Positions 1 to 35,696 of a DNA stretch of 35,696 nucleotides are shown here, piece after piece. The stretch lies in assembly GCA_020052095.1 (NCBI GenBank), contig JAGVPT010000126.1, positions 1 to 35,696 on the forward strand. The letters are read 5' to 3'. The number at the start of each line of letters is the position of its first letter. The stretch's first letter is position 1. A model generated the notes under the pieces. That model ran no database searches. It saw nothing but the letters and a program-made list of their open reading frames with translations, and was not told the DNA's origin. This stretch comes from Bacteroidota bacterium (GTDB taxonomy: Bacteria > Bacteroidota > Ignavibacteria > UBA10030 > UBA8401). The position numbers were made by a program, and so were the translations under genes.

Positions 1-367
1 CGAAGAAAGTAAAGTGTAAGAACTATTATCAATCAATGCAAACATGAGTTACTTTTTGAGAGAACTGCGCCGCAGGCGCCATGGACGCGCTACTCAGCGC
101 ATGAGAAGACAAGACTTGCCGCAAGCGCTTCAAGCACCACCCCTGGCGCTTCGCGCCTTCCCCTCCTCATTAGAGGAGGGGACAAAGGGGTGGTCGATTC
201 TAAGGCTGAGTAGTCACGAAAAATTTTTCTAAGTCAATTACCAAGATGTCCTACATCTCACTAAATCGTACCGCTACCCCTGTTTTTATGAACTATTGTT
301 GAAGTGAACTCAATCTAAAGACCTAAGAAAATCGGGAAGATCGCCCTGGCATTATTCAGCCTGCCGC
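1..367. other. non-coding region downstream of the secretin gene
   Basis: No convincing gene is visible here. The stretch lies 3' of the minus-strand secretin gene. It holds a small hairpin (GCGCC at 67-71 with GGCGC at 75-79) and the larger folded repeat at 137-193 described separately. Bases 194-367 show no recognisable feature, and I see no U-tailed terminator for the pilus operon. A 62-codon frame on the plus strand at 44-232 runs straight through the hairpins and has low-complexity Arg-rich content, so it is not called as a gene. Confidence 0.5.
137..193. repeat. palindromic intergenic repeat, three-way-junction fold
   Basis: An outer stem (CCACCCCT at 137-144 with AGGGGTGG at 186-193) encloses two hairpins. 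One is GGCGC/GCGCC (145-149 and 153-157, 3-nt loop). The other is CCCCTCCTC/GAGGAGGGG (160-168 and 173-181, 4-nt loop). All three stems are perfect. A CCACCCC...GGGGTGG hairpin of this style resembles dispersed palindromic repeats seen in many bacterial genomes. There is no U-run on either side, so a terminator role is less likely. Confidence 0.6.
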
Positions 368-1684
368 TTATTCCTTCTCCTTCGGTTTCCGCTTGGCAAA
401 GTCTTCGTCAAATTCTTTCCGCGTCTTCTCGATCAGATTCTCATTTTTCTTCATCTTGTCGGCCAGGCGCTCCTCGATCGTTGGCACGACTTCCGCCCTT
501 AGGAGAACAATGAGTTCCTTCTTGATATCGGTCTTCGTCTCTGAACCAAAAATGTAGCGCAGTCCAAAAATGTACCACGGCAGATCTTTGAGGAACGGAA
601 TTCCCGACCGCGAAGTTGATTGCTCGGTGGAATAGAGTCCTCCAATCACGGTCTCCTCTCCGTCGTTCAGCAGCAGGTACGTATCGATGGACGATTTGTC
701 GACGTTCGAGCCGCTTTGCTTGCTGTTCTCAACATGAATCTCTAGATTAATGAAACGAACTCCCTTGTCTTCATACAATATTGGCGTGACGCCAATAATA
801 ATTCCTGTCGCTATTTTTTGTTGGATAGTATTCCCCGCAAAATCTCTCGTTGTGACAAATATATCCGTGCCGATCTGGATATTCCCTTTTTTCCCTGAAG
901 AAACAATTATCTGCGGACTTGAGATGACGTCCCCGAGACCATTGCCCTGGAGAAACGAAATAAAACCGGTCAGATTGCTGAATCGAACATTGGGAACTAT
1001 TCTCGCTAAGAAAGCGTTCGGTTGCTGCGCTCCAGCACTCCCCGATCCGGACGCTGCCGTCGGATCTTCGAGGTTGCTTTTAAACTGACCGCCAAATTGC
1101 GTTGCTTTTCCCGCCGTAGTGTCGCCAAAATACAAATAGCTCCAGTTGATTCCTGTGTTAAGCGTTTTCGAAACGTCGACTGAAAAGAATACTGTCGAGA
1201 TTTTTATATCACGCGAAAGGAGCATCGCTTTTGATGCGGAATCCTTCGCAGCGGCCGCTCCCCCTCCTTTTGGTACGCCTCCCGTCAAAGAATCTGCCGG
1301 GTTGGTAATTTGAAAATATTCCTCCCTCTCTTCGTACCACAGTGAGTTTGCACGGAGCACAGTCTCGAATGCCTGCAACCAGTACATGTTCTCTATGTCG
1401 ACCCCTATTTCTTTTTTGTTGTATAAGGGATCTACGATGATCTTGTTCAGGTATTTCTTGCTGAAATCGGTGAAGAGCGACATTGATCTGTCAAACGGCA
1501 GCGTCTTCGACATTGAAATCAATTCTTCCGGCGAGACGTAATCGTTTAACAACACGCGCCTTTCACGATTTGATTGTGCCGTGGCCGAATACGATCCGAC
1601 AATCAACGCCGCGCAGAGATAGAGAAGGCCTGTTGCGGTAATCGACGACGTGACTCGTCGAGGATGAATACCCAGAATTTTCAT
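368..1684 (-). CDS. pilQ: type IV pilus secretin (PilQ-like, short)
   Basis: This is probably the outer-membrane secretin through which the pilus exits. The 438-residue product has an N-terminal hydrophobic signal ending near Ala-Thr-Ala-Gln (about 34-37). A secretin N0/STN-like domain follows (about 55-120), then a Gly/Ala-rich linker and the secretin barrel domain (about 150-400). Barrel hallmarks include the ISSPQIIVSSGKKG strand and GEETVIGGLYS followed by GIPFLKDLP. PilQ proteins are commonly about 700 residues with AMIN and N1 domains; this one is much shorter and lacks them. The charged Lys/Glu-rich tail is unusual. The gene starts 3 bases after the PilO-PilP stop, with AGGA just upstream, and is the last visible gene of the pilT-to-secretin operon. 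The family call is firm; assignment to PilQ rather than another secretin rests on context. Confidence 0.86.
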   Translation of the reverse strand: MKILGIHPRRVTSSITATGLLYLCAALIVGSYSATAQSNRERRVLLNDYVSPEELISMSKTLPFDRSMSLFTDFSKKYLNKIIVDPLYNKKEIGVDIENMYWLQAFETVLRANSLWYEEREEYFQITNPADSLTGGVPKGGGAAAAKDSASKAMLLSRDIKISTVFFSVDVSKTLNTGINWSYLYFGDTTAGKATQFGGQFKSNLEDPTAASGSGSAGAQQPNAFLARIVPNVRFSNLTGFISFLQGNGLGDVISSPQIIVSSGKKGNIQIGTDIFVTTRDFAGNTIQQKIATGIIIGVTPILYEDKGVRFINLEIHVENSKQSGSNVDKSSIDTYLLLNDGEETVIGGLYSTEQSTSRSGIPFLKDLPWYIFGLRYIFGSETKTDIKKELIVLLRAEVVPTIEERLADKMKKNENLIEKTRKEFDEDFAKRKPKEKE

Positions 1685-1687
1685 GGA

Positions 1688-2578
1688 TTAATTCCTCGTG
1701 GTTTTTTCTTTGAAGACAATCTTCTTACTCACTGTCTCGATGATGCCCCCGTTATTGAGCGTGAATTCGACGGTTCCTTCCTGCGGTTGGGTTGCCGTCA
1801 TCTTGCCGAGATATACTTCATCTCCCACCTGCAAGGTGATAAGTTTACCGGTTTGATCCATCACCAACGCTTTACCTGGCGCAACGGCCTTCACGTTAAT
1901 GGTCGCGATATCGAGAAGATTGCGGACATTCAACGGCGTCAGCCTCAGAATACTTGGAAGGAATGGATTCGAAGTGATAGGCTGGGGCACAGAGTCAGGC
2001 TTCATAACCCGCTTTCCCAAAGAGCGCTCGGGAGTATAAAACGCGTTCAATTCAATATCGTAGGCCAGTCCAACAGTCGGAAATTCCTGGTTGCCCTTCG
2101 TCTGTTCCTCACCGCGGAGACTGATGGTTGTAATCTTGTACAGCCGCCGCCCGTTCTCCAGAAGCCATATAAATCGGAAGATGTTCGGAAATTCCGCCGT
2201 GCCGGTCAATCTGTAGGTGTTATACCCATATTTCGGTGTGGCTCTCGTCCCGGTGTATTTCATGTTCAACCGCAGCGAACCGCTCTCGTCAATAATGTCG
2301 CTGAGATAGCCGTACGTCTGGGAAGAGATATCGAACTCTCCGATCTCTTTTGTTCTGTTGTTCCACCGGTGCACGGTCTCGCGCAGCTTGCCCTGCATTC
2401 CGGTGATCGCGCTTGTTTGTAACGTGTTGTCCTGCAATTTGCTTTCGATCTCTTTCGCCTCAGCTCTATACTTCTTTATCTTCCCCGGCTGATAAATGAA
2501 AGAGAAATATCCGCCAATGCCCACGACCAAAAACAGGATGATACCAAGTGCTATCGAATTTCGAATTTTATAGGACAC
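1688..2578 (-). CDS. pilO: pilus alignment protein, PilO-PilP fusion
   Basis: The 296-residue product probably bridges inner-membrane alignment proteins and the secretin. Residues 8-28 form one transmembrane helix. A coiled coil (about 30-80) and a PilO-like ferredoxin-fold region (about 85-180, ending LAYDIELNAFYTPE) follow. A Pro-rich linker with NPF (204-206) leads to a C-terminal beta domain (about 222-290) reading ALVMDQTGKLITLQVGDEV. This matches the PilP pattern of 'ALV.D..G....+.VGD'. PilO is normally about 200 residues and PilP is normally a separate lipoprotein, so this looks like a fusion. The start is GTG with an AAAGGG element 4-5 bases upstream; PilM-PilN ends 12 bases before. 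PilO identity is supported by position and topology, and the PilP part by the beta-domain motif only. Confidence 0.78.
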   Translation of the reverse strand: MSYKIRNSIALGIILFLVVGIGGYFSFIYQPGKIKKYRAEAKEIESKLQDNTLQTSAITGMQGKLRETVHRWNNRTKEIGEFDISSQTYGYLSDIIDESGSLRLNMKYTGTRATPKYGYNTYRLTGTAEFPNIFRFIWLLENGRRLYKITTISLRGEEQTKGNQEFPTVGLAYDIELNAFYTPERSLGKRVMKPDSVPQPITSNPFLPSILRLTPLNVRNLLDIATINVKAVAPGKALVMDQTGKLITLQVGDEVYLGKMTATQPQEGTVEFTLNNGGIIETVSKKIVFKEKTTRN

Positions 2579-2590
2579 AGATACCCTTTA

Positions 2591-4159
2591 TCAATCAGAA
2601 TCCAGCTTTTGAATGGTCAACACGAATTTGTACACAGTCTTCCCCCGTATCTCCTCCATTTCCACAGATTGCAATGTGGCCTTCTCAAACATGTTTGCGA
2701 TGCGCGGAATTCTGGGACGATACAGCGTGTACCCCGTCAGCACGATGGTGCTGTCGGCCGCCGTGAGAATATCCCGCACCCAAACCGAGTTAACGTCTTC
2801 AATGCTGTGCGTGAGGTGATAAAACACTTTGCTCCAGCGATTGTAATTCGGGACGATCAAATCGTACACCGCAAGCGCACTGATAAACTGTTGATTCTGC
2901 ACGGTCAGACTATCGAGGATAGTCTGTAAGCGTTCGTTTTCCGAAAGCTGAAGCTGCTTCTGCTGCAATTCCCTGTTCGCAATTCGCATTTCATCCGCCA
3001 AGTCGCCGACGCGGTTTGTGAAGAACAGCGTTCCGAGGAAAATCATCAGCATGAGAACGTATCCGTGCCATGCCAGCTTGAAGACTTTCTGCCCTTCTCG
3101 AAAACTTAGCGGCAGGAGGTCGACGGAATAGACGTTTGGGTTTTTCTGATCCAACGCCCGCATCGCCACGGAGATCGGGATTGCGTACTCCGAGATGATC
3201 TCTTCTACGTTTTCCTGTAATGCGCCGGTATCAAGATTTTTCGGAACGAGATACTCGATCGGGGCCTCGGCAAACTGCGGAGAAAGGAATTGTTTCAGCT
3301 CCAGTTTGTGGGCTTCGCCGGCAAGGAAAATCCTGTCGAGACGCATGATCCCAGCGCTGTCCTGCTCCAAAAGGATGCGTGAATACAGAGTGTTTTCAAT
3401 ATTGGCGGAGGTTCGACCTTCACTGATGACGGGCGCGAAGTGCAAGAAATCCTTCCCCTTCATGAAGATCAACCTGCTGAACTCGTTCCCCACATACATG
3501 ATGACCGAAATTTCCTCTGCGCCGATCTCATAATGCACGCGGACAAGATTCATCAGCGAGATGTCGGAAGTCTCGATGAAAGGTATCTGTGGTATGCGCT
3601 TGCCGATGAAATCTTTGATATTCTCCAGAATATCGATGAGGCTCAGTCCATCTTCACGGATAACAGAGAGTACCTGCCCTTCGGTCGCTTGAATGTACGC
3701 GACGGCGTCGGGATTTGGCTTTGACGCGCGAATTTTTGAGAGTTCTTCGACGAGCTTCTTCTTGAGTTTGCCGCCCGAAAGTCCAAAGGAATCCTCAAAC
3801 GTCTGGTAATAGACGCTCGGTTCTGAAATCGAATAGACAAATTGATATTTGTAGGAGGGGAATTCGGTGAGCAATCCTAGGAGAACACTGTTGTTCGTTT
3901 CTGCACCTTCAGTCTCCGCTGTTACACCCTCTTGGATCAGGGGGGTACTTGCGCCCGCATCGAGTAGATCAACGCCTTCCAGGCCAAGCCCGGCGTCTCC
4001 TGCCAACTGGCGCTCTTCGAGTTTCTTCACCAGGTTGACGGTCTTGAAATCTTCAAGATGGAATTGCTTGTTCTTCAGCCAAATATGAACAAACTTGACG
4101 TCTAGCCCGTCAACGAAAACGCCAAGCGCGGTTTTTCCTTCTCCTTTCGAATAGGGCAT
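2591..4159 (-). CDS. pilM: pilus alignment protein, PilM-PilN fusion
   Basis: The 522-residue product appears to join the cytoplasmic actin-like PilM and the membrane protein PilN. Residues about 10-340 look like PilM: ALGVFVDGLDVKFVHI opens the fold and the ISVIMYVGNEFSRLIF strand lies near 217-232. At 346-350 comes VDLLP, equivalent to the conserved N-terminal INLLP of PilN, which binds the PilM groove. A transmembrane helix (about 362-382), a coiled coil (385-430) and a periplasmic ferredoxin-like domain (about 435-520) complete the PilN half. In most pilus systems these are two genes. A low-complexity acidic insert (about 50-92) interrupts the PilM domain. No Shine-Dalgarno site is seen before the ATG. 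The gene follows the PilT gene after a 371-base gap containing repeats. Confidence 0.8.
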   Translation of the reverse strand: MPYSKGEGKTALGVFVDGLDVKFVHIWLKNKQFHLEDFKTVNLVKKLEERQLAGDAGLGLEGVDLLDAGASTPLIQEGVTAETEGAETNNSVLLGLLTEFPSYKYQFVYSISEPSVYYQTFEDSFGLSGGKLKKKLVEELSKIRASKPNPDAVAYIQATEGQVLSVIREDGLSLIDILENIKDFIGKRIPQIPFIETSDISLMNLVRVHYEIGAEEISVIMYVGNEFSRLIFMKGKDFLHFAPVISEGRTSANIENTLYSRILLEQDSAGIMRLDRIFLAGEAHKLELKQFLSPQFAEAPIEYLVPKNLDTGALQENVEEIISEYAIPISVAMRALDQKNPNVYSVDLLPLSFREGQKVFKLAWHGYVLMLMIFLGTLFFTNRVGDLADEMRIANRELQQKQLQLSENERLQTILDSLTVQNQQFISALAVYDLIVPNYNRWSKVFYHLTHSIEDVNSVWVRDILTAADSTIVLTGYTLYRPRIPRIANMFEKATLQSVEMEEIRGKTVYKFVLTIQKLDSD

Positions 4160-4195
4160 GAGATGATACTGTCGGTGTGTGGTCTCTGTTAGTTA

Positions 4196-4391
4196 TTGAT
4201 GTTACGCAGAAAGCTAATTTTACCGATATGATGCTTCTCCCGAAGGGATGGCTTCACCAGACGCGGCGCAGAAATAATGGTCATCCTGAGCAAATCCTTC
4301 GTTTTTTGAAGGATGCGTCGAAGGATGACTTAAAGATTTATTGTGCGCCTTGCTCAGCATGACTATCTTTCTGGTTTTGCGTAACATCAGT
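4196..4391. repeat. TIR element copy A (with nested GTCATCCTGAGC-type repeat)
   Basis: The left end reads TGATGTTACGCAGAA (from 4197) and the right end, read on the minus strand, TGATGTTACGCAAAACC, giving near-perfect terminal inverted repeats. The interior differs from the other copies. It contains GGTCATCCTGAGCAAATCC followed by a hairpin of AAGGATG-type arms, then TGCTCAGCATGAC, a motif style common in dispersed bacterial repeats. It lies in the 371-base gap between the PilT and PilM-PilN genes. I see no coding sequence in it. Confidence 0.7.
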
Positions 4392-4401
4392 GAGTCTGCT
4401 C

Positions 4402-4481
4402 TAAAAAGATATTTTTAAGAAAATAATTCTCAAATTTAAACTGGATTCGATATCTAAAAATTGAAATTAGACCTTTTTAGA
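4402..4481. repeat. AT-rich inverted repeats downstream of pilT
   Basis: Two short palindromes lie 3' of the pilT stop. TAAAAA/TTTTTA is at 4402-4407 and 4412-4417 with a GATA loop. TCTAAAAA/TTTTTAGA is at 4453-4460 and 4474-4481. They are too AT-rich for confident terminators; weak pausing or RNA 3' structure is possible. Bases 4482-4530 show nothing further. Confidence 0.35.
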
Positions 4482-4530
4482 TTCGACTCATCAGTTAGTT
4501 AAAGTTTTTAGAACTCAATTCGCCGCTCCG

Positions 4531-5808
4531 CTATGCCGTTGGTCCACCGGCTCCCAGCAATTGCTGCATGCGTTTCTTGTTGTTTGAATAGTTGATCGCG
4601 GACTCAAGAGAAATCTTCTTTTGGACAAATAACCTCTTCAAGTCTTGTTCCATCGTCGTCATCCCTTGGTCGCCAGATTCCTGGATCATCTGGTAAATCT
4701 CCCCCGTGTTGTTGTTCTTGATCGCCGAACGGACAGAAGGAGTCATGACCATGACCTCTCGAGCAAGTACTCTCTTTCCATCCAGGCTGGGAATAAGTTT
4801 CTGCGACATAACACATCGGCACACATCAGCCAGACGATTGCGAACTCGTTCCTGCTCCACCGGGGGTATTTCACCAATAATACGATCTATACTCTCCACT
4901 GCCGAGGCGGTGTGAAGTGTAGAGAATACCTTATGGCCGCTATCGGTAATTTCAAGCGACACCATGATTGTTTCCGGATCACGCATTTCACCGATCACAA
5001 TAATATCCGGATCTTGTCGCAGCGCCTGAATTGCTCCGTCTTTGAACGACGTTACATCACGTCCAACCTCGCGATGGCGGACAATGCATCTATCCGACTT
5101 GTGGACGAATTCGATCGGAGATGCAATCACGACGATATGCCCGTCAACCGTGTGATTGTTTAAATCAATCATCGCATCGAGCGTCGAACTCTTACCCGAG
5201 CCTGTAATACCTGTAACCAGCGTCAGCCCTTCTTTGGTGTGTGCAAGGCTGACTATTTTTGTGATATTTGGATGAAGCTCCAACGTTTTGTACGGACGAA
5301 TCGTCTGGTTGATCGCGCGCATGTTGAGCGCGACCTGATCCATGTCCAGGTACGCATCGGCGCGGAATCGGACCAACTTCTCGCCCTCCTGGATCATGTA
5401 CGAAAAATCCAGATTCTTGTTCTCGTACAATACCTGGCGCTGCCTCGCCATAAGTAGCGAGAGAATAAGAATATTAATTTCGTCCGAACCCAGTTTTTCG
5501 ATAGTCGGATCCGGTTTTTTAGAACCGAAAATCCGATACCAAATTAACCCCTGTCCGCCAAACCCTCCTAAATCAATATCTGATGCACCAATGGTGAACA
5601 TGCGCATCAGAAGTGAATTTACCAATTCTCGAAGGAGAGTCCTGCTCTCAATTGGAAGCTTTTCGACGAGATCGCCTATGAAAATCTGGCGTTCCAGTCC
5701 GAACACGCTTTCGGGAATTGTGGCGACCTGCTGCTTCAAGAACTCGCGCGCTTTTGTCTGAGCGTCATCAACTGGCGCCACCGTTTGCGCCGGGTTCAAC
5801 GTATCCAT
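4531..5808 (-). CDS. pilT: PilT-family pilus ATPase (probable retraction motor)
   Basis: The 425-residue product is a hexameric secretion ATPase of the PilT/PilU branch, expected to drive pilus retraction at the inner membrane. An N-terminal extension of about 70 residues precedes the usual GASDIDL motif (74-80). Walker A is GITGSGKS (200-207), Walker B DPDIIVIGEMRD (266-277) and the His box GHKVFSTLHT (291-300). The Asp box normally reads IEDPIE, but here it is IASPIE (228-233), so two acidic positions are Ala and Ser. There is no tetracysteine zinc motif, which distinguishes it from PilB. It heads the pilT-PilMN-PilOP-secretin unit, about 97 bases downstream of a strong promoter. The start ATG has no clear Shine-Dalgarno sequence. 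The family is certain; the retraction role is inferred. Confidence 0.9.
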   Translation of the reverse strand: MDTLNPAQTVAPVDDAQTKAREFLKQQVATIPESVFGLERQIFIGDLVEKLPIESRTLLRELVNSLLMRMFTIGASDIDLGGFGGQGLIWYRIFGSKKPDPTIEKLGSDEINILILSLLMARQRQVLYENKNLDFSYMIQEGEKLVRFRADAYLDMDQVALNMRAINQTIRPYKTLELHPNITKIVSLAHTKEGLTLVTGITGSGKSSTLDAMIDLNNHTVDGHIVVIASPIEFVHKSDRCIVRHREVGRDVTSFKDGAIQALRQDPDIIVIGEMRDPETIMVSLEITDSGHKVFSTLHTASAVESIDRIIGEIPPVEQERVRNRLADVCRCVMSQKLIPSLDGKRVLAREVMVMTPSVRSAIKNNNTGEIYQMIQESGDQGMTTMEQDLKRLFVQKKISLESAINYSNNKKRMQQLLGAGGPTA

Positions 5809-5911
5809 GAAAATATATCAGCTAATGAAGAAATATTGTCACTTTTTCTATTCCACGCGTGAAGGCAGAGTACAGACGGAAATCTCAAGTTTTACATTAG
5901 ATCTCGTGGTG
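5809..5911. other. 5' leader of the pilT transcript
   Basis: This is the predicted untranslated leader of about 97 bases between the -10 box and the pilT start. I see no strong hairpin, riboswitch-like core or Shine-Dalgarno sequence in it. Upstream of the promoter, 5941-6076 also shows no recognised feature before the repeat at 6077. Confidence 0.35.
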
Positions 5912-5940
5912 AATATATTGAAACCGTTGGTGAAAGTCAA
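5912..5940 (-). promoter_or_regulatory. housekeeping-type promoter for the pilT operon
   Basis: On the minus strand, TTGACT (5940-5935), a 17-base spacer and TATATT (5917-5912) form a near-consensus sigma-70-like promoter. It points at pilT, with transcription expected near 5905. It gives the pilT-to-secretin genes their own transcript, separate from pilC-pilB. Confidence 0.7.
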
Positions 5941-6076
5941 TAAAAAGTTAGGAAGGAGGAAAACCTGGTATGGTAAGTTGTATGTTTTATCTTCGAGCTC
6001 CATTTACCGTTTGAGGGGGCATTTGCTTGGGTGTTGCGACGTCGCTTATAGCGTTTTACTTCCCATACTCAAGCAT

Positions 6077-6236
6077 CTCACGTTACGCACGGAATGAAAA
6101 ATTTGCCACGAAGGCTCTAAGACTCAAAGATTCCAAAAAATACCCTTTACTGAGTGAGGTGGTGAATAGGATTTCTTGTATTTCTTAGTGTCCTGGTGAC
6201 TTTGTGGCAATATTTCCTGCTTTTTGCGCAACTTCA
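6077..6236. repeat. TIR element copy D (diverged)
   Basis: The left end CTCACGTTACGCA and the right end (minus strand CTGAAGTTGCGCAAAAA) are degenerate versions of the terminal repeats in copies A-C. The interior keeps the inverted motif pair TTGCCACGAAGGC near 6103 and CTTTGTGGCAA near 6200-6210. It sits between the PilX-like stop and the pilT promoter and contains no gene. Confidence 0.6.
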
Positions 6237-6250
6237 GAAATTAGGCACTA

Positions 6251-7456
6251 TCATTCGAGCCACGAAAGAATTTCGTAGCTACTCGTCGTGGGAAACTCGG
6301 GCGGGTTATCAGTTAAGAAGCGCTGGTCGTATTGAAGTGAAAGGTTATAGCCTTTTCTAAGGGCGCCCGAAGCCCCATTTGACGTGGCATAAAGGTTCTT
6401 GACGATCATACCGCCTACAACCGTAAGTGTTCCAGCGGGACGTGACGTACCGTTCTTAACGCTCATGCCGCCTCCTTCGCTGTACATTGAAGCCATCACG
6501 TTGAAGCTTGTCGCCCCATTATCCATTATTTGTATATCGCCTTTGCTGATAATCCCCAACATATCGGTGGAGGAAGGGTCAATTCGAGGGTCTGCACTGT
6601 ACACCAGGTCATTTTCAACAAATACTTTTCCACCGACGGTGCCGGAACTCTTGTTTGCAACAATCGACGCCCTCCCTTTTACCGTCCCCTGAACGTAGAT
6701 ATTCGCCTTGTCAACTTCAATGATGCCGTTTGGGGCAAATGCGGTCAATTCTGCCTCCGTTACAGTACCCGTCGGAGAAGTCTTCCAGAGAAGCCTTCCG
6801 TTTGGCAGAAAAGTTAGATAGAGATCCGTCCCAACTTGCTTGTACCCCCCATTCGACGCGATGGAATCCAAGGTACTAAAAGCTGTCGTCGGCAACGGAA
6901 TGCTCACGCCAGTCTCATAACCTCCGTTGAAGTAGGGTTTAGCGGGAGAACCGGACTTGATCAACCCGGTTTTCGTGGTGACCTTTCCTTGAAATACAGG
7001 CTGACCGTATGTCTTCAGCGTCCCTTCGACATGCATGGGCCCGGTAACCGTATCTCCCGTCTCCCATGCTGCCGCGGCAGCGCCTGAGCCTCCCCAAAAT
7101 GCAAACTTCGCAAAAGAGCTGGGCTGAAGGAGTATCTTAATCGAGTAGTTACTCCCGTCATAAATCGCGGTCGATACGACCTGGATATTTTTCGTGCCGC
7201 TGACCGGAGTAACGGTAACCGAAAATGTGCCGCCGGCAAACGGAATGTTTGAATATCCGGTACGCCAATTCCCTACCAGGAAGATTTGATTGCATGCAAA
7301 ATTCGCCCCCGCTTCTGCAATGTTGTGGATGGAGGTGTTTTCGTAATAGTTGATCGCTGTCTTAAACGCTTCGGTACTAACGTTCGATAAGTTTCTTCCC
7401 GTCATCAAGAACACCAGGGTGAAACCCATCACGAGAAATATCGACGACCGTCCCAT
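6251..7456 (-). CDS. minor-pilin-like protein, PilX-like, DUF4900-type
   Basis: The 401-residue product begins MGRSSIFLVMGFTLVFLM, a short hydrophobic segment directly after Met-Gly. The remainder is extracellular-type: an Asn/Gly/Thr-rich repeat-like beta region including GPMHVEGTLKTYGQPVFQG (about 130-150), which resembles DUF4900 beta-solenoid proteins. Position and topology suggest a PilX-like minor pilin or pilus-tip protein that could prime assembly or bind a surface. It lacks the GFTLIE-type cleavage site. GGAAGGAAG lies upstream of the ATG. It follows the PilW-like gene by 30 bases. The pilus role is inferred from context; the beta-solenoid reading is moderate. Confidence 0.65.
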   Translation of the reverse strand: MGRSSIFLVMGFTLVFLMTGRNLSNVSTEAFKTAINYYENTSIHNIAEAGANFACNQIFLVGNWRTGYSNIPFAGGTFSVTVTPVSGTKNIQVVSTAIYDGSNYSIKILLQPSSFAKFAFWGGSGAAAAAWETGDTVTGPMHVEGTLKTYGQPVFQGKVTTKTGLIKSGSPAKPYFNGGYETGVSIPLPTTAFSTLDSIASNGGYKQVGTDLYLTFLPNGRLLWKTSPTGTVTEAELTAFAPNGIIEVDKANIYVQGTVKGRASIVANKSSGTVGGKVFVENDLVYSADPRIDPSSTDMLGIISKGDIQIMDNGATSFNVMASMYSEGGGMSVKNGTSRPAGTLTVVGGMIVKNLYATSNGASGALRKGYNLSLQYDQRFLTDNPPEFPTTSSYEILSWLE

Positions 7457-7486
7457 AGTCTTCCTTCCATAATTAAAATCAGCAGC

Positions 7487-8131
7487 TTATCGGTTTCTGA
7501 GATTTCGAGACACCAAACGCACCTGCCTCCAAAATGCCGAAGAATACTCCCTGTCGAATCTTGCCGTATTGAATCGAAGAGCGGTAGCAGCAAGATTCTC
7601 AACCTGCACCGTAATTTGCATCGTCCAAATACTACCGGGGTTCACGATAGGATATCCGAGCGTATCCTTCATCGCATCAAAATACTTCAAGCTAAACTCG
7701 GTCACGCCCAAGTTTGCACCTTTCGGCGGTTTGTTGTTCTCTACTCGGTACAATATCCGGTCTCGCGGATTTGGAGTTATTGAGAGCTCACTGGTGGGAC
7801 CAAGATAATAGTACAGAATGTCAAGGTTGCCGTCGCCGTCAGGGTCCGAAGGCGTGCCTAAGTCGGTGTAGAACTTTATCCTCGTCGAATCGGCAAGGAT
7901 GATTGCTTTGGTCGGGTCAGGGAATTGAGTAGGGTCTTTGCAGTATCCAATCCTCCGAAAATCGTACTCAATCATGCGCGAGACCATGACGATATTATCC
8001 TGGACAAGAAGGTCTCCGTTATACCTCTGAAGATTCTCGTTGACTGACCCATTCAGACGGATCGTCATCAGCAGCAATGTGCCGAACGTAATCGAGGACC
8101 CTATGATATCCAGCATAACTTGTGAGCCCAT
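7487..8131 (-). CDS. minor-pilin-like protein (PilW-like)
   Basis: The 214-residue product starts MGSQVMLDIIGSSITFGTLLL, again Met-Gly plus a short hydrophobic helix (about 6-24). A helical stretch follows containing QDNIVMVSRMIEYDFRRIGY (about 45-64), a pattern typical of PilW/GspJ-type minor pseudopilins. A beta-rich C-terminal domain completes the protein. There is no canonical prepilin leader and no Glu5. A GAGG element lies about 13 bases before the ATG. It stands between the PilV-like and PilX-like genes, the usual minor-pilin order. Function is inferred from neighbours and the N-terminal helix. Confidence 0.65.
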   Translation of the reverse strand: MGSQVMLDIIGSSITFGTLLLMTIRLNGSVNENLQRYNGDLLVQDNIVMVSRMIEYDFRRIGYCKDPTQFPDPTKAIILADSTRIKFYTDLGTPSDPDGDGNLDILYYYLGPTSELSITPNPRDRILYRVENNKPPKGANLGVTEFSLKYFDAMKDTLGYPIVNPGSIWTMQITVQVENLAATALRFNTARFDREYSSAFWRQVRLVSRNLRNR

Positions 8132-8157
8132 AAATCAACTGCCTCTTCGGTTTGTTT

Positions 8158-8351
8158 ACTGATGTTACCCAGAGTTTAAGAGCCTTGCCACTCCCAACGG
8201 GATGCCGTTGGCACAAGGCACTAAGGCACAAAGACTTTCTAAGGAAAGCTTCATTTTGTAAGGTCCATTAATAAAAAAGGTTGTTTTTCTTTGTGACTTT
8301 GTGACTTCGTGACTTCGTGGCAATGATATTGGCGTTTTGCGCAACATGAGT
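8158..8351. repeat. TIR element copy B with nested palindrome
   Basis: The ends read ACTGATGTTACCCAGAG (left) and, on the minus strand, ACTCATGTTGCGCAAAAC (right). Inside, TTGCCAC...GGCAC near the left is mirrored by the GTGACTTCGTGGCAA motif near the right, so the whole element could fold into a long hairpin. The central block, about 40 bases around 8250-8290, is almost identical to copy C. A 23-base palindromic insert (CCAACGG/CCGTTGG, 8194-8211) interrupts the left arm. The element starts 3 bases after the PilV-like stop codon. Confidence 0.75.
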
Positions 8352-8354
8352 TTG

Positions 8355-8846
8355 TTATCGGAAGTACCAATAGCTGTAAACGTCGTAGAACTTCAACGTG
8401 TCGGTCATGGATGGGCTTGACACTTTCACAGTAATTCTTTTGTTGTAGGTCCGCGTTCCGGAAACAACAATTGTGCTCCCAGAGATACTAACGTAATCCA
8501 CATCGACTCTCGTCGTAAACACGGCAGAGCCTTGAAGGCTGTCCACCCTCACCAAACCCTCGAAATCGTCATAATCATCGTAGTCAGGATAAACTTCCCC
8601 GCTCTCCGGTCCGAGCGTCGTGGAAAGGAAAGAGGTGTTGTTGATACTGCTAGTGTCGGTCGCTTCGTCAAACGCCATCCCGGAAGCCTCTTCAAGAATC
8701 GAAGTCCCCAGCGAGGTCCCGGTGATCCGGTAGGCCGACATCTCAATGGCAGCGCCGCTCATTGCAGTTCCCGTGTTGACGGAGAGGATCAGCCTGCCAA
8801 GCATCATCGTTGCCATGATTGTGAGAAGTGTCTGTCCCGTTCCCAT
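8355..8846 (-). CDS. minor-pilin-like protein (PilV-like)
   Basis: The 163-residue product starts MGTGQTLLTIMATMMLGRLIL, a hydrophobic helix directly following Met-Gly. A Thr/Ser-rich beta domain with an acidic YPDYDDYDDFEGL segment (about 92-104) follows. DYDDFEGLVR-like segments are common in PilV/GspI-type prepilins. There is no GFTLIE motif and no Glu5. GGAG lies 9-10 bases upstream of the ATG. It is the first of three consecutive minor-pilin-like genes downstream of pilB. The pilus role is inferred from position and topology. Confidence 0.65.
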   Translation of the reverse strand: MGTGQTLLTIMATMMLGRLILSVNTGTAMSGAAIEMSAYRITGTSLGTSILEEASGMAFDEATDTSSINNTSFLSTTLGPESGEVYPDYDDYDDFEGLVRVDSLQGSAVFTTRVDVDYVSISGSTIVVSGTRTYNKRITVKVSSPSMTDTLKFYDVYSYWYFR

Positions 8847-8896
8847 TCGTTAATCTCCGTTTTTCGTAGAGCCTAAGAACTTCATGCGTTCATACA

Positions 8897-8915
8897 TTGA
8901 ATATATGGTATTCAA
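8897..8915. promoter_or_regulatory. small palindrome upstream of the PilV-like gene
   Basis: TTGAATA (8897-8903) and TATTCAA (8909-8915) form a perfect 7-bp inverted repeat with a 5-base centre. It lies about 50 bases before the PilV-like start in the 282-base gap after pilB. It could be an operator or a minor RNA hairpin. Nothing else in the gap stands out. Confidence 0.25.
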
Positions 8916-9128
8916 AGAATATCCGCTGTGGTGGAAAGCACTTTGCCCGATTATGTCCTTCGTCTGGTAACTACGAAATGAGCAATCTGCGTGCCTAAGA
9001 ATTATTTGAACATAAAGCCGATAACTGGGCAGGATTTCGCGCTTTTGGCGTGAACACGGTACGTGCACTACACGGGTCGGTATTTTTGTTAGGGTAAAAA
9101 TTACACCCAGTGTGCGATGAAGATGAGC

Positions 9129-10916
9129 TTACTCCTCCTCGACCGTCGTGGAAATGACTTCTTCGAGACTGGTGCTGCCTTCTTTCATTCTTTCCATGCC
9201 GGATCTGCGCAGTGTCCACATACCGTCTTTCGCAGCCTGATCGCGGATTGAATTTTCGTCCACCTTATCGCCGGCATTTAAAATAATGTTCTTGATTGCT
9301 TTACTAAAGAAGAGCGCTTCGTGAATTGCGGCACGACCTTTATAGCCTCCGTTACATTTATCGCAACCGACTGCTTTATACATTTTATGAGCGTGGAGTT
9401 CCTCTTCGGTAAAACCAAACTTTATCAAGTCCGGCCAATCTTCCTCGGTGACGGGCTGCTTGCAAAGCTTACACAGTGTTCGAATAAGGCGCTGCGCCAC
9501 AATGATGTTGATAGCGTAGGCTATCAAGAATGGTTCGATGCCCATTTTGTACAAACGAGCAACGGCGCTCGGCGCGTCGTTCGTGTGCAACGTCGAAAAC
9601 ACCAAGTGACCGGTATTCGCAAGCTTGATCGCAGTCTCCGCCGTAATCTTATCGCGCATTTCACCGACGAGAACTATGTCGGGGTCATGTCGCAATATAC
9701 CTCTGATGGATTGTTCGAACGACATCTTCGGACCGATCTTCAACTGGCGCGCGCCTTTAATAATGTACTCAACCGGTTCTTCAATCGTCAAAACGTTTAC
9801 CGTCGGATCGATGACTTGGTACAACGCGGCAATCAGTGTAGTGGATTTTCCGGAACCCGTTGGTCCCGTAAGGATGATAATGCCCTGAGGCTTCTTGATT
9901 GCTCTATCGAAAAACGCGCGGGCCGGTCCCTGCAACCCGAGTTTGTTGAGATCGGTGATAACTTTGCGGTCATCGAGAACGCGGATAACGACGCTTTCAA
10001 ACTTATGCTTGAAATCTGTCGTTACAATCGGCATGATGGACACGCGGAATCGCAATTGGTGACCATCGATGACGCGTTGGATAAAACCGTCTTGCGTCGC
10101 CTCACGCTCAAAGCGGTCGACGTTTTTTGTTCTATCCTTTACGACTGCGAGAACTGCCTCCGGCATCGTGTTTTCCTGACGGTGCCACACCTGCAAATTA
10201 CCGTCAAGGCGGAACAAGAAGTTTGTCACATTTCCTTCGGAGGGGACGATGTGGATATCGCTCACATCCTTGCGCACGGCTTCAACGATGCATCCTTCAA
10301 TCAGATTGGCAAGAGCGCTCTTGCTGATTTCGGCTTCGAGCGCCTCTTCATCGACCGATACGTCGTCGGTGCCGGAGTCAACACTGATCTGATTGTCCTC
10401 GAGCAGTTTTAGAAATTCATTTTGCGGCGGGATGACCTGTTCGAGCAGGTTCTGCAATTCTTTCAGGCGGACGTACGTCACCTCATACTTCTTGGCATTG
10501 AAATTTCTTGCGATAAGCGGGATATTTCTGTCAGTCGGGTCTGCACAAATGATAATGAGCTTGTCCCCCTGCTTTTCGTCGAATTTCAGCGGGAGCATCT
10601 TCGACTGTATGAGCATATCCCGGTACGAGTCCTGCAATCCGTCGACGAACTTTCGGATGAATTCGATACGCCCCTTGTCGGTAACTTCGTCCGCAAGATA
10701 AATTTCCCGGAAGGCATAGAGGTTAGCAACTTCACGAAACACTGCGTCGTGATCGGCGTTGAATTCGGTCACAAGAATCTGGCCGAGGTTGCGCCTCTCC
10801 TTCTTATTGGTTTCTGATTCCTTGACTCTAAGTGATTTTTCCAGAGTCTCGTAATCGATGATTCCTTTTTTCAGAAGGGTGTAGCCAATCTTATCAGTGA
10901 TATCGACATCAGCCAT
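9129..10916 (-). CDS. pilB: type IV pilus extension ATPase PilB
   Basis: The 595-residue product is the assembly ATPase that powers pilin polymerisation. It has an N-terminal T2SSE-N/MshEN-like region (about 1-170), where c-di-GMP-type control is known in some homologues, then the RecA-like ATPase core. Visible motifs are Walker A GPTGSGKS (351-358), an intact Asp box TIEEPVE (377-383), Walker B DPDIVLVGEMRD (411-422) and the His box GHLVFSTLHT (436-445). The tetracysteine zinc site is Cys482, Cys485, Cys518 and Cys521. Length is near the family norm. A GGGAAGGGAA stretch precedes the ATG. It follows pilC with a repeat element in between, the reverse of the common pilB-pilC order. Confidence 0.95.
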   Translation of the reverse strand: MADVDITDKIGYTLLKKGIIDYETLEKSLRVKESETNKKERRNLGQILVTEFNADHDAVFREVANLYAFREIYLADEVTDKGRIEFIRKFVDGLQDSYRDMLIQSKMLPLKFDEKQGDKLIIICADPTDRNIPLIARNFNAKKYEVTYVRLKELQNLLEQVIPPQNEFLKLLEDNQISVDSGTDDVSVDEEALEAEISKSALANLIEGCIVEAVRKDVSDIHIVPSEGNVTNFLFRLDGNLQVWHRQENTMPEAVLAVVKDRTKNVDRFEREATQDGFIQRVIDGHQLRFRVSIMPIVTTDFKHKFESVVIRVLDDRKVITDLNKLGLQGPARAFFDRAIKKPQGIIILTGPTGSGKSTTLIAALYQVIDPTVNVLTIEEPVEYIIKGARQLKIGPKMSFEQSIRGILRHDPDIVLVGEMRDKITAETAIKLANTGHLVFSTLHTNDAPSAVARLYKMGIEPFLIAYAINIIVAQRLIRTLCKLCKQPVTEEDWPDLIKFGFTEEELHAHKMYKAVGCDKCNGGYKGRAAIHEALFFSKAIKNIILNAGDKVDENSIRDQAAKDGMWTLRRSGMERMKEGSTSLEEVISTTVEEE

Positions 10917-10951
10917 GGTATGGATTCCCTTCCCTCAAGAAGATATTAGAT

Positions 10952-11114
10952 CTCATGTTACGCAGAGTTTAAAAGCCTTGCCACCAAGGCACGAAGACAC
11001 TAAGGCTCTTTAAGGAAAGCTGCATTTTGTAATGTCCATTAATAAAAAAGGTTGTTTTTCTTAGTGACTTCGTGACTTCGTGGCAATAATATTGGCGTTT
11101 TGCGTACCATCAGT
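10952..11114. repeat. TIR element copy C
   Basis: The ends read CTCATGTTACGCAGAG (left) and, on the minus strand, ACTGATGGTACGCAAAAC (right). The right terminus touches the pilC stop codon (TAA followed immediately by CTGATGG). The central block is nearly identical to copy B and lies in the same orientation. Inner motifs TTGCCACCAAGGCACGAAG and CTTCGTGACTTCGTGGCAA are inverted, so the element is a long imperfect palindrome. It fills almost all of the pilC-pilB gap. Confidence 0.78.
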
Positions 11115-12496
11115 TAGATGAAGGATCTCAACATGTGGACAACATGGATGAGAAGCCCTCCGCCGCCCGGAGGTTTTGGTTTGATCGTTGCCGTCTCGGA
11201 TGATACGAGGGTCAATCCCGTTAACACAATCATGATGATCATGGATATGACAAGCTGGATTAGGTCGATCGCATTGCGCATGCGATATCCGGTTTCTTTT
11301 TCATAGTAGTCGGCGAGCTGCAACGCGGAGTTCTTCACGTTGCCGGTTTCCGCCCCTGAATGGAATCGTGAGATGGCTGTTTTTGTGAACACACCGGTTG
11401 CCTCGAAGGCTTCGGTGATGTTCATTCCTTTTTCAACCATCAACGGAAGCGCAACCGTCCTGATTTGAGCTTCCATGTATTTGTTGCCGCACGCCTCCGC
11501 CGCCATCTTGATCACTTCAATATTCTCTCCCGAACCGCTGTAGAGGGCGTAAAAGACACGGCAGAAAATTTCAATGCTCGTTTTGTGCATCAGATCGCCG
11601 ATGGCCGGAATCTTCCACATGTACTGGTCGAGGATATATCTGCCCTTTTCTGTCGAGGCAAATCGAAGAAAGGCGACCAAAGGCACTGCGAATGAGAGAA
11701 CAATCCAAAGTATATTTTCAATGATAAAATCGCTCAGTTTCAAGGTTGTTCGTGTCATCGGCGGCAGTTCAATCTTGAATTTCACGAACAAACTTGCCGT
11801 GGCCGGAAAGATGTATGCGACGTAGTACCCGACTGCACCGAACAAGATCACCAGGGTGACCACCGGCATGATCAACGCGCTCTTCAGATTTTTTTTGAAT
11901 TCGGCGTTGCGTTCAAGAAATTTCGCGGTGCTTTCGTAAATTTCTGCCATGTTGCCGCTCTTCGATGCGAGGCCCAGCATGTGAGCGGCGAACTTGCCCA
12001 ATTCTTTTTCGTGCTTCACGAACGCCTTCTCGCTGTCCTTTCCTTGTTTCAGTTCCTGATTAATATCGCGGAGGCACTCCCGGAGATTCTTATTCTGGAT
12101 ATCGTTGATGAGAAGCTGCATCATTTCATTGAAAGGGAGTTTCTGCCTGATAAGATCGGAGCTGACGCGAACAAATGAGACGACATCCGTCGGGGGAACC
12201 GACCCTACCTTGTCAAATAGCTTCTTGCGGACATAGAGGACTTGATACCCCATTTTCAAAAGAGCGTCCGTAACTTCCTGCTTGGTGAACGCTTTTTGTT
12301 CGCCGTCAATTTTTTCGTCCCCCTTTTTTACTCTGTAGAGGAATGTGGAACGGACCTGCACTCCAGTCAATTTGAACTTTCGCTCTTGCGCCATCTGTTC
12401 GGCGCGTTGTTTGGCAAGCTTCAACGTGTCCGCATTGATAATTCCCTGGATCGGTTTCCCGGCCAATGAAAGTCCTTCAATTCGAAACTCTGCCAT
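11114..12496 (-). CDS. pilC: type IV pilus inner-membrane platform protein PilC
   Basis: The 460-residue product is the polytopic platform protein of the T2SSF family that couples PilB/PilT to pilin loading. An N-terminal cytoplasmic region (about 1-110) is followed by two T2SSF helical domains. Membrane segments lie at about 206-228 (LIMPVVTLVILFGAVGYYV), about 260-280 and near the C terminus (LIQLVISMIIMIVLTG). FHSGAETGN in the second domain is a typical T2SSF motif. The length is slightly above the usual 400-410 because of the N-terminal part. AAGGGA lies about 10 bases before the ATG. It is the first gene after the predicted promoter at 12576-12604. Confidence 0.93.
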   Translation of the reverse strand: MAEFRIEGLSLAGKPIQGIINADTLKLAKQRAEQMAQERKFKLTGVQVRSTFLYRVKKGDEKIDGEQKAFTKQEVTDALLKMGYQVLYVRKKLFDKVGSVPPTDVVSFVRVSSDLIRQKLPFNEMMQLLINDIQNKNLRECLRDINQELKQGKDSEKAFVKHEKELGKFAAHMLGLASKSGNMAEIYESTAKFLERNAEFKKNLKSALIMPVVTLVILFGAVGYYVAYIFPATASLFVKFKIELPPMTRTTLKLSDFIIENILWIVLSFAVPLVAFLRFASTEKGRYILDQYMWKIPAIGDLMHKTSIEIFCRVFYALYSGSGENIEVIKMAAEACGNKYMEAQIRTVALPLMVEKGMNITEAFEATGVFTKTAISRFHSGAETGNVKNSALQLADYYEKETGYRMRNAIDLIQLVISMIIMIVLTGLTLVSSETATIKPKPPGGGGLLIHVVHMLRSFI

Positions 12497-12575
12497 ATTT
12501 TTATCCCTTGTTCGGCGATGATGTACGCGAATCGGCAGAACACCTGATGGTGCCTACAATGAACCCTCTTATGAA

Positions 12576-12604
12576 AAGATACTACGGCAGACAACAAAAA
12601 TCAA
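12576..12604 (-). promoter_or_regulatory. predicted promoter for pilC-pilB-minor pilins
   Basis: TTGATT (12604-12599), a 17-base spacer and TATCTT (12581-12576) on the minus strand fit a sigma-70-like promoter about 80 bases before pilC. The -35 hexamer overlaps the edge of the modular repeat that begins at 12602, so the repeat may have supplied part of it. Confidence 0.5.
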
Positions 12605-12779
12605 CTGTCGGTGGCGTCTCATTTTGTAGGAATTGAGGCAGTCAACAAGCTATCCGATTGCTGCGAGCAATCGGGTAGATCGAAACTGCACCACTACCCA
12701 ACTGTCGGTGGCGGGGTCTTTTGAGAAGTGATGCCATGACTCTCGCTATTGATTTAAGGGAGAAAGTCATGGCATCACT
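12602..12779. repeat. modular hairpin repeat, copy 1
   Basis: A direct repeat of CAACTGTCGGTGGCG (12602-12616 and 12699-12713) brackets a block with a 13-bp hairpin (CTATCCGATTGCT, loop GCG, AGCAATCGGGTAG; 12650-12678). Then come GGCGGGGTCTTTTGA (12710-12724) and a 15-bp hairpin, AGTGATGCCATGACT (12727-12741) with AGTCATGGCATCACT (12765-12779). Related modules recur at 15385-15507 and 18668-18845 in different arrangements. No transposase gene is present. Confidence 0.75.
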
Positions 12780-12802
12780 CGGTTTCCGGATCGCTTAGAT
12801 CA

Positions 12803-12838
12803 ATAAAAAAGGAGGTACGCCACATCCACGGCGTGCCT
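12803..12838 (-). terminator. intrinsic terminator after the pilin array
   Basis: On the minus strand a 9-bp stem (AGGCACGCC with GGCGTACCT, one G-U pair, 12813-12838) is followed by CC and TTTTTT (12810-12805). It lies 3' of the three pilin genes and the truncated pilin tail, so it should end the pilin transcript before pilC. The stem resembles the hairpin at 13606-13637. Confidence 0.75.
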
Positions 12839-12891
12839 GCCCGTCTGTATCAAACGAATGTTCAGTTATTCTTCGTAAGTAACTGTCAAAA

Positions 12892-12996
12892 CTAATTAAT
12901 TTTGGTCAGGGTTTGGCTCGAAATGGTCTCATCGAACTCAGACTCTGGAAACGTCCCGTCGTTAAATACAGGTTTGCCAACACCGTGCGGCGAGAA
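12892..12996 (-). pseudogene. truncated pilin C-terminal fragment
   Basis: Directly after the third pilin, in a different frame, the minus strand encodes HGVGKPVFNDGTFPE and then SEFDETISSQTLTKIN before a TAG stop (12894-12892). This aligns with the last 31 residues of the three intact pilins (HGVGK, DGTFPE, then a ...QT.TK.N end). There is no start codon, N-terminal helix or upstream pilin body in that frame. It is a partial fourth copy, left by unequal tandem duplication or deletion, or possibly a silent donor cassette. The hairpin at 12803-12838 lies 3' of it just as a similar hairpin lies 3' of an intact pilin. Confidence 0.8.
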
Positions 12997-12998
12997 AC

Positions 12999-13412
12999 CT
13001 AATTGACTTTCGAAAGCGTTTGGGTCTGGATGGTCACTGTCAGATCGTACTCCGGGTACGTCCCGTCGGGCATCGTGACCTTACCGACACCGTGGAGGAC
13101 GACTTGAGTTGAAGTTCCGTCTGTCTTGATCGTATACGTGCCGTTTGCGTTATTGGTATATTTGACTCCGGCCAGCATACCGATGCCGCGGTCGTCCGCA
13201 GTAAGCCCAACAAAGGACTTGCTACCTCCGCCCATGGTCATAGGCCTGGAGTAGTAATGTTGTGCTTTTGATCCCAGCAATTTCAAATCAGCAATCACCA
13301 AAACCCGATTATGATCAACGGCATTATCCTGAAACATTCCGATGCCGACCACTACGGCGACGCCGATGATAATCAACCCCAGTATGATCAGAAGAAATTG
13401 CTGCTGTCCCAT
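12999..13412 (-). CDS. major-pilin-like protein, paralogue 1
   Basis: The 137-residue product starts MGQQQFLLIILGLIIIGVAV, so the hydrophobic helix starts within six residues of the N terminus. A polar helix (about 28-60: MFQDNAVDHNRVLVIADL) and a small Gly-rich beta head domain with NNANGTYTIKT and HGVGK motifs follow. There is no cysteine pair, no GFTLIE leader and no Glu5. It is the most diverged of three equally long paralogues (for example KLLGSKAQHYYSRP against TTLAAKAQQYYAKP). The start has no Shine-Dalgarno sequence, but a promoter at 13469-13497 could express it alone. It is a pilin by topology, repetition and proximity to pilC-pilB; structural confirmation is lacking. Confidence 0.75.
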   Translation of the reverse strand: MGQQQFLLIILGLIIIGVAVVVGIGMFQDNAVDHNRVLVIADLKLLGSKAQHYYSRPMTMGGGSKSFVGLTADDRGIGMLAGVKYTNNANGTYTIKTDGTSTQVVLHGVGKVTMPDGTYPEYDLTVTIQTQTLSKVN

Positions 13413-13468
13413 AATTAGTTGAGTTTGGTTAGTTTAGGTGAACGAGATCCCACACTTACACTCAGGCA

Positions 13469-13497
13469 AAAATACAATCGCCACAATCAAAAATCAA
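13469..13497 (-). promoter_or_regulatory. predicted promoter of pilin paralogue 1
   Basis: TTGATT (13497-13492), a 17-base spacer and TATTTT followed by TG (from 13474 down) match both a sigma-70 layout and the Bacteroidota-style TAnnTTTG -7 element. It points at the pilin starting at 13412, with a leader of about 50 bases. Confidence 0.55.
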
Positions 13498-13605
13498 GTA
13501 TTTAATATCTTTATCCAGAAAATCTCGGCAAAATTGCAGGATTCCGAGCAATTATCGAGTCCCCTTGCTGCCATAACTACAATCTCATATCAGACGAAAC
13601 ATGAA

Positions 13606-13637
13606 GGCAGGCATGCCACAATTATGGCATACCTGCC
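13606..13637 (-). terminator. hairpin after pilin paralogue 2
   Basis: GGCAGGTATGCCA and TGGCATGCCTGCC form a 13-bp stem (one G-U pair) with a 6-base loop on the minus strand, 20 bases after the pilin 2 stop. The following bases are only moderately T-rich (TTCATGTTT), so it may be a weak terminator or an mRNA-stabilising 3' hairpin. Its sequence is related to the terminator at 12803-12838. Confidence 0.55.
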
Positions 13638-13657
13638 CGTTGGAATTAGACACTTCC

Positions 13658-14071
13658 TTAGTTGACCTTCGTTGGTAATTGTGTCTGGAAAGTCACCGTC
13701 ATATCGTATGTCGGGAATGTCCCATCGGTCAGCGCAGTCTTGCCTACTCCACGAAAAACAAGTGTGGTGGCTGTGCCTGCTGTCTTGATCGTATACGTGC
13801 CATTAGCATTGTTCGTGAATGCCGATGATGCAAGCAATCCTAATCCAACCGAATCAGCACTCAAACCTACGAACGAATTGCCACCGCCACCCAGTGTGGT
13901 CGGCTTGGCATAGTATTGCTGACCTTTTGCCGCAAGCGTGGTTAAGTCAGAGATCACCGCACTTCGGTTTTGGTCAACCGCATTGTCCTGGAACATCGTG
14001 ATACCGACCGCTACTGCTATACCGACGATGATCACGCCCAAGATGATTAAAAGAAGCTGTTGCTGTCCCAT
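13658..14071 (-). CDS. major-pilin-like protein, paralogue 2
   Basis: The 137-residue product (MGQQQLLLIILGVIIVGIAV...) is very close to paralogue 3 over the first 35 residues and has the same head-domain layout (LGGGGNSF, NNANGTYTIKT, RGVGK, DGTFP). As in its sisters, Met-Gly is followed at once by the hydrophobic helix, and there is no cysteine or Glu5. It has by far the best ribosome-binding site of the array: AGGAGG at 14082-14077, five bases before the ATG. It is therefore likely the most efficiently translated and a candidate for the main subunit. It lies 63 bases after paralogue 3, with which it is probably co-transcribed. Confidence 0.78.
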   Translation of the reverse strand: MGQQQLLLIILGVIIVGIAVAVGITMFQDNAVDQNRSAVISDLTTLAAKGQQYYAKPTTLGGGGNSFVGLSADSVGLGLLASSAFTNNANGTYTIKTAGTATTLVFRGVGKTALTDGTFPTYDMTVTFQTQLPTKVN

Positions 14072-14076
14072 AAAAA

Positions 14077-14082
14077 CCTCCT
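14077..14082 (-). promoter_or_regulatory. strong ribosome-binding site of pilin paralogue 2
   Basis: A perfect AGGAGG lies five bases before the ATG, between T-runs. The other two pilin genes have no comparable site, which predicts unequal translation of the three paralogues. Confidence 0.7.
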
Positions 14083-14134
14083 AAAAAAATATGTGAATGA
14101 TTTGTTAGTTAGTTGTACCGCGTGAATGTGAATC

Positions 14135-14548
14135 TTATTTAATCTTATTTGGCGTTTGTGTTTGAGTTGTCACTGTCATATCATACTCGGGGAAGTTTGT
14201 TGCATCTATTGCAACCTTACCAACACCGTGCAACACAACTTGTGTTGAAGTTCCCGCTGTCTTAATCGTATATGTACCATTCGCGTTGTTTGTAAATGCA
14301 GTAGAAGCCAAGATTCCAAGACTTGTAGAATCAGTCGAAAGACCTGCAAACGATTTGCCGCCGCCGCCAAGACTTACTGGCTTTGCATAGTACTGCTGTG
14401 CCTTCGCTGCCAACGTTGTCAAGTCGCCAATCACGGCGGTGCGGTTTTGATCCACAGCATTATCCTGGAACATCGTGATTCCGACGACTACAGCTACACC
14501 AACTATGATGACTCCAAGAATTATCAGAAGAAGCTGCTGTTGGCCCAT
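14135..14548 (-). CDS. major-pilin-like protein, paralogue 3 (first in the array)
   Basis: The 137-residue product (MGQQQLLLIILGVIIVGVAV...) has the N-terminal helix, the MFQDNAVDQNR linker and a Gly-rich head (LGGGGKSF, NNANGTYTIKT, HGVGK). Its C terminus ends NKIK, whereas the sisters end KVN. The segment TSTQVVLHGVGKV is shared with paralogue 1 while the N-terminal half is closest to paralogue 2. Such a mosaic could reflect gene conversion. No Shine-Dalgarno sequence is apparent. It is the promoter-proximal gene, with a possible sigma-54 element about 85 bases upstream. Pilin identity is inferred as for paralogues 1 and 2. Confidence 0.77.
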   Translation of the reverse strand: MGQQQLLLIILGVIIVGVAVVVGITMFQDNAVDQNRTAVIGDLTTLAAKAQQYYAKPVSLGGGGKSFAGLSTDSTSLGILASTAFTNNANGTYTIKTAGTSTQVVLHGVGKVAIDATNFPEYDMTVTTQTQTPNKIK

Positions 14549-14630
14549 CGGCTTTTGCTTTTCTTACTCTGAAATGATGGTGAATTGAGAAAAAATTAGA
14601 ATACACTTATCTTGATTTAGCCATACTGTT

Positions 14631-14646
14631 TCATTTACCGTGCCAA
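14631..14646 (-). promoter_or_regulatory. possible sigma-54 promoter of the pilin array
   Basis: The minus strand reads TTGGCACG (14646-14639), a perfect -24 element, then four bases and ATGA where TTGC is expected. The -12 element is therefore poor. Sigma-54 control of pilin genes by PilR is known in several phyla, which makes the match worth noting. A weak sigma-70 reading (TTGGCA with a 15-base spacer to TATGGC) is the alternative. Confidence 0.35.
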
Positions 14647-14677
14647 AGTAGAACGAGGTAGTTTTGCCTTAATTCAG

Positions 14678-14750
14678 GGATTTTTCAATCGGGGCAGAAT
14701 TTTTTACCGAGGGCAAGTCATTCTTACCTGGCGATTTCTGCACAAGGGCA
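14678..14750. repeat. three short direct repeats upstream of the pilin promoter
   Basis: Two contiguous 19-base units (14678-14696 and 14697-14715) share 13 of 19 positions, and a third, shorter unit lies at 14733-14750. Each begins GAttT or GGAtT and ends GGGCA. They lie 30-110 bases upstream of the putative -24 element, where enhancer-binding activators usually bind. Their function is unproven. Confidence 0.35.
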
Positions 14751-14843
14751 GGTGGGGCTTAAACCAATAGGGGGTGTGAAGGGGGCGGCTTTGATGTTAA
14801 TTAGAATATTACGAGTGACCTAAAGAGCCGGTCGAAAAGCATC

Positions 14844-14956
14844 GCCACAAAGTCACGAAGACACCAAGGTGTGTGAGGACTTCATTTTTTCTCTTCTTTC
14901 TCTTAGTGCCTTGCCTGCCCGCCGCTTCGCTTTGGCAGGCGGGGTGCCTTTGTGGC
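14844..14956. repeat. GCCACAAAG inverted-repeat element with nested palindrome
   Basis: Perfect 9-bp ends, GCCACAAAG (14844-14852) and CTTTGTGGC (14948-14956), bracket a T/C-rich centre. It belongs to the same motif style as the inner arms of TIR elements B-D but lacks the outer TGATGTTACGCA ends. A 31-base palindromic insert (14913-14943; GCCTGCC with GGCAGGC) is flanked by identical 7-base copies of GTGCCTT (14906-14912 and 14944-14950). That looks like an insertion with target duplication. The rest of the 440-base gap before glnB shows only the direct repeats and promoter listed separately. Confidence 0.65.
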
Positions 14957-14988
14957 TAATAACGGGTTTTCGTCCAAGCTTCTAGAAT

Positions 14989-15360
<372 letters not shown>

Positions 15361-15384
15361 TTAATGAAGTGGGCTCAGTTGAAT

Positions 15385-15507
15385 AGTGATGCCATGAATT
15401 CTACTGTTTTGGTTGTGCCATTCTCTCAATTCTCGCGGGTTCAATTGAGAAAGTCATGGCATCACTTGGTTAATCAATGACGCAAAAATCAAAAGATCCC
15501 ACCACCG
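15385..15507. repeat. modular hairpin repeat, copy 2
   Basis: Ends AGTGATGCCATGA (15385-15397) and TCATGGCATCACT (15454-15466) are inverted, with an inner TCTCAATT/AATTGAGA pair. On the minus strand CGGTGGTGGGATCTTTTGA (15507-15489) and about 60 following bases parallel the plus-strand sequence from 18766 in copy 3. It fills the secA-glnB gap and starts four bases after the secA stop codon. It lacks the CTATCCGATTGCT hairpin of the other copies. Confidence 0.7.
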
Positions 15508-15511
15508 AATG

Positions 15512-18500
15512 TTACTTACCGTGACAATTCTTGTATTTTTTCCCACTGCCGCAGGGACAGGGATCGTTTCTGCCGACCTTCTCCACCGCATGCAATTGCT
15601 GCACCTTGGGCGCAGGGGGCTGGGCTCCGCGGGCGCCCTCGCTTCCTTCCACCGGTTCACGATTTGCCTGGAATCCGAGGCCGGTCGCCGCATCGTGCGT
15701 CATCGTCAATTGGTCCTTCCGGAGCGAGCGGCGAGCTCGCTGAATCGGGATGCGCTCGGTCGTTTCCGGGAAGAGCTTAAAGACGAGATTAAGCGCTTCA
15801 CGGTTGATCATCCCGATCATTTCCATGAACATCCTGAACGCCTCTCCCTTATACTCGAGAATTGGATCCTTCTGCCCGTATGCCCGGAGATGGATTCCTT
15901 CCTTCAGGTCATCCATTTCCCGAAGATGCTCTTTCCACCGGATATCAATCACCTGGAGCATCGCCATCCGCTCGAGAGCGCCCATGATCTCAGCGCCGAT
16001 CTTCTCTTCTTTGCGCTTATAGAATTCGGAGGCGACGGTAACCGCCTCATTCTTCACGCCTTCTTTGCCCAATTTTTGAAATTGTTCGGGAGTGACGTTG
16101 AAATCGACCAACAAATTTACACGGAGATTTTCCTTCAACCCAACGAGGTCTCCTTCGTCATAATATTTTTCGACAAGTTCGTCGACGAAGTCACTGAGCA
16201 TCGAGAAAATGTCATCCTTTAGCCGCTCGCCCAACAATGCGTGGCGACGTTTTGCGTAGATGACTTCGCGCTGCTGGTTCATCACATTGTCGTACTCCAG
16301 CAGGCGTTTTCGAATGCCAAAGTTATTTTCTTCAACTTTTTTCTGAGCACGTTCGATCGATTTCGTTATCATGCTGTGCTGGATCACTTCCCCTTCTTGC
16401 AGTCCCATCCGCTCCATGATACCGGCAATTCGATCACTGCCGAAGAGCCGGAGCAGATCGTCTTCAAGCGACAAGAAGAACTTTGAAGAACCCGGATCGC
16501 CCTGGCGTCCGGAACGACCCCGCAACTGCCGGTCGATGCGCCGCGCCTCATGCCGCTCAGTCCCTACAATGTGTAATCCCCCCACATCGCGAACGCCTGG
16601 ACCGAGCTTGATATCCGTTCCGCGCCCAGCCATATTTGTCGCGATTGTCACCGCGCCGGGCAATCCCGCGTTCTGCACAATTTCCGCCTCACGTTGATGC
16701 TGCTTCGCATTCAAAACATTGTGCGGAACAGACTTCCTCTTCAACATTCTGCTGATGGTCTCCGAGACCTCAACGCTCGTGGTTCCGACAAGCACCGGCC
16801 TTCGCATCCCCCTCATATCTTCGATCTCGCTGATGACGGCGTTGTATTTTTCTCGTATTGTTTTGTAGACAACGTCTTCAACATCTGCGCGAATGGCTTT
16901 TTTATTTGTAGGAATCGAGACGACATCCAGCTTATAGATTTCGAAGAATTCCGCTGCTTCGGTCTCGGCGGTACCCGTCATCCCAGCGAGCTTCTTGTAG
17001 AGGCGGAAATAATTTTGCAGTGTTACCGTCGCGAGGGTCTGCGTATCGCGCTCAACCTTCACTCCTTCTTTCGCCTCGATGGCCTGATGAAGCCCATCCG
17101 AATATCGCCTTCCGTGCAGCAAGCGTCCCGTAAACTCGTCGACGATCATCACTTTGCCGTCGTCGGTCACGACGTACTCGTCATCCTTTTCGTACAAAGA
17201 ATATGCTTTGAGCAACTGCAACACAGTGTGAATGCGGTCGCTTCGTTCAGCGTAGAGTTTATTTATCTCATCCTTTTTCACTTGCTTTTGCTCCGCCGTC
17301 AGCCCGGGAGTATTTTCGACCACGCTCACCTCAGTCCCGATATCGGGCAAAACAAAAAAGTCCGTGTCGGTGCTGCCGGCAAGCAGTTCGCGCCCCTTTT
17401 CGGTCAGGTCAATTGAGTGATTTTGCTCATCGATCGCGTAATACAGCTCATCATCGATTTCGTGCATGCGCTTCGATTGTTCGGCAAGGTAGATGTTCGC
17501 AGTTTCCAGCATAAGTTTTTTTGACGCGCCGTCGGAAAAGATTTTGATGAGTTTCTTATTCTTCGGAGCTCCCCGGTTCGCGCGCAGGAGCAGAATGCCC
17601 GCATCGTCCTTCTTTTTTTCATCCTGAAAGAGCAACTCGGCATCGCTCACAATTTTTGCGACAAGGTTCCTTTGCGCAGTCACGAGCCGTTCGACGCGCG
17701 GTTTCATCTCCCCGAATTTCTGGTCGTCTACTTCGACGGGTCCGCTGATAATTAACGGCGTTCGCGCCTCGTCGATGAGGACGGAGTCTACCTCGTCCAC
17801 GATGGCGTAATAGTGTCCGCGTTGCACCATATCGTCCGGAGTGCCCACCATATTGTCGCGAAGGTAATCAAAACCAAACTCGTTATTTGTCCCATAGGTA
17901 ATATCGGCAGCGTACTGAACGCGGCGTTGCTGCGGTTCCTGGTTCTGGAGAATGCAGCCGACTTTCAGGCCGTGAAATTCAAAGATCTTTCCCATCCACT
18001 GGCTGTCGCGGAGTGCCAAATAGTCGTTTACCGTCACGAGGTGCACTCCCCTTCCCGCGAGGGCATTCAAATACATAGGCAACGTTGCGACAAGAGTTTT
18101 CCCTTCGCCGGTGGCCATCTCTGAGATTTTTCCCTGGTGCAGGACAATTCCGCCAATGAGCTGGACATCGAACGGCACCATGTCCCAGACGGATTTGTTA
18201 CCGGCAACCTCCCACATCTGCCCGAGTAGACGACGGCACGTTTCTTTCACAACAGCAAACGCTTCCGGCAATATCTCGTCTAGCGACTCTTTGACGGTCT
18301 CGTGCAGCTCCTTTTCAGCTTCGTCGATCTCATCGTACGCTGTTTCGCGCTCTTCAAATGTGGTGTCCGACTTCAATTGCTCTCGAAGCTCTCCAAGACG
18401 TGCGTTCACATCAGCGGTCGCATCGGCAATGCGTTTCTTGAATTCCTCCGTCTTCGCCTTTAACTCATCATCCGAAAGCGATTTGTAGGATTCAAAATGG

Positions 18501-18586
18501 CGATTGATCTCTTCTACCCTCGGCAAGAGCAATCGGACGTCTTTTTCATGTTTGCCGCCGAATATTTTCTTCAATATATCTAACAT
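15512..18586 (-). CDS. secA: preprotein translocase ATPase SecA
   Basis: The 1024-residue motor drives Sec-dependent export at the SecYEG channel. Walker A MATGEGKT (157-164), DEVDSVLIDEARTPLIISG (nucleotide domain 1), the TDIKLG motif and GRSGRQGDPG (domain 2) are intact. The C-terminal zinc and SecB-binding tail has CPC (1010-1012) and NCH (1020-1022). It is longer than the E. coli form (901) because of inserts around residues 300-390, including an Arg/Lys-rich region near ANRGAPKNKKLIK. Such inserts are usual in the Bacteroidota/Chlorobiota side of the tree. AGGGAG precedes the ATG by four bases, and a promoter lies at 18625-18653. It appears to be monocistronic. Confidence 0.97.
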   Translation of the reverse strand: MLDILKKIFGGKHEKDVRLLLPRVEEINRHFESYKSLSDDELKAKTEEFKKRIADATADVNARLGELREQLKSDTTFEERETAYDEIDEAEKELHETVKESLDEILPEAFAVVKETCRRLLGQMWEVAGNKSVWDMVPFDVQLIGGIVLHQGKISEMATGEGKTLVATLPMYLNALAGRGVHLVTVNDYLALRDSQWMGKIFEFHGLKVGCILQNQEPQQRRVQYAADITYGTNNEFGFDYLRDNMVGTPDDMVQRGHYYAIVDEVDSVLIDEARTPLIISGPVEVDDQKFGEMKPRVERLVTAQRNLVAKIVSDAELLFQDEKKKDDAGILLLRANRGAPKNKKLIKIFSDGASKKLMLETANIYLAEQSKRMHEIDDELYYAIDEQNHSIDLTEKGRELLAGSTDTDFFVLPDIGTEVSVVENTPGLTAEQKQVKKDEINKLYAERSDRIHTVLQLLKAYSLYEKDDEYVVTDDGKVMIVDEFTGRLLHGRRYSDGLHQAIEAKEGVKVERDTQTLATVTLQNYFRLYKKLAGMTGTAETEAAEFFEIYKLDVVSIPTNKKAIRADVEDVVYKTIREKYNAVISEIEDMRGMRRPVLVGTTSVEVSETISRMLKRKSVPHNVLNAKQHQREAEIVQNAGLPGAVTIATNMAGRGTDIKLGPGVRDVGGLHIVGTERHEARRIDRQLRGRSGRQGDPGSSKFFLSLEDDLLRLFGSDRIAGIMERMGLQEGEVIQHSMITKSIERAQKKVEENNFGIRKRLLEYDNVMNQQREVIYAKRRHALLGERLKDDIFSMLSDFVDELVEKYYDEGDLVGLKENLRVNLLVDFNVTPEQFQKLGKEGVKNEAVTVASEFYKRKEEKIGAEIMGALERMAMLQVIDIRWKEHLREMDDLKEGIHLRAYGQKDPILEYKGEAFRMFMEMIGMINREALNLVFKLFPETTERIPIQRARRSLRKDQLTMTHDAATGLGFQANREPVEGSEGARGAQPPAPKVQQLHAVEKVGRNDPCPCGSGKKYKNCHGK

Positions 18587-18624
18587 CGACTCCCTTTAGT
18601 ATGTAATTCGCCGAATACCCTTAA

Positions 18625-18653
18625 AATATAAAAATAAATCGAGAGAAGAGCAA
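18625..18653 (-). promoter_or_regulatory. predicted secA promoter
   Basis: TTGCTC (18653-18648), 17 bases and TATATT (18630-18625) lie about 40 bases before the secA start. The surrounding TTTATTTTTATATTTT stretch is the same as in the M23 peptidase promoter at 28659-28687. Confidence 0.5.
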
Positions 18654-18667
18654 TCTACAGGGAAAAT

Positions 18668-18845
18668 GGGGTGGTGGTACGGTTTCGAGCTATCCGATTG
18701 CTCGCAGCAATCGGATAGCTTGTTGACTGCTACAATTCCTGCAAAATGCAACACTACCGAAAGACGGGGCGGGGTCTTTTGATTTTGACGTTATTGATAC
18801 GCCAAGTTATGCCTTTACTTTCCCAATTGAATCCGCGAGAATCTA
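18668..18845. repeat. modular hairpin repeat, copy 3
   Basis: A perfect 15-bp hairpin, AGCTATCCGATTGCT / AGCAATCGGATAGCT (18688-18702 and 18706-18720, loop CGC), is followed by TGTTGACTG and CAATTCCTGCAAAATG. These match the reverse complement of copy 1 (12609-12678). Then GGGGCGGGGTCTTTTGA (18766-18782) and a degenerate AAGTTATGCC...CAATTGAATCCGCGAGAAT segment match copy 2. The hairpin module is therefore inverted relative to the GGGGTCTTTTGA module when compared with copy 1. Its left end lies about 80 bases upstream of the secA start. Confidence 0.72.
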
Positions 18846-18980
18846 GTAACAGGTATATGCAAAATAGTGACAGTGATGGCTTCAATATTCAACTGAATCG
18901 CGAGCCACTCATTTGCAAATGGGACTCAAAGGTCAATACGGCTGACTGGTGAATAGGAAGTGCTGTTTACCGGCGGCTGT
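18846..18980. other. remainder of the gap between the adenosyltransferase and secA
   Basis: This is non-coding sequence 3' of the cobalamin adenosyltransferase gene. The only structure I see is a perfect 12-bp palindrome, CATTTGCAAATG (18910-18921). No U-tailed terminator for the upstream operon is visible. Confidence 0.3.
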
Positions 18981-19538
18981 TCACGGATTTAAGGAAGGAT
19001 TCATCCATTGCACTTCTTTCTTCTTCTCGAGTCGGTTCGCGTAACGGGCGAGCACGAAGAGCAGATCGGAAAGACGGTTGAGGTACACTATAACGTCATC
19101 GCCAACATCTTCCGAACGAGACAGACGCACCACGGATCGTTCCGCGCGTCGGCAGACGGTCCTCGCAAGATGAAGATGTGAAGCGACAACGGTTCCCCCG
19201 GGAAGAATAAAAGCCTTGAGCGGCGTAAGCGAGATTTCAAGTGTGTCAATGACCTTCTCCAACAAACTGGAGGCGGAGTGTGTAATGCGAGGGATTGAAG
19301 AACCCTTGGTATCGTTAGGCGCGGCTAAATCCGCTCCGAGAATAAACAGATCTTGTTGGATAATCTTGAGAACAACGTCGATCTTCTTTTTCGGTCGTAG
19401 CGCGCGAACGACGCCTATAATAGAATTCAACTCATCGACGGCACCGTACGCTTCTATCCGCAACGCGTCTTTCGGCACGCGCTCCCCTCCGAACAAGCCT
19501 GTTTCACCTTTGTCGCCCGTCTTAGTATAGATTTTCAT
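18981..19538 (-). CDS. cob(I)alamin adenosyltransferase, PduO/MMAB type
   Basis: The enzyme transfers the adenosyl group of ATP to cob(I)alamin to make coenzyme B12. The N-terminal signature TKTGDKGETGLFGGERV is the PduO-type ATP-binding motif. CRRAERSVVRLSR and YLNRLSDLLFVLARY later in the protein are the conserved helical-bundle residues. I prefer the ATG at 19538 (185 residues), which puts the signature at residue 4 as in the family. An in-frame ATG at 19583 would overlap the upstream gene by 35 bases and add 15 unconserved residues. The gap to the upstream stop is then 10 bases, so it is probably the last gene of the BamA-like operon. No B12-dependent enzyme is encoded nearby. Confidence 0.92.
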   Translation of the reverse strand: MKIYTKTGDKGETGLFGGERVPKDALRIEAYGAVDELNSIIGVVRALRPKKKIDVVLKIIQQDLFILGADLAAPNDTKGSSIPRITHSASSLLEKVIDTLEISLTPLKAFILPGGTVVASHLHLARTVCRRAERSVVRLSRSEDVGDDVIVYLNRLSDLLFVLARYANRLEKKKEVQWMNPSLNP

Positions 19539-19548
19539 ACGTTCAGCG

Positions 19549-20433
19549 TCAGCGTTTCTCAATCCTCTTAACCAATTCTTCAAGAGTCTTAATGCGCTCT
19601 TCGAGGGCTGTATCTCCCTGCACGGTCGTTTGGATATCGCGAAGTTCCGTCCGCCGCAACTCGTCGACCTTGTCGTTGAGCTCCTGAAGCATCAATTCCG
19701 ATTTGAGATTCACCTGGTAATCGAGTTCGGCCTTCAACCGGTCAATTTTTTGAGCCCGATTCTGGCTCATCATAATTACGGGCGCTTGGGCTGCAGCAAT
19801 AGTCGAGAGCATAAGATTAAGAAAGATAAAGGGATACATATCGAAGGGCTGAAACCAGAGCTGAATTGTGTTCATGGCCATCCACCCGAATAGAAATACT
19901 CCGAATGCAATGATGAACGCCCAACTGCCGCCGAATTCTGCAATCTTATCGGCGAGCCGGTCGCCGAAGCTCAACTGCTCCTCGATCTCCTCATTGACGT
20001 TCTTTGAGGCGAGCGACATCACGAGATCATCCGTCGCGCGCAAGCGCTTCCCTATCTCGCTCATCATGGCGATAGCTACCGCGGGGCGCTCCAGAAGAAA
20101 TGTAACGAACTCCTGGCGTTTCATTTGGAGAAGGACACACTCTTCCATCGCCGTCGCTGTAGCCGTCCTCGGCTGACCGTCAATCAGAGACAACTCGCCA
20201 AAAAAATCTCCCTCATGGAGGTGCGAAATGCGGAGCTTCTCATTTTTCCCGCCAAGTGGCACTGAAATTTCAATCGTCCCTTTTTCGATGACGAACATCG
20301 AGGAGCCGCTTTCGCCCTTCACAAAGAGAACGTCTCCTTCTTTTAGAGTCCGACGTTCCCACAAATCCGAAAGCAATTCCTGGTCTGCCGGGGTCAGCCT
20401 CTCAAAGATCGGAATTTTCGAAATCACATCCAA
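19549..20433 (-). CDS. cyclic-nucleotide-binding domain plus DUF1003 membrane protein
   Basis: The 294-residue product has an N-terminal cNMP-binding domain (about 8-125) with the phosphate-binding-cassette region GELSLIDGQPRTATA (about 74-88). A DUF1003 module (about 150-260) follows with two transmembrane helices (about 170-190 and 205-228) and the signature SQNRAQKIDRLKAELDY. The end is a coiled coil. It is probably an inner-membrane sensor that responds to a nucleotide ligand; no enzymatic domain is attached. TTG at 20433 is the only start that keeps the frame open, and it is preceded by GAGGAGAAGG, a strong ribosome site. It lies 31 bases after the M20 dipeptidase gene. Ligand and function are unknown. 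Confidence 0.87.
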   Translation of the reverse strand: MDVISKIPIFERLTPADQELLSDLWERRTLKEGDVLFVKGESGSSMFVIEKGTIEISVPLGGKNEKLRISHLHEGDFFGELSLIDGQPRTATATAMEECVLLQMKRQEFVTFLLERPAVAIAMMSEIGKRLRATDDLVMSLASKNVNEEIEEQLSFGDRLADKIAEFGGSWAFIIAFGVFLFGWMAMNTIQLWFQPFDMYPFIFLNLMLSTIAAAQAPVIMMSQNRAQKIDRLKAELDYQVNLKSELMLQELNDKVDELRRTELRDIQTTVQGDTALEERIKTLEELVKRIEKR

Positions 20434-20464
20434 TGGAGCACCTTCTCCTCATTGTTGGGCGATG

Positions 20465-21856
20465 TCATTTTCTCTTGTGACCGCCTTTCCAAAAACTGGG
20501 AAGCTCGTTGTAGAAATATGCGGACGTTCGAATCCCGCCGAAAAAGTTGTCAAGATTTATGAACTCATCCGGCGAATGTGCATTTTCGTCCGGCAGGCCG
20601 AAACCAAGCAGCACGGTGTCAAGTCCGAGGATGTTCTTGAATTGCACAACGATGGGTATCGATCCACCTTCGCGTTGGTACAGGGGTTTTTTGCCGAAGC
20701 CTTTCTCTAGCGCAGCAACTGCAGCTTTTACACCCGGGCTGTCGATCGGGGTAATTGCCGCCTCGCCTCCGTGGAGCATGCGCACTTTGACATCAACGGT
20801 TTTCGGGGCGATCTTCCTAAAGTGTTTCTCAAACAATTTCGCGACTTCAGCAGAGGTCTGGTCGGGAACGAGCCGCATCGAAATTTTCGCAAATGCCTTT
20901 GCCGGAAGCACCGTCTTTGCACCTTCTCCGGTGTATCCTCCCCAAATGCCATTGCACTCCAAGGTCGGCCGGGCCCACACCCGCTCCAGGGTTGTGAAAC
21001 CTTTCTCGCCGTACAATTGTTTCACCCCAAGTTCTTTTGCATATTTTTTGTCGCTGAACGGAAGTTTCTTGAACGACACTCGTTCCGCTTTCGTGAGTGG
21101 ACGGACGGCGTCGTAAAATCCATTCACGGTCACTTTGCCGTTCTTGTCGTGCAACGATGCAATCAACTCGCAAAGCGCCTGCACGGGATTGTGCACCGAT
21201 CCGCCAAACGAGCCCGAATGCAGATCGCGGTTCGGTCCGGTCACCTCAACCTCCATGTACGAAAGGCCTCGCAGACTGTAGCAGATGGACGGAACTCCCT
21301 TTGCGTACATTCCTGAATCGGAAATGACGACGAGGTCCGCCTTGAGCATTTCTTTGTGCTCTTTGACAAATCTATCGAGGTTTACACTCCCCACTTCCTC
21401 TTCCCCTTCAATCAACAATTTGATATTCACCGGAAGCGATCCAACTTGTTTCATGTACGCTTCAATCGCTTTGAAGTGAATAAAGACCTGGCCCTTGTCG
21501 TCGGCGGAGCCACGAGCGTATAGATTCTCTCCGCGAATCGTTGCCTCAAACGGCGGCGATGTCCAGAGGTTTAACGGGTCGACCGGCTGCACATCGTAAT
21601 GCCCGTAAAAAAGAACGGTCGGATCGCCTGGGGAGTGCAGCCAATTGCCATAGACGAGCGGATGCCCGCCGGTTGGGAGAATCTGCACGCTTTCCATGCC
21701 GATCGTTCTCATCTGGTCGGCCGCCCATTGCGCGCACTTCATCATGTCGCCATCGTGATCTTTCTGTGAGCTGATACTGGGAATAGCCAAGAACTCTTTG
21801 AGTTCTTTCAAGTATCGTTCTTTGTTGGCCTCGATGTATGGCAGAACTTTTTCCAT
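20465..21856 (-). CDS. M20 family dipeptidase
   Basis: The 463-residue di-zinc peptidase (M20, CNDP/PepV-like) is expected to cleave dipeptides in the cytoplasm. Metal and catalytic residues are visible: GHYDVQP (His86, Asp88), GSADDKG (Asp119 and following), EGEEEVGS (Glu152-Glu153) and a C-terminal histidine in ENAHSPDE. The insert (lid) domain spans about residues 200-330 with NRDLHSGSFGG. Length is typical. There is no signal peptide. GGGAG lies eight bases before the ATG. It sits between metG and the cNMP/DUF1003 gene, and the substrate cannot be read from sequence. Confidence 0.92.
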   Translation of the reverse strand: MEKVLPYIEANKERYLKELKEFLAIPSISSQKDHDGDMMKCAQWAADQMRTIGMESVQILPTGGHPLVYGNWLHSPGDPTVLFYGHYDVQPVDPLNLWTSPPFEATIRGENLYARGSADDKGQVFIHFKAIEAYMKQVGSLPVNIKLLIEGEEEVGSVNLDRFVKEHKEMLKADLVVISDSGMYAKGVPSICYSLRGLSYMEVEVTGPNRDLHSGSFGGSVHNPVQALCELIASLHDKNGKVTVNGFYDAVRPLTKAERVSFKKLPFSDKKYAKELGVKQLYGEKGFTTLERVWARPTLECNGIWGGYTGEGAKTVLPAKAFAKISMRLVPDQTSAEVAKLFEKHFRKIAPKTVDVKVRMLHGGEAAITPIDSPGVKAAVAALEKGFGKKPLYQREGGSIPIVVQFKNILGLDTVLLGFGLPDENAHSPDEFINLDNFFGGIRTSAYFYNELPSFWKGGHKRK

Positions 21857-21931
21857 TCGTGCTCCCGGTAAGTATTGAAAGAGTTATTGTTGAGTATTGT
21901 TTTTGGAGTACACCCATACGAGATCGCAAAG

Positions 21932-23983
21932 CTATTTGATCCAGGTTCCCGAATCGACCTCGTTCGTCACTGTCAGCAAGGCGAACGAATCCCCGTCTCC
22001 CTGCGTTGCGAGGAGCATCCCCTGCGATTCTACACCCATCAAAGTTGCGGGGGCAAGATTTGCTACGACGATTATTGCTTTCCCGACAAGTTCCTCCGGC
22101 TTTCGCTTATCGGCTATGCCGGCAACGATCTGACGCCGTTCCGAGCCGATTTCAACCTGAAGCCTGAGCAATTTTTTCGATTTGGGAATCGCTTCGCATG
22201 CCAAGACCTTAGCGACTCTTAGATCTACTTTTCGAAAATCTTCCAGTGAGATTGTGGGTTTCAGAGGCAGCATTTTCTTTTCGGGAGTTGCCTCACTCTC
22301 GGGCGGATTCATCTTCTGCAATTCGTTTTCGATGGTCGCATCCTCAATTTTTTTGAATACTATTTCGGCCTTCTTCAGCCGGTGTCCGGTCACAAGGCGA
22401 AGTTCTCCCGCGTTGTCCCAAAGCTCTTCGGACAACGGAGTCGTTATGCTGATCATGTTCCAAATTTTCTCAGAAGAAAAGGGGACGATCGGCGCAAACA
22501 ATACCGCAAGGCTCCGGACTATTTGCAGGCAGATATTGACGGTAGTGGCGCATTGCCCTGGATCGGACTTGACGGTTTTCCACGGCTCGCTGTCGTTAAA
22601 GTATTTGTTGGCTGCGCGGGCCAGGTTCATTACTTCCGCGGTCCCTTCGCGAAATTTGAATTTCTCAAACAACGCACCTACTGTTGCCGGAGTTTTCTTG
22701 AGCACGGCAAGAATTTCCCTGTCTCGATCGTTGAGGTTTCCACTCGCCGGCACAAGGGCAGCAAAGTTCTTTTCCGTGAAAGCAATTGTCCGATTCACAA
22801 AATTACCGTAGATATCGGCGAGCTCATTGTTGCTTTTCGCCTGAAAATCCTTCCAATAAAAATCCGAATCGCGGGTCTCCGGCAAGTTTGCCGTAATTGC
22901 GTACCGCAAGAGATCGGGTTCGAATGTCGCAAGAAAATCCTTAACATAGATGGCGTTGTTGCGGCTCTTCGAGAACTTCCCCCCTTCCAAATTCAGAAAC
23001 TCGTTGGCGGGAACATTGTCCGGCAAAACGTATCCTCCCTTTGCCATCAGCATTGCTGGAAATACGATGCAGTGGAACACCACATTATCTTTTCCAATAA
23101 ACGCGATGTACTGCGTACCATCATCCATCCAGTACTTCTTCCATTTCTCGGGGTCGGACGTACGCCGCGCCCACTCCTTTGTAGAAGAAATATATCCGAG
23201 TACTGCATCGAACCAGACATAGAGTACTTTATGCGGGAAATTTTCCAGGGGAACCGGGACACCCCAGTTCAAATCTCGCGTGACCGCGCGGTCCTGCAAC
23301 GTATCCTTGAACCAACTTTCGCAGTAGCGAATCACGTTGTCCTTCCATTCGGTGTGCGATCGGATATAGTGTTCGAGCCGCGACTGGAAATCTCCAAGTG
23401 GAAGATAGAAATGTGTCGTGCTCCGGACGACCGGTGTAGCCCCGCACAGTTTGCACTTAGGATTGATCAACTCGATAACATCTAACCACGTTCCGCAGTT
23501 TTCGCATTGGTCGCCACGGGCGGATTCGCACCCGCACACCGGGCAGGTCCCTTCAACGTAGCGATCCGCCAGGAACATCTTGTTCACTTCACAATACAGT
23601 TGTCGATCTTGCTTCTCCTTAAGTATCTTTTTCGAATAGAGATCCAGAAAGAACTCTTTCGAGGTTTCATGGTGAAGTGGCAGGGATGTGCGCGAATAAT
23701 TATCGAAACTGATGCCGAGGTCGGCGAAGGAAGCGGCGTTCATTGCGTGAAAACGATCTACGATCACCTGCGGCGAGACGCCCTCTTTGTCTGCGGTGAT
23801 TGTGATCGGCACGCCGTGTTCGTCGGAGCCGCAGATGAAGAGGATGTCCCGATGCTGCAGGCGTTGGTAGCGCACAAAGATATCCGCCGGAATATATGCG
23901 CCCGCAAGATGGCCAAGGTGAACCGGCCCGTTCGCATACGGGAGAGCGGCAGTAACGAGAATTCGCTTGAACTTACCTTGCAT
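21932..23983 (-). CDS. metG: methionyl-tRNA synthetase
   Basis: The 683-residue enzyme charges tRNA-Met. The class I signatures are HLGH (22-25) and KFSKS (336-340). A zinc-knuckle insert has Cys147, Cys150, Cys160, Cys163, Cys177 and Cys180. The anticodon-binding helical domain follows. The C-terminal tRNA-binding OB fold (about 575-683) is fused on, with DFRKVDLRVAKVLACE and MGVESQGMLLAT. This fused, zinc-containing form is the E. coli-like homodimeric type. The start overlaps the end of holB by 11 bases, so the two are translationally coupled. Confidence 0.97.
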   Translation of the reverse strand: MQGKFKRILVTAALPYANGPVHLGHLAGAYIPADIFVRYQRLQHRDILFICGSDEHGVPITITADKEGVSPQVIVDRFHAMNAASFADLGISFDNYSRTSLPLHHETSKEFFLDLYSKKILKEKQDRQLYCEVNKMFLADRYVEGTCPVCGCESARGDQCENCGTWLDVIELINPKCKLCGATPVVRSTTHFYLPLGDFQSRLEHYIRSHTEWKDNVIRYCESWFKDTLQDRAVTRDLNWGVPVPLENFPHKVLYVWFDAVLGYISSTKEWARRTSDPEKWKKYWMDDGTQYIAFIGKDNVVFHCIVFPAMLMAKGGYVLPDNVPANEFLNLEGGKFSKSRNNAIYVKDFLATFEPDLLRYAITANLPETRDSDFYWKDFQAKSNNELADIYGNFVNRTIAFTEKNFAALVPASGNLNDRDREILAVLKKTPATVGALFEKFKFREGTAEVMNLARAANKYFNDSEPWKTVKSDPGQCATTVNICLQIVRSLAVLFAPIVPFSSEKIWNMISITTPLSEELWDNAGELRLVTGHRLKKAEIVFKKIEDATIENELQKMNPPESEATPEKKMLPLKPTISLEDFRKVDLRVAKVLACEAIPKSKKLLRLQVEIGSERRQIVAGIADKRKPEELVGKAIIVVANLAPATLMGVESQGMLLATQGDGDSFALLTVTNEVDSGTWIK

Positions 23984-25097
23984 TCAATAAGATTCGCTTT
24001 AATTGAACGGAGAGCGACAAGAGTACTAATGGAAGATACACATTTCCGCGAAGAAGTTCGAGTGCCCGTTCCACTGCGCCGATGGAGGCGGGAAAATTTG
24101 CATCGCCAAACCGGCTGACAAACTTCAACAAATCTTCCTGCTGATCTTGATTAATGATGCCCTCCACTCCCTGTTCTTTCATCAACATTGCATCGCGAAA
24201 CCAAACGAGCAACAATGACAGGAACTGATCGACCGCGCCCCGGTCGTTTTCGGCGATGCGTCCTTCGATGTCTTCGAGCAACGTGACGCTCCGTCCGCTG
24301 AGCGTGGCGCGAAGGAAGCGAACCGCTTCCGCACGCTCTGAAACGAGGTCTTCATGTACTAATCCCAACGCTGCGGAATAGTCTCCGCTCGCGAGCCGGG
24401 AAACAAGCCGCGCTTGCTCCGGAGGAATGGTCTCCCGTTCCGTGAGAGCACGTTCGATATCCGCGTCGGTCAATAGTTCACACCTCACGCTCTGGCACCT
24501 TGATACAATCGTCGGCAACAACTTCTCTTTTCGAGAAGTCGTGAGAAGAAAAAGCGTGTCGCTCAACGGTTCTTCCAAAACCTTCAGCATCGAATTTGCC
24601 GACGTATCGTTCATCATCTCTGCATCGGAGATAATGAAGATCTTCATTCCTTTCTCATACGGCGCAAGCGATGATTCTTTCTTTACATCGCGAATGGTCC
24701 CAATGTTGATTTGCGTCGCTTTCGGGATTTCAAAATGGAAATACGGGTTCTTCGCTTTCTCTGCGATTTGACTTCGGATTTCTTCCCTGATATCCGGTTG
24801 AAATTTTCCTTCACCGTTGTCGTTGTTCTTCTCGGATCGCGCGGCCGGGAGCGCGAAGACAATTTTGAGATTAGGGTGCTGAAGGATGTGCATTTTTGTG
24901 CAACTGGCGCAAGTATCGCACGCCTTGCTCTCTTGCCTGTCACATAGAAGCGTTTTGGCGAACTCAATTGCGAGGGCATCTTTCCCCACACCAGGTGGTC
25001 CCCAAAGCAAGTATGCGTGCGCGACTCTCTTTTGTTCGATCGAGCGTTGAAGTATTTCCTTCGCCCGTCCTTGTCCGATAATTGAGTCCCAGCCCAT
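23973..25097 (-). CDS. holB: DNA polymerase III subunit delta-prime
   Basis: The 374-residue clamp-loader subunit has a P-loop GPPGVGKD (about 33-40) and a zinc module with Cys52, Cys60, Cys63 and Cys66. The AAA+ sensor region contains NSMLKVLEEP, and an SRC motif (about 204-206) is present. A retained Lys in the P-loop with Asp following it is unusual for delta-prime, where the loop is often degenerate. Alternatively the protein may be annotated as a gamma/tau-like AAA ATPase, but the absence of a long C-terminal tau domain argues for HolB. The gene starts six bases after the BamA-like stop. Confidence 0.88.
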   Translation of the reverse strand: MGWDSIIGQGRAKEILQRSIEQKRVAHAYLLWGPPGVGKDALAIEFAKTLLCDRQESKACDTCASCTKMHILQHPNLKIVFALPAARSEKNNDNGEGKFQPDIREEIRSQIAEKAKNPYFHFEIPKATQINIGTIRDVKKESSLAPYEKGMKIFIISDAEMMNDTSANSMLKVLEEPLSDTLFLLTTSRKEKLLPTIVSRCQSVRCELLTDADIERALTERETIPPEQARLVSRLASGDYSAALGLVHEDLVSERAEAVRFLRATLSGRSVTLLEDIEGRIAENDRGAVDQFLSLLLVWFRDAMLMKEQGVEGIINQDQQEDLLKFVSRFGDANFPASIGAVERALELLRGNVYLPLVLLSLSVQLKRILLNAR

Positions 25098-25103
25098 TGA
25101 TAC

Positions 25104-27218
25104 CTAGAATGCCTGACCGATGCCGATATGGATAACACTGAATGATTCAGTCAATAGTTTTCTATTGAAAAGCCACTGACGATCGGGAGCTCCTTTCGGA
25201 TCGTAAACCCGCAGTCCAAGGTCGAATCGCAACGGACCGACAAACGTCTCGTACCGAAGGCCAAATCCCGCCGCAATTGCGATGCTGCTCCCTTTGATTT
25301 CCGCGAGTCCGTTCCAAAGATTTCCGTAATCGATGAACATGACGCCCATGAGATTGTCGAGATTCATGATCCACAATTTCCCCGAACGAGGAAACAGGCT
25401 GATGCGGGTTTCGATGTTTCCCTCAAGGATAACATTCCCTCCTTGATCCGGGTTGCCAAATGCCGCGAGATCGCGGGACTTCCATCCGCGGATGCTGCCG
25501 CTTCCCCCCGCAAAGAATTTCCTCGTCGGCGGGACGGGCTCCTTGTTCTGCGGATTGTACAATTGAGCGGCACCGGCATGCAGTCTCAAGGCCCACACTA
25601 CAGATTTTGTTCCGCCGTCAGAGAAATACTGGCGCACCAAAAAGGAAACCTTGTAATATTCCGCGTACGGCAGTCCTGAGCCGCGACTCCCGAGCAATTT
25701 AGGGATAAGTCCTGCCTCTTCAACTGAAACGGAATGAAAAAATCCGAGGGAGGGAGAGAAGACGTCGTTGGTCTTGTCCCGCTGCAATGTCAGCGTCAGA
25801 ATGGAATTGAATTGTTTCTCGCGCGTCCCGGAAAAATCGTTTCGAGTTACTTTGGTGGTGTCGATATTGCTGATGCCGACGCGCTCCAGGTTCCAATCGG
25901 CGAAACCCACGGTGTAGGTGGCAAACTTGTTTGTAAGCCCGATTCTGTTTCTCAGCGTGTTGAGGTTATAGAATTTCTGCTTTTCATATTCCGCCGATAT
26001 CGTCCAGCTTGCGCTCAATTTGTTGCTGAAAAAGTAAGGCTGTACCATTTGCATCTGCAGATCGGATTTCGTGAGAAGCGTTGGCTCGTTGACCCCTTCC
26101 TTGAACGCACCGGAGAAATTCAAATCTTGTATCGATTGCAGACGGAACCTCATCCGGGCCGAAAGATTTCTTGCCTGTCCGAAAAAATTGCGGTTGTTAT
26201 AGCCGACGCCGAGACCGGTGTTGAATGCATTGTTCTCGTCATCAACTAATAATTCTGGAGTCACCTCCTGAAGATCGCGCGACCGGAGGAGAATGCGAAT
26301 CGGAATGAAGGGGTGCGCCGCCGTATCGACGGGATTTTGAGATTCGATTTTCGCGCTCTCAAAAATTCCTATGCGATTCAAGTTCTGCTCGCTCTCGACT
26401 TTTTTGTTCTCATTGTAGATTTCCCCCGGGACAAAGTCAAGTTGACGAAACACGATCGTTGAGTCGACGTCGTCTTGGTTTGAGCTCATTTCGACATCAC
26501 CAAAAACGTATCGTTTACCCGGTCGGTACGGAAACGTCACGGTCCAATTGTCGGTCGAATAGTAGGTCGTGGCGGTGACACCGTCGATACCCGCGGTCGT
26601 GTAGCCGTTATTCAGGAAAATTCGAAGAGCACGGAGCTGTTCGTGTTCGAGAACATCCTTCACATAAGGATCTCCTTGTTTCACAAGCATGCCGTCGAAG
26701 ATCTCTTTTTGCACTTCGGGTGCCAATGAGTCGACCCCAAGAATCTTCAACGTGTCGATGACAGAGCGTCTATTTTCCCGGATCGATATTGTGAGATCAA
26801 CGCGCTTGCTCTCATTATCGAACAATAGCGTTGTGTCGACAACGGCGTGGGAATATCCCTGGTCCTTCAGATACTGACGCAACCGGATCACGTCCCCGTC
26901 GAACAGAATAGGATCAAAATATTCCGGCATTGAACCAAGTTTCTTGTAGATGGTATTGTAGACGTAGGTCCAGAAGCGCGCAGGAGTCTCAGCCGTCTGC
27001 AACACTTCACGATAGACATCTTTGGGCGTCGCGCCGTCAATTTTGAACGCAATACTATTCACCTCATAAAGCCCGGACGGACTCTTGTTCTGAAAAGCAT
27101 CCGCTGCCGGGGAACTCATGAGGATGGCAAGAATGATCGCGGCGGCACTGTATACGAGCCGGAGGCGATTATTCACGGAACGGGCAAACCTTAGATGATT
27201 TGGTAGAGAAATAGACAT
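25104..27218 (-). CDS. outer-membrane Omp85 protein (BamA/TamA family)
   Basis: This is a POTRA-plus-16-strand-barrel protein of the outer membrane, expected in beta-barrel assembly or protein/lipid translocation. With the start at 27218 the product is 704 residues. It has a signal peptide (LVYSAAAIILAILMSSPAADA), about three POTRA-like modules (residues about 45-300, for example EREQLRALRIFLNNGYTTA-like segments) and the barrel with GSIRGWKSRDL, the conserved (V/I)RGY/W lid motif. Fewer POTRAs than BamA's five suggests a TamA-like or lineage-specific paralogue. A TTG start 81 bases upstream would run through a terminator hairpin, so I prefer the ATG. A GTG in the same frame at 27178 is a second option. 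It begins the operon BamA-like, holB, metG, M20, cNMP, adenosyltransferase. Confidence 0.85.
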   Translation of the reverse strand: MSISLPNHLRFARSVNNRLRLVYSAAAIILAILMSSPAADAFQNKSPSGLYEVNSIAFKIDGATPKDVYREVLQTAETPARFWTYVYNTIYKKLGSMPEYFDPILFDGDVIRLRQYLKDQGYSHAVVDTTLLFDNESKRVDLTISIRENRRSVIDTLKILGVDSLAPEVQKEIFDGMLVKQGDPYVKDVLEHEQLRALRIFLNNGYTTAGIDGVTATTYYSTDNWTVTFPYRPGKRYVFGDVEMSSNQDDVDSTIVFRQLDFVPGEIYNENKKVESEQNLNRIGIFESAKIESQNPVDTAAHPFIPIRILLRSRDLQEVTPELLVDDENNAFNTGLGVGYNNRNFFGQARNLSARMRFRLQSIQDLNFSGAFKEGVNEPTLLTKSDLQMQMVQPYFFSNKLSASWTISAEYEKQKFYNLNTLRNRIGLTNKFATYTVGFADWNLERVGISNIDTTKVTRNDFSGTREKQFNSILTLTLQRDKTNDVFSPSLGFFHSVSVEEAGLIPKLLGSRGSGLPYAEYYKVSFLVRQYFSDGGTKSVVWALRLHAGAAQLYNPQNKEPVPPTRKFFAGGSGSIRGWKSRDLAAFGNPDQGGNVILEGNIETRISLFPRSGKLWIMNLDNLMGVMFIDYGNLWNGLAEIKGSSIAIAAGFGLRYETFVGPLRFDLGLRVYDPKGAPDRQWLFNRKLLTESFSVIHIGIGQAF

Positions 27219-27222
27219 TAAC

Positions 27223-27249
27223 AAAAAACCCAGCGCTGAGCCGCTGGGT
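27223..27249 (-). terminator. terminator-like hairpin immediately before the BamA-like start
   Basis: An 8-bp GC-rich stem, ACCCAGCG/CGCTGGGT with a 6-base loop (27228-27249), is followed on the minus strand by TTTTTTG and then, after four bases, the ATG at 27218. It can end transcription of the upstream DUF2795 unit. It also stands between the candidate promoter at 27285-27313 and the start codon, like an attenuator. Confidence 0.75.
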
Positions 27250-27284
27250 CTTCTCCTTTGACGGTAAGAGTGGATTACGATAAC

Positions 27285-27313
27285 GAAATACAAAGACAAT
27301 CAGAATGCGCCAA
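27285..27313 (-). promoter_or_regulatory. possible promoter of the BamA-like operon
   Basis: TTGGCG (27313-27308), 17 bases and TATTTC (27290-27285) on the minus strand are a moderate sigma-70 match. Transcripts would begin near 27278 and cross the hairpin at 27223-27249 before reaching the start codon. Confidence 0.4.
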
Positions 27314-27339
27314 ATTGGGTTAGCAAATGGTCGAGCGGA

Positions 27340-27564
27340 TCAATATTCACCCTCATCTTCATAGAAGAAATCTTCATCTGTCGGGTAGTCTGGCCAAATC
27401 TCTTCCATGCTTTCATACGGTTCATCGCTGTCTTCCAATTCCTGCAGATTCTCCAACACTTCAATGGGGGTTCCCGTGCGGACCGCGTAGTCGATGAGCT
27501 CTTCCTTCGTCGCGGGCCACGGTGCATCTTCGAGGTATGATGCCAGTTCCATTGTCCAAATCAT
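27340..27564 (-). CDS. DUF2795-type small acidic protein
   Basis: The 74-residue cytoplasmic protein is highly acidic, with MELASYLEDAPWPATKEELI near the start, IEVLENLQELED in the middle and a Tyr/Asp/Glu-rich tail (IWPDYPTDEDFFYEDEGEY). This matches the DUF2795 family, small proteins of unknown function that are widespread in Bacteroidota and relatives. I use the ATG at 27564 because the resulting N terminus fits the family; a TTG two codons upstream with better GGAG spacing is possible. It lies 54 bases after the M23 peptidase gene and is followed by the hairpin at 27223. Confidence 0.87.
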   Translation of the reverse strand: MIWTMELASYLEDAPWPATKEELIDYAVRTGTPIEVLENLQELEDSDEPYESMEEIWPDYPTDEDFFYEDEGEY

Positions 27565-27618
27565 AATCAAGCGTTCTCCAAATAGACATTTCTTTCAGAC
27601 AATTTACCCACACGAGGC

Positions 27619-28581
27619 TCACTGAACCTTCGCCAATGCAAGCTGTTCGCGGATCTGCTTGTAATCGACGTCATCGATAAAATAAATTACAGGATTCTTC
27701 TTTTCGCCGTTGAAGCGGACCTCGTAGTGCAAGTGGGGTCCAGTGGACAGACCGCTGTTGCCCGAATATGCTATCAAATCACCCCGCTTCACCCTCTGGC
27801 CCACTCTCACCGCCGGGCGAAGCAAGTGGGCATACCAACTCTTGTATCCAAAGCTGTGATTCACCTCTACCGCAACACCATAATTGCTCGCCGAATTGCC
27901 CGCGAATTCGATAGTCCCCTCGCCGGTGGCATAGACGGGAGTGCCGATGTCATTCGCGATATCGACCCCCTCATGCGGCCGGACAATTCCCAAAATTGGA
28001 TGAAGCCTCATTCCAAAAGCGTGGTACGAAAATGTGCCTGTCATCGGTTTGATCGCCGGGATATGAGCGAAGAGATCCTTATTGAATTTCGATTTCTTGT
28101 AAATGTCTTGATAACTCTGCTGCTGAAAGATTATTTCCCTGTCCAGCTTGTCGAGCAACTGCCCTGCGGAACTGATGAGGTCGCTCGCATCTCTCGAGAT
28201 GATTCCGATGTTGGTTTCCTGTTTTGTGCCTCCGGTTCCTATCGCGCGGGTGTCTTCATCGACATGCGGCAAGTTCACGGCCAGCCGAAGCTGATTGTCC
28301 CTCTCGGCCAGCTTATCCATCGTCAACGACATATCAGAGAGCCGGGCTGTCAGGGTCTTGACTTCTTCCTTCAAAAACTGATTTTCTGTCGCTAGGAAAT
28401 TGACCCGATTGAAATCGATCCCCAAGACGTCGCCGAGGTAGTGATTCACGGCCACCATCGCCGTCAACCCTGCCAGAACGGAAACAATAACCAACGCAGA
28501 AAATTTTAGTTTGAACCCTTTCGCCTCGACGAACGAAACGTTTTCTTCTGAGTAATAAAACAATTTTCGGCGTTTTTTCAT
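27619..28581 (-). CDS. M23 (LytM) family cell-wall endopeptidase
   Basis: The 320-residue envelope protein has a cytoplasmic N-terminus rich in Lys/Arg, one transmembrane helix (about 27-48) and a periplasmic coiled coil (about 60-105 and 130-155). The C-terminal LytM domain (about 185-300) has zinc ligands visible in HEGVDIA and in GPHLHYEV, and RLHPILG precedes them as expected. It is probably a peptidoglycan hydrolase, or a scaffold that activates one during division or shape control. A signal anchor rather than a cleaved signal peptide fits. It is preceded by a strong promoter (28659-28687) and a small hairpin in its leader. It is followed by the DUF2795 gene. Confidence 0.92.
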   Translation of the reverse strand: MKKRRKLFYYSEENVSFVEAKGFKLKFSALVIVSVLAGLTAMVAVNHYLGDVLGIDFNRVNFLATENQFLKEEVKTLTARLSDMSLTMDKLAERDNQLRLAVNLPHVDEDTRAIGTGGTKQETNIGIISRDASDLISSAGQLLDKLDREIIFQQQSYQDIYKKSKFNKDLFAHIPAIKPMTGTFSYHAFGMRLHPILGIVRPHEGVDIANDIGTPVYATGEGTIEFAGNSASNYGVAVEVNHSFGYKSWYAHLLRPAVRVGQRVKRGDLIAYSGNSGLSTGPHLHYEVRFNGEKKNPVIYFIDDVDYKQIREQLALAKVQ

Positions 28582-28627
28582 CTACCCTCACGTTTAGTAT
28601 ACATCGCAGTGGACTCTTCGGCAAAGG

Positions 28628-28645
28628 CCGTAGTTTGCTCTACGG
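28628..28645 (-). promoter_or_regulatory. small hairpin in the M23 peptidase leader
   Basis: CCGTAG (28628-28633) and CTACGG (28640-28645) form a perfect 6-bp stem with a 6-base loop in the predicted leader, about 50 bases before the start codon. No U-run follows. Its function is unknown. Confidence 0.3.
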
Positions 28646-28658
28646 ATAATCTTGCCTG

Positions 28659-28687
28659 AAAATATAAAAATAAACATGTTTTGTCAA
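28659..28687 (-). promoter_or_regulatory. promoter of the M23 peptidase gene
   Basis: TTGACA (28687-28682), 17 bases and TATTTT (28664-28659) make a consensus-grade promoter in the 187-base gap after hprK. An overlapping TATATT two bases upstream gives the same TTTATTTTTATATTTT context as in front of secA. Confidence 0.7.
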
Positions 28688-28768
28688 GACGAAATCTCAC
28701 AGAACTTCCCTTTTCCGAAAATCGCTTGAAATGCGTGGTATTAGTGCAAAGTCGATGAAATTGAGCGT

Positions 28769-29779
28769 TTACTCGAAGTCATGCTCAAAGTAATCGATGG
28801 CACGCTTTGCGGTTCCCTTGTTCTTCTGCGCAATGACGATCTCAAGTCTCTTGGAAAACTCTTTTGCAGCGTCATAGCCGTAATGCTTCAAAAGATAGTC
28901 GAGGGCAATCACTTCCGCAATGACGGTAATATTTTTTCCGGGAAAAATTGGGAGCTTGATGTGGGGAATCTCCACGTCCAGAATCGAAATCGTGGAGAGA
29001 TCGAGGCCGGTGCGCGTAAAATCCTCGGCCGCTTTCCATTCCATCAATTCGACAACTACTTCGACCCTCTTTTGGAAACGGATCGCTCGAATACCAAAAA
29101 TGCTCTGAACGTCAATAAGGCCGAGTCCGCGGATTTCCATAAAGTGCTTGACCAGATCGGTTCCTGCACCGATGAGAATTCCTTCTCCTTTGCGGGTAAC
29201 GTTGACGACATCGTCGGAAACCAATCGATGTCCGCGCTCTATTAAATCAAGGGCAATTTCACTTTTCCCTATCCCGGACCTTCCGATGAACAGCAGTCCA
29301 AGACCGTAGACATCAACAAATGACCCGTGAATTGCCGTCTGTGGAGAGAATTGGTCGTCCAGAAAATCGCTAAGAAAATAAACCGCCTTTGTCGATTCAA
29401 GCGGGGTGCGAAACATCGGCACGTTGTGATCTGCAGCGAGTTGAATCAACTCCTTGTCGACCGGATTACCATTCGTGACCAAAATACACGGGATGGCAAA
29501 TTTAAAGAGCGTATTGAATGCCTTGATCCTTTCGTCGAGCGGCATGCTCTTCAAGTAGCGGACCTCGGTATTGCCGAACACCTGGACACGGTCGTACGTG
29601 AACAATGCAACGTATCCCGCAAGTGCAAGACCCGGCCGGTGAATGCTCTTGTCGCGAATGATGTTGTCAAAACCAACATTCGTCATTGGCTCCAGCTTGA
29701 GACGCGTTTTGATGGTCTCGTACAAAAAGCCTACCGTAATACTGTGCTTTCGGATCTCTTTGGCTGATTCAAGTTTCAT
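28769..29779 (-). CDS. hprK: HPr kinase/phosphorylase
   Basis: The 336-residue bifunctional enzyme phosphorylates HPr on Ser46 and removes that phosphate, linking carbon status to regulation. The P-loop GRSGIGKS (166-173) is followed by E174 and by SDD (188-190). HGSFVDVYG (151-159) and the HprK signature MEIRGLGLIDV (about 214-224) are present. The N-terminal domain (about 1-130) is the usual non-catalytic part. No ptsH, ptsI or sugar PTS gene is in the window, so its HPr partner must be encoded elsewhere. It sits 18 bases after the hibernation factor gene, a neighbourhood also seen in other phyla. Confidence 0.95.
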   Translation of the reverse strand: MKLESAKEIRKHSITVGFLYETIKTRLKLEPMTNVGFDNIIRDKSIHRPGLALAGYVALFTYDRVQVFGNTEVRYLKSMPLDERIKAFNTLFKFAIPCILVTNGNPVDKELIQLAADHNVPMFRTPLESTKAVYFLSDFLDDQFSPQTAIHGSFVDVYGLGLLFIGRSGIGKSEIALDLIERGHRLVSDDVVNVTRKGEGILIGAGTDLVKHFMEIRGLGLIDVQSIFGIRAIRFQKRVEVVVELMEWKAAEDFTRTGLDLSTISILDVEIPHIKLPIFPGKNITVIAEVIALDYLLKHYGYDAAKEFSKRLEIVIAQKNKGTAKRAIDYFEHDFE

Positions 29780-29797
29780 GGTAGCTGTTGCTCGTCA

Positions 29798-30130
29798 TTA
29801 TTCTTTTTCATTAATTTTTCGCACTTCACTTTTTTGTTTCTTATGAAGTTTGCTTTTGTAGCGCTGAATCTGGCGCTCGAGCTTTCCAATTGCCGAATCG
29901 ATGGATTTGTGGTAATCGTCGCTTTTCTCGATAGCTTTGAGGAGCGAGCCGTAGACTGTGACGTGTATTTCGGCGACCTTCAGACTGTTGTGTGATCGTT
30001 CAAAGCTAAGAATGATGTCGGAGCGAACAATGCCGTCATAATATCGTTCCAATTTTCTCACTGCGTCGTGCGCGTAATCGCGCAATGTATCGTGTGCTTT
30101 GAAATGCCGGGCTGTGAATAGAATTTCCAT
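29798..30130 (-). CDS. hpf: ribosome hibernation promoting factor, short form
   Basis: The 110-residue protein of the HPF/RaiA/YfiA family inactivates idle ribosomes by binding the 30S decoding region. The beta-alpha fold starts MEILFTARHFKAHDTLRDYA, and DDYHKSIDSAIGKLERQIQRY is the second helix. A Lys-rich tail follows, and there is no C-terminal dimerisation domain, so it is the short type. GGAGGGA, six or so bases before the ATG, is a strong ribosome site. It lies 57 bases after the recombinase gene and 18 before hprK, so co-expression with hprK is likely. Confidence 0.92.
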   Translation of the reverse strand: MEILFTARHFKAHDTLRDYAHDAVRKLERYYDGIVRSDIILSFERSHNSLKVAEIHVTVYGSLLKAIEKSDDYHKSIDSAIGKLERQIQRYKSKLHKKQKSEVRKINEKE

Positions 30131-30187
30131 AATCCCTCCGTCGGTTTAAGAAAGTAAGGGGAAAAGCGTAACAACCTTTCACAGTGT

Positions 30188-31096
30188 TCACGATGCTTTT
30201 GGATGAGCTTGCCGGTAGACTTTTTTTAGTCGTTCTGAAGTCATATGGGTGTAGATCTGCGTCGTCGATAGACTTTCATGGCCGAGCAATTCTTTGACGG
30301 CAAAGATATCGGCGCCGCGGTCGAGCAAGTGCGTTGCGAACGAATGCCGCAAGACATGCGGGCTTTGTTGTTTTATTTCAGAGACCTCTTTAAGATATTT
30401 TTTGACAATTGAATTAACCGCGCTGGGGTACAATCCTTTGCCTTTTACTGTAACGAAAAAAGCCTCCGCTCCCGGACTGCGATCCGCCCCCGATAATTCC
30501 TTTCGGTGATACTTGTAGTGTTCCAGGGCCCGCTGCGCTTTTTTCCCGAATGGAATAATTCTCTCTTTGTTCCCCTTGCCGACCACTTTCACGGTTCGCT
30601 CGTAAAAATCAATGTCGCCCTCTCTCAATTCCACCAGTTCCCCGCGACGCATTCCCGTACTGTACAATAGTTCAAGAATCGCCGCGTCGCGGGCGCCGAG
30701 CGTTGTCTCTGCGTCGGGGATATTCATCATCTCCTCCACCGTCCGTTCGTCGAGAAACTGCGGGAGTTTCTTCTCTGCTTTCGGCGTCACAACGTTGCTC
30801 ATCGGATTGCTGACGAGAAGCTTTCTGCGAACAGCAAATTTGAAAAACGAGCGAAGCGCAGATATTTTGCGAACTACACTTTTTCTCGCCATCCCGCTGT
30901 CGAGGAGAAGGCTTAAAAACGATCGGACGATATCTTGATCGATGTTTTCTGGATGTTGAAGTGCTTCCGGGAATTGCGTTTGGAGGAACGACTGGAATTG
31001 GTCAAGGTCCTTGGTGTACGATATGCTTGTGTGAGGAGAAAAATTCCTCTCACGCTCAATGTACTCGAGAAATAATTCTACGAAATGGGTCAGCAT
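30188..31096 (-). CDS. xerC: tyrosine recombinase XerC/XerD
   Basis: The 302-residue site-specific recombinase probably resolves chromosome dimers at dif. The N-terminal SAM-like core-binding domain (about 1-90) is followed by the catalytic domain. All active-site residues are visible: Arg150 (TGMRRGE), Lys174 (VGKGNKER), His247 and Arg250 (HVLRH), His273 (LGHES) and Tyr282 (QIYTH). Length is typical of XerC/XerD; sequence alone does not tell which. It lies 10 bases after topA, without any neighbouring cargo genes, so it is more likely the chromosomal Xer enzyme than a mobile-element integrase. Confidence 0.93.
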   Translation of the reverse strand: MLTHFVELFLEYIERERNFSPHTSISYTKDLDQFQSFLQTQFPEALQHPENIDQDIVRSFLSLLLDSGMARKSVVRKISALRSFFKFAVRRKLLVSNPMSNVVTPKAEKKLPQFLDERTVEEMMNIPDAETTLGARDAAILELLYSTGMRRGELVELREGDIDFYERTVKVVGKGNKERIIPFGKKAQRALEHYKYHRKELSGADRSPGAEAFFVTVKGKGLYPSAVNSIVKKYLKEVSEIKQQSPHVLRHSFATHLLDRGADIFAVKELLGHESLSTTQIYTHMTSERLKKVYRQAHPKAS

Positions 31097-31106
31097 CGGC
31101 GTGGGT

Positions 31107-33359
31107 TCACACGGCTATTGCCGTTTCTTCACGAACAAATTCCTCTTTGCAGTTCGGACACATCAAGTATTCCCCCTTTTTCTTCGAACTCTTCTGCACG
31201 AGGTACGGGTTCTTGCAGTTCTCGCATTCCTGGATCACTGGCTTGTCCCACGAAACGAAGTCGCATTCAGGATACCGCGAACAGCCGTAAAAATATCTTT
31301 TCCGTTTCGTCTTCCGTTCTATCACGTCCCCTTCTTTGCACTTCGGGCAGTTCAGGCCCATCGAGATCGGCTGCGTGTAGTTGCACTTGGGGTAATTCGA
31401 GCATCCCAAGAAAGTCCCGAAGGGGCCACCTTTCACCACCAAATCGCCACCACACTGTTTGCATTTCAATCCCACAGTGTGCTGGTGCTTTTCCACATCC
31501 GCGTCGAGGGGTTTTCTATTCTTGCACGCCGGATAGCCAGTACACGCCTTAAATTGACCGTAGCGGCCCCATTTAATGATCATCGGCTTGCCGCACAGAT
31601 CGCATGCTTCGCCAGTTTCTTCCTGCAGGGATTTCTTGATACGCCCGGCATCCTTCTCGACATGATGGAGCGAATCGATAAAAGGATGGTAAAAATCGTC
31701 CATCACTTGCACGTAGTTGTTCTTTCCCGACGCAATGGTATCGAGCTCCTCCTCCATTAACGCTGTGAATTTCACATTGAGCACTTTGGGAAAGCTATGT
31801 ACGAGAATCTTTGTCACGACCATCCCCAATTGGGTAGCAAAGAGCTTTCGCTCTTGCTGATCGACGTACTTCCTGTCAATGATTGTGGAGACGATTGCAG
31901 CGTACGTGCTCGGGCGACCGATGCCCAGCGATTCCAATTCTTTGATAAGACTGCTTTCCGTGTACCGGGCTGGCGGTTTTGTGAAATGCTGCTTCGGCAA
32001 GACACTGCGCAGGCTGGCGTGCTGCCCTACATTGAGATTCGAGGGAATCTTCGACGTCGGGTCGTCGTCGTCGGCAAGCCCCCTCTCGTCGATCACGTCA
32101 TCGTACACTTGAAGAAAGCCACGGAAAATCGGCACCGAACCGGTTGCGCGAAATGTGTAGTCGCCCCCCGTGAGATCCACTGTCACTTGCTCAAAGGTCG
32201 CGGCAACCATCTGGCATGCGACAAAACGATTCCAGATCAACTCATACAAAGCGTAAATATCTTTGTCGAGATGTTTCTTGATATGCTTGGGAGCGAACTT
32301 TATCGTCGTTGGCCGTATCGCTTCGTGAGCATCTTGGGACTCTTTTCTTTTCTTAAAATGATGCGGCTCTTTCGGCAGATATTCTGGTCCGTACGAATCG
32401 TAGATAAACCCGCGCACCGCCGTCACCGCTTCATCGTTGAGGCGCGTCGAATCGGTTCGCATGTACGTGATTAATCCAACAATCCCTTCTTCGCCAAGGT
32501 CAATTCCCTCGTAGAGTTTTTGCGCGAGCATCATCGTCCGTTTTGCAGAAAAACGGAGTCGGCTTGCGGCTTCCTGCTGGAGCGTGCTTGTAATAAATGG
32601 AGCAGGCGCATGTCGCTTTACCGTCTTCTTTTGGAGATCAACAATCGAGTAGCTCTGCTTCTGGATATCGCTCGCATATCCTTGCGCCGTGGTGGCATCG
32701 GTGATTTTCGGTTCGCTGCCGTCTATCTTTGCGAGCCTGGCATAGAAGGGTTCGGAATTGTCCGGCTGGAATTTGCCGATGATGGACCAGTACTCATTGG
32801 GGACGAATTTCTTTATGTGATCTTCTCTCTCGCAAATAAGACGCAAGGCGACAGACTGCACACGCCCCGCTGAGAGTCCATAATAGATGGTCTTCCAAAT
32901 AAATGGACTGAGTTTGTAACCGACGACGCGATCCATCGCACGGCGTGCACGCTGTGAATCAACAAGATGCTGGTCGATTTTTTTCGGCGATGCCATTGCC
33001 TCTGCGATTCCGGTCGGGGTTATTTCGTGAAATAGAACCCGGAAGATGTTCTTGTTCTTCGACTCAATTTCCTGAGCAATATCGAATGCAATTGCTTCAC
33101 CTTCCCGGTCAGGGTCGGTCGCGATGTATACCTTATCAGCCTTTTCCGCATGGAGCTGCAATTTCGCGATTATTTCCTCTTTGCCCGGAATGGTCTCGTA
33201 CGTGACGGCATACTTGTTTTCCACGTCCACGCCTAATTTACTCTTTGGCAAATTCTTGACATGACCGACAGATGCCTCGACAACAAAGTCCTTCCCGAGG
33301 TACTTGTTAATGGTCTTCGCCTTCGAGGGTGATTCTACTATAATCAGCGATTTGCTCAT
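31107..33359 (-). CDS. topA: DNA topoisomerase I
   Basis: The 750-residue type IA enzyme relaxes negative supercoils. The TOPRIM domain has Glu9 (VESPSKAKTI) and DPDREGE (82-88). The catalytic tyrosine is Tyr299 in GLITYMRTDSTR. Four C-terminal zinc-ribbon-like modules follow (about 590-740), each starting with CxxC: CDLCGKP, CKQCGGD, CPKCKEG and CENCKNP. The first three end with a CxxY/W.xC-style CTGYPAC-like pair, while the fourth ends CPNC. Length is near the family norm. It is 22 bases after the DUF494 gene and 10 before the recombinase, in one operon. Confidence 0.97.
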   Translation of the reverse strand: MSKSLIIVESPSKAKTINKYLGKDFVVEASVGHVKNLPKSKLGVDVENKYAVTYETIPGKEEIIAKLQLHAEKADKVYIATDPDREGEAIAFDIAQEIESKNKNIFRVLFHEITPTGIAEAMASPKKIDQHLVDSQRARRAMDRVVGYKLSPFIWKTIYYGLSAGRVQSVALRLICEREDHIKKFVPNEYWSIIGKFQPDNSEPFYARLAKIDGSEPKITDATTAQGYASDIQKQSYSIVDLQKKTVKRHAPAPFITSTLQQEAASRLRFSAKRTMMLAQKLYEGIDLGEEGIVGLITYMRTDSTRLNDEAVTAVRGFIYDSYGPEYLPKEPHHFKKRKESQDAHEAIRPTTIKFAPKHIKKHLDKDIYALYELIWNRFVACQMVAATFEQVTVDLTGGDYTFRATGSVPIFRGFLQVYDDVIDERGLADDDDPTSKIPSNLNVGQHASLRSVLPKQHFTKPPARYTESSLIKELESLGIGRPSTYAAIVSTIIDRKYVDQQERKLFATQLGMVVTKILVHSFPKVLNVKFTALMEEELDTIASGKNNYVQVMDDFYHPFIDSLHHVEKDAGRIKKSLQEETGEACDLCGKPMIIKWGRYGQFKACTGYPACKNRKPLDADVEKHQHTVGLKCKQCGGDLVVKGGPFGTFLGCSNYPKCNYTQPISMGLNCPKCKEGDVIERKTKRKRYFYGCSRYPECDFVSWDKPVIQECENCKNPYLVQKSSKKKGEYLMCPNCKEEFVREETAIAV

Positions 33360-33381
33360 TCTTCGGGTTTATCCAGTCCGC

Positions 33382-33840
33382 TCAGTGTATGGTATCTTTA
33401 CTATTAAGCATTATTCTGCTTCCCGAATTGCGGGAATCGTCGCCCTCCAACAAAATCGATGCAATGATAGTTTTTGTCTCTTGCACTCCTGCCGTCGGGT
33501 AATCTGCGAGCATCACGCGATCGATGACAGTTTCAATATCTTCTTCCGTTATGAGACGAAGTTCACGCAACTGGATCAGGTAACCGTACGCCTCCGGAGT
33601 GAACACCATGCGTTCCGCGTCGTGAAGCACGCGGTGCGAATGGGGGGAGCTCTTTGAGATTTCCGTGACCAAGTTTTCGCCGAGATTTATTTTCTCGTAG
33701 AGCCAACTGAATGCCGTGCTGATCTCGGTCGGCGTATAGCCGCTGTTGGTCAACACACTCAGATCAATCTCGCCGAGCGGAATATTGTTCCGTAACTCGC
33801 TCATCAGATAGACGATTATCTCAACTATTTTTTCGCGCAT
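33382..33840 (-). CDS. DUF494/Smg family protein
   Basis: The 152-residue soluble, mostly helical protein opens MREKIVEIIVYLMSELRNN and has LTNSGYTPTEISTAFSWLYEK (about 30-50), both typical of DUF494 (Smg). E. coli smg lies beside dprA and topA-type genes, and here too the gene is directly upstream of topA. The molecular function is not established. The promoter at 33890-33917 overlaps the end of ybeY. No Shine-Dalgarno motif is clear. Confidence 0.85.
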   Translation of the reverse strand: MREKIVEIIVYLMSELRNNIPLGEIDLSVLTNSGYTPTEISTAFSWLYEKINLGENLVTEISKSSPHSHRVLHDAERMVFTPEAYGYLIQLRELRLITEEDIETVIDRVMLADYPTAGVQETKTIIASILLEGDDSRNSGSRIMLNSKDTIH

Positions 33841-33889
33841 TGCTATCTACGTTTTAGCCTTCGACCTTATGTTCACCACCCCTCGAGCC

Positions 33890-33917
33890 AATGTAACAAA
33901 AAATACGGGACTGTCAA
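33890..33917 (-). promoter_or_regulatory. promoter of the DUF494-topA-xer operon
   Basis: TTGACA (33917-33912) overlaps the ybeY stop codon, and TACATT (33895-33890) follows after a 16-base spacer on the minus strand. It is positioned about 50 bases before the DUF494 start. Confidence 0.6.
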
Positions 33918-34348
33918 ATAGCCCTTCTATTCCGGAAGCAAAGGCCGACGTATCTCTCCTGGAGGTCAAACATTTCTTTTCGTCGATTTGTTCTCCTGTC
34001 GTCGTAGCCGACTGCGTGCAGAATTCCGTGAACAATGAGACGAGTCAGTTCGTTGGCGATCGAGACACGGTACTGCCGCGCCTGCCGGCGCGCTTGTCTC
34101 ACGTTGATGTAGATTTCCGCTTCGAGGGAGGGGAGTACTTCAATCGGAAAAGTAATGACGTCCGTGGACCAGCTATGCCCCAAATACTTCGTGTTGATCT
34201 TTTTGATCGCGTTATCGTCGACAAAGACGAGAGAAATCTTCCCGTTGGAAACTTTTTCCTTCTTTAGGACATAAGAGACAGTGCGATGCACTGCTTTCTT
34301 CGACATTCGTCTTTCCCGACGCCCATGCGAAACAACAACCTCGACCAT
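33914..34348 (-). CDS. ybeY: endoribonuclease YbeY with altered metal site
   Basis: The 144-residue metalloprotein of the UPF0054 family takes part in 16S rRNA 3'-end maturation and ribosome quality control. The domain core LGHSWSTDVITFP (about 57-69) and the metal-binding segment HGILHAVGYDD are visible. The usual motif is HGxLHxxGYDH. Here the first two histidines (about 107 and 111) remain but the third ligand position is Asp. Asp may still bind metal, and variation at this position is known in related phyla. The ATG at 34348 shares one base with the preceding stop (TGATG), so translation is coupled; a GTG one codon upstream is possible. Confidence 0.9.
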   Translation of the reverse strand: MVEVVVSHGRRERRMSKKAVHRTVSYVLKKEKVSNGKISLVFVDDNAIKKINTKYLGHSWSTDVITFPIEVLPSLEAEIYINVRQARRQARQYRVSIANELTRLIVHGILHAVGYDDRRTNRRKEMFDLQERYVGLCFRNRRAI

Positions 34349-34824
34349 CACCGCTTTCTATTCTTTACGGACTTTTTCGACGGTTCGGGCAGCTCGGATT
34401 CTGTGAGCGAGAGGGCGATCCCGGACAGCATCACTTCGGGTCCCAACTGCGTGAAATCGCCGGAGAGGAGCGCACGGTCGACATTTGCGTACAGCGAACA
34501 GCCGCCTTCTTTCTCGATGATGAGCCCGGAGACCTTGCCGTCGTGCTCGCCAATAAAGGTCACCTCTCCCAGCATTTGACTCACAATATACCCGGAACAA
34601 AAATGCAATTGCAGATGCGCATTGTGCGTATACACCGTCACCAGATTCCCGCGCTGTTTTCCAATCGGAATATTTGAATAGACCTCAACAGCGAGCTTGC
34701 GTTTCGTGCTGCTGTTCTCGACTTCAAATCGCACATTGTTGCCTCTTGCTTTCCCTTCCACACCGAGAGCTTTTCCGAGCTTCGTGAAGTCAGACGCCGT
34801 GAATACGAATTTTGAAGTTGCCAT
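34348..34824 (-). CDS. uncharacterised soluble protein, coupled to ybeY
   Basis: I do not recognise this 158-residue protein. It has no signal peptide or membrane helix. The N-terminal half (MATSKFVFTASDFTKLGKAL...) and a central beta-rich part (NLVTVYTHNAHLQLHF, GEVTFIGEHDGKVSGLIIEK) suggest a mixed alpha/beta fold, with a basic C-terminus (PSKKSVKNRKR). The stop codon overlaps the ybeY start, so the two are co-expressed and may act in the same ribosome or RNA process. The transcript probably starts at the strong promoter 34955-34983 and crosses a terminator-like hairpin before the start codon. Confidence 0.8.
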   Translation of the reverse strand: MATSKFVFTASDFTKLGKALGVEGKARGNNVRFEVENSSTKRKLAVEVYSNIPIGKQRGNLVTVYTHNAHLQLHFCSGYIVSQMLGEVTFIGEHDGKVSGLIIEKEGGCSLYANVDRALLSGDFTQLGPEVMLSGIALSLTESELPEPSKKSVKNRKR

Positions 34825-34834
34825 GTATCATCGA

Positions 34835-34873
34835 GATAAAAAAGAAAAACCCCGTCTTAAACATCTCGGGGTT
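34835..34873 (-). terminator. terminator-like hairpin before the 158-residue protein gene
   Basis: AACCCCG and CGGGGTT (34848-34854 with 34867-34873) form a 7-bp stem with a 12-base loop. On the minus strand it is followed by TTTTTCTTTTTT. It lies 120 bases after the metallo-hydrolase stop, so it can end that transcript. It is also downstream of the promoter at 34955-34983, so it may attenuate the next operon. Confidence 0.72.
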
Positions 34874-34954
34874 ACCACTGGTATATCTCCGTTGTCGACG
34901 CGAAGAGCCACGTACATGCACACCGAATGTATTGTCGTTTACAACCCACAGTAT

Positions 34955-34983
34955 AATATAGAGATGGATGCCCGAATAGTCAA
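34955..34983 (-). promoter_or_regulatory. promoter of the 158-residue protein-ybeY unit
   Basis: TTGACT (34983-34978), 17 bases and TATATT (34960-34955) are close to consensus and identical in hexamers to the pilT promoter. It starts 12 bases after the metallo-hydrolase stop. The leader to 34824 would be about 120 bases. Confidence 0.68.
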
Positions 34984-34994
34984 GCTGATTTTCG

Positions 34995-35696
34995 CTACCA
35001 CGTAAGCTCGAGGCCTTCCCATGCTGCGGTACACTGAAACGTGAACTTCTTCGTTTTTATTTCTTTCTTTGCTTTGTCGAGGATGTCGTCGACTTTTTCG
35101 TCGTTGTGATTGGGTTCGTGGTGGAAGAGAACCAGATGCTTTGCGTTTGCTTCAGCGGCGACCTTCAGTGTGAATAGATAGTGCGAATGCCCCCAGCCCA
35201 CTTTGTCGACGTACTCTTCCGGTGTGTAGGTACAATCATGAATAAGAATATCGGCGTCTTTCGCGAAATCGAACACCCGTTGGTTCGGATCACCCGGAAC
35301 GGCAGCATACTTATCTTGGACGACTCTTTCAAAATTGGACATCCGCCCAGCAACTTCCTTGTCAAAAGGCTCATTGTCGCTGATATACACCAATGTCTTA
35401 CCTTTGTATTCGAGCCGGTATCCGACGGTAAATCCCGGATGATTAACGTACATAGTCCGTACATGGGCCCCAAAAATGGTGAATTCTTCTTCTCCGATCG
35501 GGCGAAAATTTATTTTTGCCTTCAGCTCGTTCAACTGGACCGGAAAATAAATCCTGTTCATCTGGTCCGCGATAATGCGCTGCAGGTTAATCTCTTTCCG
35601 TTCTGTGCCGATGATGGTGATCTCATTTCCTGATATCAACGCCGGCTTGAAGAAAGGAAATCCCTGAATGTGATCCCAGTGCGGATGAGTAATCAG
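34995..35696 (-). CDS. metallo-beta-lactamase-fold hydrolase (5' end outside window)
   Basis: This is an open frame that reaches the window edge, so the N terminus is missing. At the edge it reads THPHWDHIQGFPFF, a HxHxDH zinc-binding motif, showing that the visible part starts inside the metallo-beta-lactamase fold. YISDNEPF, LIHDCTYTPEEY, GHSHY and LVLFHHEPNHNDEK supply the later metal ligands. The GYRLEYKGKTLVYISD segment and the D-C-T-Y-T motif resemble the RNase Z/cyclic-nucleotide-phosphodiesterase branch. I cannot tell whether it acts on RNA, a nucleotide or a phosphonate-type substrate. At least 233 residues are present. Confidence 0.88.
   Translation of the reverse strand: MITHPHWDHIQGFPFFKPALISGNEITIIGTERKEINLQRIIADQMNRIYFPVQLNELKAKINFRPIGEEEFTIFGAHVRTMYVNHPGFTVGYRLEYKGKTLVYISDNEPFDKEVAGRMSNFERVVQDKYAAVPGDPNQRVFDFAKDADILIHDCTYTPEEYVDKVGWGHSHYLFTLKVAAEANAKHLVLFHHEPNHNDEKVDDILDKAKKEIKTKKFTFQCTAAWEGLELTW

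Follow-up and report, generated by a model that had tools for sequence, protein, structure and literature searches.

A PilM-PilN fusion next to a second, PilO-PilP-like fusion: the probable two-chain inner base of a PilT-containing, type-IVa-pilus-like machine

Introduction

The locus investigated here raises the question of whether two components of the pilus base, PilM and PilN, are really joined in one protein and, if so, which machine this protein serves. In the window, i.e. the whole stretch of 35,696 nucleotides that was analyzed, a preliminary description had proposed a PilM-like N-terminal region that is followed in the same frame by the peptide VDLLP, a transmembrane helix, a coiled coil and a PilN domain. 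This arrangement was borne out (Table 1). The description gave no strand; the plus-strand reading of positions 2591 to 4159 contains stops throughout, and the real frame is located on the minus strand, running from 4159 down to 2591.

Table 1. Positions of the pilus-related genes and of the domains of both fusion proteins in the window
Feature	Position	Strand	Basis
Secretin (PilQ position)	368..1684	-	Pfam Secretin, E 3.9e-28
pilO-pilP fusion gene, 296 aa	1688..2578	-	GTG start 12 nt past the pilMN stop; next gene in 103/103 loci
PilP / GspC-HR-like beta domain, aa 213-287	1718..1942	-	fold only: 2y4y, 3oss
PilO ferredoxin-like domain, aa 84-183	2030..2329	-	fold: 2rjz; profile: 3jc8 PilO
pilM-pilN fusion gene	2591..4159	-	ATG start, 522 aa; one match across both halves in 86/92 matching relatives
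PilN ferredoxin-like domain, aa 442-516	2612..2836	-	profile and conservation; fold from AF2 secondary structure only
Long helix / coiled coil, aa 381-433, periplasmic by homology	2861..3019	-	AF2 secondary structure; PilN profile match
Transmembrane segment, aa 362-380	3020..3076	-	Kyte-Doolittle peak 1.83
VDLLP, PilN INLLP-type peptide, aa 346-350	3110..3124	-	P350 conservation; profile alignment with NLLP of 3jc8 PilN and the HofN start
PilM-like actin-fold domain, aa 8-340	3140..4138	-	Foldseek, low-confidence model; hhalign 97.8% to standalone PilM-like family
PilT-family retraction ATPase	4531..5808	-	TIGR01420, 322.7 bits, cut-off 319.1 passed
PilB-type extension ATPase	9129..10916	-	TIGR02538, E 1.8e-122, 409.8 bits, cut-off 675.65 missed
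PilC-type platform protein	11114..12496	-	Pfam T2SSF, E 1e-30; under NCBIfam cut-off
Three tandem 137-aa pilin-like genes	12999-13412, 13658-14071, 14135-14548	-	ORFs; similar ORFs in related loci

Distribution and architecture of the fusion

The preliminary description had proposed to survey related genomes for the same fusion, and it was found in 92 of 120 relatives (53 of 73 genera) and, phylum-wide, as long single frames in 55 of 148 genomes (36 of 82 genera); the source genome is counted in both samples. Of these 92 relatives, 86 have a single match that extends from one half into the other. The remaining six comprise a frameshift (G005), undetermined bases (G073), one short piece (G077) and three cases split in two at the ends of contigs (G031, G061, G090). 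Eight matching records are metagenome-assembled genomes of Bacteroidota/Bacteroidetes or Ignavibacteria(e); the protein of seven of them is identical to a sampled one, and these records are not independent. Conservation is reported below for alignments of 69 chosen fusion proteins (A4) and 62 PilO-PilP neighbors (A3). Identity to the window protein goes down to 17% in the wide alignment. The distant members L126, L140 and L155 are much longer (735-756 aa), and a SPOR domain match is present in three of the 69 members (best E 3.6e-6).

According to the AlphaFold2 model, which is weak for the 522-aa fusion (mean pLDDT 54.1, pTM 0.33; nine input sequences), the VDLLP peptide and the single hydrophobic segment that comes after it are followed by a domain of alpha-beta-beta-alpha-beta-beta order, with a predicted helix covering aa 351-433. 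The helix closing the PilM-like region ends at aa 336 of the same model, and together with the C-terminus of 2ych PilM, which aligns weakly, this indicates a tether of about 10 residues between the PilM fold and the NLLP-type peptide. A specially fixed tether length was considered and rejected: the distance from A326 to P350 is 25 residues in 59 of 69 members, but 292 of 497 windows of the same size are equally constant.

An internal in-frame ATG at aa 338-347 is present in five of the 69 members; any ATG, GTG or TTG at aa 328-347 occurs in 36, and in one of the 69 it is combined with a Shine-Dalgarno-like 4-mer. Judged from these codons, there is little support for a separate synthesis of free PilN from an internal start. 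The 1:1 ratio of PilM and PilN claimed in the preliminary description follows if the fusion chain is uncleaved, and it is retained in this conditional form.

Identity of the C-terminal half

Used alone as a query, the window protein matches none of PilM, PilN and GspL (T2SSL) in Pfam and NCBIfam, nothing meaningful was returned from the PDB sequences, and the Pfam PilN model found nothing in the whole genome. Single-sequence searches thus fail for both halves, whose identification therefore requires family profiles and folds and was not obvious from standard annotation when the preliminary description was made. A profile of 59 family members matches the PilN of 3jc8, a structure from M. xanthus, with E 2.7e-8. 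The profile of the 69 wider members reaches E=1.7e-10, and the alignment starts at the NLLP motif of both proteins. PilN similarity, whose absence from the C-terminal half had been named beforehand as grounds for refutation, was accordingly found. The Pfam PilN model matches 17 of the 69 members (best E 1.3e-5). In hhalign, the wider C-half profile scores 58.5% against HofN of E. coli, starting at INFLP, which corresponds to the HofN N-terminus MNPPINFLP; the narrower family gives a weak result against the single K-12 HofN sequence.

At the junction, 66 of the 69 members have P350, the first core residue of the NLLP-type motif is N in 39 of the 69 (D in 14, S in 13, other residues in three), W442 and G476 are present in all 69 members and W460 in 68. 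The protein contains the features of PilN, namely, an NLLP-type peptide, a transmembrane helix, a coiled coil, a ferredoxin-like domain (from AlphaFold2 secondary structure only) and sequence similarity to PilN. By profile comparison, the C-terminal half is PilN.

Identity of the N-terminal half

A Foldseek search with the AlphaFold2 model returned PilM chains at all ranks from 1 to 10 (E 3.1e-8 to 1.8e-6), ahead of Ppx/GppA and FtsA; the hit 3jc8_Ma was assigned to PilM by its chain letter only. In the Foldseek ranking, the structural model that had been proposed as a check is in favor of PilM, weak as it is. VIA-align places FtsA (Z 11.7) above PilM (Z 9.2) with the same weak model, a ranking that supports the actin superfamily at the level of modeled folds, not PilM in particular.

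Further evidence was provided by a family of standalone PilM-like proteins from the related genomes. The profile of the N-terminal half matches this family with 97.8% in hhalign (E 8.8e-13, 304 columns), and the controls are 1.1% for FtsA (11 sequences), 0.3% for MreB (three sequences) and 2.0% for one other actin-fold protein. These control sets, in which the identities of four FtsA and three MreB sequences were checked, are smaller than the standalone family (33 sequences, i.e. 32 plus a repeat of L096) and represent weaker targets. The C-terminal half has no match to the standalone family (0.1%). PilM_2 (PF11104) is the sole Pfam family at E <=0.001, over its cut-off, in all six standalone proteins tested, and the two compared with NCBIfam pilM both match under the cut-off (E 7.3e-8 and 7.5e-13). 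However, the PilM_2 cut-off is also passed by seven of seven FtsA and MreB proteins from the same genomes, so that passing it is no proof of PilM. Since PilM_2 is unspecific, the link to the standalone family documents actin-fold kinship, and PilM only as the best and sole family. The cut-off test with PilM_2 and NCBIfam pilM is also insensitive, as HofM reaches 14 of 27 bits.

PilM_2 is absent among the 25 listed of the 39 families that match the 69 members, and searches of Pfam, NCBIfam and PDB profiles with the family gave no significant PilM match; the PilM of 2ych is reached with E 0.29 only. The profile check of the N-terminal half is hence positive with respect to the standalone family and negative for a direct PilM_2 or pilM match. 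Position aa 222 (window 3494-3496), which a weak alignment places opposite the Asp in the 2ych PilM DIG motif, is occupied by Tyr in 39 of 69 members, Gln in 10, His in eight, Arg in eight and Asp in one. Nucleotide binding may therefore be lost or altered. By sequence or fold comparison, on which all domain identities in this study are based, the N-terminal half is PilM-like.

A second fusion in the neighboring gene

The preliminary description caught the first fusion and missed a second one in the next gene (Table 1). A profile of 62 neighbor proteins matches the PilO of 3jc8 (E 5.3e-6), and Pfam PilO matches 12 of these 62 proteins (best E 2.9e-6), with no match for the neighbor in the window itself. 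In the AlphaFold model (pLDDT 64.5 overall, 68 to 89 in ten-residue blocks at aa 221-290), the PilO domain superimposes on 2rjz with Z 12.0 and an rmsd of 2.3 over 92 residues. The C-terminal domain resembles the HR domain of GspC (3oss; Z 8.5, rmsd 1.6 over 58) and PilP (2y4y; Z 8.2, rmsd 2.3 over 71), the latter only just above a level that can be common. The sequence profile of this domain returned a single chance-level match, and hhalign comparisons of the PilO-PilP halves with HofO, HofP, GspM and GspC of K-12 gave nothing (0.1-0.4%). The next gene is a second fusion, namely, of PilO with a domain that is PilP-like according to its modeled fold.

Genomic context and the type of machine

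The minus-strand cluster consists of three pilin-like genes, PilC, PilB, pseudopilin-like genes, PilT, pilM-N, pilO-P and the secretin gene, and thus contains the type IVa machine set of PilB, PilC, PilT and secretin together with the PilM, PilN, PilO and PilP domains. Type IVa major pilins have a signature of cleavage between Gly and Phe and a Glu at position 5 of the mature protein. The pilin-like reading frames begin with MGQQQ(L/F)LLI and have no Glu at the expected place, and the same N-terminus is present in distant loci. The one that was scanned (12999-13412) has no Pfam or NCBIfam match at E <=0.01.

Synteny was investigated for 108 distinct proteins, after identical copies and frames of less than 1300 nt had been dropped and with one frameshifted piece (L018) included; PilO-PilP was counted as adjacent at a gap of <310 nt, whereas the limit was 400 nt in the case of PilT and 700-1200 nt in that of the secretin. 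Among the loci with enough flanking sequence, PilO-PilP directly follows the fusion in 103 of 103, at a distance of at most 300 nt, and the secretin follows PilO-PilP in 98 of 98. PilT is located at most 400 nt upstream of the fusion in 100 of 102. Both exceptions (L051, L053) are second loci of genomes that also carry a fuller one (G107, G116). Their organization is pilin, pilM-N, pilO-P, secretin and pseudopilin-like genes, and PilB, PilC and PilT are absent from the stretch examined; judged from this gene content, the second loci perhaps share the motors of the main locus. In the sample of 148 genomes, the 55 fusion-bearing ones and those that match PilT strongly (at least 303 bits; next best 181) form one identical set; 26 of these PilT matches are over the cut-off and 29 between 303 and 319 bits. 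Pairwise distances of 71 loci correlate between the fusion and PilT (r 0.933), PilO-PilP (0.917) and secretin (0.805), and none of 500 shuffles reached any of these values, but correlations of this kind would also be expected merely from the common descent of the genomes. Taken together, we consider it probable, at roughly 0.8, that the two fusions belong to a type-IVa-pilus-like machine that contains PilT, and that they form its inner base with two chains instead of four. The surface pili are probably retractable.

The best-surviving alternative is that the fusion represents GspL, either of a T2SS or of the so-called T2SS of Bacteroidetes, and serves a pseudopilus instead of a retractile pilus. 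The domains of GspL/PulL are arranged in the same order, and passages of PMC10191384 present PulL as a fusion of PilM and PilN; the so-called Bacteroidetes T2SS clusters with T4aP in a part of Denise et al. 2019 (PMC6668835). Sequence tests cannot separate GspL from PilM, as hhalign misses GspL (0.1-0.3%) and HofM of K-12 alike. What renders this explanation unlikely is the regular position of PilT just upstream of the fusion and its strong match in all 55 fusion genomes, given that T2SS arose upon the loss of PilT according to the same passages (PMC10191384), and the conservation of the NLLP-type motif at the junction. GspL chains are also absent from the best 50 listed Foldseek or VIA-align matches, with PilM at Foldseek ranks 1-10, an absence that excludes nothing. 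Genomes with a distant motor match only (e.g. G128, G132, G198, G211 and G248; 168-181 bits) have no fusion match, suggesting that the Bacteroidetes/Cytophaga T2SS may be a different system.

The standalone PilM-like protein

If the N-terminal half were a degenerate FtsA-like or other actin-fold domain, the working PilM could be the separate protein of about 303 aa (L091:2585-3496, genome G000, contig C20; also L094, L095 and L096) that is present in 103 of 120 relatives. This scenario would be in agreement with its occurrence in 88 of 92 fusion-bearing relatives, with the replacement of the DIG Asp of 2ych in 68 of 69 fusion proteins, with the VIA-align ranking of FtsA over PilM and with the acceptance of FtsA and MreB by PilM_2. 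However, 15 of the 28 relatives that lack the fusion have the standalone gene as well (both counts were compiled by hand from match lists, and eight genomes of the fusion list were inferred), and in the six loci inspected it is found away from pilus genes, beside coaD-like and housekeeping-like genes named by eye. Moreover, the best ten Foldseek matches of the fusion are PilM, and its N-terminal half is far closer in hhalign to the standalone PilM-like family than to FtsA. We therefore regard this scenario as very unlikely.

The order at the standalone locus, with names given by eye, is grpE, dnaJ, one or two small genes, the PilM-like gene, rsmD and coaD. The small neighbor in L091 carries a helix-hairpin-helix domain (HHH_3, E 1e-20) and is presumably ComEA-like. 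The standalone protein perhaps has a role in DNA uptake.

An assembly or sequencing error that joined two genes has virtually no probability left despite the incomplete source assembly (281 contigs), since one frame over both halves in many independent genomes, both as spanning matches in the relatives and as long single frames across the phylum, has already refuted it.

Proposed mechanism and its implications

The pilM-N product would accordingly be one inner-membrane protein, in which a short tether connects a PilM-like domain in the cytoplasm to the NLLP peptide, followed by a transmembrane helix, a coiled coil and the periplasmic PilN domain. By analogy with the homologues, the PilM domains would form a cytoplasmic ring holding either PilB or PilT, the groove of a PilM domain would receive the NLLP peptide, PilN would pair with PilO in the periplasm and the PilP domain would contact the secretin. 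A tether of about 10 residues would permit docking of the peptide either to the PilM domain of the same chain or to that of a neighbor. The ring subunit would be built into PilN and the contact of PilP into PilO. PilM would thus be unable to leave the membrane or to act without PilN, and the switch between extension and retraction should be set at the motor rather than through a cycle of association and dissociation of PilM and PilN. In this way, the fusion may alter the control of the alignment complex, as the preliminary description suggested.

A naturally occurring machine with PilM and PilN permanently joined, and with PilT nevertheless present, would provide a ready test of motor exchange. 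If such pili extend and retract normally, the release of PilN from PilM is needless for this process. The fusions also state the 1:1 ratios of PilM to PilN and of PilO to PilP directly. The latter type of fusion has been used as an argument for a 1:1 ratio in a passage of PMC3169554, and part of PMC6882859 reports about twice as much PulC as PulL and PulM in purified T2SS. In addition, the family profiles allow the annotation of diverged genes that Pfam and NCBIfam missed in the window.

Comparison with known systems

The organisms of 3jc8, 5eoy and 2ych have the same domains as separate PilM, PilN, PilO and PilP proteins, i.e. four chains compared with two in the present cluster; the likeness is based on profiles for PilN and PilO and on folds for PilM and PilP. 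In GspL/PulL, PilM-like and PilN-like domains are present in one chain as in the window protein, and the PilMN complex has been called an orthologue of GspL in a passage of PMC4471445. Here, in contrast, a PilT gene accompanies the fusion, an NLLP-type peptide is located at the junction, and PilO carries a PilP-like domain, whereas GspC is separate in the T2SS.

The fusion interpretation of the preliminary description stands with respect to the single PilM-like/PilN-like chain and its conserved junction peptide, but it is less unusual than implied, as such fusions are in print. One example is Clostridioides difficile, for which part of PMC6916266 reports that PilM and PilN are fused, in a monoderm without outer-membrane components. 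Another example is the T4P of Campylobacterota with the gene order pilMNOPQ, where pilM and pilN are fused in most clusters; in contrast to our loci, the passages concerned mention no PilO-PilP fusion (PMC11870540). PilO and PilP are united in one chain in Q88CU9 of Pseudomonas putida, as stated in part of PMC3169554; here, such a chain is joined by the PilM-PilN fusion and recurs in the phylum sample. The comparison with all three systems is based on their published descriptions.

A less obvious counterpart is Amuc_1101 of Akkermansia, which is called a PilM protein and is located in the same MUL2 locus as Amuc_1100 in a passage of PMC13174399, after an earlier prediction as FtsA in part of PMC5332112. 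The family NF045709 of Amuc_1101 (608 positions, named PilM-like) matches 48 of the 69 fusion members (best E 1.3e-9) and is the sole NCBIfam family that is often matched; the scores of ten proteins scanned singly are at most 29.1 bits and thus far under the cut-off of 650 bits. In the singly scanned members, these matches start shortly before the PilM domain ends and extend over the transmembrane segment and the coil. This extension past the PilM domain suggests that the Amuc_1101 family of Akkermansia and relatives is probably a PilM-PilN fusion, too, hidden under a PilM-like name. The PilO-PilP protein matches Amuc_1100 in its fold (Z 10.8). It is a tentative extrapolation, to which we concede some chance, that in much of a single diderm phylum a retractile pilus operates from a two-chain base (PilM-N and PilO-P) that is always pre-assembled, that the choice between PilB and PilT would be independent of the binding and release of PilN by PilM, and that the fusion may be an old state and not a late oddity, one that the verrucomicrobial Amuc_1101 family perhaps shares.

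Among the papers listed by our search of open-licence literature, none describes the two fusions within the same machine, and none describes this family. Each type of fusion is already known singly from other systems; in the present loci, both occur together and recur across the sampled phylum. The value of the present finding accordingly lies in the recurrence of the PilM-PilN fusion together with PilO-PilP and PilT, which makes the question of motor switching testable.

Follow-up and report, generated by a model that had tools for sequence, protein, structure and literature searches.

It is customary to regard the cutting of a class III signal peptide by a prepilin peptidase as a defining feature of type IV filaments. 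According to a review from 2015, prepilin leaders comprise 6-26 residues, those of bacteria invariably ending in Gly, and the peptidase is present in every prepilin-bearing phylum except Nanoarchaeota (PMC4471445). A survey of the superfamily published in 2019 describes the peptidase as a core component that is sometimes shared between systems (PMC6668835), and an A24 peptidase is encoded inside the cluster of the Bacteroidetes "T2SS" from Cytophaga hutchinsonii (PMC5553014). In the genome paper of Melioribacter roseus, pilT, pilQ, pilB, and pilC were noted, pilA and pilD were recorded as "not found", and for lack of these two the pilus gene set was considered incomplete (PMC3534657).

The locus considered here lies in a window of 35,696 nucleotides, the whole stretch of DNA that was analyzed (contig JAGVPT010000126.1), from a Bacteroidota bacterium of the class Ignavibacteria. 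As judged by its genes, the operon is a complete set for a retractable type IV pilus, with the PilM/PilN and PilO components putative and assigned by position (Table 1). The genes are ordered as pilins, PilC, PilB, PilV-W-X, PilT, a PilM/PilN-like fusion, a PilO-like protein, and the PilQ/GspD secretin, so that PilB, PilC, and PilQ, the combination by which a type IVa pilus is recognized, occur in one locus together with PilT. Superfamily membership is clear for PilB, PilC, and the secretin, the NCBIfam PilC/GspF models (1e-40 to 1e-41) and the TIGR02538 PilB model (1.8e-122) both scoring under their equivalog cut-offs. The putative PilM/PilN fusion matched no family in Pfam or NCBIfam and the putative PilO/PilP-type protein none in NCBIfam, their probable identities following from position and, for the fusion, from architecture. 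An identical operon order recurs in relatives, with V-W-X relocated or undetected in some and the PilV-like homologues located between PilB and PilT or elsewhere within the pilus locus; no conserved extra or peptidase-like gene accompanies the operons of these relatives.

Table 1. Genes of the pilus locus, with positions counted from the first nucleotide of the window and the evidence for each assignment.
Feature	Position	Strand	Evidence
Major pilin copy 1, leaderless, MGQQQLLLIILGVIIVG...	14135..14548	(-)	ORF, upstream stop, family of 148 homologues
Major pilin copy 2, leaderless, perfect AGGAGG upstream	13658..14071	(-)	ORF, AlphaFold model, PDB match
Major pilin copy 3, leaderless	12999..13412	(-)	ORF, upstream stop
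PilC/GspF inner-membrane platform	11114..12496	(-)	Pfam T2SSF 1e-30
PilB assembly ATPase	9129..10916	(-)	T2SSE 1.6e-97
PilV-like minor pilin, leaderless, MGTGQTLLTIMA	8355..8846	(-)	ORF, upstream stop, homologues in relatives
PilW/GspJ-like minor pilin, leaderless, MGSQVMLDIIGS	7487..8131	(-)	ORF, upstream stop, AlphaFold and PDB matches
PilX-like large minor pilin, leaderless, MGRSSIFLVMGF, partial DUF4900	6251..7456	(-)	ORF, upstream stop
PilT retraction ATPase	4531..5808	(-)	TIGR01420 322.7 bits, exceeding curated cut-off of 319.1
Putative fused PilM/PilN-type protein	2591..4159	(-)	Operon position, long N-terminal domain and TM segment
Putative PilO/PilP-type protein	1688..2578	(-)	Position between PilMN and secretin
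PilQ/GspD secretin	368..1684	(-)	TIGR02517 4.7e-25, TIGR02515 2.9e-24, both under equivalog cut-offs

The first-pass annotation had described six pilin-like reading frames, all on the minus strand, that begin with Met-Gly and enter a hydrophobic helix within a few residues, and all six were found as described (MGQQQ in the three tandem pilins, MGTGQ in the PilV-like, MGSQV in the PilW-like, and MGRSS in the PilX-like protein). An in-frame stop lies 5, 3, and 7 codons upstream of pilins 1-3 and 1, 1, and 10 codons upstream of the PilV-, PilW-, and PilX-like genes, respectively. Between this stop and the ATG, no ATG, GTG, TTG, or CTG occurs in any of the six window genes; pilin 3 alone contains an ATT there, immediately preceding its ATG. 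With the stop so close and no usable start in between, a longer leader is impossible in these genes, which bears out the claim that they have none, and the hydrophilic segment by which a canonical prepilin is recognized, about 6-26 residues long with a final Gly, is missing. The three major-pilin copies differ in codons 1-30 mostly at synonymous sites (12-15 synonymous versus 2-6 non-synonymous codon changes per pair), and the N-terminus therefore appears to be under strong purifying selection. The N_methyl motif (PF07963) has no match anywhere in the genome of the window at E values up to 10, and the DUF4900 match of the PilX-like protein (E 1.3e-4) falls under the Pfam cut-off. These pilins go unnamed because neither Pfam nor NCBIfam recognizes any of the six as a pilin above cut-off.

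The same N-terminus extends through the family of the major pilin and is no product of chance. Among 148 distinct homologues, Gly2 is present in all 148, Gln4/Gln5 in 147, and an ATG start in 145, with an SD-like motif upstream in 117; the upstream in-frame stop is at a median distance of 4 codons and lies within 15 codons in 92%. These homologues were also tested for a start farther upstream that would supply a normal leader, the finding named beforehand as the one that would overturn the idea of a leaderless class, and it did not occur. Gln3-5 are nearly invariant, and M1, G2, Q4, Q5, L7, G17, G62, and G63 are invariant in an alignment of 90 sequences. The minor pilins of relatives are also leaderless, with a second residue that is looser than in the major pilin: Gly occupies position 2 in 15 of 25 PilV-like proteins (otherwise N, S, T, and others), in 15 of 26 PilW-like proteins (which start with MG, MS, MT, or MN), and in 17 of 22 PilX-like proteins (Phe in 5 of 22), counts for which the start was chosen partly automatically, a few rows beginning at an inner Met. 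Starts without Gly2 include MSSLLD, MTVMLD, MNQILD, MNTGQ, and MFGK. The Met-Gly start thus holds for all six window proteins but not for the minor pilins of relatives, and on these alignments it characterizes the major pilin, whereas all pilin types share the lack of a leader.

Predicted folds identify both the major pilin and the PilW-like protein as pilins, the latter of the GspJ/PilW type. In the AlphaFold model of the major pilin (copy 2; 90 sequences, mean pLDDT 90), a helix of 54 residues (residues 2-55) is followed by a four-stranded sheet, and among PDB structures this model is matched best by full-length PAK pilin from Pseudomonas aeruginosa (Foldseek, probability of 0.95, TM 0.63, E 0.14); ranks 2, 3, and 18 are taken by further PAK-type or chimeric pilins. 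The nine best PDB matches of the PilW-like model (pLDDT 79) are GspJ-containing structures (XcpVWX, EpsI:EpsJ) and the Thermus pilin TTHA1219, at probabilities of 0.98-1.00. At the sequence level, the profile of the major pilin matches Geobacter-type pilins weakly (E 0.004), and matches between leaderless and canonical pilin profiles are likewise weak (hhalign E 0.005 and 0.09, hmmsearch E 1e-4). When aligned by profile with 16 canonical prepilins encoded in these genomes, again at weak scores, the major pilin has residue 4 (Gln4) at the canonical +1 position and residue 8 (Leu8) at that of Glu5, where the long PilW form has Asp. With residue 4 at +1, a subunit left uncut would exceed the length of a normal mature pilin by about three residues, or by two once Met is gone. 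Counting from Met, the major pilin has Gln at residue 5; that this Gln5 directly takes the place of Glu5, Met then being mature residue 1, would suit PilV (Gln/Glu5) but is treated as no more than a possibility, since the weakly scoring profiles favor the register given above. The reported absence of Glu5 stands for the major pilins and has to be relaxed for the minor ones, in which residue 5 of the PilV homologues is mostly Gln and in some Glu, and PilW carries an Asp, residue 8 or residue 6, that coincides with the Glu5 position or lies close to it.

The genome that contains the window (3.9 Mb, 98.8% complete) gave no Peptidase_A24 match at E 0.001, a search in which 12 of 14 control genomes were positive. 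A24_N_bact, the N-terminal A24 domain, returned frame-broken noise only, PF01478 and PF06750 were both without a real match, and a canonical N_methyl prepilin was not found. This amounts to the genome-wide search for PilD that the first-pass annotation had proposed, and the absence of a prepilin peptidase and N-methylase, noted there for the window, extends to the whole genome. A hidden A24 peptidase in this genome was rejected as a candidate, since the models of the catalytic and N-terminal domains matched none, as was a peptidase encoded in the operons of relatives, where no conserved candidate exists. In the class sample, the leaderless pilin occurs in 82 and the peptidase in 8 of 149 genomes; in the phylum sample, the corresponding numbers are 115 and 42 of 345, with 13 of the 42 also carrying the leaderless pilin and 102 of the 115 pilin carriers lacking Peptidase_A24. 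The pilin has no bearing on how often the peptidase occurs, which is found in 11% of the phylum genomes with the pilin versus 13% of those without it (Fisher p 0.86). Assembly gaps are an unlikely cause of the missing peptidase, because several single-contig genomes (e.g., G113, G119, G292, G331, G381, and G388 in our numbering) are pilin-positive and peptidase-negative.

Judged by gene content, Peptidase_A24, where present, tracks ordinary prepilins. Within the class, canonical N_methyl prepilins accompany the peptidase in all 8 genomes that have it, each time on the contig of the peptidase itself, whereas 8 of 141 peptidase-negative genomes gave any N_methyl match at E 0.1, in some cases a weak one (Fisher p 2.6e-9). 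Among carriers reached through named loci, mostly outside the class, N_methyl prepilins were found in 11 of 13 peptidase-positive versus 1 of 10 peptidase-negative genomes. One genome (G207) has both kinds: its pilus operon encodes leaderless MGQQQ pilins, and in a separate cluster a canonical pilin (...RKEDG/FSLTELL) adjoins the peptidase gene. What counts against a peptidase-free reading is that Peptidase_A24 is present in most of the carriers from KSB1, Calditrichota, and Zixibacteria.

The genes, their conservation, the predicted folds, the operon, and the absence of the peptidase suggest a peptidase-independent type IV pilus as the best reading, in which leaderless major and minor subunits would need no prepilin peptidase and would be assembled uncut (probability of about 0.74). 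The start Met would lie about three residues ahead of the residue that is +1 in ordinary mature pilins. For all steps after translation, we infer that the hydrophobic helix would insert as an N-in, C-out membrane anchor, like that of ordinary prepilins, that the initiator Met of Met-Gly would probably be removed by methionine aminopeptidase, that the subunit would be taken up by PilC/PilB into the filament without cleavage, and that PilD-type N-methylation would be lacking. It is likely that a widespread branch, comprising Ignavibacteria, Kryptonia, Balneolia, and their relatives as well as KSB1, Calditrichota, and Zixibacteria, has done away with the leader, the prepilin peptidase, and probably N-methylation, and assembles its pilins as translated. 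The proposal of an alternative pilin class is upheld by the conserved N-termini, the predicted pilin folds, the complete pilus machine, and the lack of a peptidase in the genome and in most relatives. Of the two processing options that had been offered with it, uncut subunits are favored and a leader of two residues is unlikely, since the minor pilins that belong to these machines do not conserve Gly2 and a Peptidase_A24 to cut the subunits is lacking; the processing state is one that we infer.

Such a minimal leader would be removed by a non-A24 peptidase cutting the major pilin after Gly2, and the resulting N-terminal Gln may cyclize to pyroglutamate. It would account for the invariance of Gly2 in the major pilins, which resembles Gly-1 of ordinary prepilins, and for the near invariance of Gln3-5. 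Gly at position 2 is, however, also a favorable context for Met removal, an alternative reason for its presence, and a rule of cutting after Gly2 cannot serve the whole machine, because the minor pilins vary at residue 2. Most carriers lack an A24 peptidase, the operon has no conserved extra gene, and the prepilin leaders covered by the 2015 review span 6-26 residues (PMC4471445). Markedly less probable is a hidden or non-orthologous prepilin peptidase that would cut, and perhaps methylate, at another site within the N-terminal segment. The best-scoring register puts Gln4 at canonical mature residue 1, so that the loss of three residues would give the usual length, and an unrelated peptidase may exist elsewhere in the genome, but the four pilin families share no conserved cleavage motif, PF01478 and PF06750 found nothing in the genome of the window, and the operon contains no candidate.

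Just as little weight is given to the view that the pilin-like proteins form no external filament and belong, for example, to a short periplasmic pseudopilus or secretion device. The architecture is partly common with type II secretion, the system is known here from its genes alone, and the Bacteroidetes "T2SS" clusters with T4aP (PMC6668835); yet PilT is above its curated cut-off and many carriers have several tandem major pilins per operon, and this explanation concerns use and leaves the lack of a leader untouched. The notion that misannotated start codons conceal an ordinary leader, for which no supporting point was found, is practically eliminated by the stops 1-10 codons upstream without a usable start and by the like arrangement in homologues.

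The proposed peptidase-independent pilus resembles the type IVa pilus in its assembly and retraction ATPases, platform, secretin, predicted long N-terminal helix with C-terminal beta sheet, and GspJ/PilW minor pilins, and differs from it in having no leader, no Gly/Phe site, no Glu5 in the major pilin, and mostly no prepilin peptidase/N-methylase. Among the pseudopilins of type II secretion (GspG-K), GspJ (XcpW/EpsJ) matches the predicted fold of the PilW-like protein, and GspK, like the PilX-like protein, has no Glu5-like residue. Type II secretion systems are recognized by leadered GspG-K and the lack of a retraction ATPase, whereas here PilT is in the operon, the subunits are leaderless, and some of the same genomes hold ordinary prepilins with their own peptidase separately. 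The Cytophaga hutchinsonii "T2SS", with the A24 peptidase in its cluster, is a different system from the leaderless-pilin operon. Glu5 is often missing in archaeal type IV pilins too (PMC4471445), but archaeal prepilins retain class III signal peptides and a peptidase. Genomes with MSH pili always hold the peptidase of another system, which MSH may use, whereas the genomes considered here usually lack any.

The leaderless genes and the lack of a peptidase in most of the genomes, that of the window among them, suggest that the pilus would skip a step of maturation regarded as nearly universal. If this is true, the leader, its cleavage, and N-methylation are not inherently needed, which opens the question of their purpose. 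An open-access literature search, with subscription papers mostly outside it, found no description of leaderless type IV pilins or peptidase-free pili beyond passing remarks. Finders that rely on the leader or on N_methyl miss these pilins, as may have happened in Melioribacter roseus, which explains why they go unseen. The scan of named genomes yielded 78 loci from Ignavibacteria, Kryptonia, Melioribacteraceae, Balneolia, KSB1, Calditrichota, and Zixibacteria, and the named carriers include Ca. Kryptonium thompsonii and Ca. Chrysopegis kryptomonas (Kryptonia) and the isolate Fodinibius halophilus (Balneolia). A few pilin matches are labelled Patescibacteria, Actinomycetota, or Deltaproteobacteria and may represent misbinned contigs. 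In Melioribacter roseus, the leaderless family perhaps offers an explanation for the missing pilA.

Directly 3' of the third tandem copy of the major pilin lies a reading frame that encodes what remains of a fourth pilin C-terminus (...GVGKPVFNDGTFPESEFDETISSQTLTK) and that was matched at an E value of 9.8e-6 in the major-pilin homologue search, and this remnant suggests an earlier duplication of, or recombination between, the tandem pilin copies. Between the genes of the pilus operon, four resembling stretches were spotted by eye; the pattern they share, also judged by eye, is gccac..aaggc..actaaggc ... cttagtgacttcgtgacttcgtggcaa, an arrangement that would fit the dispersal of a short repeat element through the operon.

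Coordinates of the features discussed (window positions)
Feature	Position	Strand
PilM/N-position protein	2591-4159	
Intergenic stretch	6100-6220	
PilX-like minor pilin	6251-7456	
Intergenic stretch	8190-8330	
Intergenic stretch	10960-11090	
Fourth-pilin remnant	about 12890-13080	minus
Intergenic stretch	14840-14960	

The PilX-like protein, whose large C-terminal part may form a beta-helix, contains a weak bactofilin-like stretch and a partial, below-cut-off match to DUF4900 (E 1.3e-4). The protein at the PilM/N position, a single chain of 522 residues with zero matches in Pfam and NCBIfam, is possibly a fusion of an actin-like PilM with PilN.

In other genomes, leaderless pilins occur at loci L095, L125, L107 and L086. 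The contigs that carry these loci bear the labels Patescibacteria, Kerfeldbacteria, Actinomycetota and Deltaproteobacteria, which may reflect either transfer or misbinning. The pilus operon at L155 (genome G204) carries two tandem sets of PilV-, PilW- and PilX-like minor pilins.

What the first reader, a model, noticed from the sequence alone, without database searches (positions are those of the whole stretch)
12892..14548. Three equal-length pilin paralogues followed by a start-less pilin tail
Seen: three 137-codon pilin genes in tandem, then a fragment in another frame that matches their last 31 residues, each unit associated with related hairpins. The paralogues form a mosaic: paralogue 3 shares its front half with 2 and its TSTQVVLHGVGKV segment with 1. 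Inference: repeated unequal recombination. The fragment is either dead debris or a silent cassette feeding pilin variation, as pilS does in Neisseria.
Basis: partly seen in the sequence, partly recalled or inferred. Interest (0 to 1): 0.62.

Follow-up and report, generated by a model that had tools for sequence, protein, structure and literature searches.

The report
Leaderless pilins without a pilin-cutting enzyme
The three pilin genes are real and ordinary duplicates, but they belong to a pilus-type machine, widespread in one group of bacteria, whose subunits appear to be made without the leader piece that other pilins must have cut off, in genomes where the enzyme that cuts it cannot be found.

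Summary
Three 137-codon genes lie on the minus strand, followed by a start-less 32-residue pilin tail. The recombination reading is weak: the paralogues are saturated at synonymous sites, the "mosaic" segment is retained ancestry, and the tail shares at most 12 identical bases with any paralogue, so it is debris of a lost copy and not a pilS-like cassette. The copy next to pilC (p3) has its own orthologue in the sister genome.

The surprise lies elsewhere. These pilins, and three minor pilins in the same cluster, begin at Met-Gly, where the mature pilin should begin. Predicted structures are pilin and GspJ-type folds, with model residue 3 or 4 on mature residue 1. 175 of 187 start sites allow no longer leader. 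Prepilin peptidase (Peptidase_A24), core to type IV filaments, is undetectable in this genome and in 144 of 159 class genomes with this pilin, including a closed one matching Melioribacter roseus in length, whose authors reported pilA and pilD missing. Where the enzyme occurs, it sits beside a canonical pilin in 12 of 15 genomes. I infer a class-wide type IV filament with leaderless, peptidase-independent subunits. No experiment shows it yet.

The parts
14135..14548 (-). p1, major pilin-like protein, 137 aa, starts MGQQQLLLIILG, no leader beyond Met-Gly
   Evidence: in-frame stop after 5 upstream codons, no alternative start; pilin fold
13658..14071 (-). p2, major pilin-like protein, 137 aa; AGGAGG Shine-Dalgarno motif directly before ATG
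12999..13412 (-). p3, second pilin next to pilC; orthologue of S_d in the sister genome
   Evidence: clade 100/99
12892..12990 (-). start-less pilin tail, remnant of a lost fourth copy
13605..13638 (-). strong hairpin after p2, at the same place as a hairpin in the sister genome; putative terminator or attenuator between major pilins and p3
12817..12834 (-). related hairpin after the tail
11114..12496 (-). PilC-type platform protein (T2SSF)
   Evidence: PF00482 1e-30
9129..10916 (-). PilB-type assembly ATPase (T2SSE)
   Evidence: PF00437 1.6e-97
8355..8846 (-). minor pilin-like protein, starts MGTGQTLLTIMA, leaderless; role inferred from N-terminus and position
   Evidence: no Pfam pilin match
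7487..8131 (-). minor pilin-like protein with GspJ/XcpW-type fold, starts MGSQVMLDIIGS, Asp8 invariant in 21 rows, leaderless
6251..7456 (-). large minor pilin-like protein, starts MGRSSIFLVMGF, leaderless; role inferred from N-terminus and position
4531..5808 (-). PilT-like ATPase
   Evidence: PF00437 1.1e-33
2591..4159 (-). possible PilM/PilN-like inner-membrane component; assignment by position only
   Evidence: no meaningful Pfam match
1688..2578 (-). possible PilO/PilP-like inner-membrane component; assignment by position only
368..1684 (-). secretin
   Evidence: PF00263 3.9e-28

Best explanation
The array is the major-pilin end of a type IV filament machine (pilins, PilC, PilB, three minor pilins, PilT-like ATPase, secretin). 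Its subunits are translated without the usual 6-26 residue leader: the nascent chain starts at Met-Gly, at the -2/-1 position of the mature pilin, and goes straight into the membrane helix. Shown by sequence or model: the short N-termini, the loss of Glu5 in the major pilin, the pilin folds, the gene neighbourhood, and the lack of any detectable Peptidase_A24 in this genome and most of its class. Inferred: the subunits are inserted N-in, lose at most the initiator Met (Met before Gly is a methionine aminopeptidase substrate, from general knowledge), and are extracted and assembled by PilB/PilC with no prepilin peptidase step. Tandem duplication supplies several near-equivalent major pilins plus a distinct pilC-proximal pilin; the hairpin between them may keep major-pilin expression above the rest. 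The tail is the 3' remnant of a copy lost by deletion.
For: Start sites: of 187 unique pilin and minor-pilin starts in the window and relatives, 12 have any in-frame ATG/GTG/TTG upstream; residue 7 (the +5 position) is Leu in 132 of 134 pilins and Glu in none (3 ORFs were dropped for not fitting the N-terminal pattern, 1 was truncated). In the window all six subunit genes start at Met-Gly with no alternative start. Structure: the p1 model (pLDDT 87) matches PilV at Z 9.5 and full-length PAK and gonococcal pilins at Z 7.8, 7.1 and 6.7, with model residue 4, 4 and 3 on mature residue 1; the 214-aa minor pilin matches type IV-like pilins and GspJ/XcpW pseudopilins at Z 9.5-11.7, against 3.8 for the first unrelated row, with model residue 4 on mature residue 1 of a pseudopilus model. 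Peptidase: PF01478 none in the own genome at E <= 10, 12 of 14 controls positive; PF06750 only two sub-cut-off matches with stops inside. Class: pilin in 159 of 293 genomes, PilC in 158, 156 shared, PF01478 in 15 of 293, so 144 of 159 pilin genomes have none; a profile of the class's own A24 enzymes finds 14 of 293 strongly and not the own genome. The enzyme tracks canonical N_methyl pilins: 12 of 15, on the same contig within about 1.2 kb, Fisher p 1.2e-14; five such loci read directly show a GFSxxE pilin, four of them with further T2SS-type genes beside it. G174, a closed contig of 3,300,414 bp equal to the published M. roseus chromosome, has two MGQQQ pilins before pilC and two ATPase genes and no PF01478 match; [quoted passage not shown]
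Against: No filament or processed subunit has been seen. An unrelated or very divergent peptidase cannot be excluded by homology searches. 15 of 159 pilin genomes, and 10 of 20 further genomes carrying the pilin, do have an A24 enzyme, so it could act on these pilins there. Gly at -1 is kept in all 134 counted pilins, as a peptidase site would be, although the counting pattern required it. Foldseek alone gives only E 0.16 for the best pilin and the sequence profile only E 0.11 (Geobacter geopilin). A few minor pilins in relatives start Met-Asn or Met-Phe, which methionine aminopeptidase should not trim. Six genomes have N_methyl matches without an A24 match.
Confidence: 0.72

Rival explanations
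1. An unrecognised peptidase, unrelated in sequence to Peptidase_A24, removes Met-Gly, and the exposed Gln is capped as pyroglutamate.
For: Gly2 is kept in all 134 counted pilins and Gln3 is nearly invariant in the 42-row alignment. Gln directly after the signal peptidase site is frequent in Ignavibacterium album (77%, PMC5837995, passages), and a lactam-cyclised archaeal pilin N-terminus is cited in PMC4471445 (passages).
Against: The residue after Gly is Ser or Thr in several major pilins and variable in minors; some minors of distant relatives lack Gly2. No extra membrane protein gene was seen in the pilin cluster of the window.
Confidence: 0.17
2. The tail and array are a silent-cassette variation system like Neisseria pilS/pilE.
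For: Tandem paralogues plus a start-less tail.
Against: Saturated synonymous divergence, no codon excess in the mosaic segment, longest exact tail-paralogue match 12 bases, no dispersed cassettes, p3 has its own orthologue.
Confidence: 0.03
3. The machine is a type II secretion-like pseudopilus rather than an extended pilus; the leaderless subunits remain but the function is secretion. This differs from the best explanation in function only, so the two can both hold.
For: The 214-aa minor pilin has a GspJ/XcpW-like fold; the secretin scores slightly higher with GspD than PilQ, both far under their cut-offs.
Against: A PilT-like ATPase sits in the cluster; the major pilin model is nearest to PilV and PAK pilin among the listed rows.
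Confidence: 0.3

Closest known systems
Type IVa pili (PilA/PilB/PilC/PilT/PilQ)
   Same: ATPases, platform protein, secretin, a pilin fold with an N-terminal long helix, minor pilins in the cluster
   Different: No 6-26 residue leader, no Glu5 in the major pilin, no detectable PilD
Type II secretion system minor pseudopilin GspJ/XcpW
   Same: Fold of the 214-aa protein (Z about 10-11)
   Different: No leader; sits with a PilT-like ATPase
Cytophaga hutchinsonii Bacteroidetes-type T2SS (PMC5553014, passages)
   Same: Divergent type IV filament system in the wider Bacteroidota
   Different: It has a Peptidase_A24 gene (chu_3197) beside its major pseudopilin gene
MSHA pilus loci (PMC6668835, passages)
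   Same: Locus without a prepilin peptidase gene
   Different: Those genomes always carry another system with the enzyme; here most genomes have none
Neisseria pilE/pilS
   Same: Pilin gene plus start-less pilin sequence (comparison from general knowledge)
   Different: No recombination signal, no dispersed cassettes

Membership tests
Type IV filament superfamily | Traffic ATPase and polytopic platform protein | tested here: met
   PF00437 and PF00482 in the window; PilC in 158 of 293 class genomes
Type IV filament superfamily | Subunits with the type IV pilin fold | tested here: met
   Two AlphaFold models, best PDB matches pilins and pseudopilins; sequence and Foldseek support for p1 is weak
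Type IV filament superfamily | Class III signal peptide: hydrophilic leader of 6-26 residues ending in Gly, Glu5 | tested here: not met
   Leader is Met-Gly; 175 of 187 starts allow no longer one; no Glu at +5 in 134 pilins. Definition from PMC4471445 (passages)
Type IV filament superfamily | Dedicated prepilin peptidase | tested here: not met
   No PF01478 in own genome; absent in 144 of 159 pilin genomes of the class; a non-homologous enzyme is not excluded
Type IVa pilus | Secretin and PilT-like ATPase | tested here: met
Type IVa pilus | PilM, PilN, PilO, PilP alignment complex | tested here: inconclusive
   Two large ORFs in the right place without Pfam match
pilS-type silent pilin cassettes | Sequence identity that permits recombination with the expressed gene | tested here: not met
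   Longest exact match 12 bases, 62 of 99 bases identical to p3
pilS-type silent pilin cassettes | Recombinant expressed pilins among strains | not testable with these tools
   No strain set or reads

The most novel reading that the evidence does not exclude
A whole class of bacteria runs a type IV filament machine that has dispensed with prepilin processing: major and minor pilins are synthesised in mature form, without leader, without the Glu5 of the major pilin and without prepilin peptidase, so the step held universal for this superfamily is not needed for membrane extraction and assembly.
Probability: 0.62. Interest if true: 0.88.

Novelty: new variant of a known kind. Interest (0 to 1): 0.74.

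Why it matters
Leader cleavage by a dedicated peptidase is treated as a universal, defining step of type IV pili, type II secretion and archaella. A class-wide natural exception would show which parts of the class III signal are needed for insertion and assembly, and would mean that profile-based censuses miss such pilins. It would also account for the 'missing' pilA and pilD in Melioribacter roseus. It is directly testable, since a cultured member exists.

Tried and rejected
Rejected: silent-cassette variation and recent mosaic recombination; an Rfam element in the window (0 matches); a canonical pilin family for p1, p3 or the minors (Pfam and NCBIfam gave none above cut-off); contig gaps as the reason for the missing peptidase (single-contig pilin genomes such as G147, G174 and G196 also lack it). 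The weak extra matches of the A24 profile (20 genomes, E 5e-5 to 0.075) were discarded as short partial matches, many with stops inside; one of them is in G174. PF01478 in G186 (E 0.006) was kept in the count of 15 but is not supported. The 163-aa and 401-aa minor proteins were not modelled. In the start-site count 3 ORFs were dropped because their N-terminus did not fit the pattern and 1 because it was truncated; the pattern itself asked for Gly in pilins, so the 134 of 134 Gly2 is partly built in, and one pilin read starts Met-Val-Val-Gly. The link of G174 to Melioribacter roseus rests on an exact chromosome length only.

Literature: ten searches of an open-access library found no description of leaderless or peptidase-independent type IV pilins; subscription papers and preprints were not searched. 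PMC4471445, PMC6668835, PMC3534657, PMC5317091, PMC7399161, PMC5553014 and PMC5837995 were seen as passages only; the other papers as search listings only.

Full report
Observation. The three 137-codon ORFs are real and lie on the minus strand at 14135-14548, 13658-14071 and 12999-13412. A start-less tail follows at 12892-12990. Direct-repeat spacing between tail and p3 is 107 nt, hence the frame change. The tail matches p3 at 62 of 99 bases, reached by 0 of 2000 shuffles; first and second codon positions (24 and 23 of 33) are better kept than third (15 of 33), as if most divergence happened while it was coding, so I read it as the remnant of a fourth paralogue. Hairpins follow p2 and the tail but not p1; the sister genome G001 has a similar hairpin after its last major pilin copy.

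Paralogues. Pairwise nucleotide identity is 66-68% with 37-43% at third positions, and dS is saturated or near it. The supposed mosaic segment shares 7 of 13 codons between p1 and p3 against 30 of 77 elsewhere (p 0.37), and VVLHGVG is present in four of six sister copies. In a tree of 42 pilins p3 groups with the pilC-proximal copy of the sister genome (100/99); eight pilC-proximal copies of other family members form their own group (92/91, not starred), so a separate second pilin is common although a single origin is not shown. G001 has whole recent copies, 99% identical in protein. The tail has no counterpart downstream of the p3 orthologue in G001.

The machine. The window holds PilB, PilC, PilT-like ATPase and secretin genes, and relatives keep the order pilins-pilC-pilB-minor pilin genes, with pilT after them where the fetched stretch reaches it. 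The pilin is found in 53 of 60 close relatives and 159 of 293 genomes of the class; 156 of these also have PilC, of 158 with PilC.

No leader. All six subunit genes of the window start at Met-Gly with 1 to 10 open codons upstream before an in-frame stop and no alternative start; p2 has AGGAGG before its ATG. Over 187 unique starts in window and relatives 12 have any upstream in-frame start. A review gives leaders of 6-26 residues and an almost invariant Glu5 (PMC4471445, passages). The models place the nascent N-terminus at the mature one: p1 residue 3 or 4 on residue 1 of full-length pilins, the 214-aa minor pilin residue 4 on residue 1 of a pseudopilus model. The p1 profile finds Geobacter pilin only at E 0.11, and Foldseek finds PAK pilin at E 0.16, so the pilin assignment rests on fold ranking, context and helix pattern together. 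In the 214-aa protein an Asp is invariant at column 8; in relatives with a two-residue shorter N-terminus it falls at residue 6, that is +5 after loss of Met.

No peptidase. PF01478 is absent from the own genome at E <= 10, from 54 of 60 relatives and from 278 of 293 class genomes; all 15 positives carry the pilin, so 144 of 159 pilin genomes lack it. A profile from the class's own enzymes finds 14 strongly. 12 of the 15 also have canonical N_methyl pilins, on the same contig within about 1.2 kb; in the ten positives whose leaderless-pilin place was listed, that pilin lies on another contig than the enzyme. Five such loci read directly show a pilin with a long leader and GFSxxE. In 20 further genomes holding the pilin, chosen by me from 78 named loci and titled Kryptonia, KSB1, Calditrichota, Zixibacteria, Ignavibacteria and others, 10 have the enzyme; of 9 of these tested, 8 have N_methyl, against 1 of 10 without the enzyme. 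One of the 20, G313, has the same match place as G143 and is probably that genome again.

A cultured case. G174 is one contig of 3,300,414 bp, the published length of the Melioribacter roseus chromosome (PMC3534657, passage). It has two MGQQQ pilins before pilC and no PF01478 match. [quoted passage not shown] My reading supplies the pilA and suggests that pilD is not needed.

Mechanism. Shown: N-termini, gene content, co-occurrence. Inferred: N-in insertion, at most Met removal, assembly by PilB/PilC without processing. Whether the product is a long pilus or a secretion pseudopilus is open. Membership: it meets the ATPase, platform and fold criteria of the type IV filament superfamily and fails leader and peptidase, so I call it a variant and not a standard type IV pilus.

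Noticed in passing
12727-12779: Inverted repeat, 18-nt arms (94% complementary) with 17-nt loop, between the tail and pilC; function unknown.
   Followed up: no
12602-12616 and 12699-12713: Exact 15-nt direct repeat, 97 nt apart, in the tail-pilC gap.
   Followed up: no
14989-18586: A P-II-like protein gene and secA lie directly upstream of the pilin array; the pair is also near the pilins in G015 and G010.
   Followed up: partly
L037:4940-5353 and L038:4835-5248: The sister genome G001 has two solitary extra pilin genes outside the cluster, one about 99% identical in protein to array copies.
   Followed up: partly
G194:C1:2518637-2519617: Single-contig genome with a second PilC-type gene holding a stop codon and no peptidase match: possible decayed canonical system.
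   Followed up: no
7487-8131: Invariant Asp near the N-terminus of the GspJ-like minor pilin, while the major pilin has no acidic residue there.
   Followed up: partly
6251-7456: Large minor pilin-like protein with weak DUF4900 similarity, under the cut-off.
   Followed up: no
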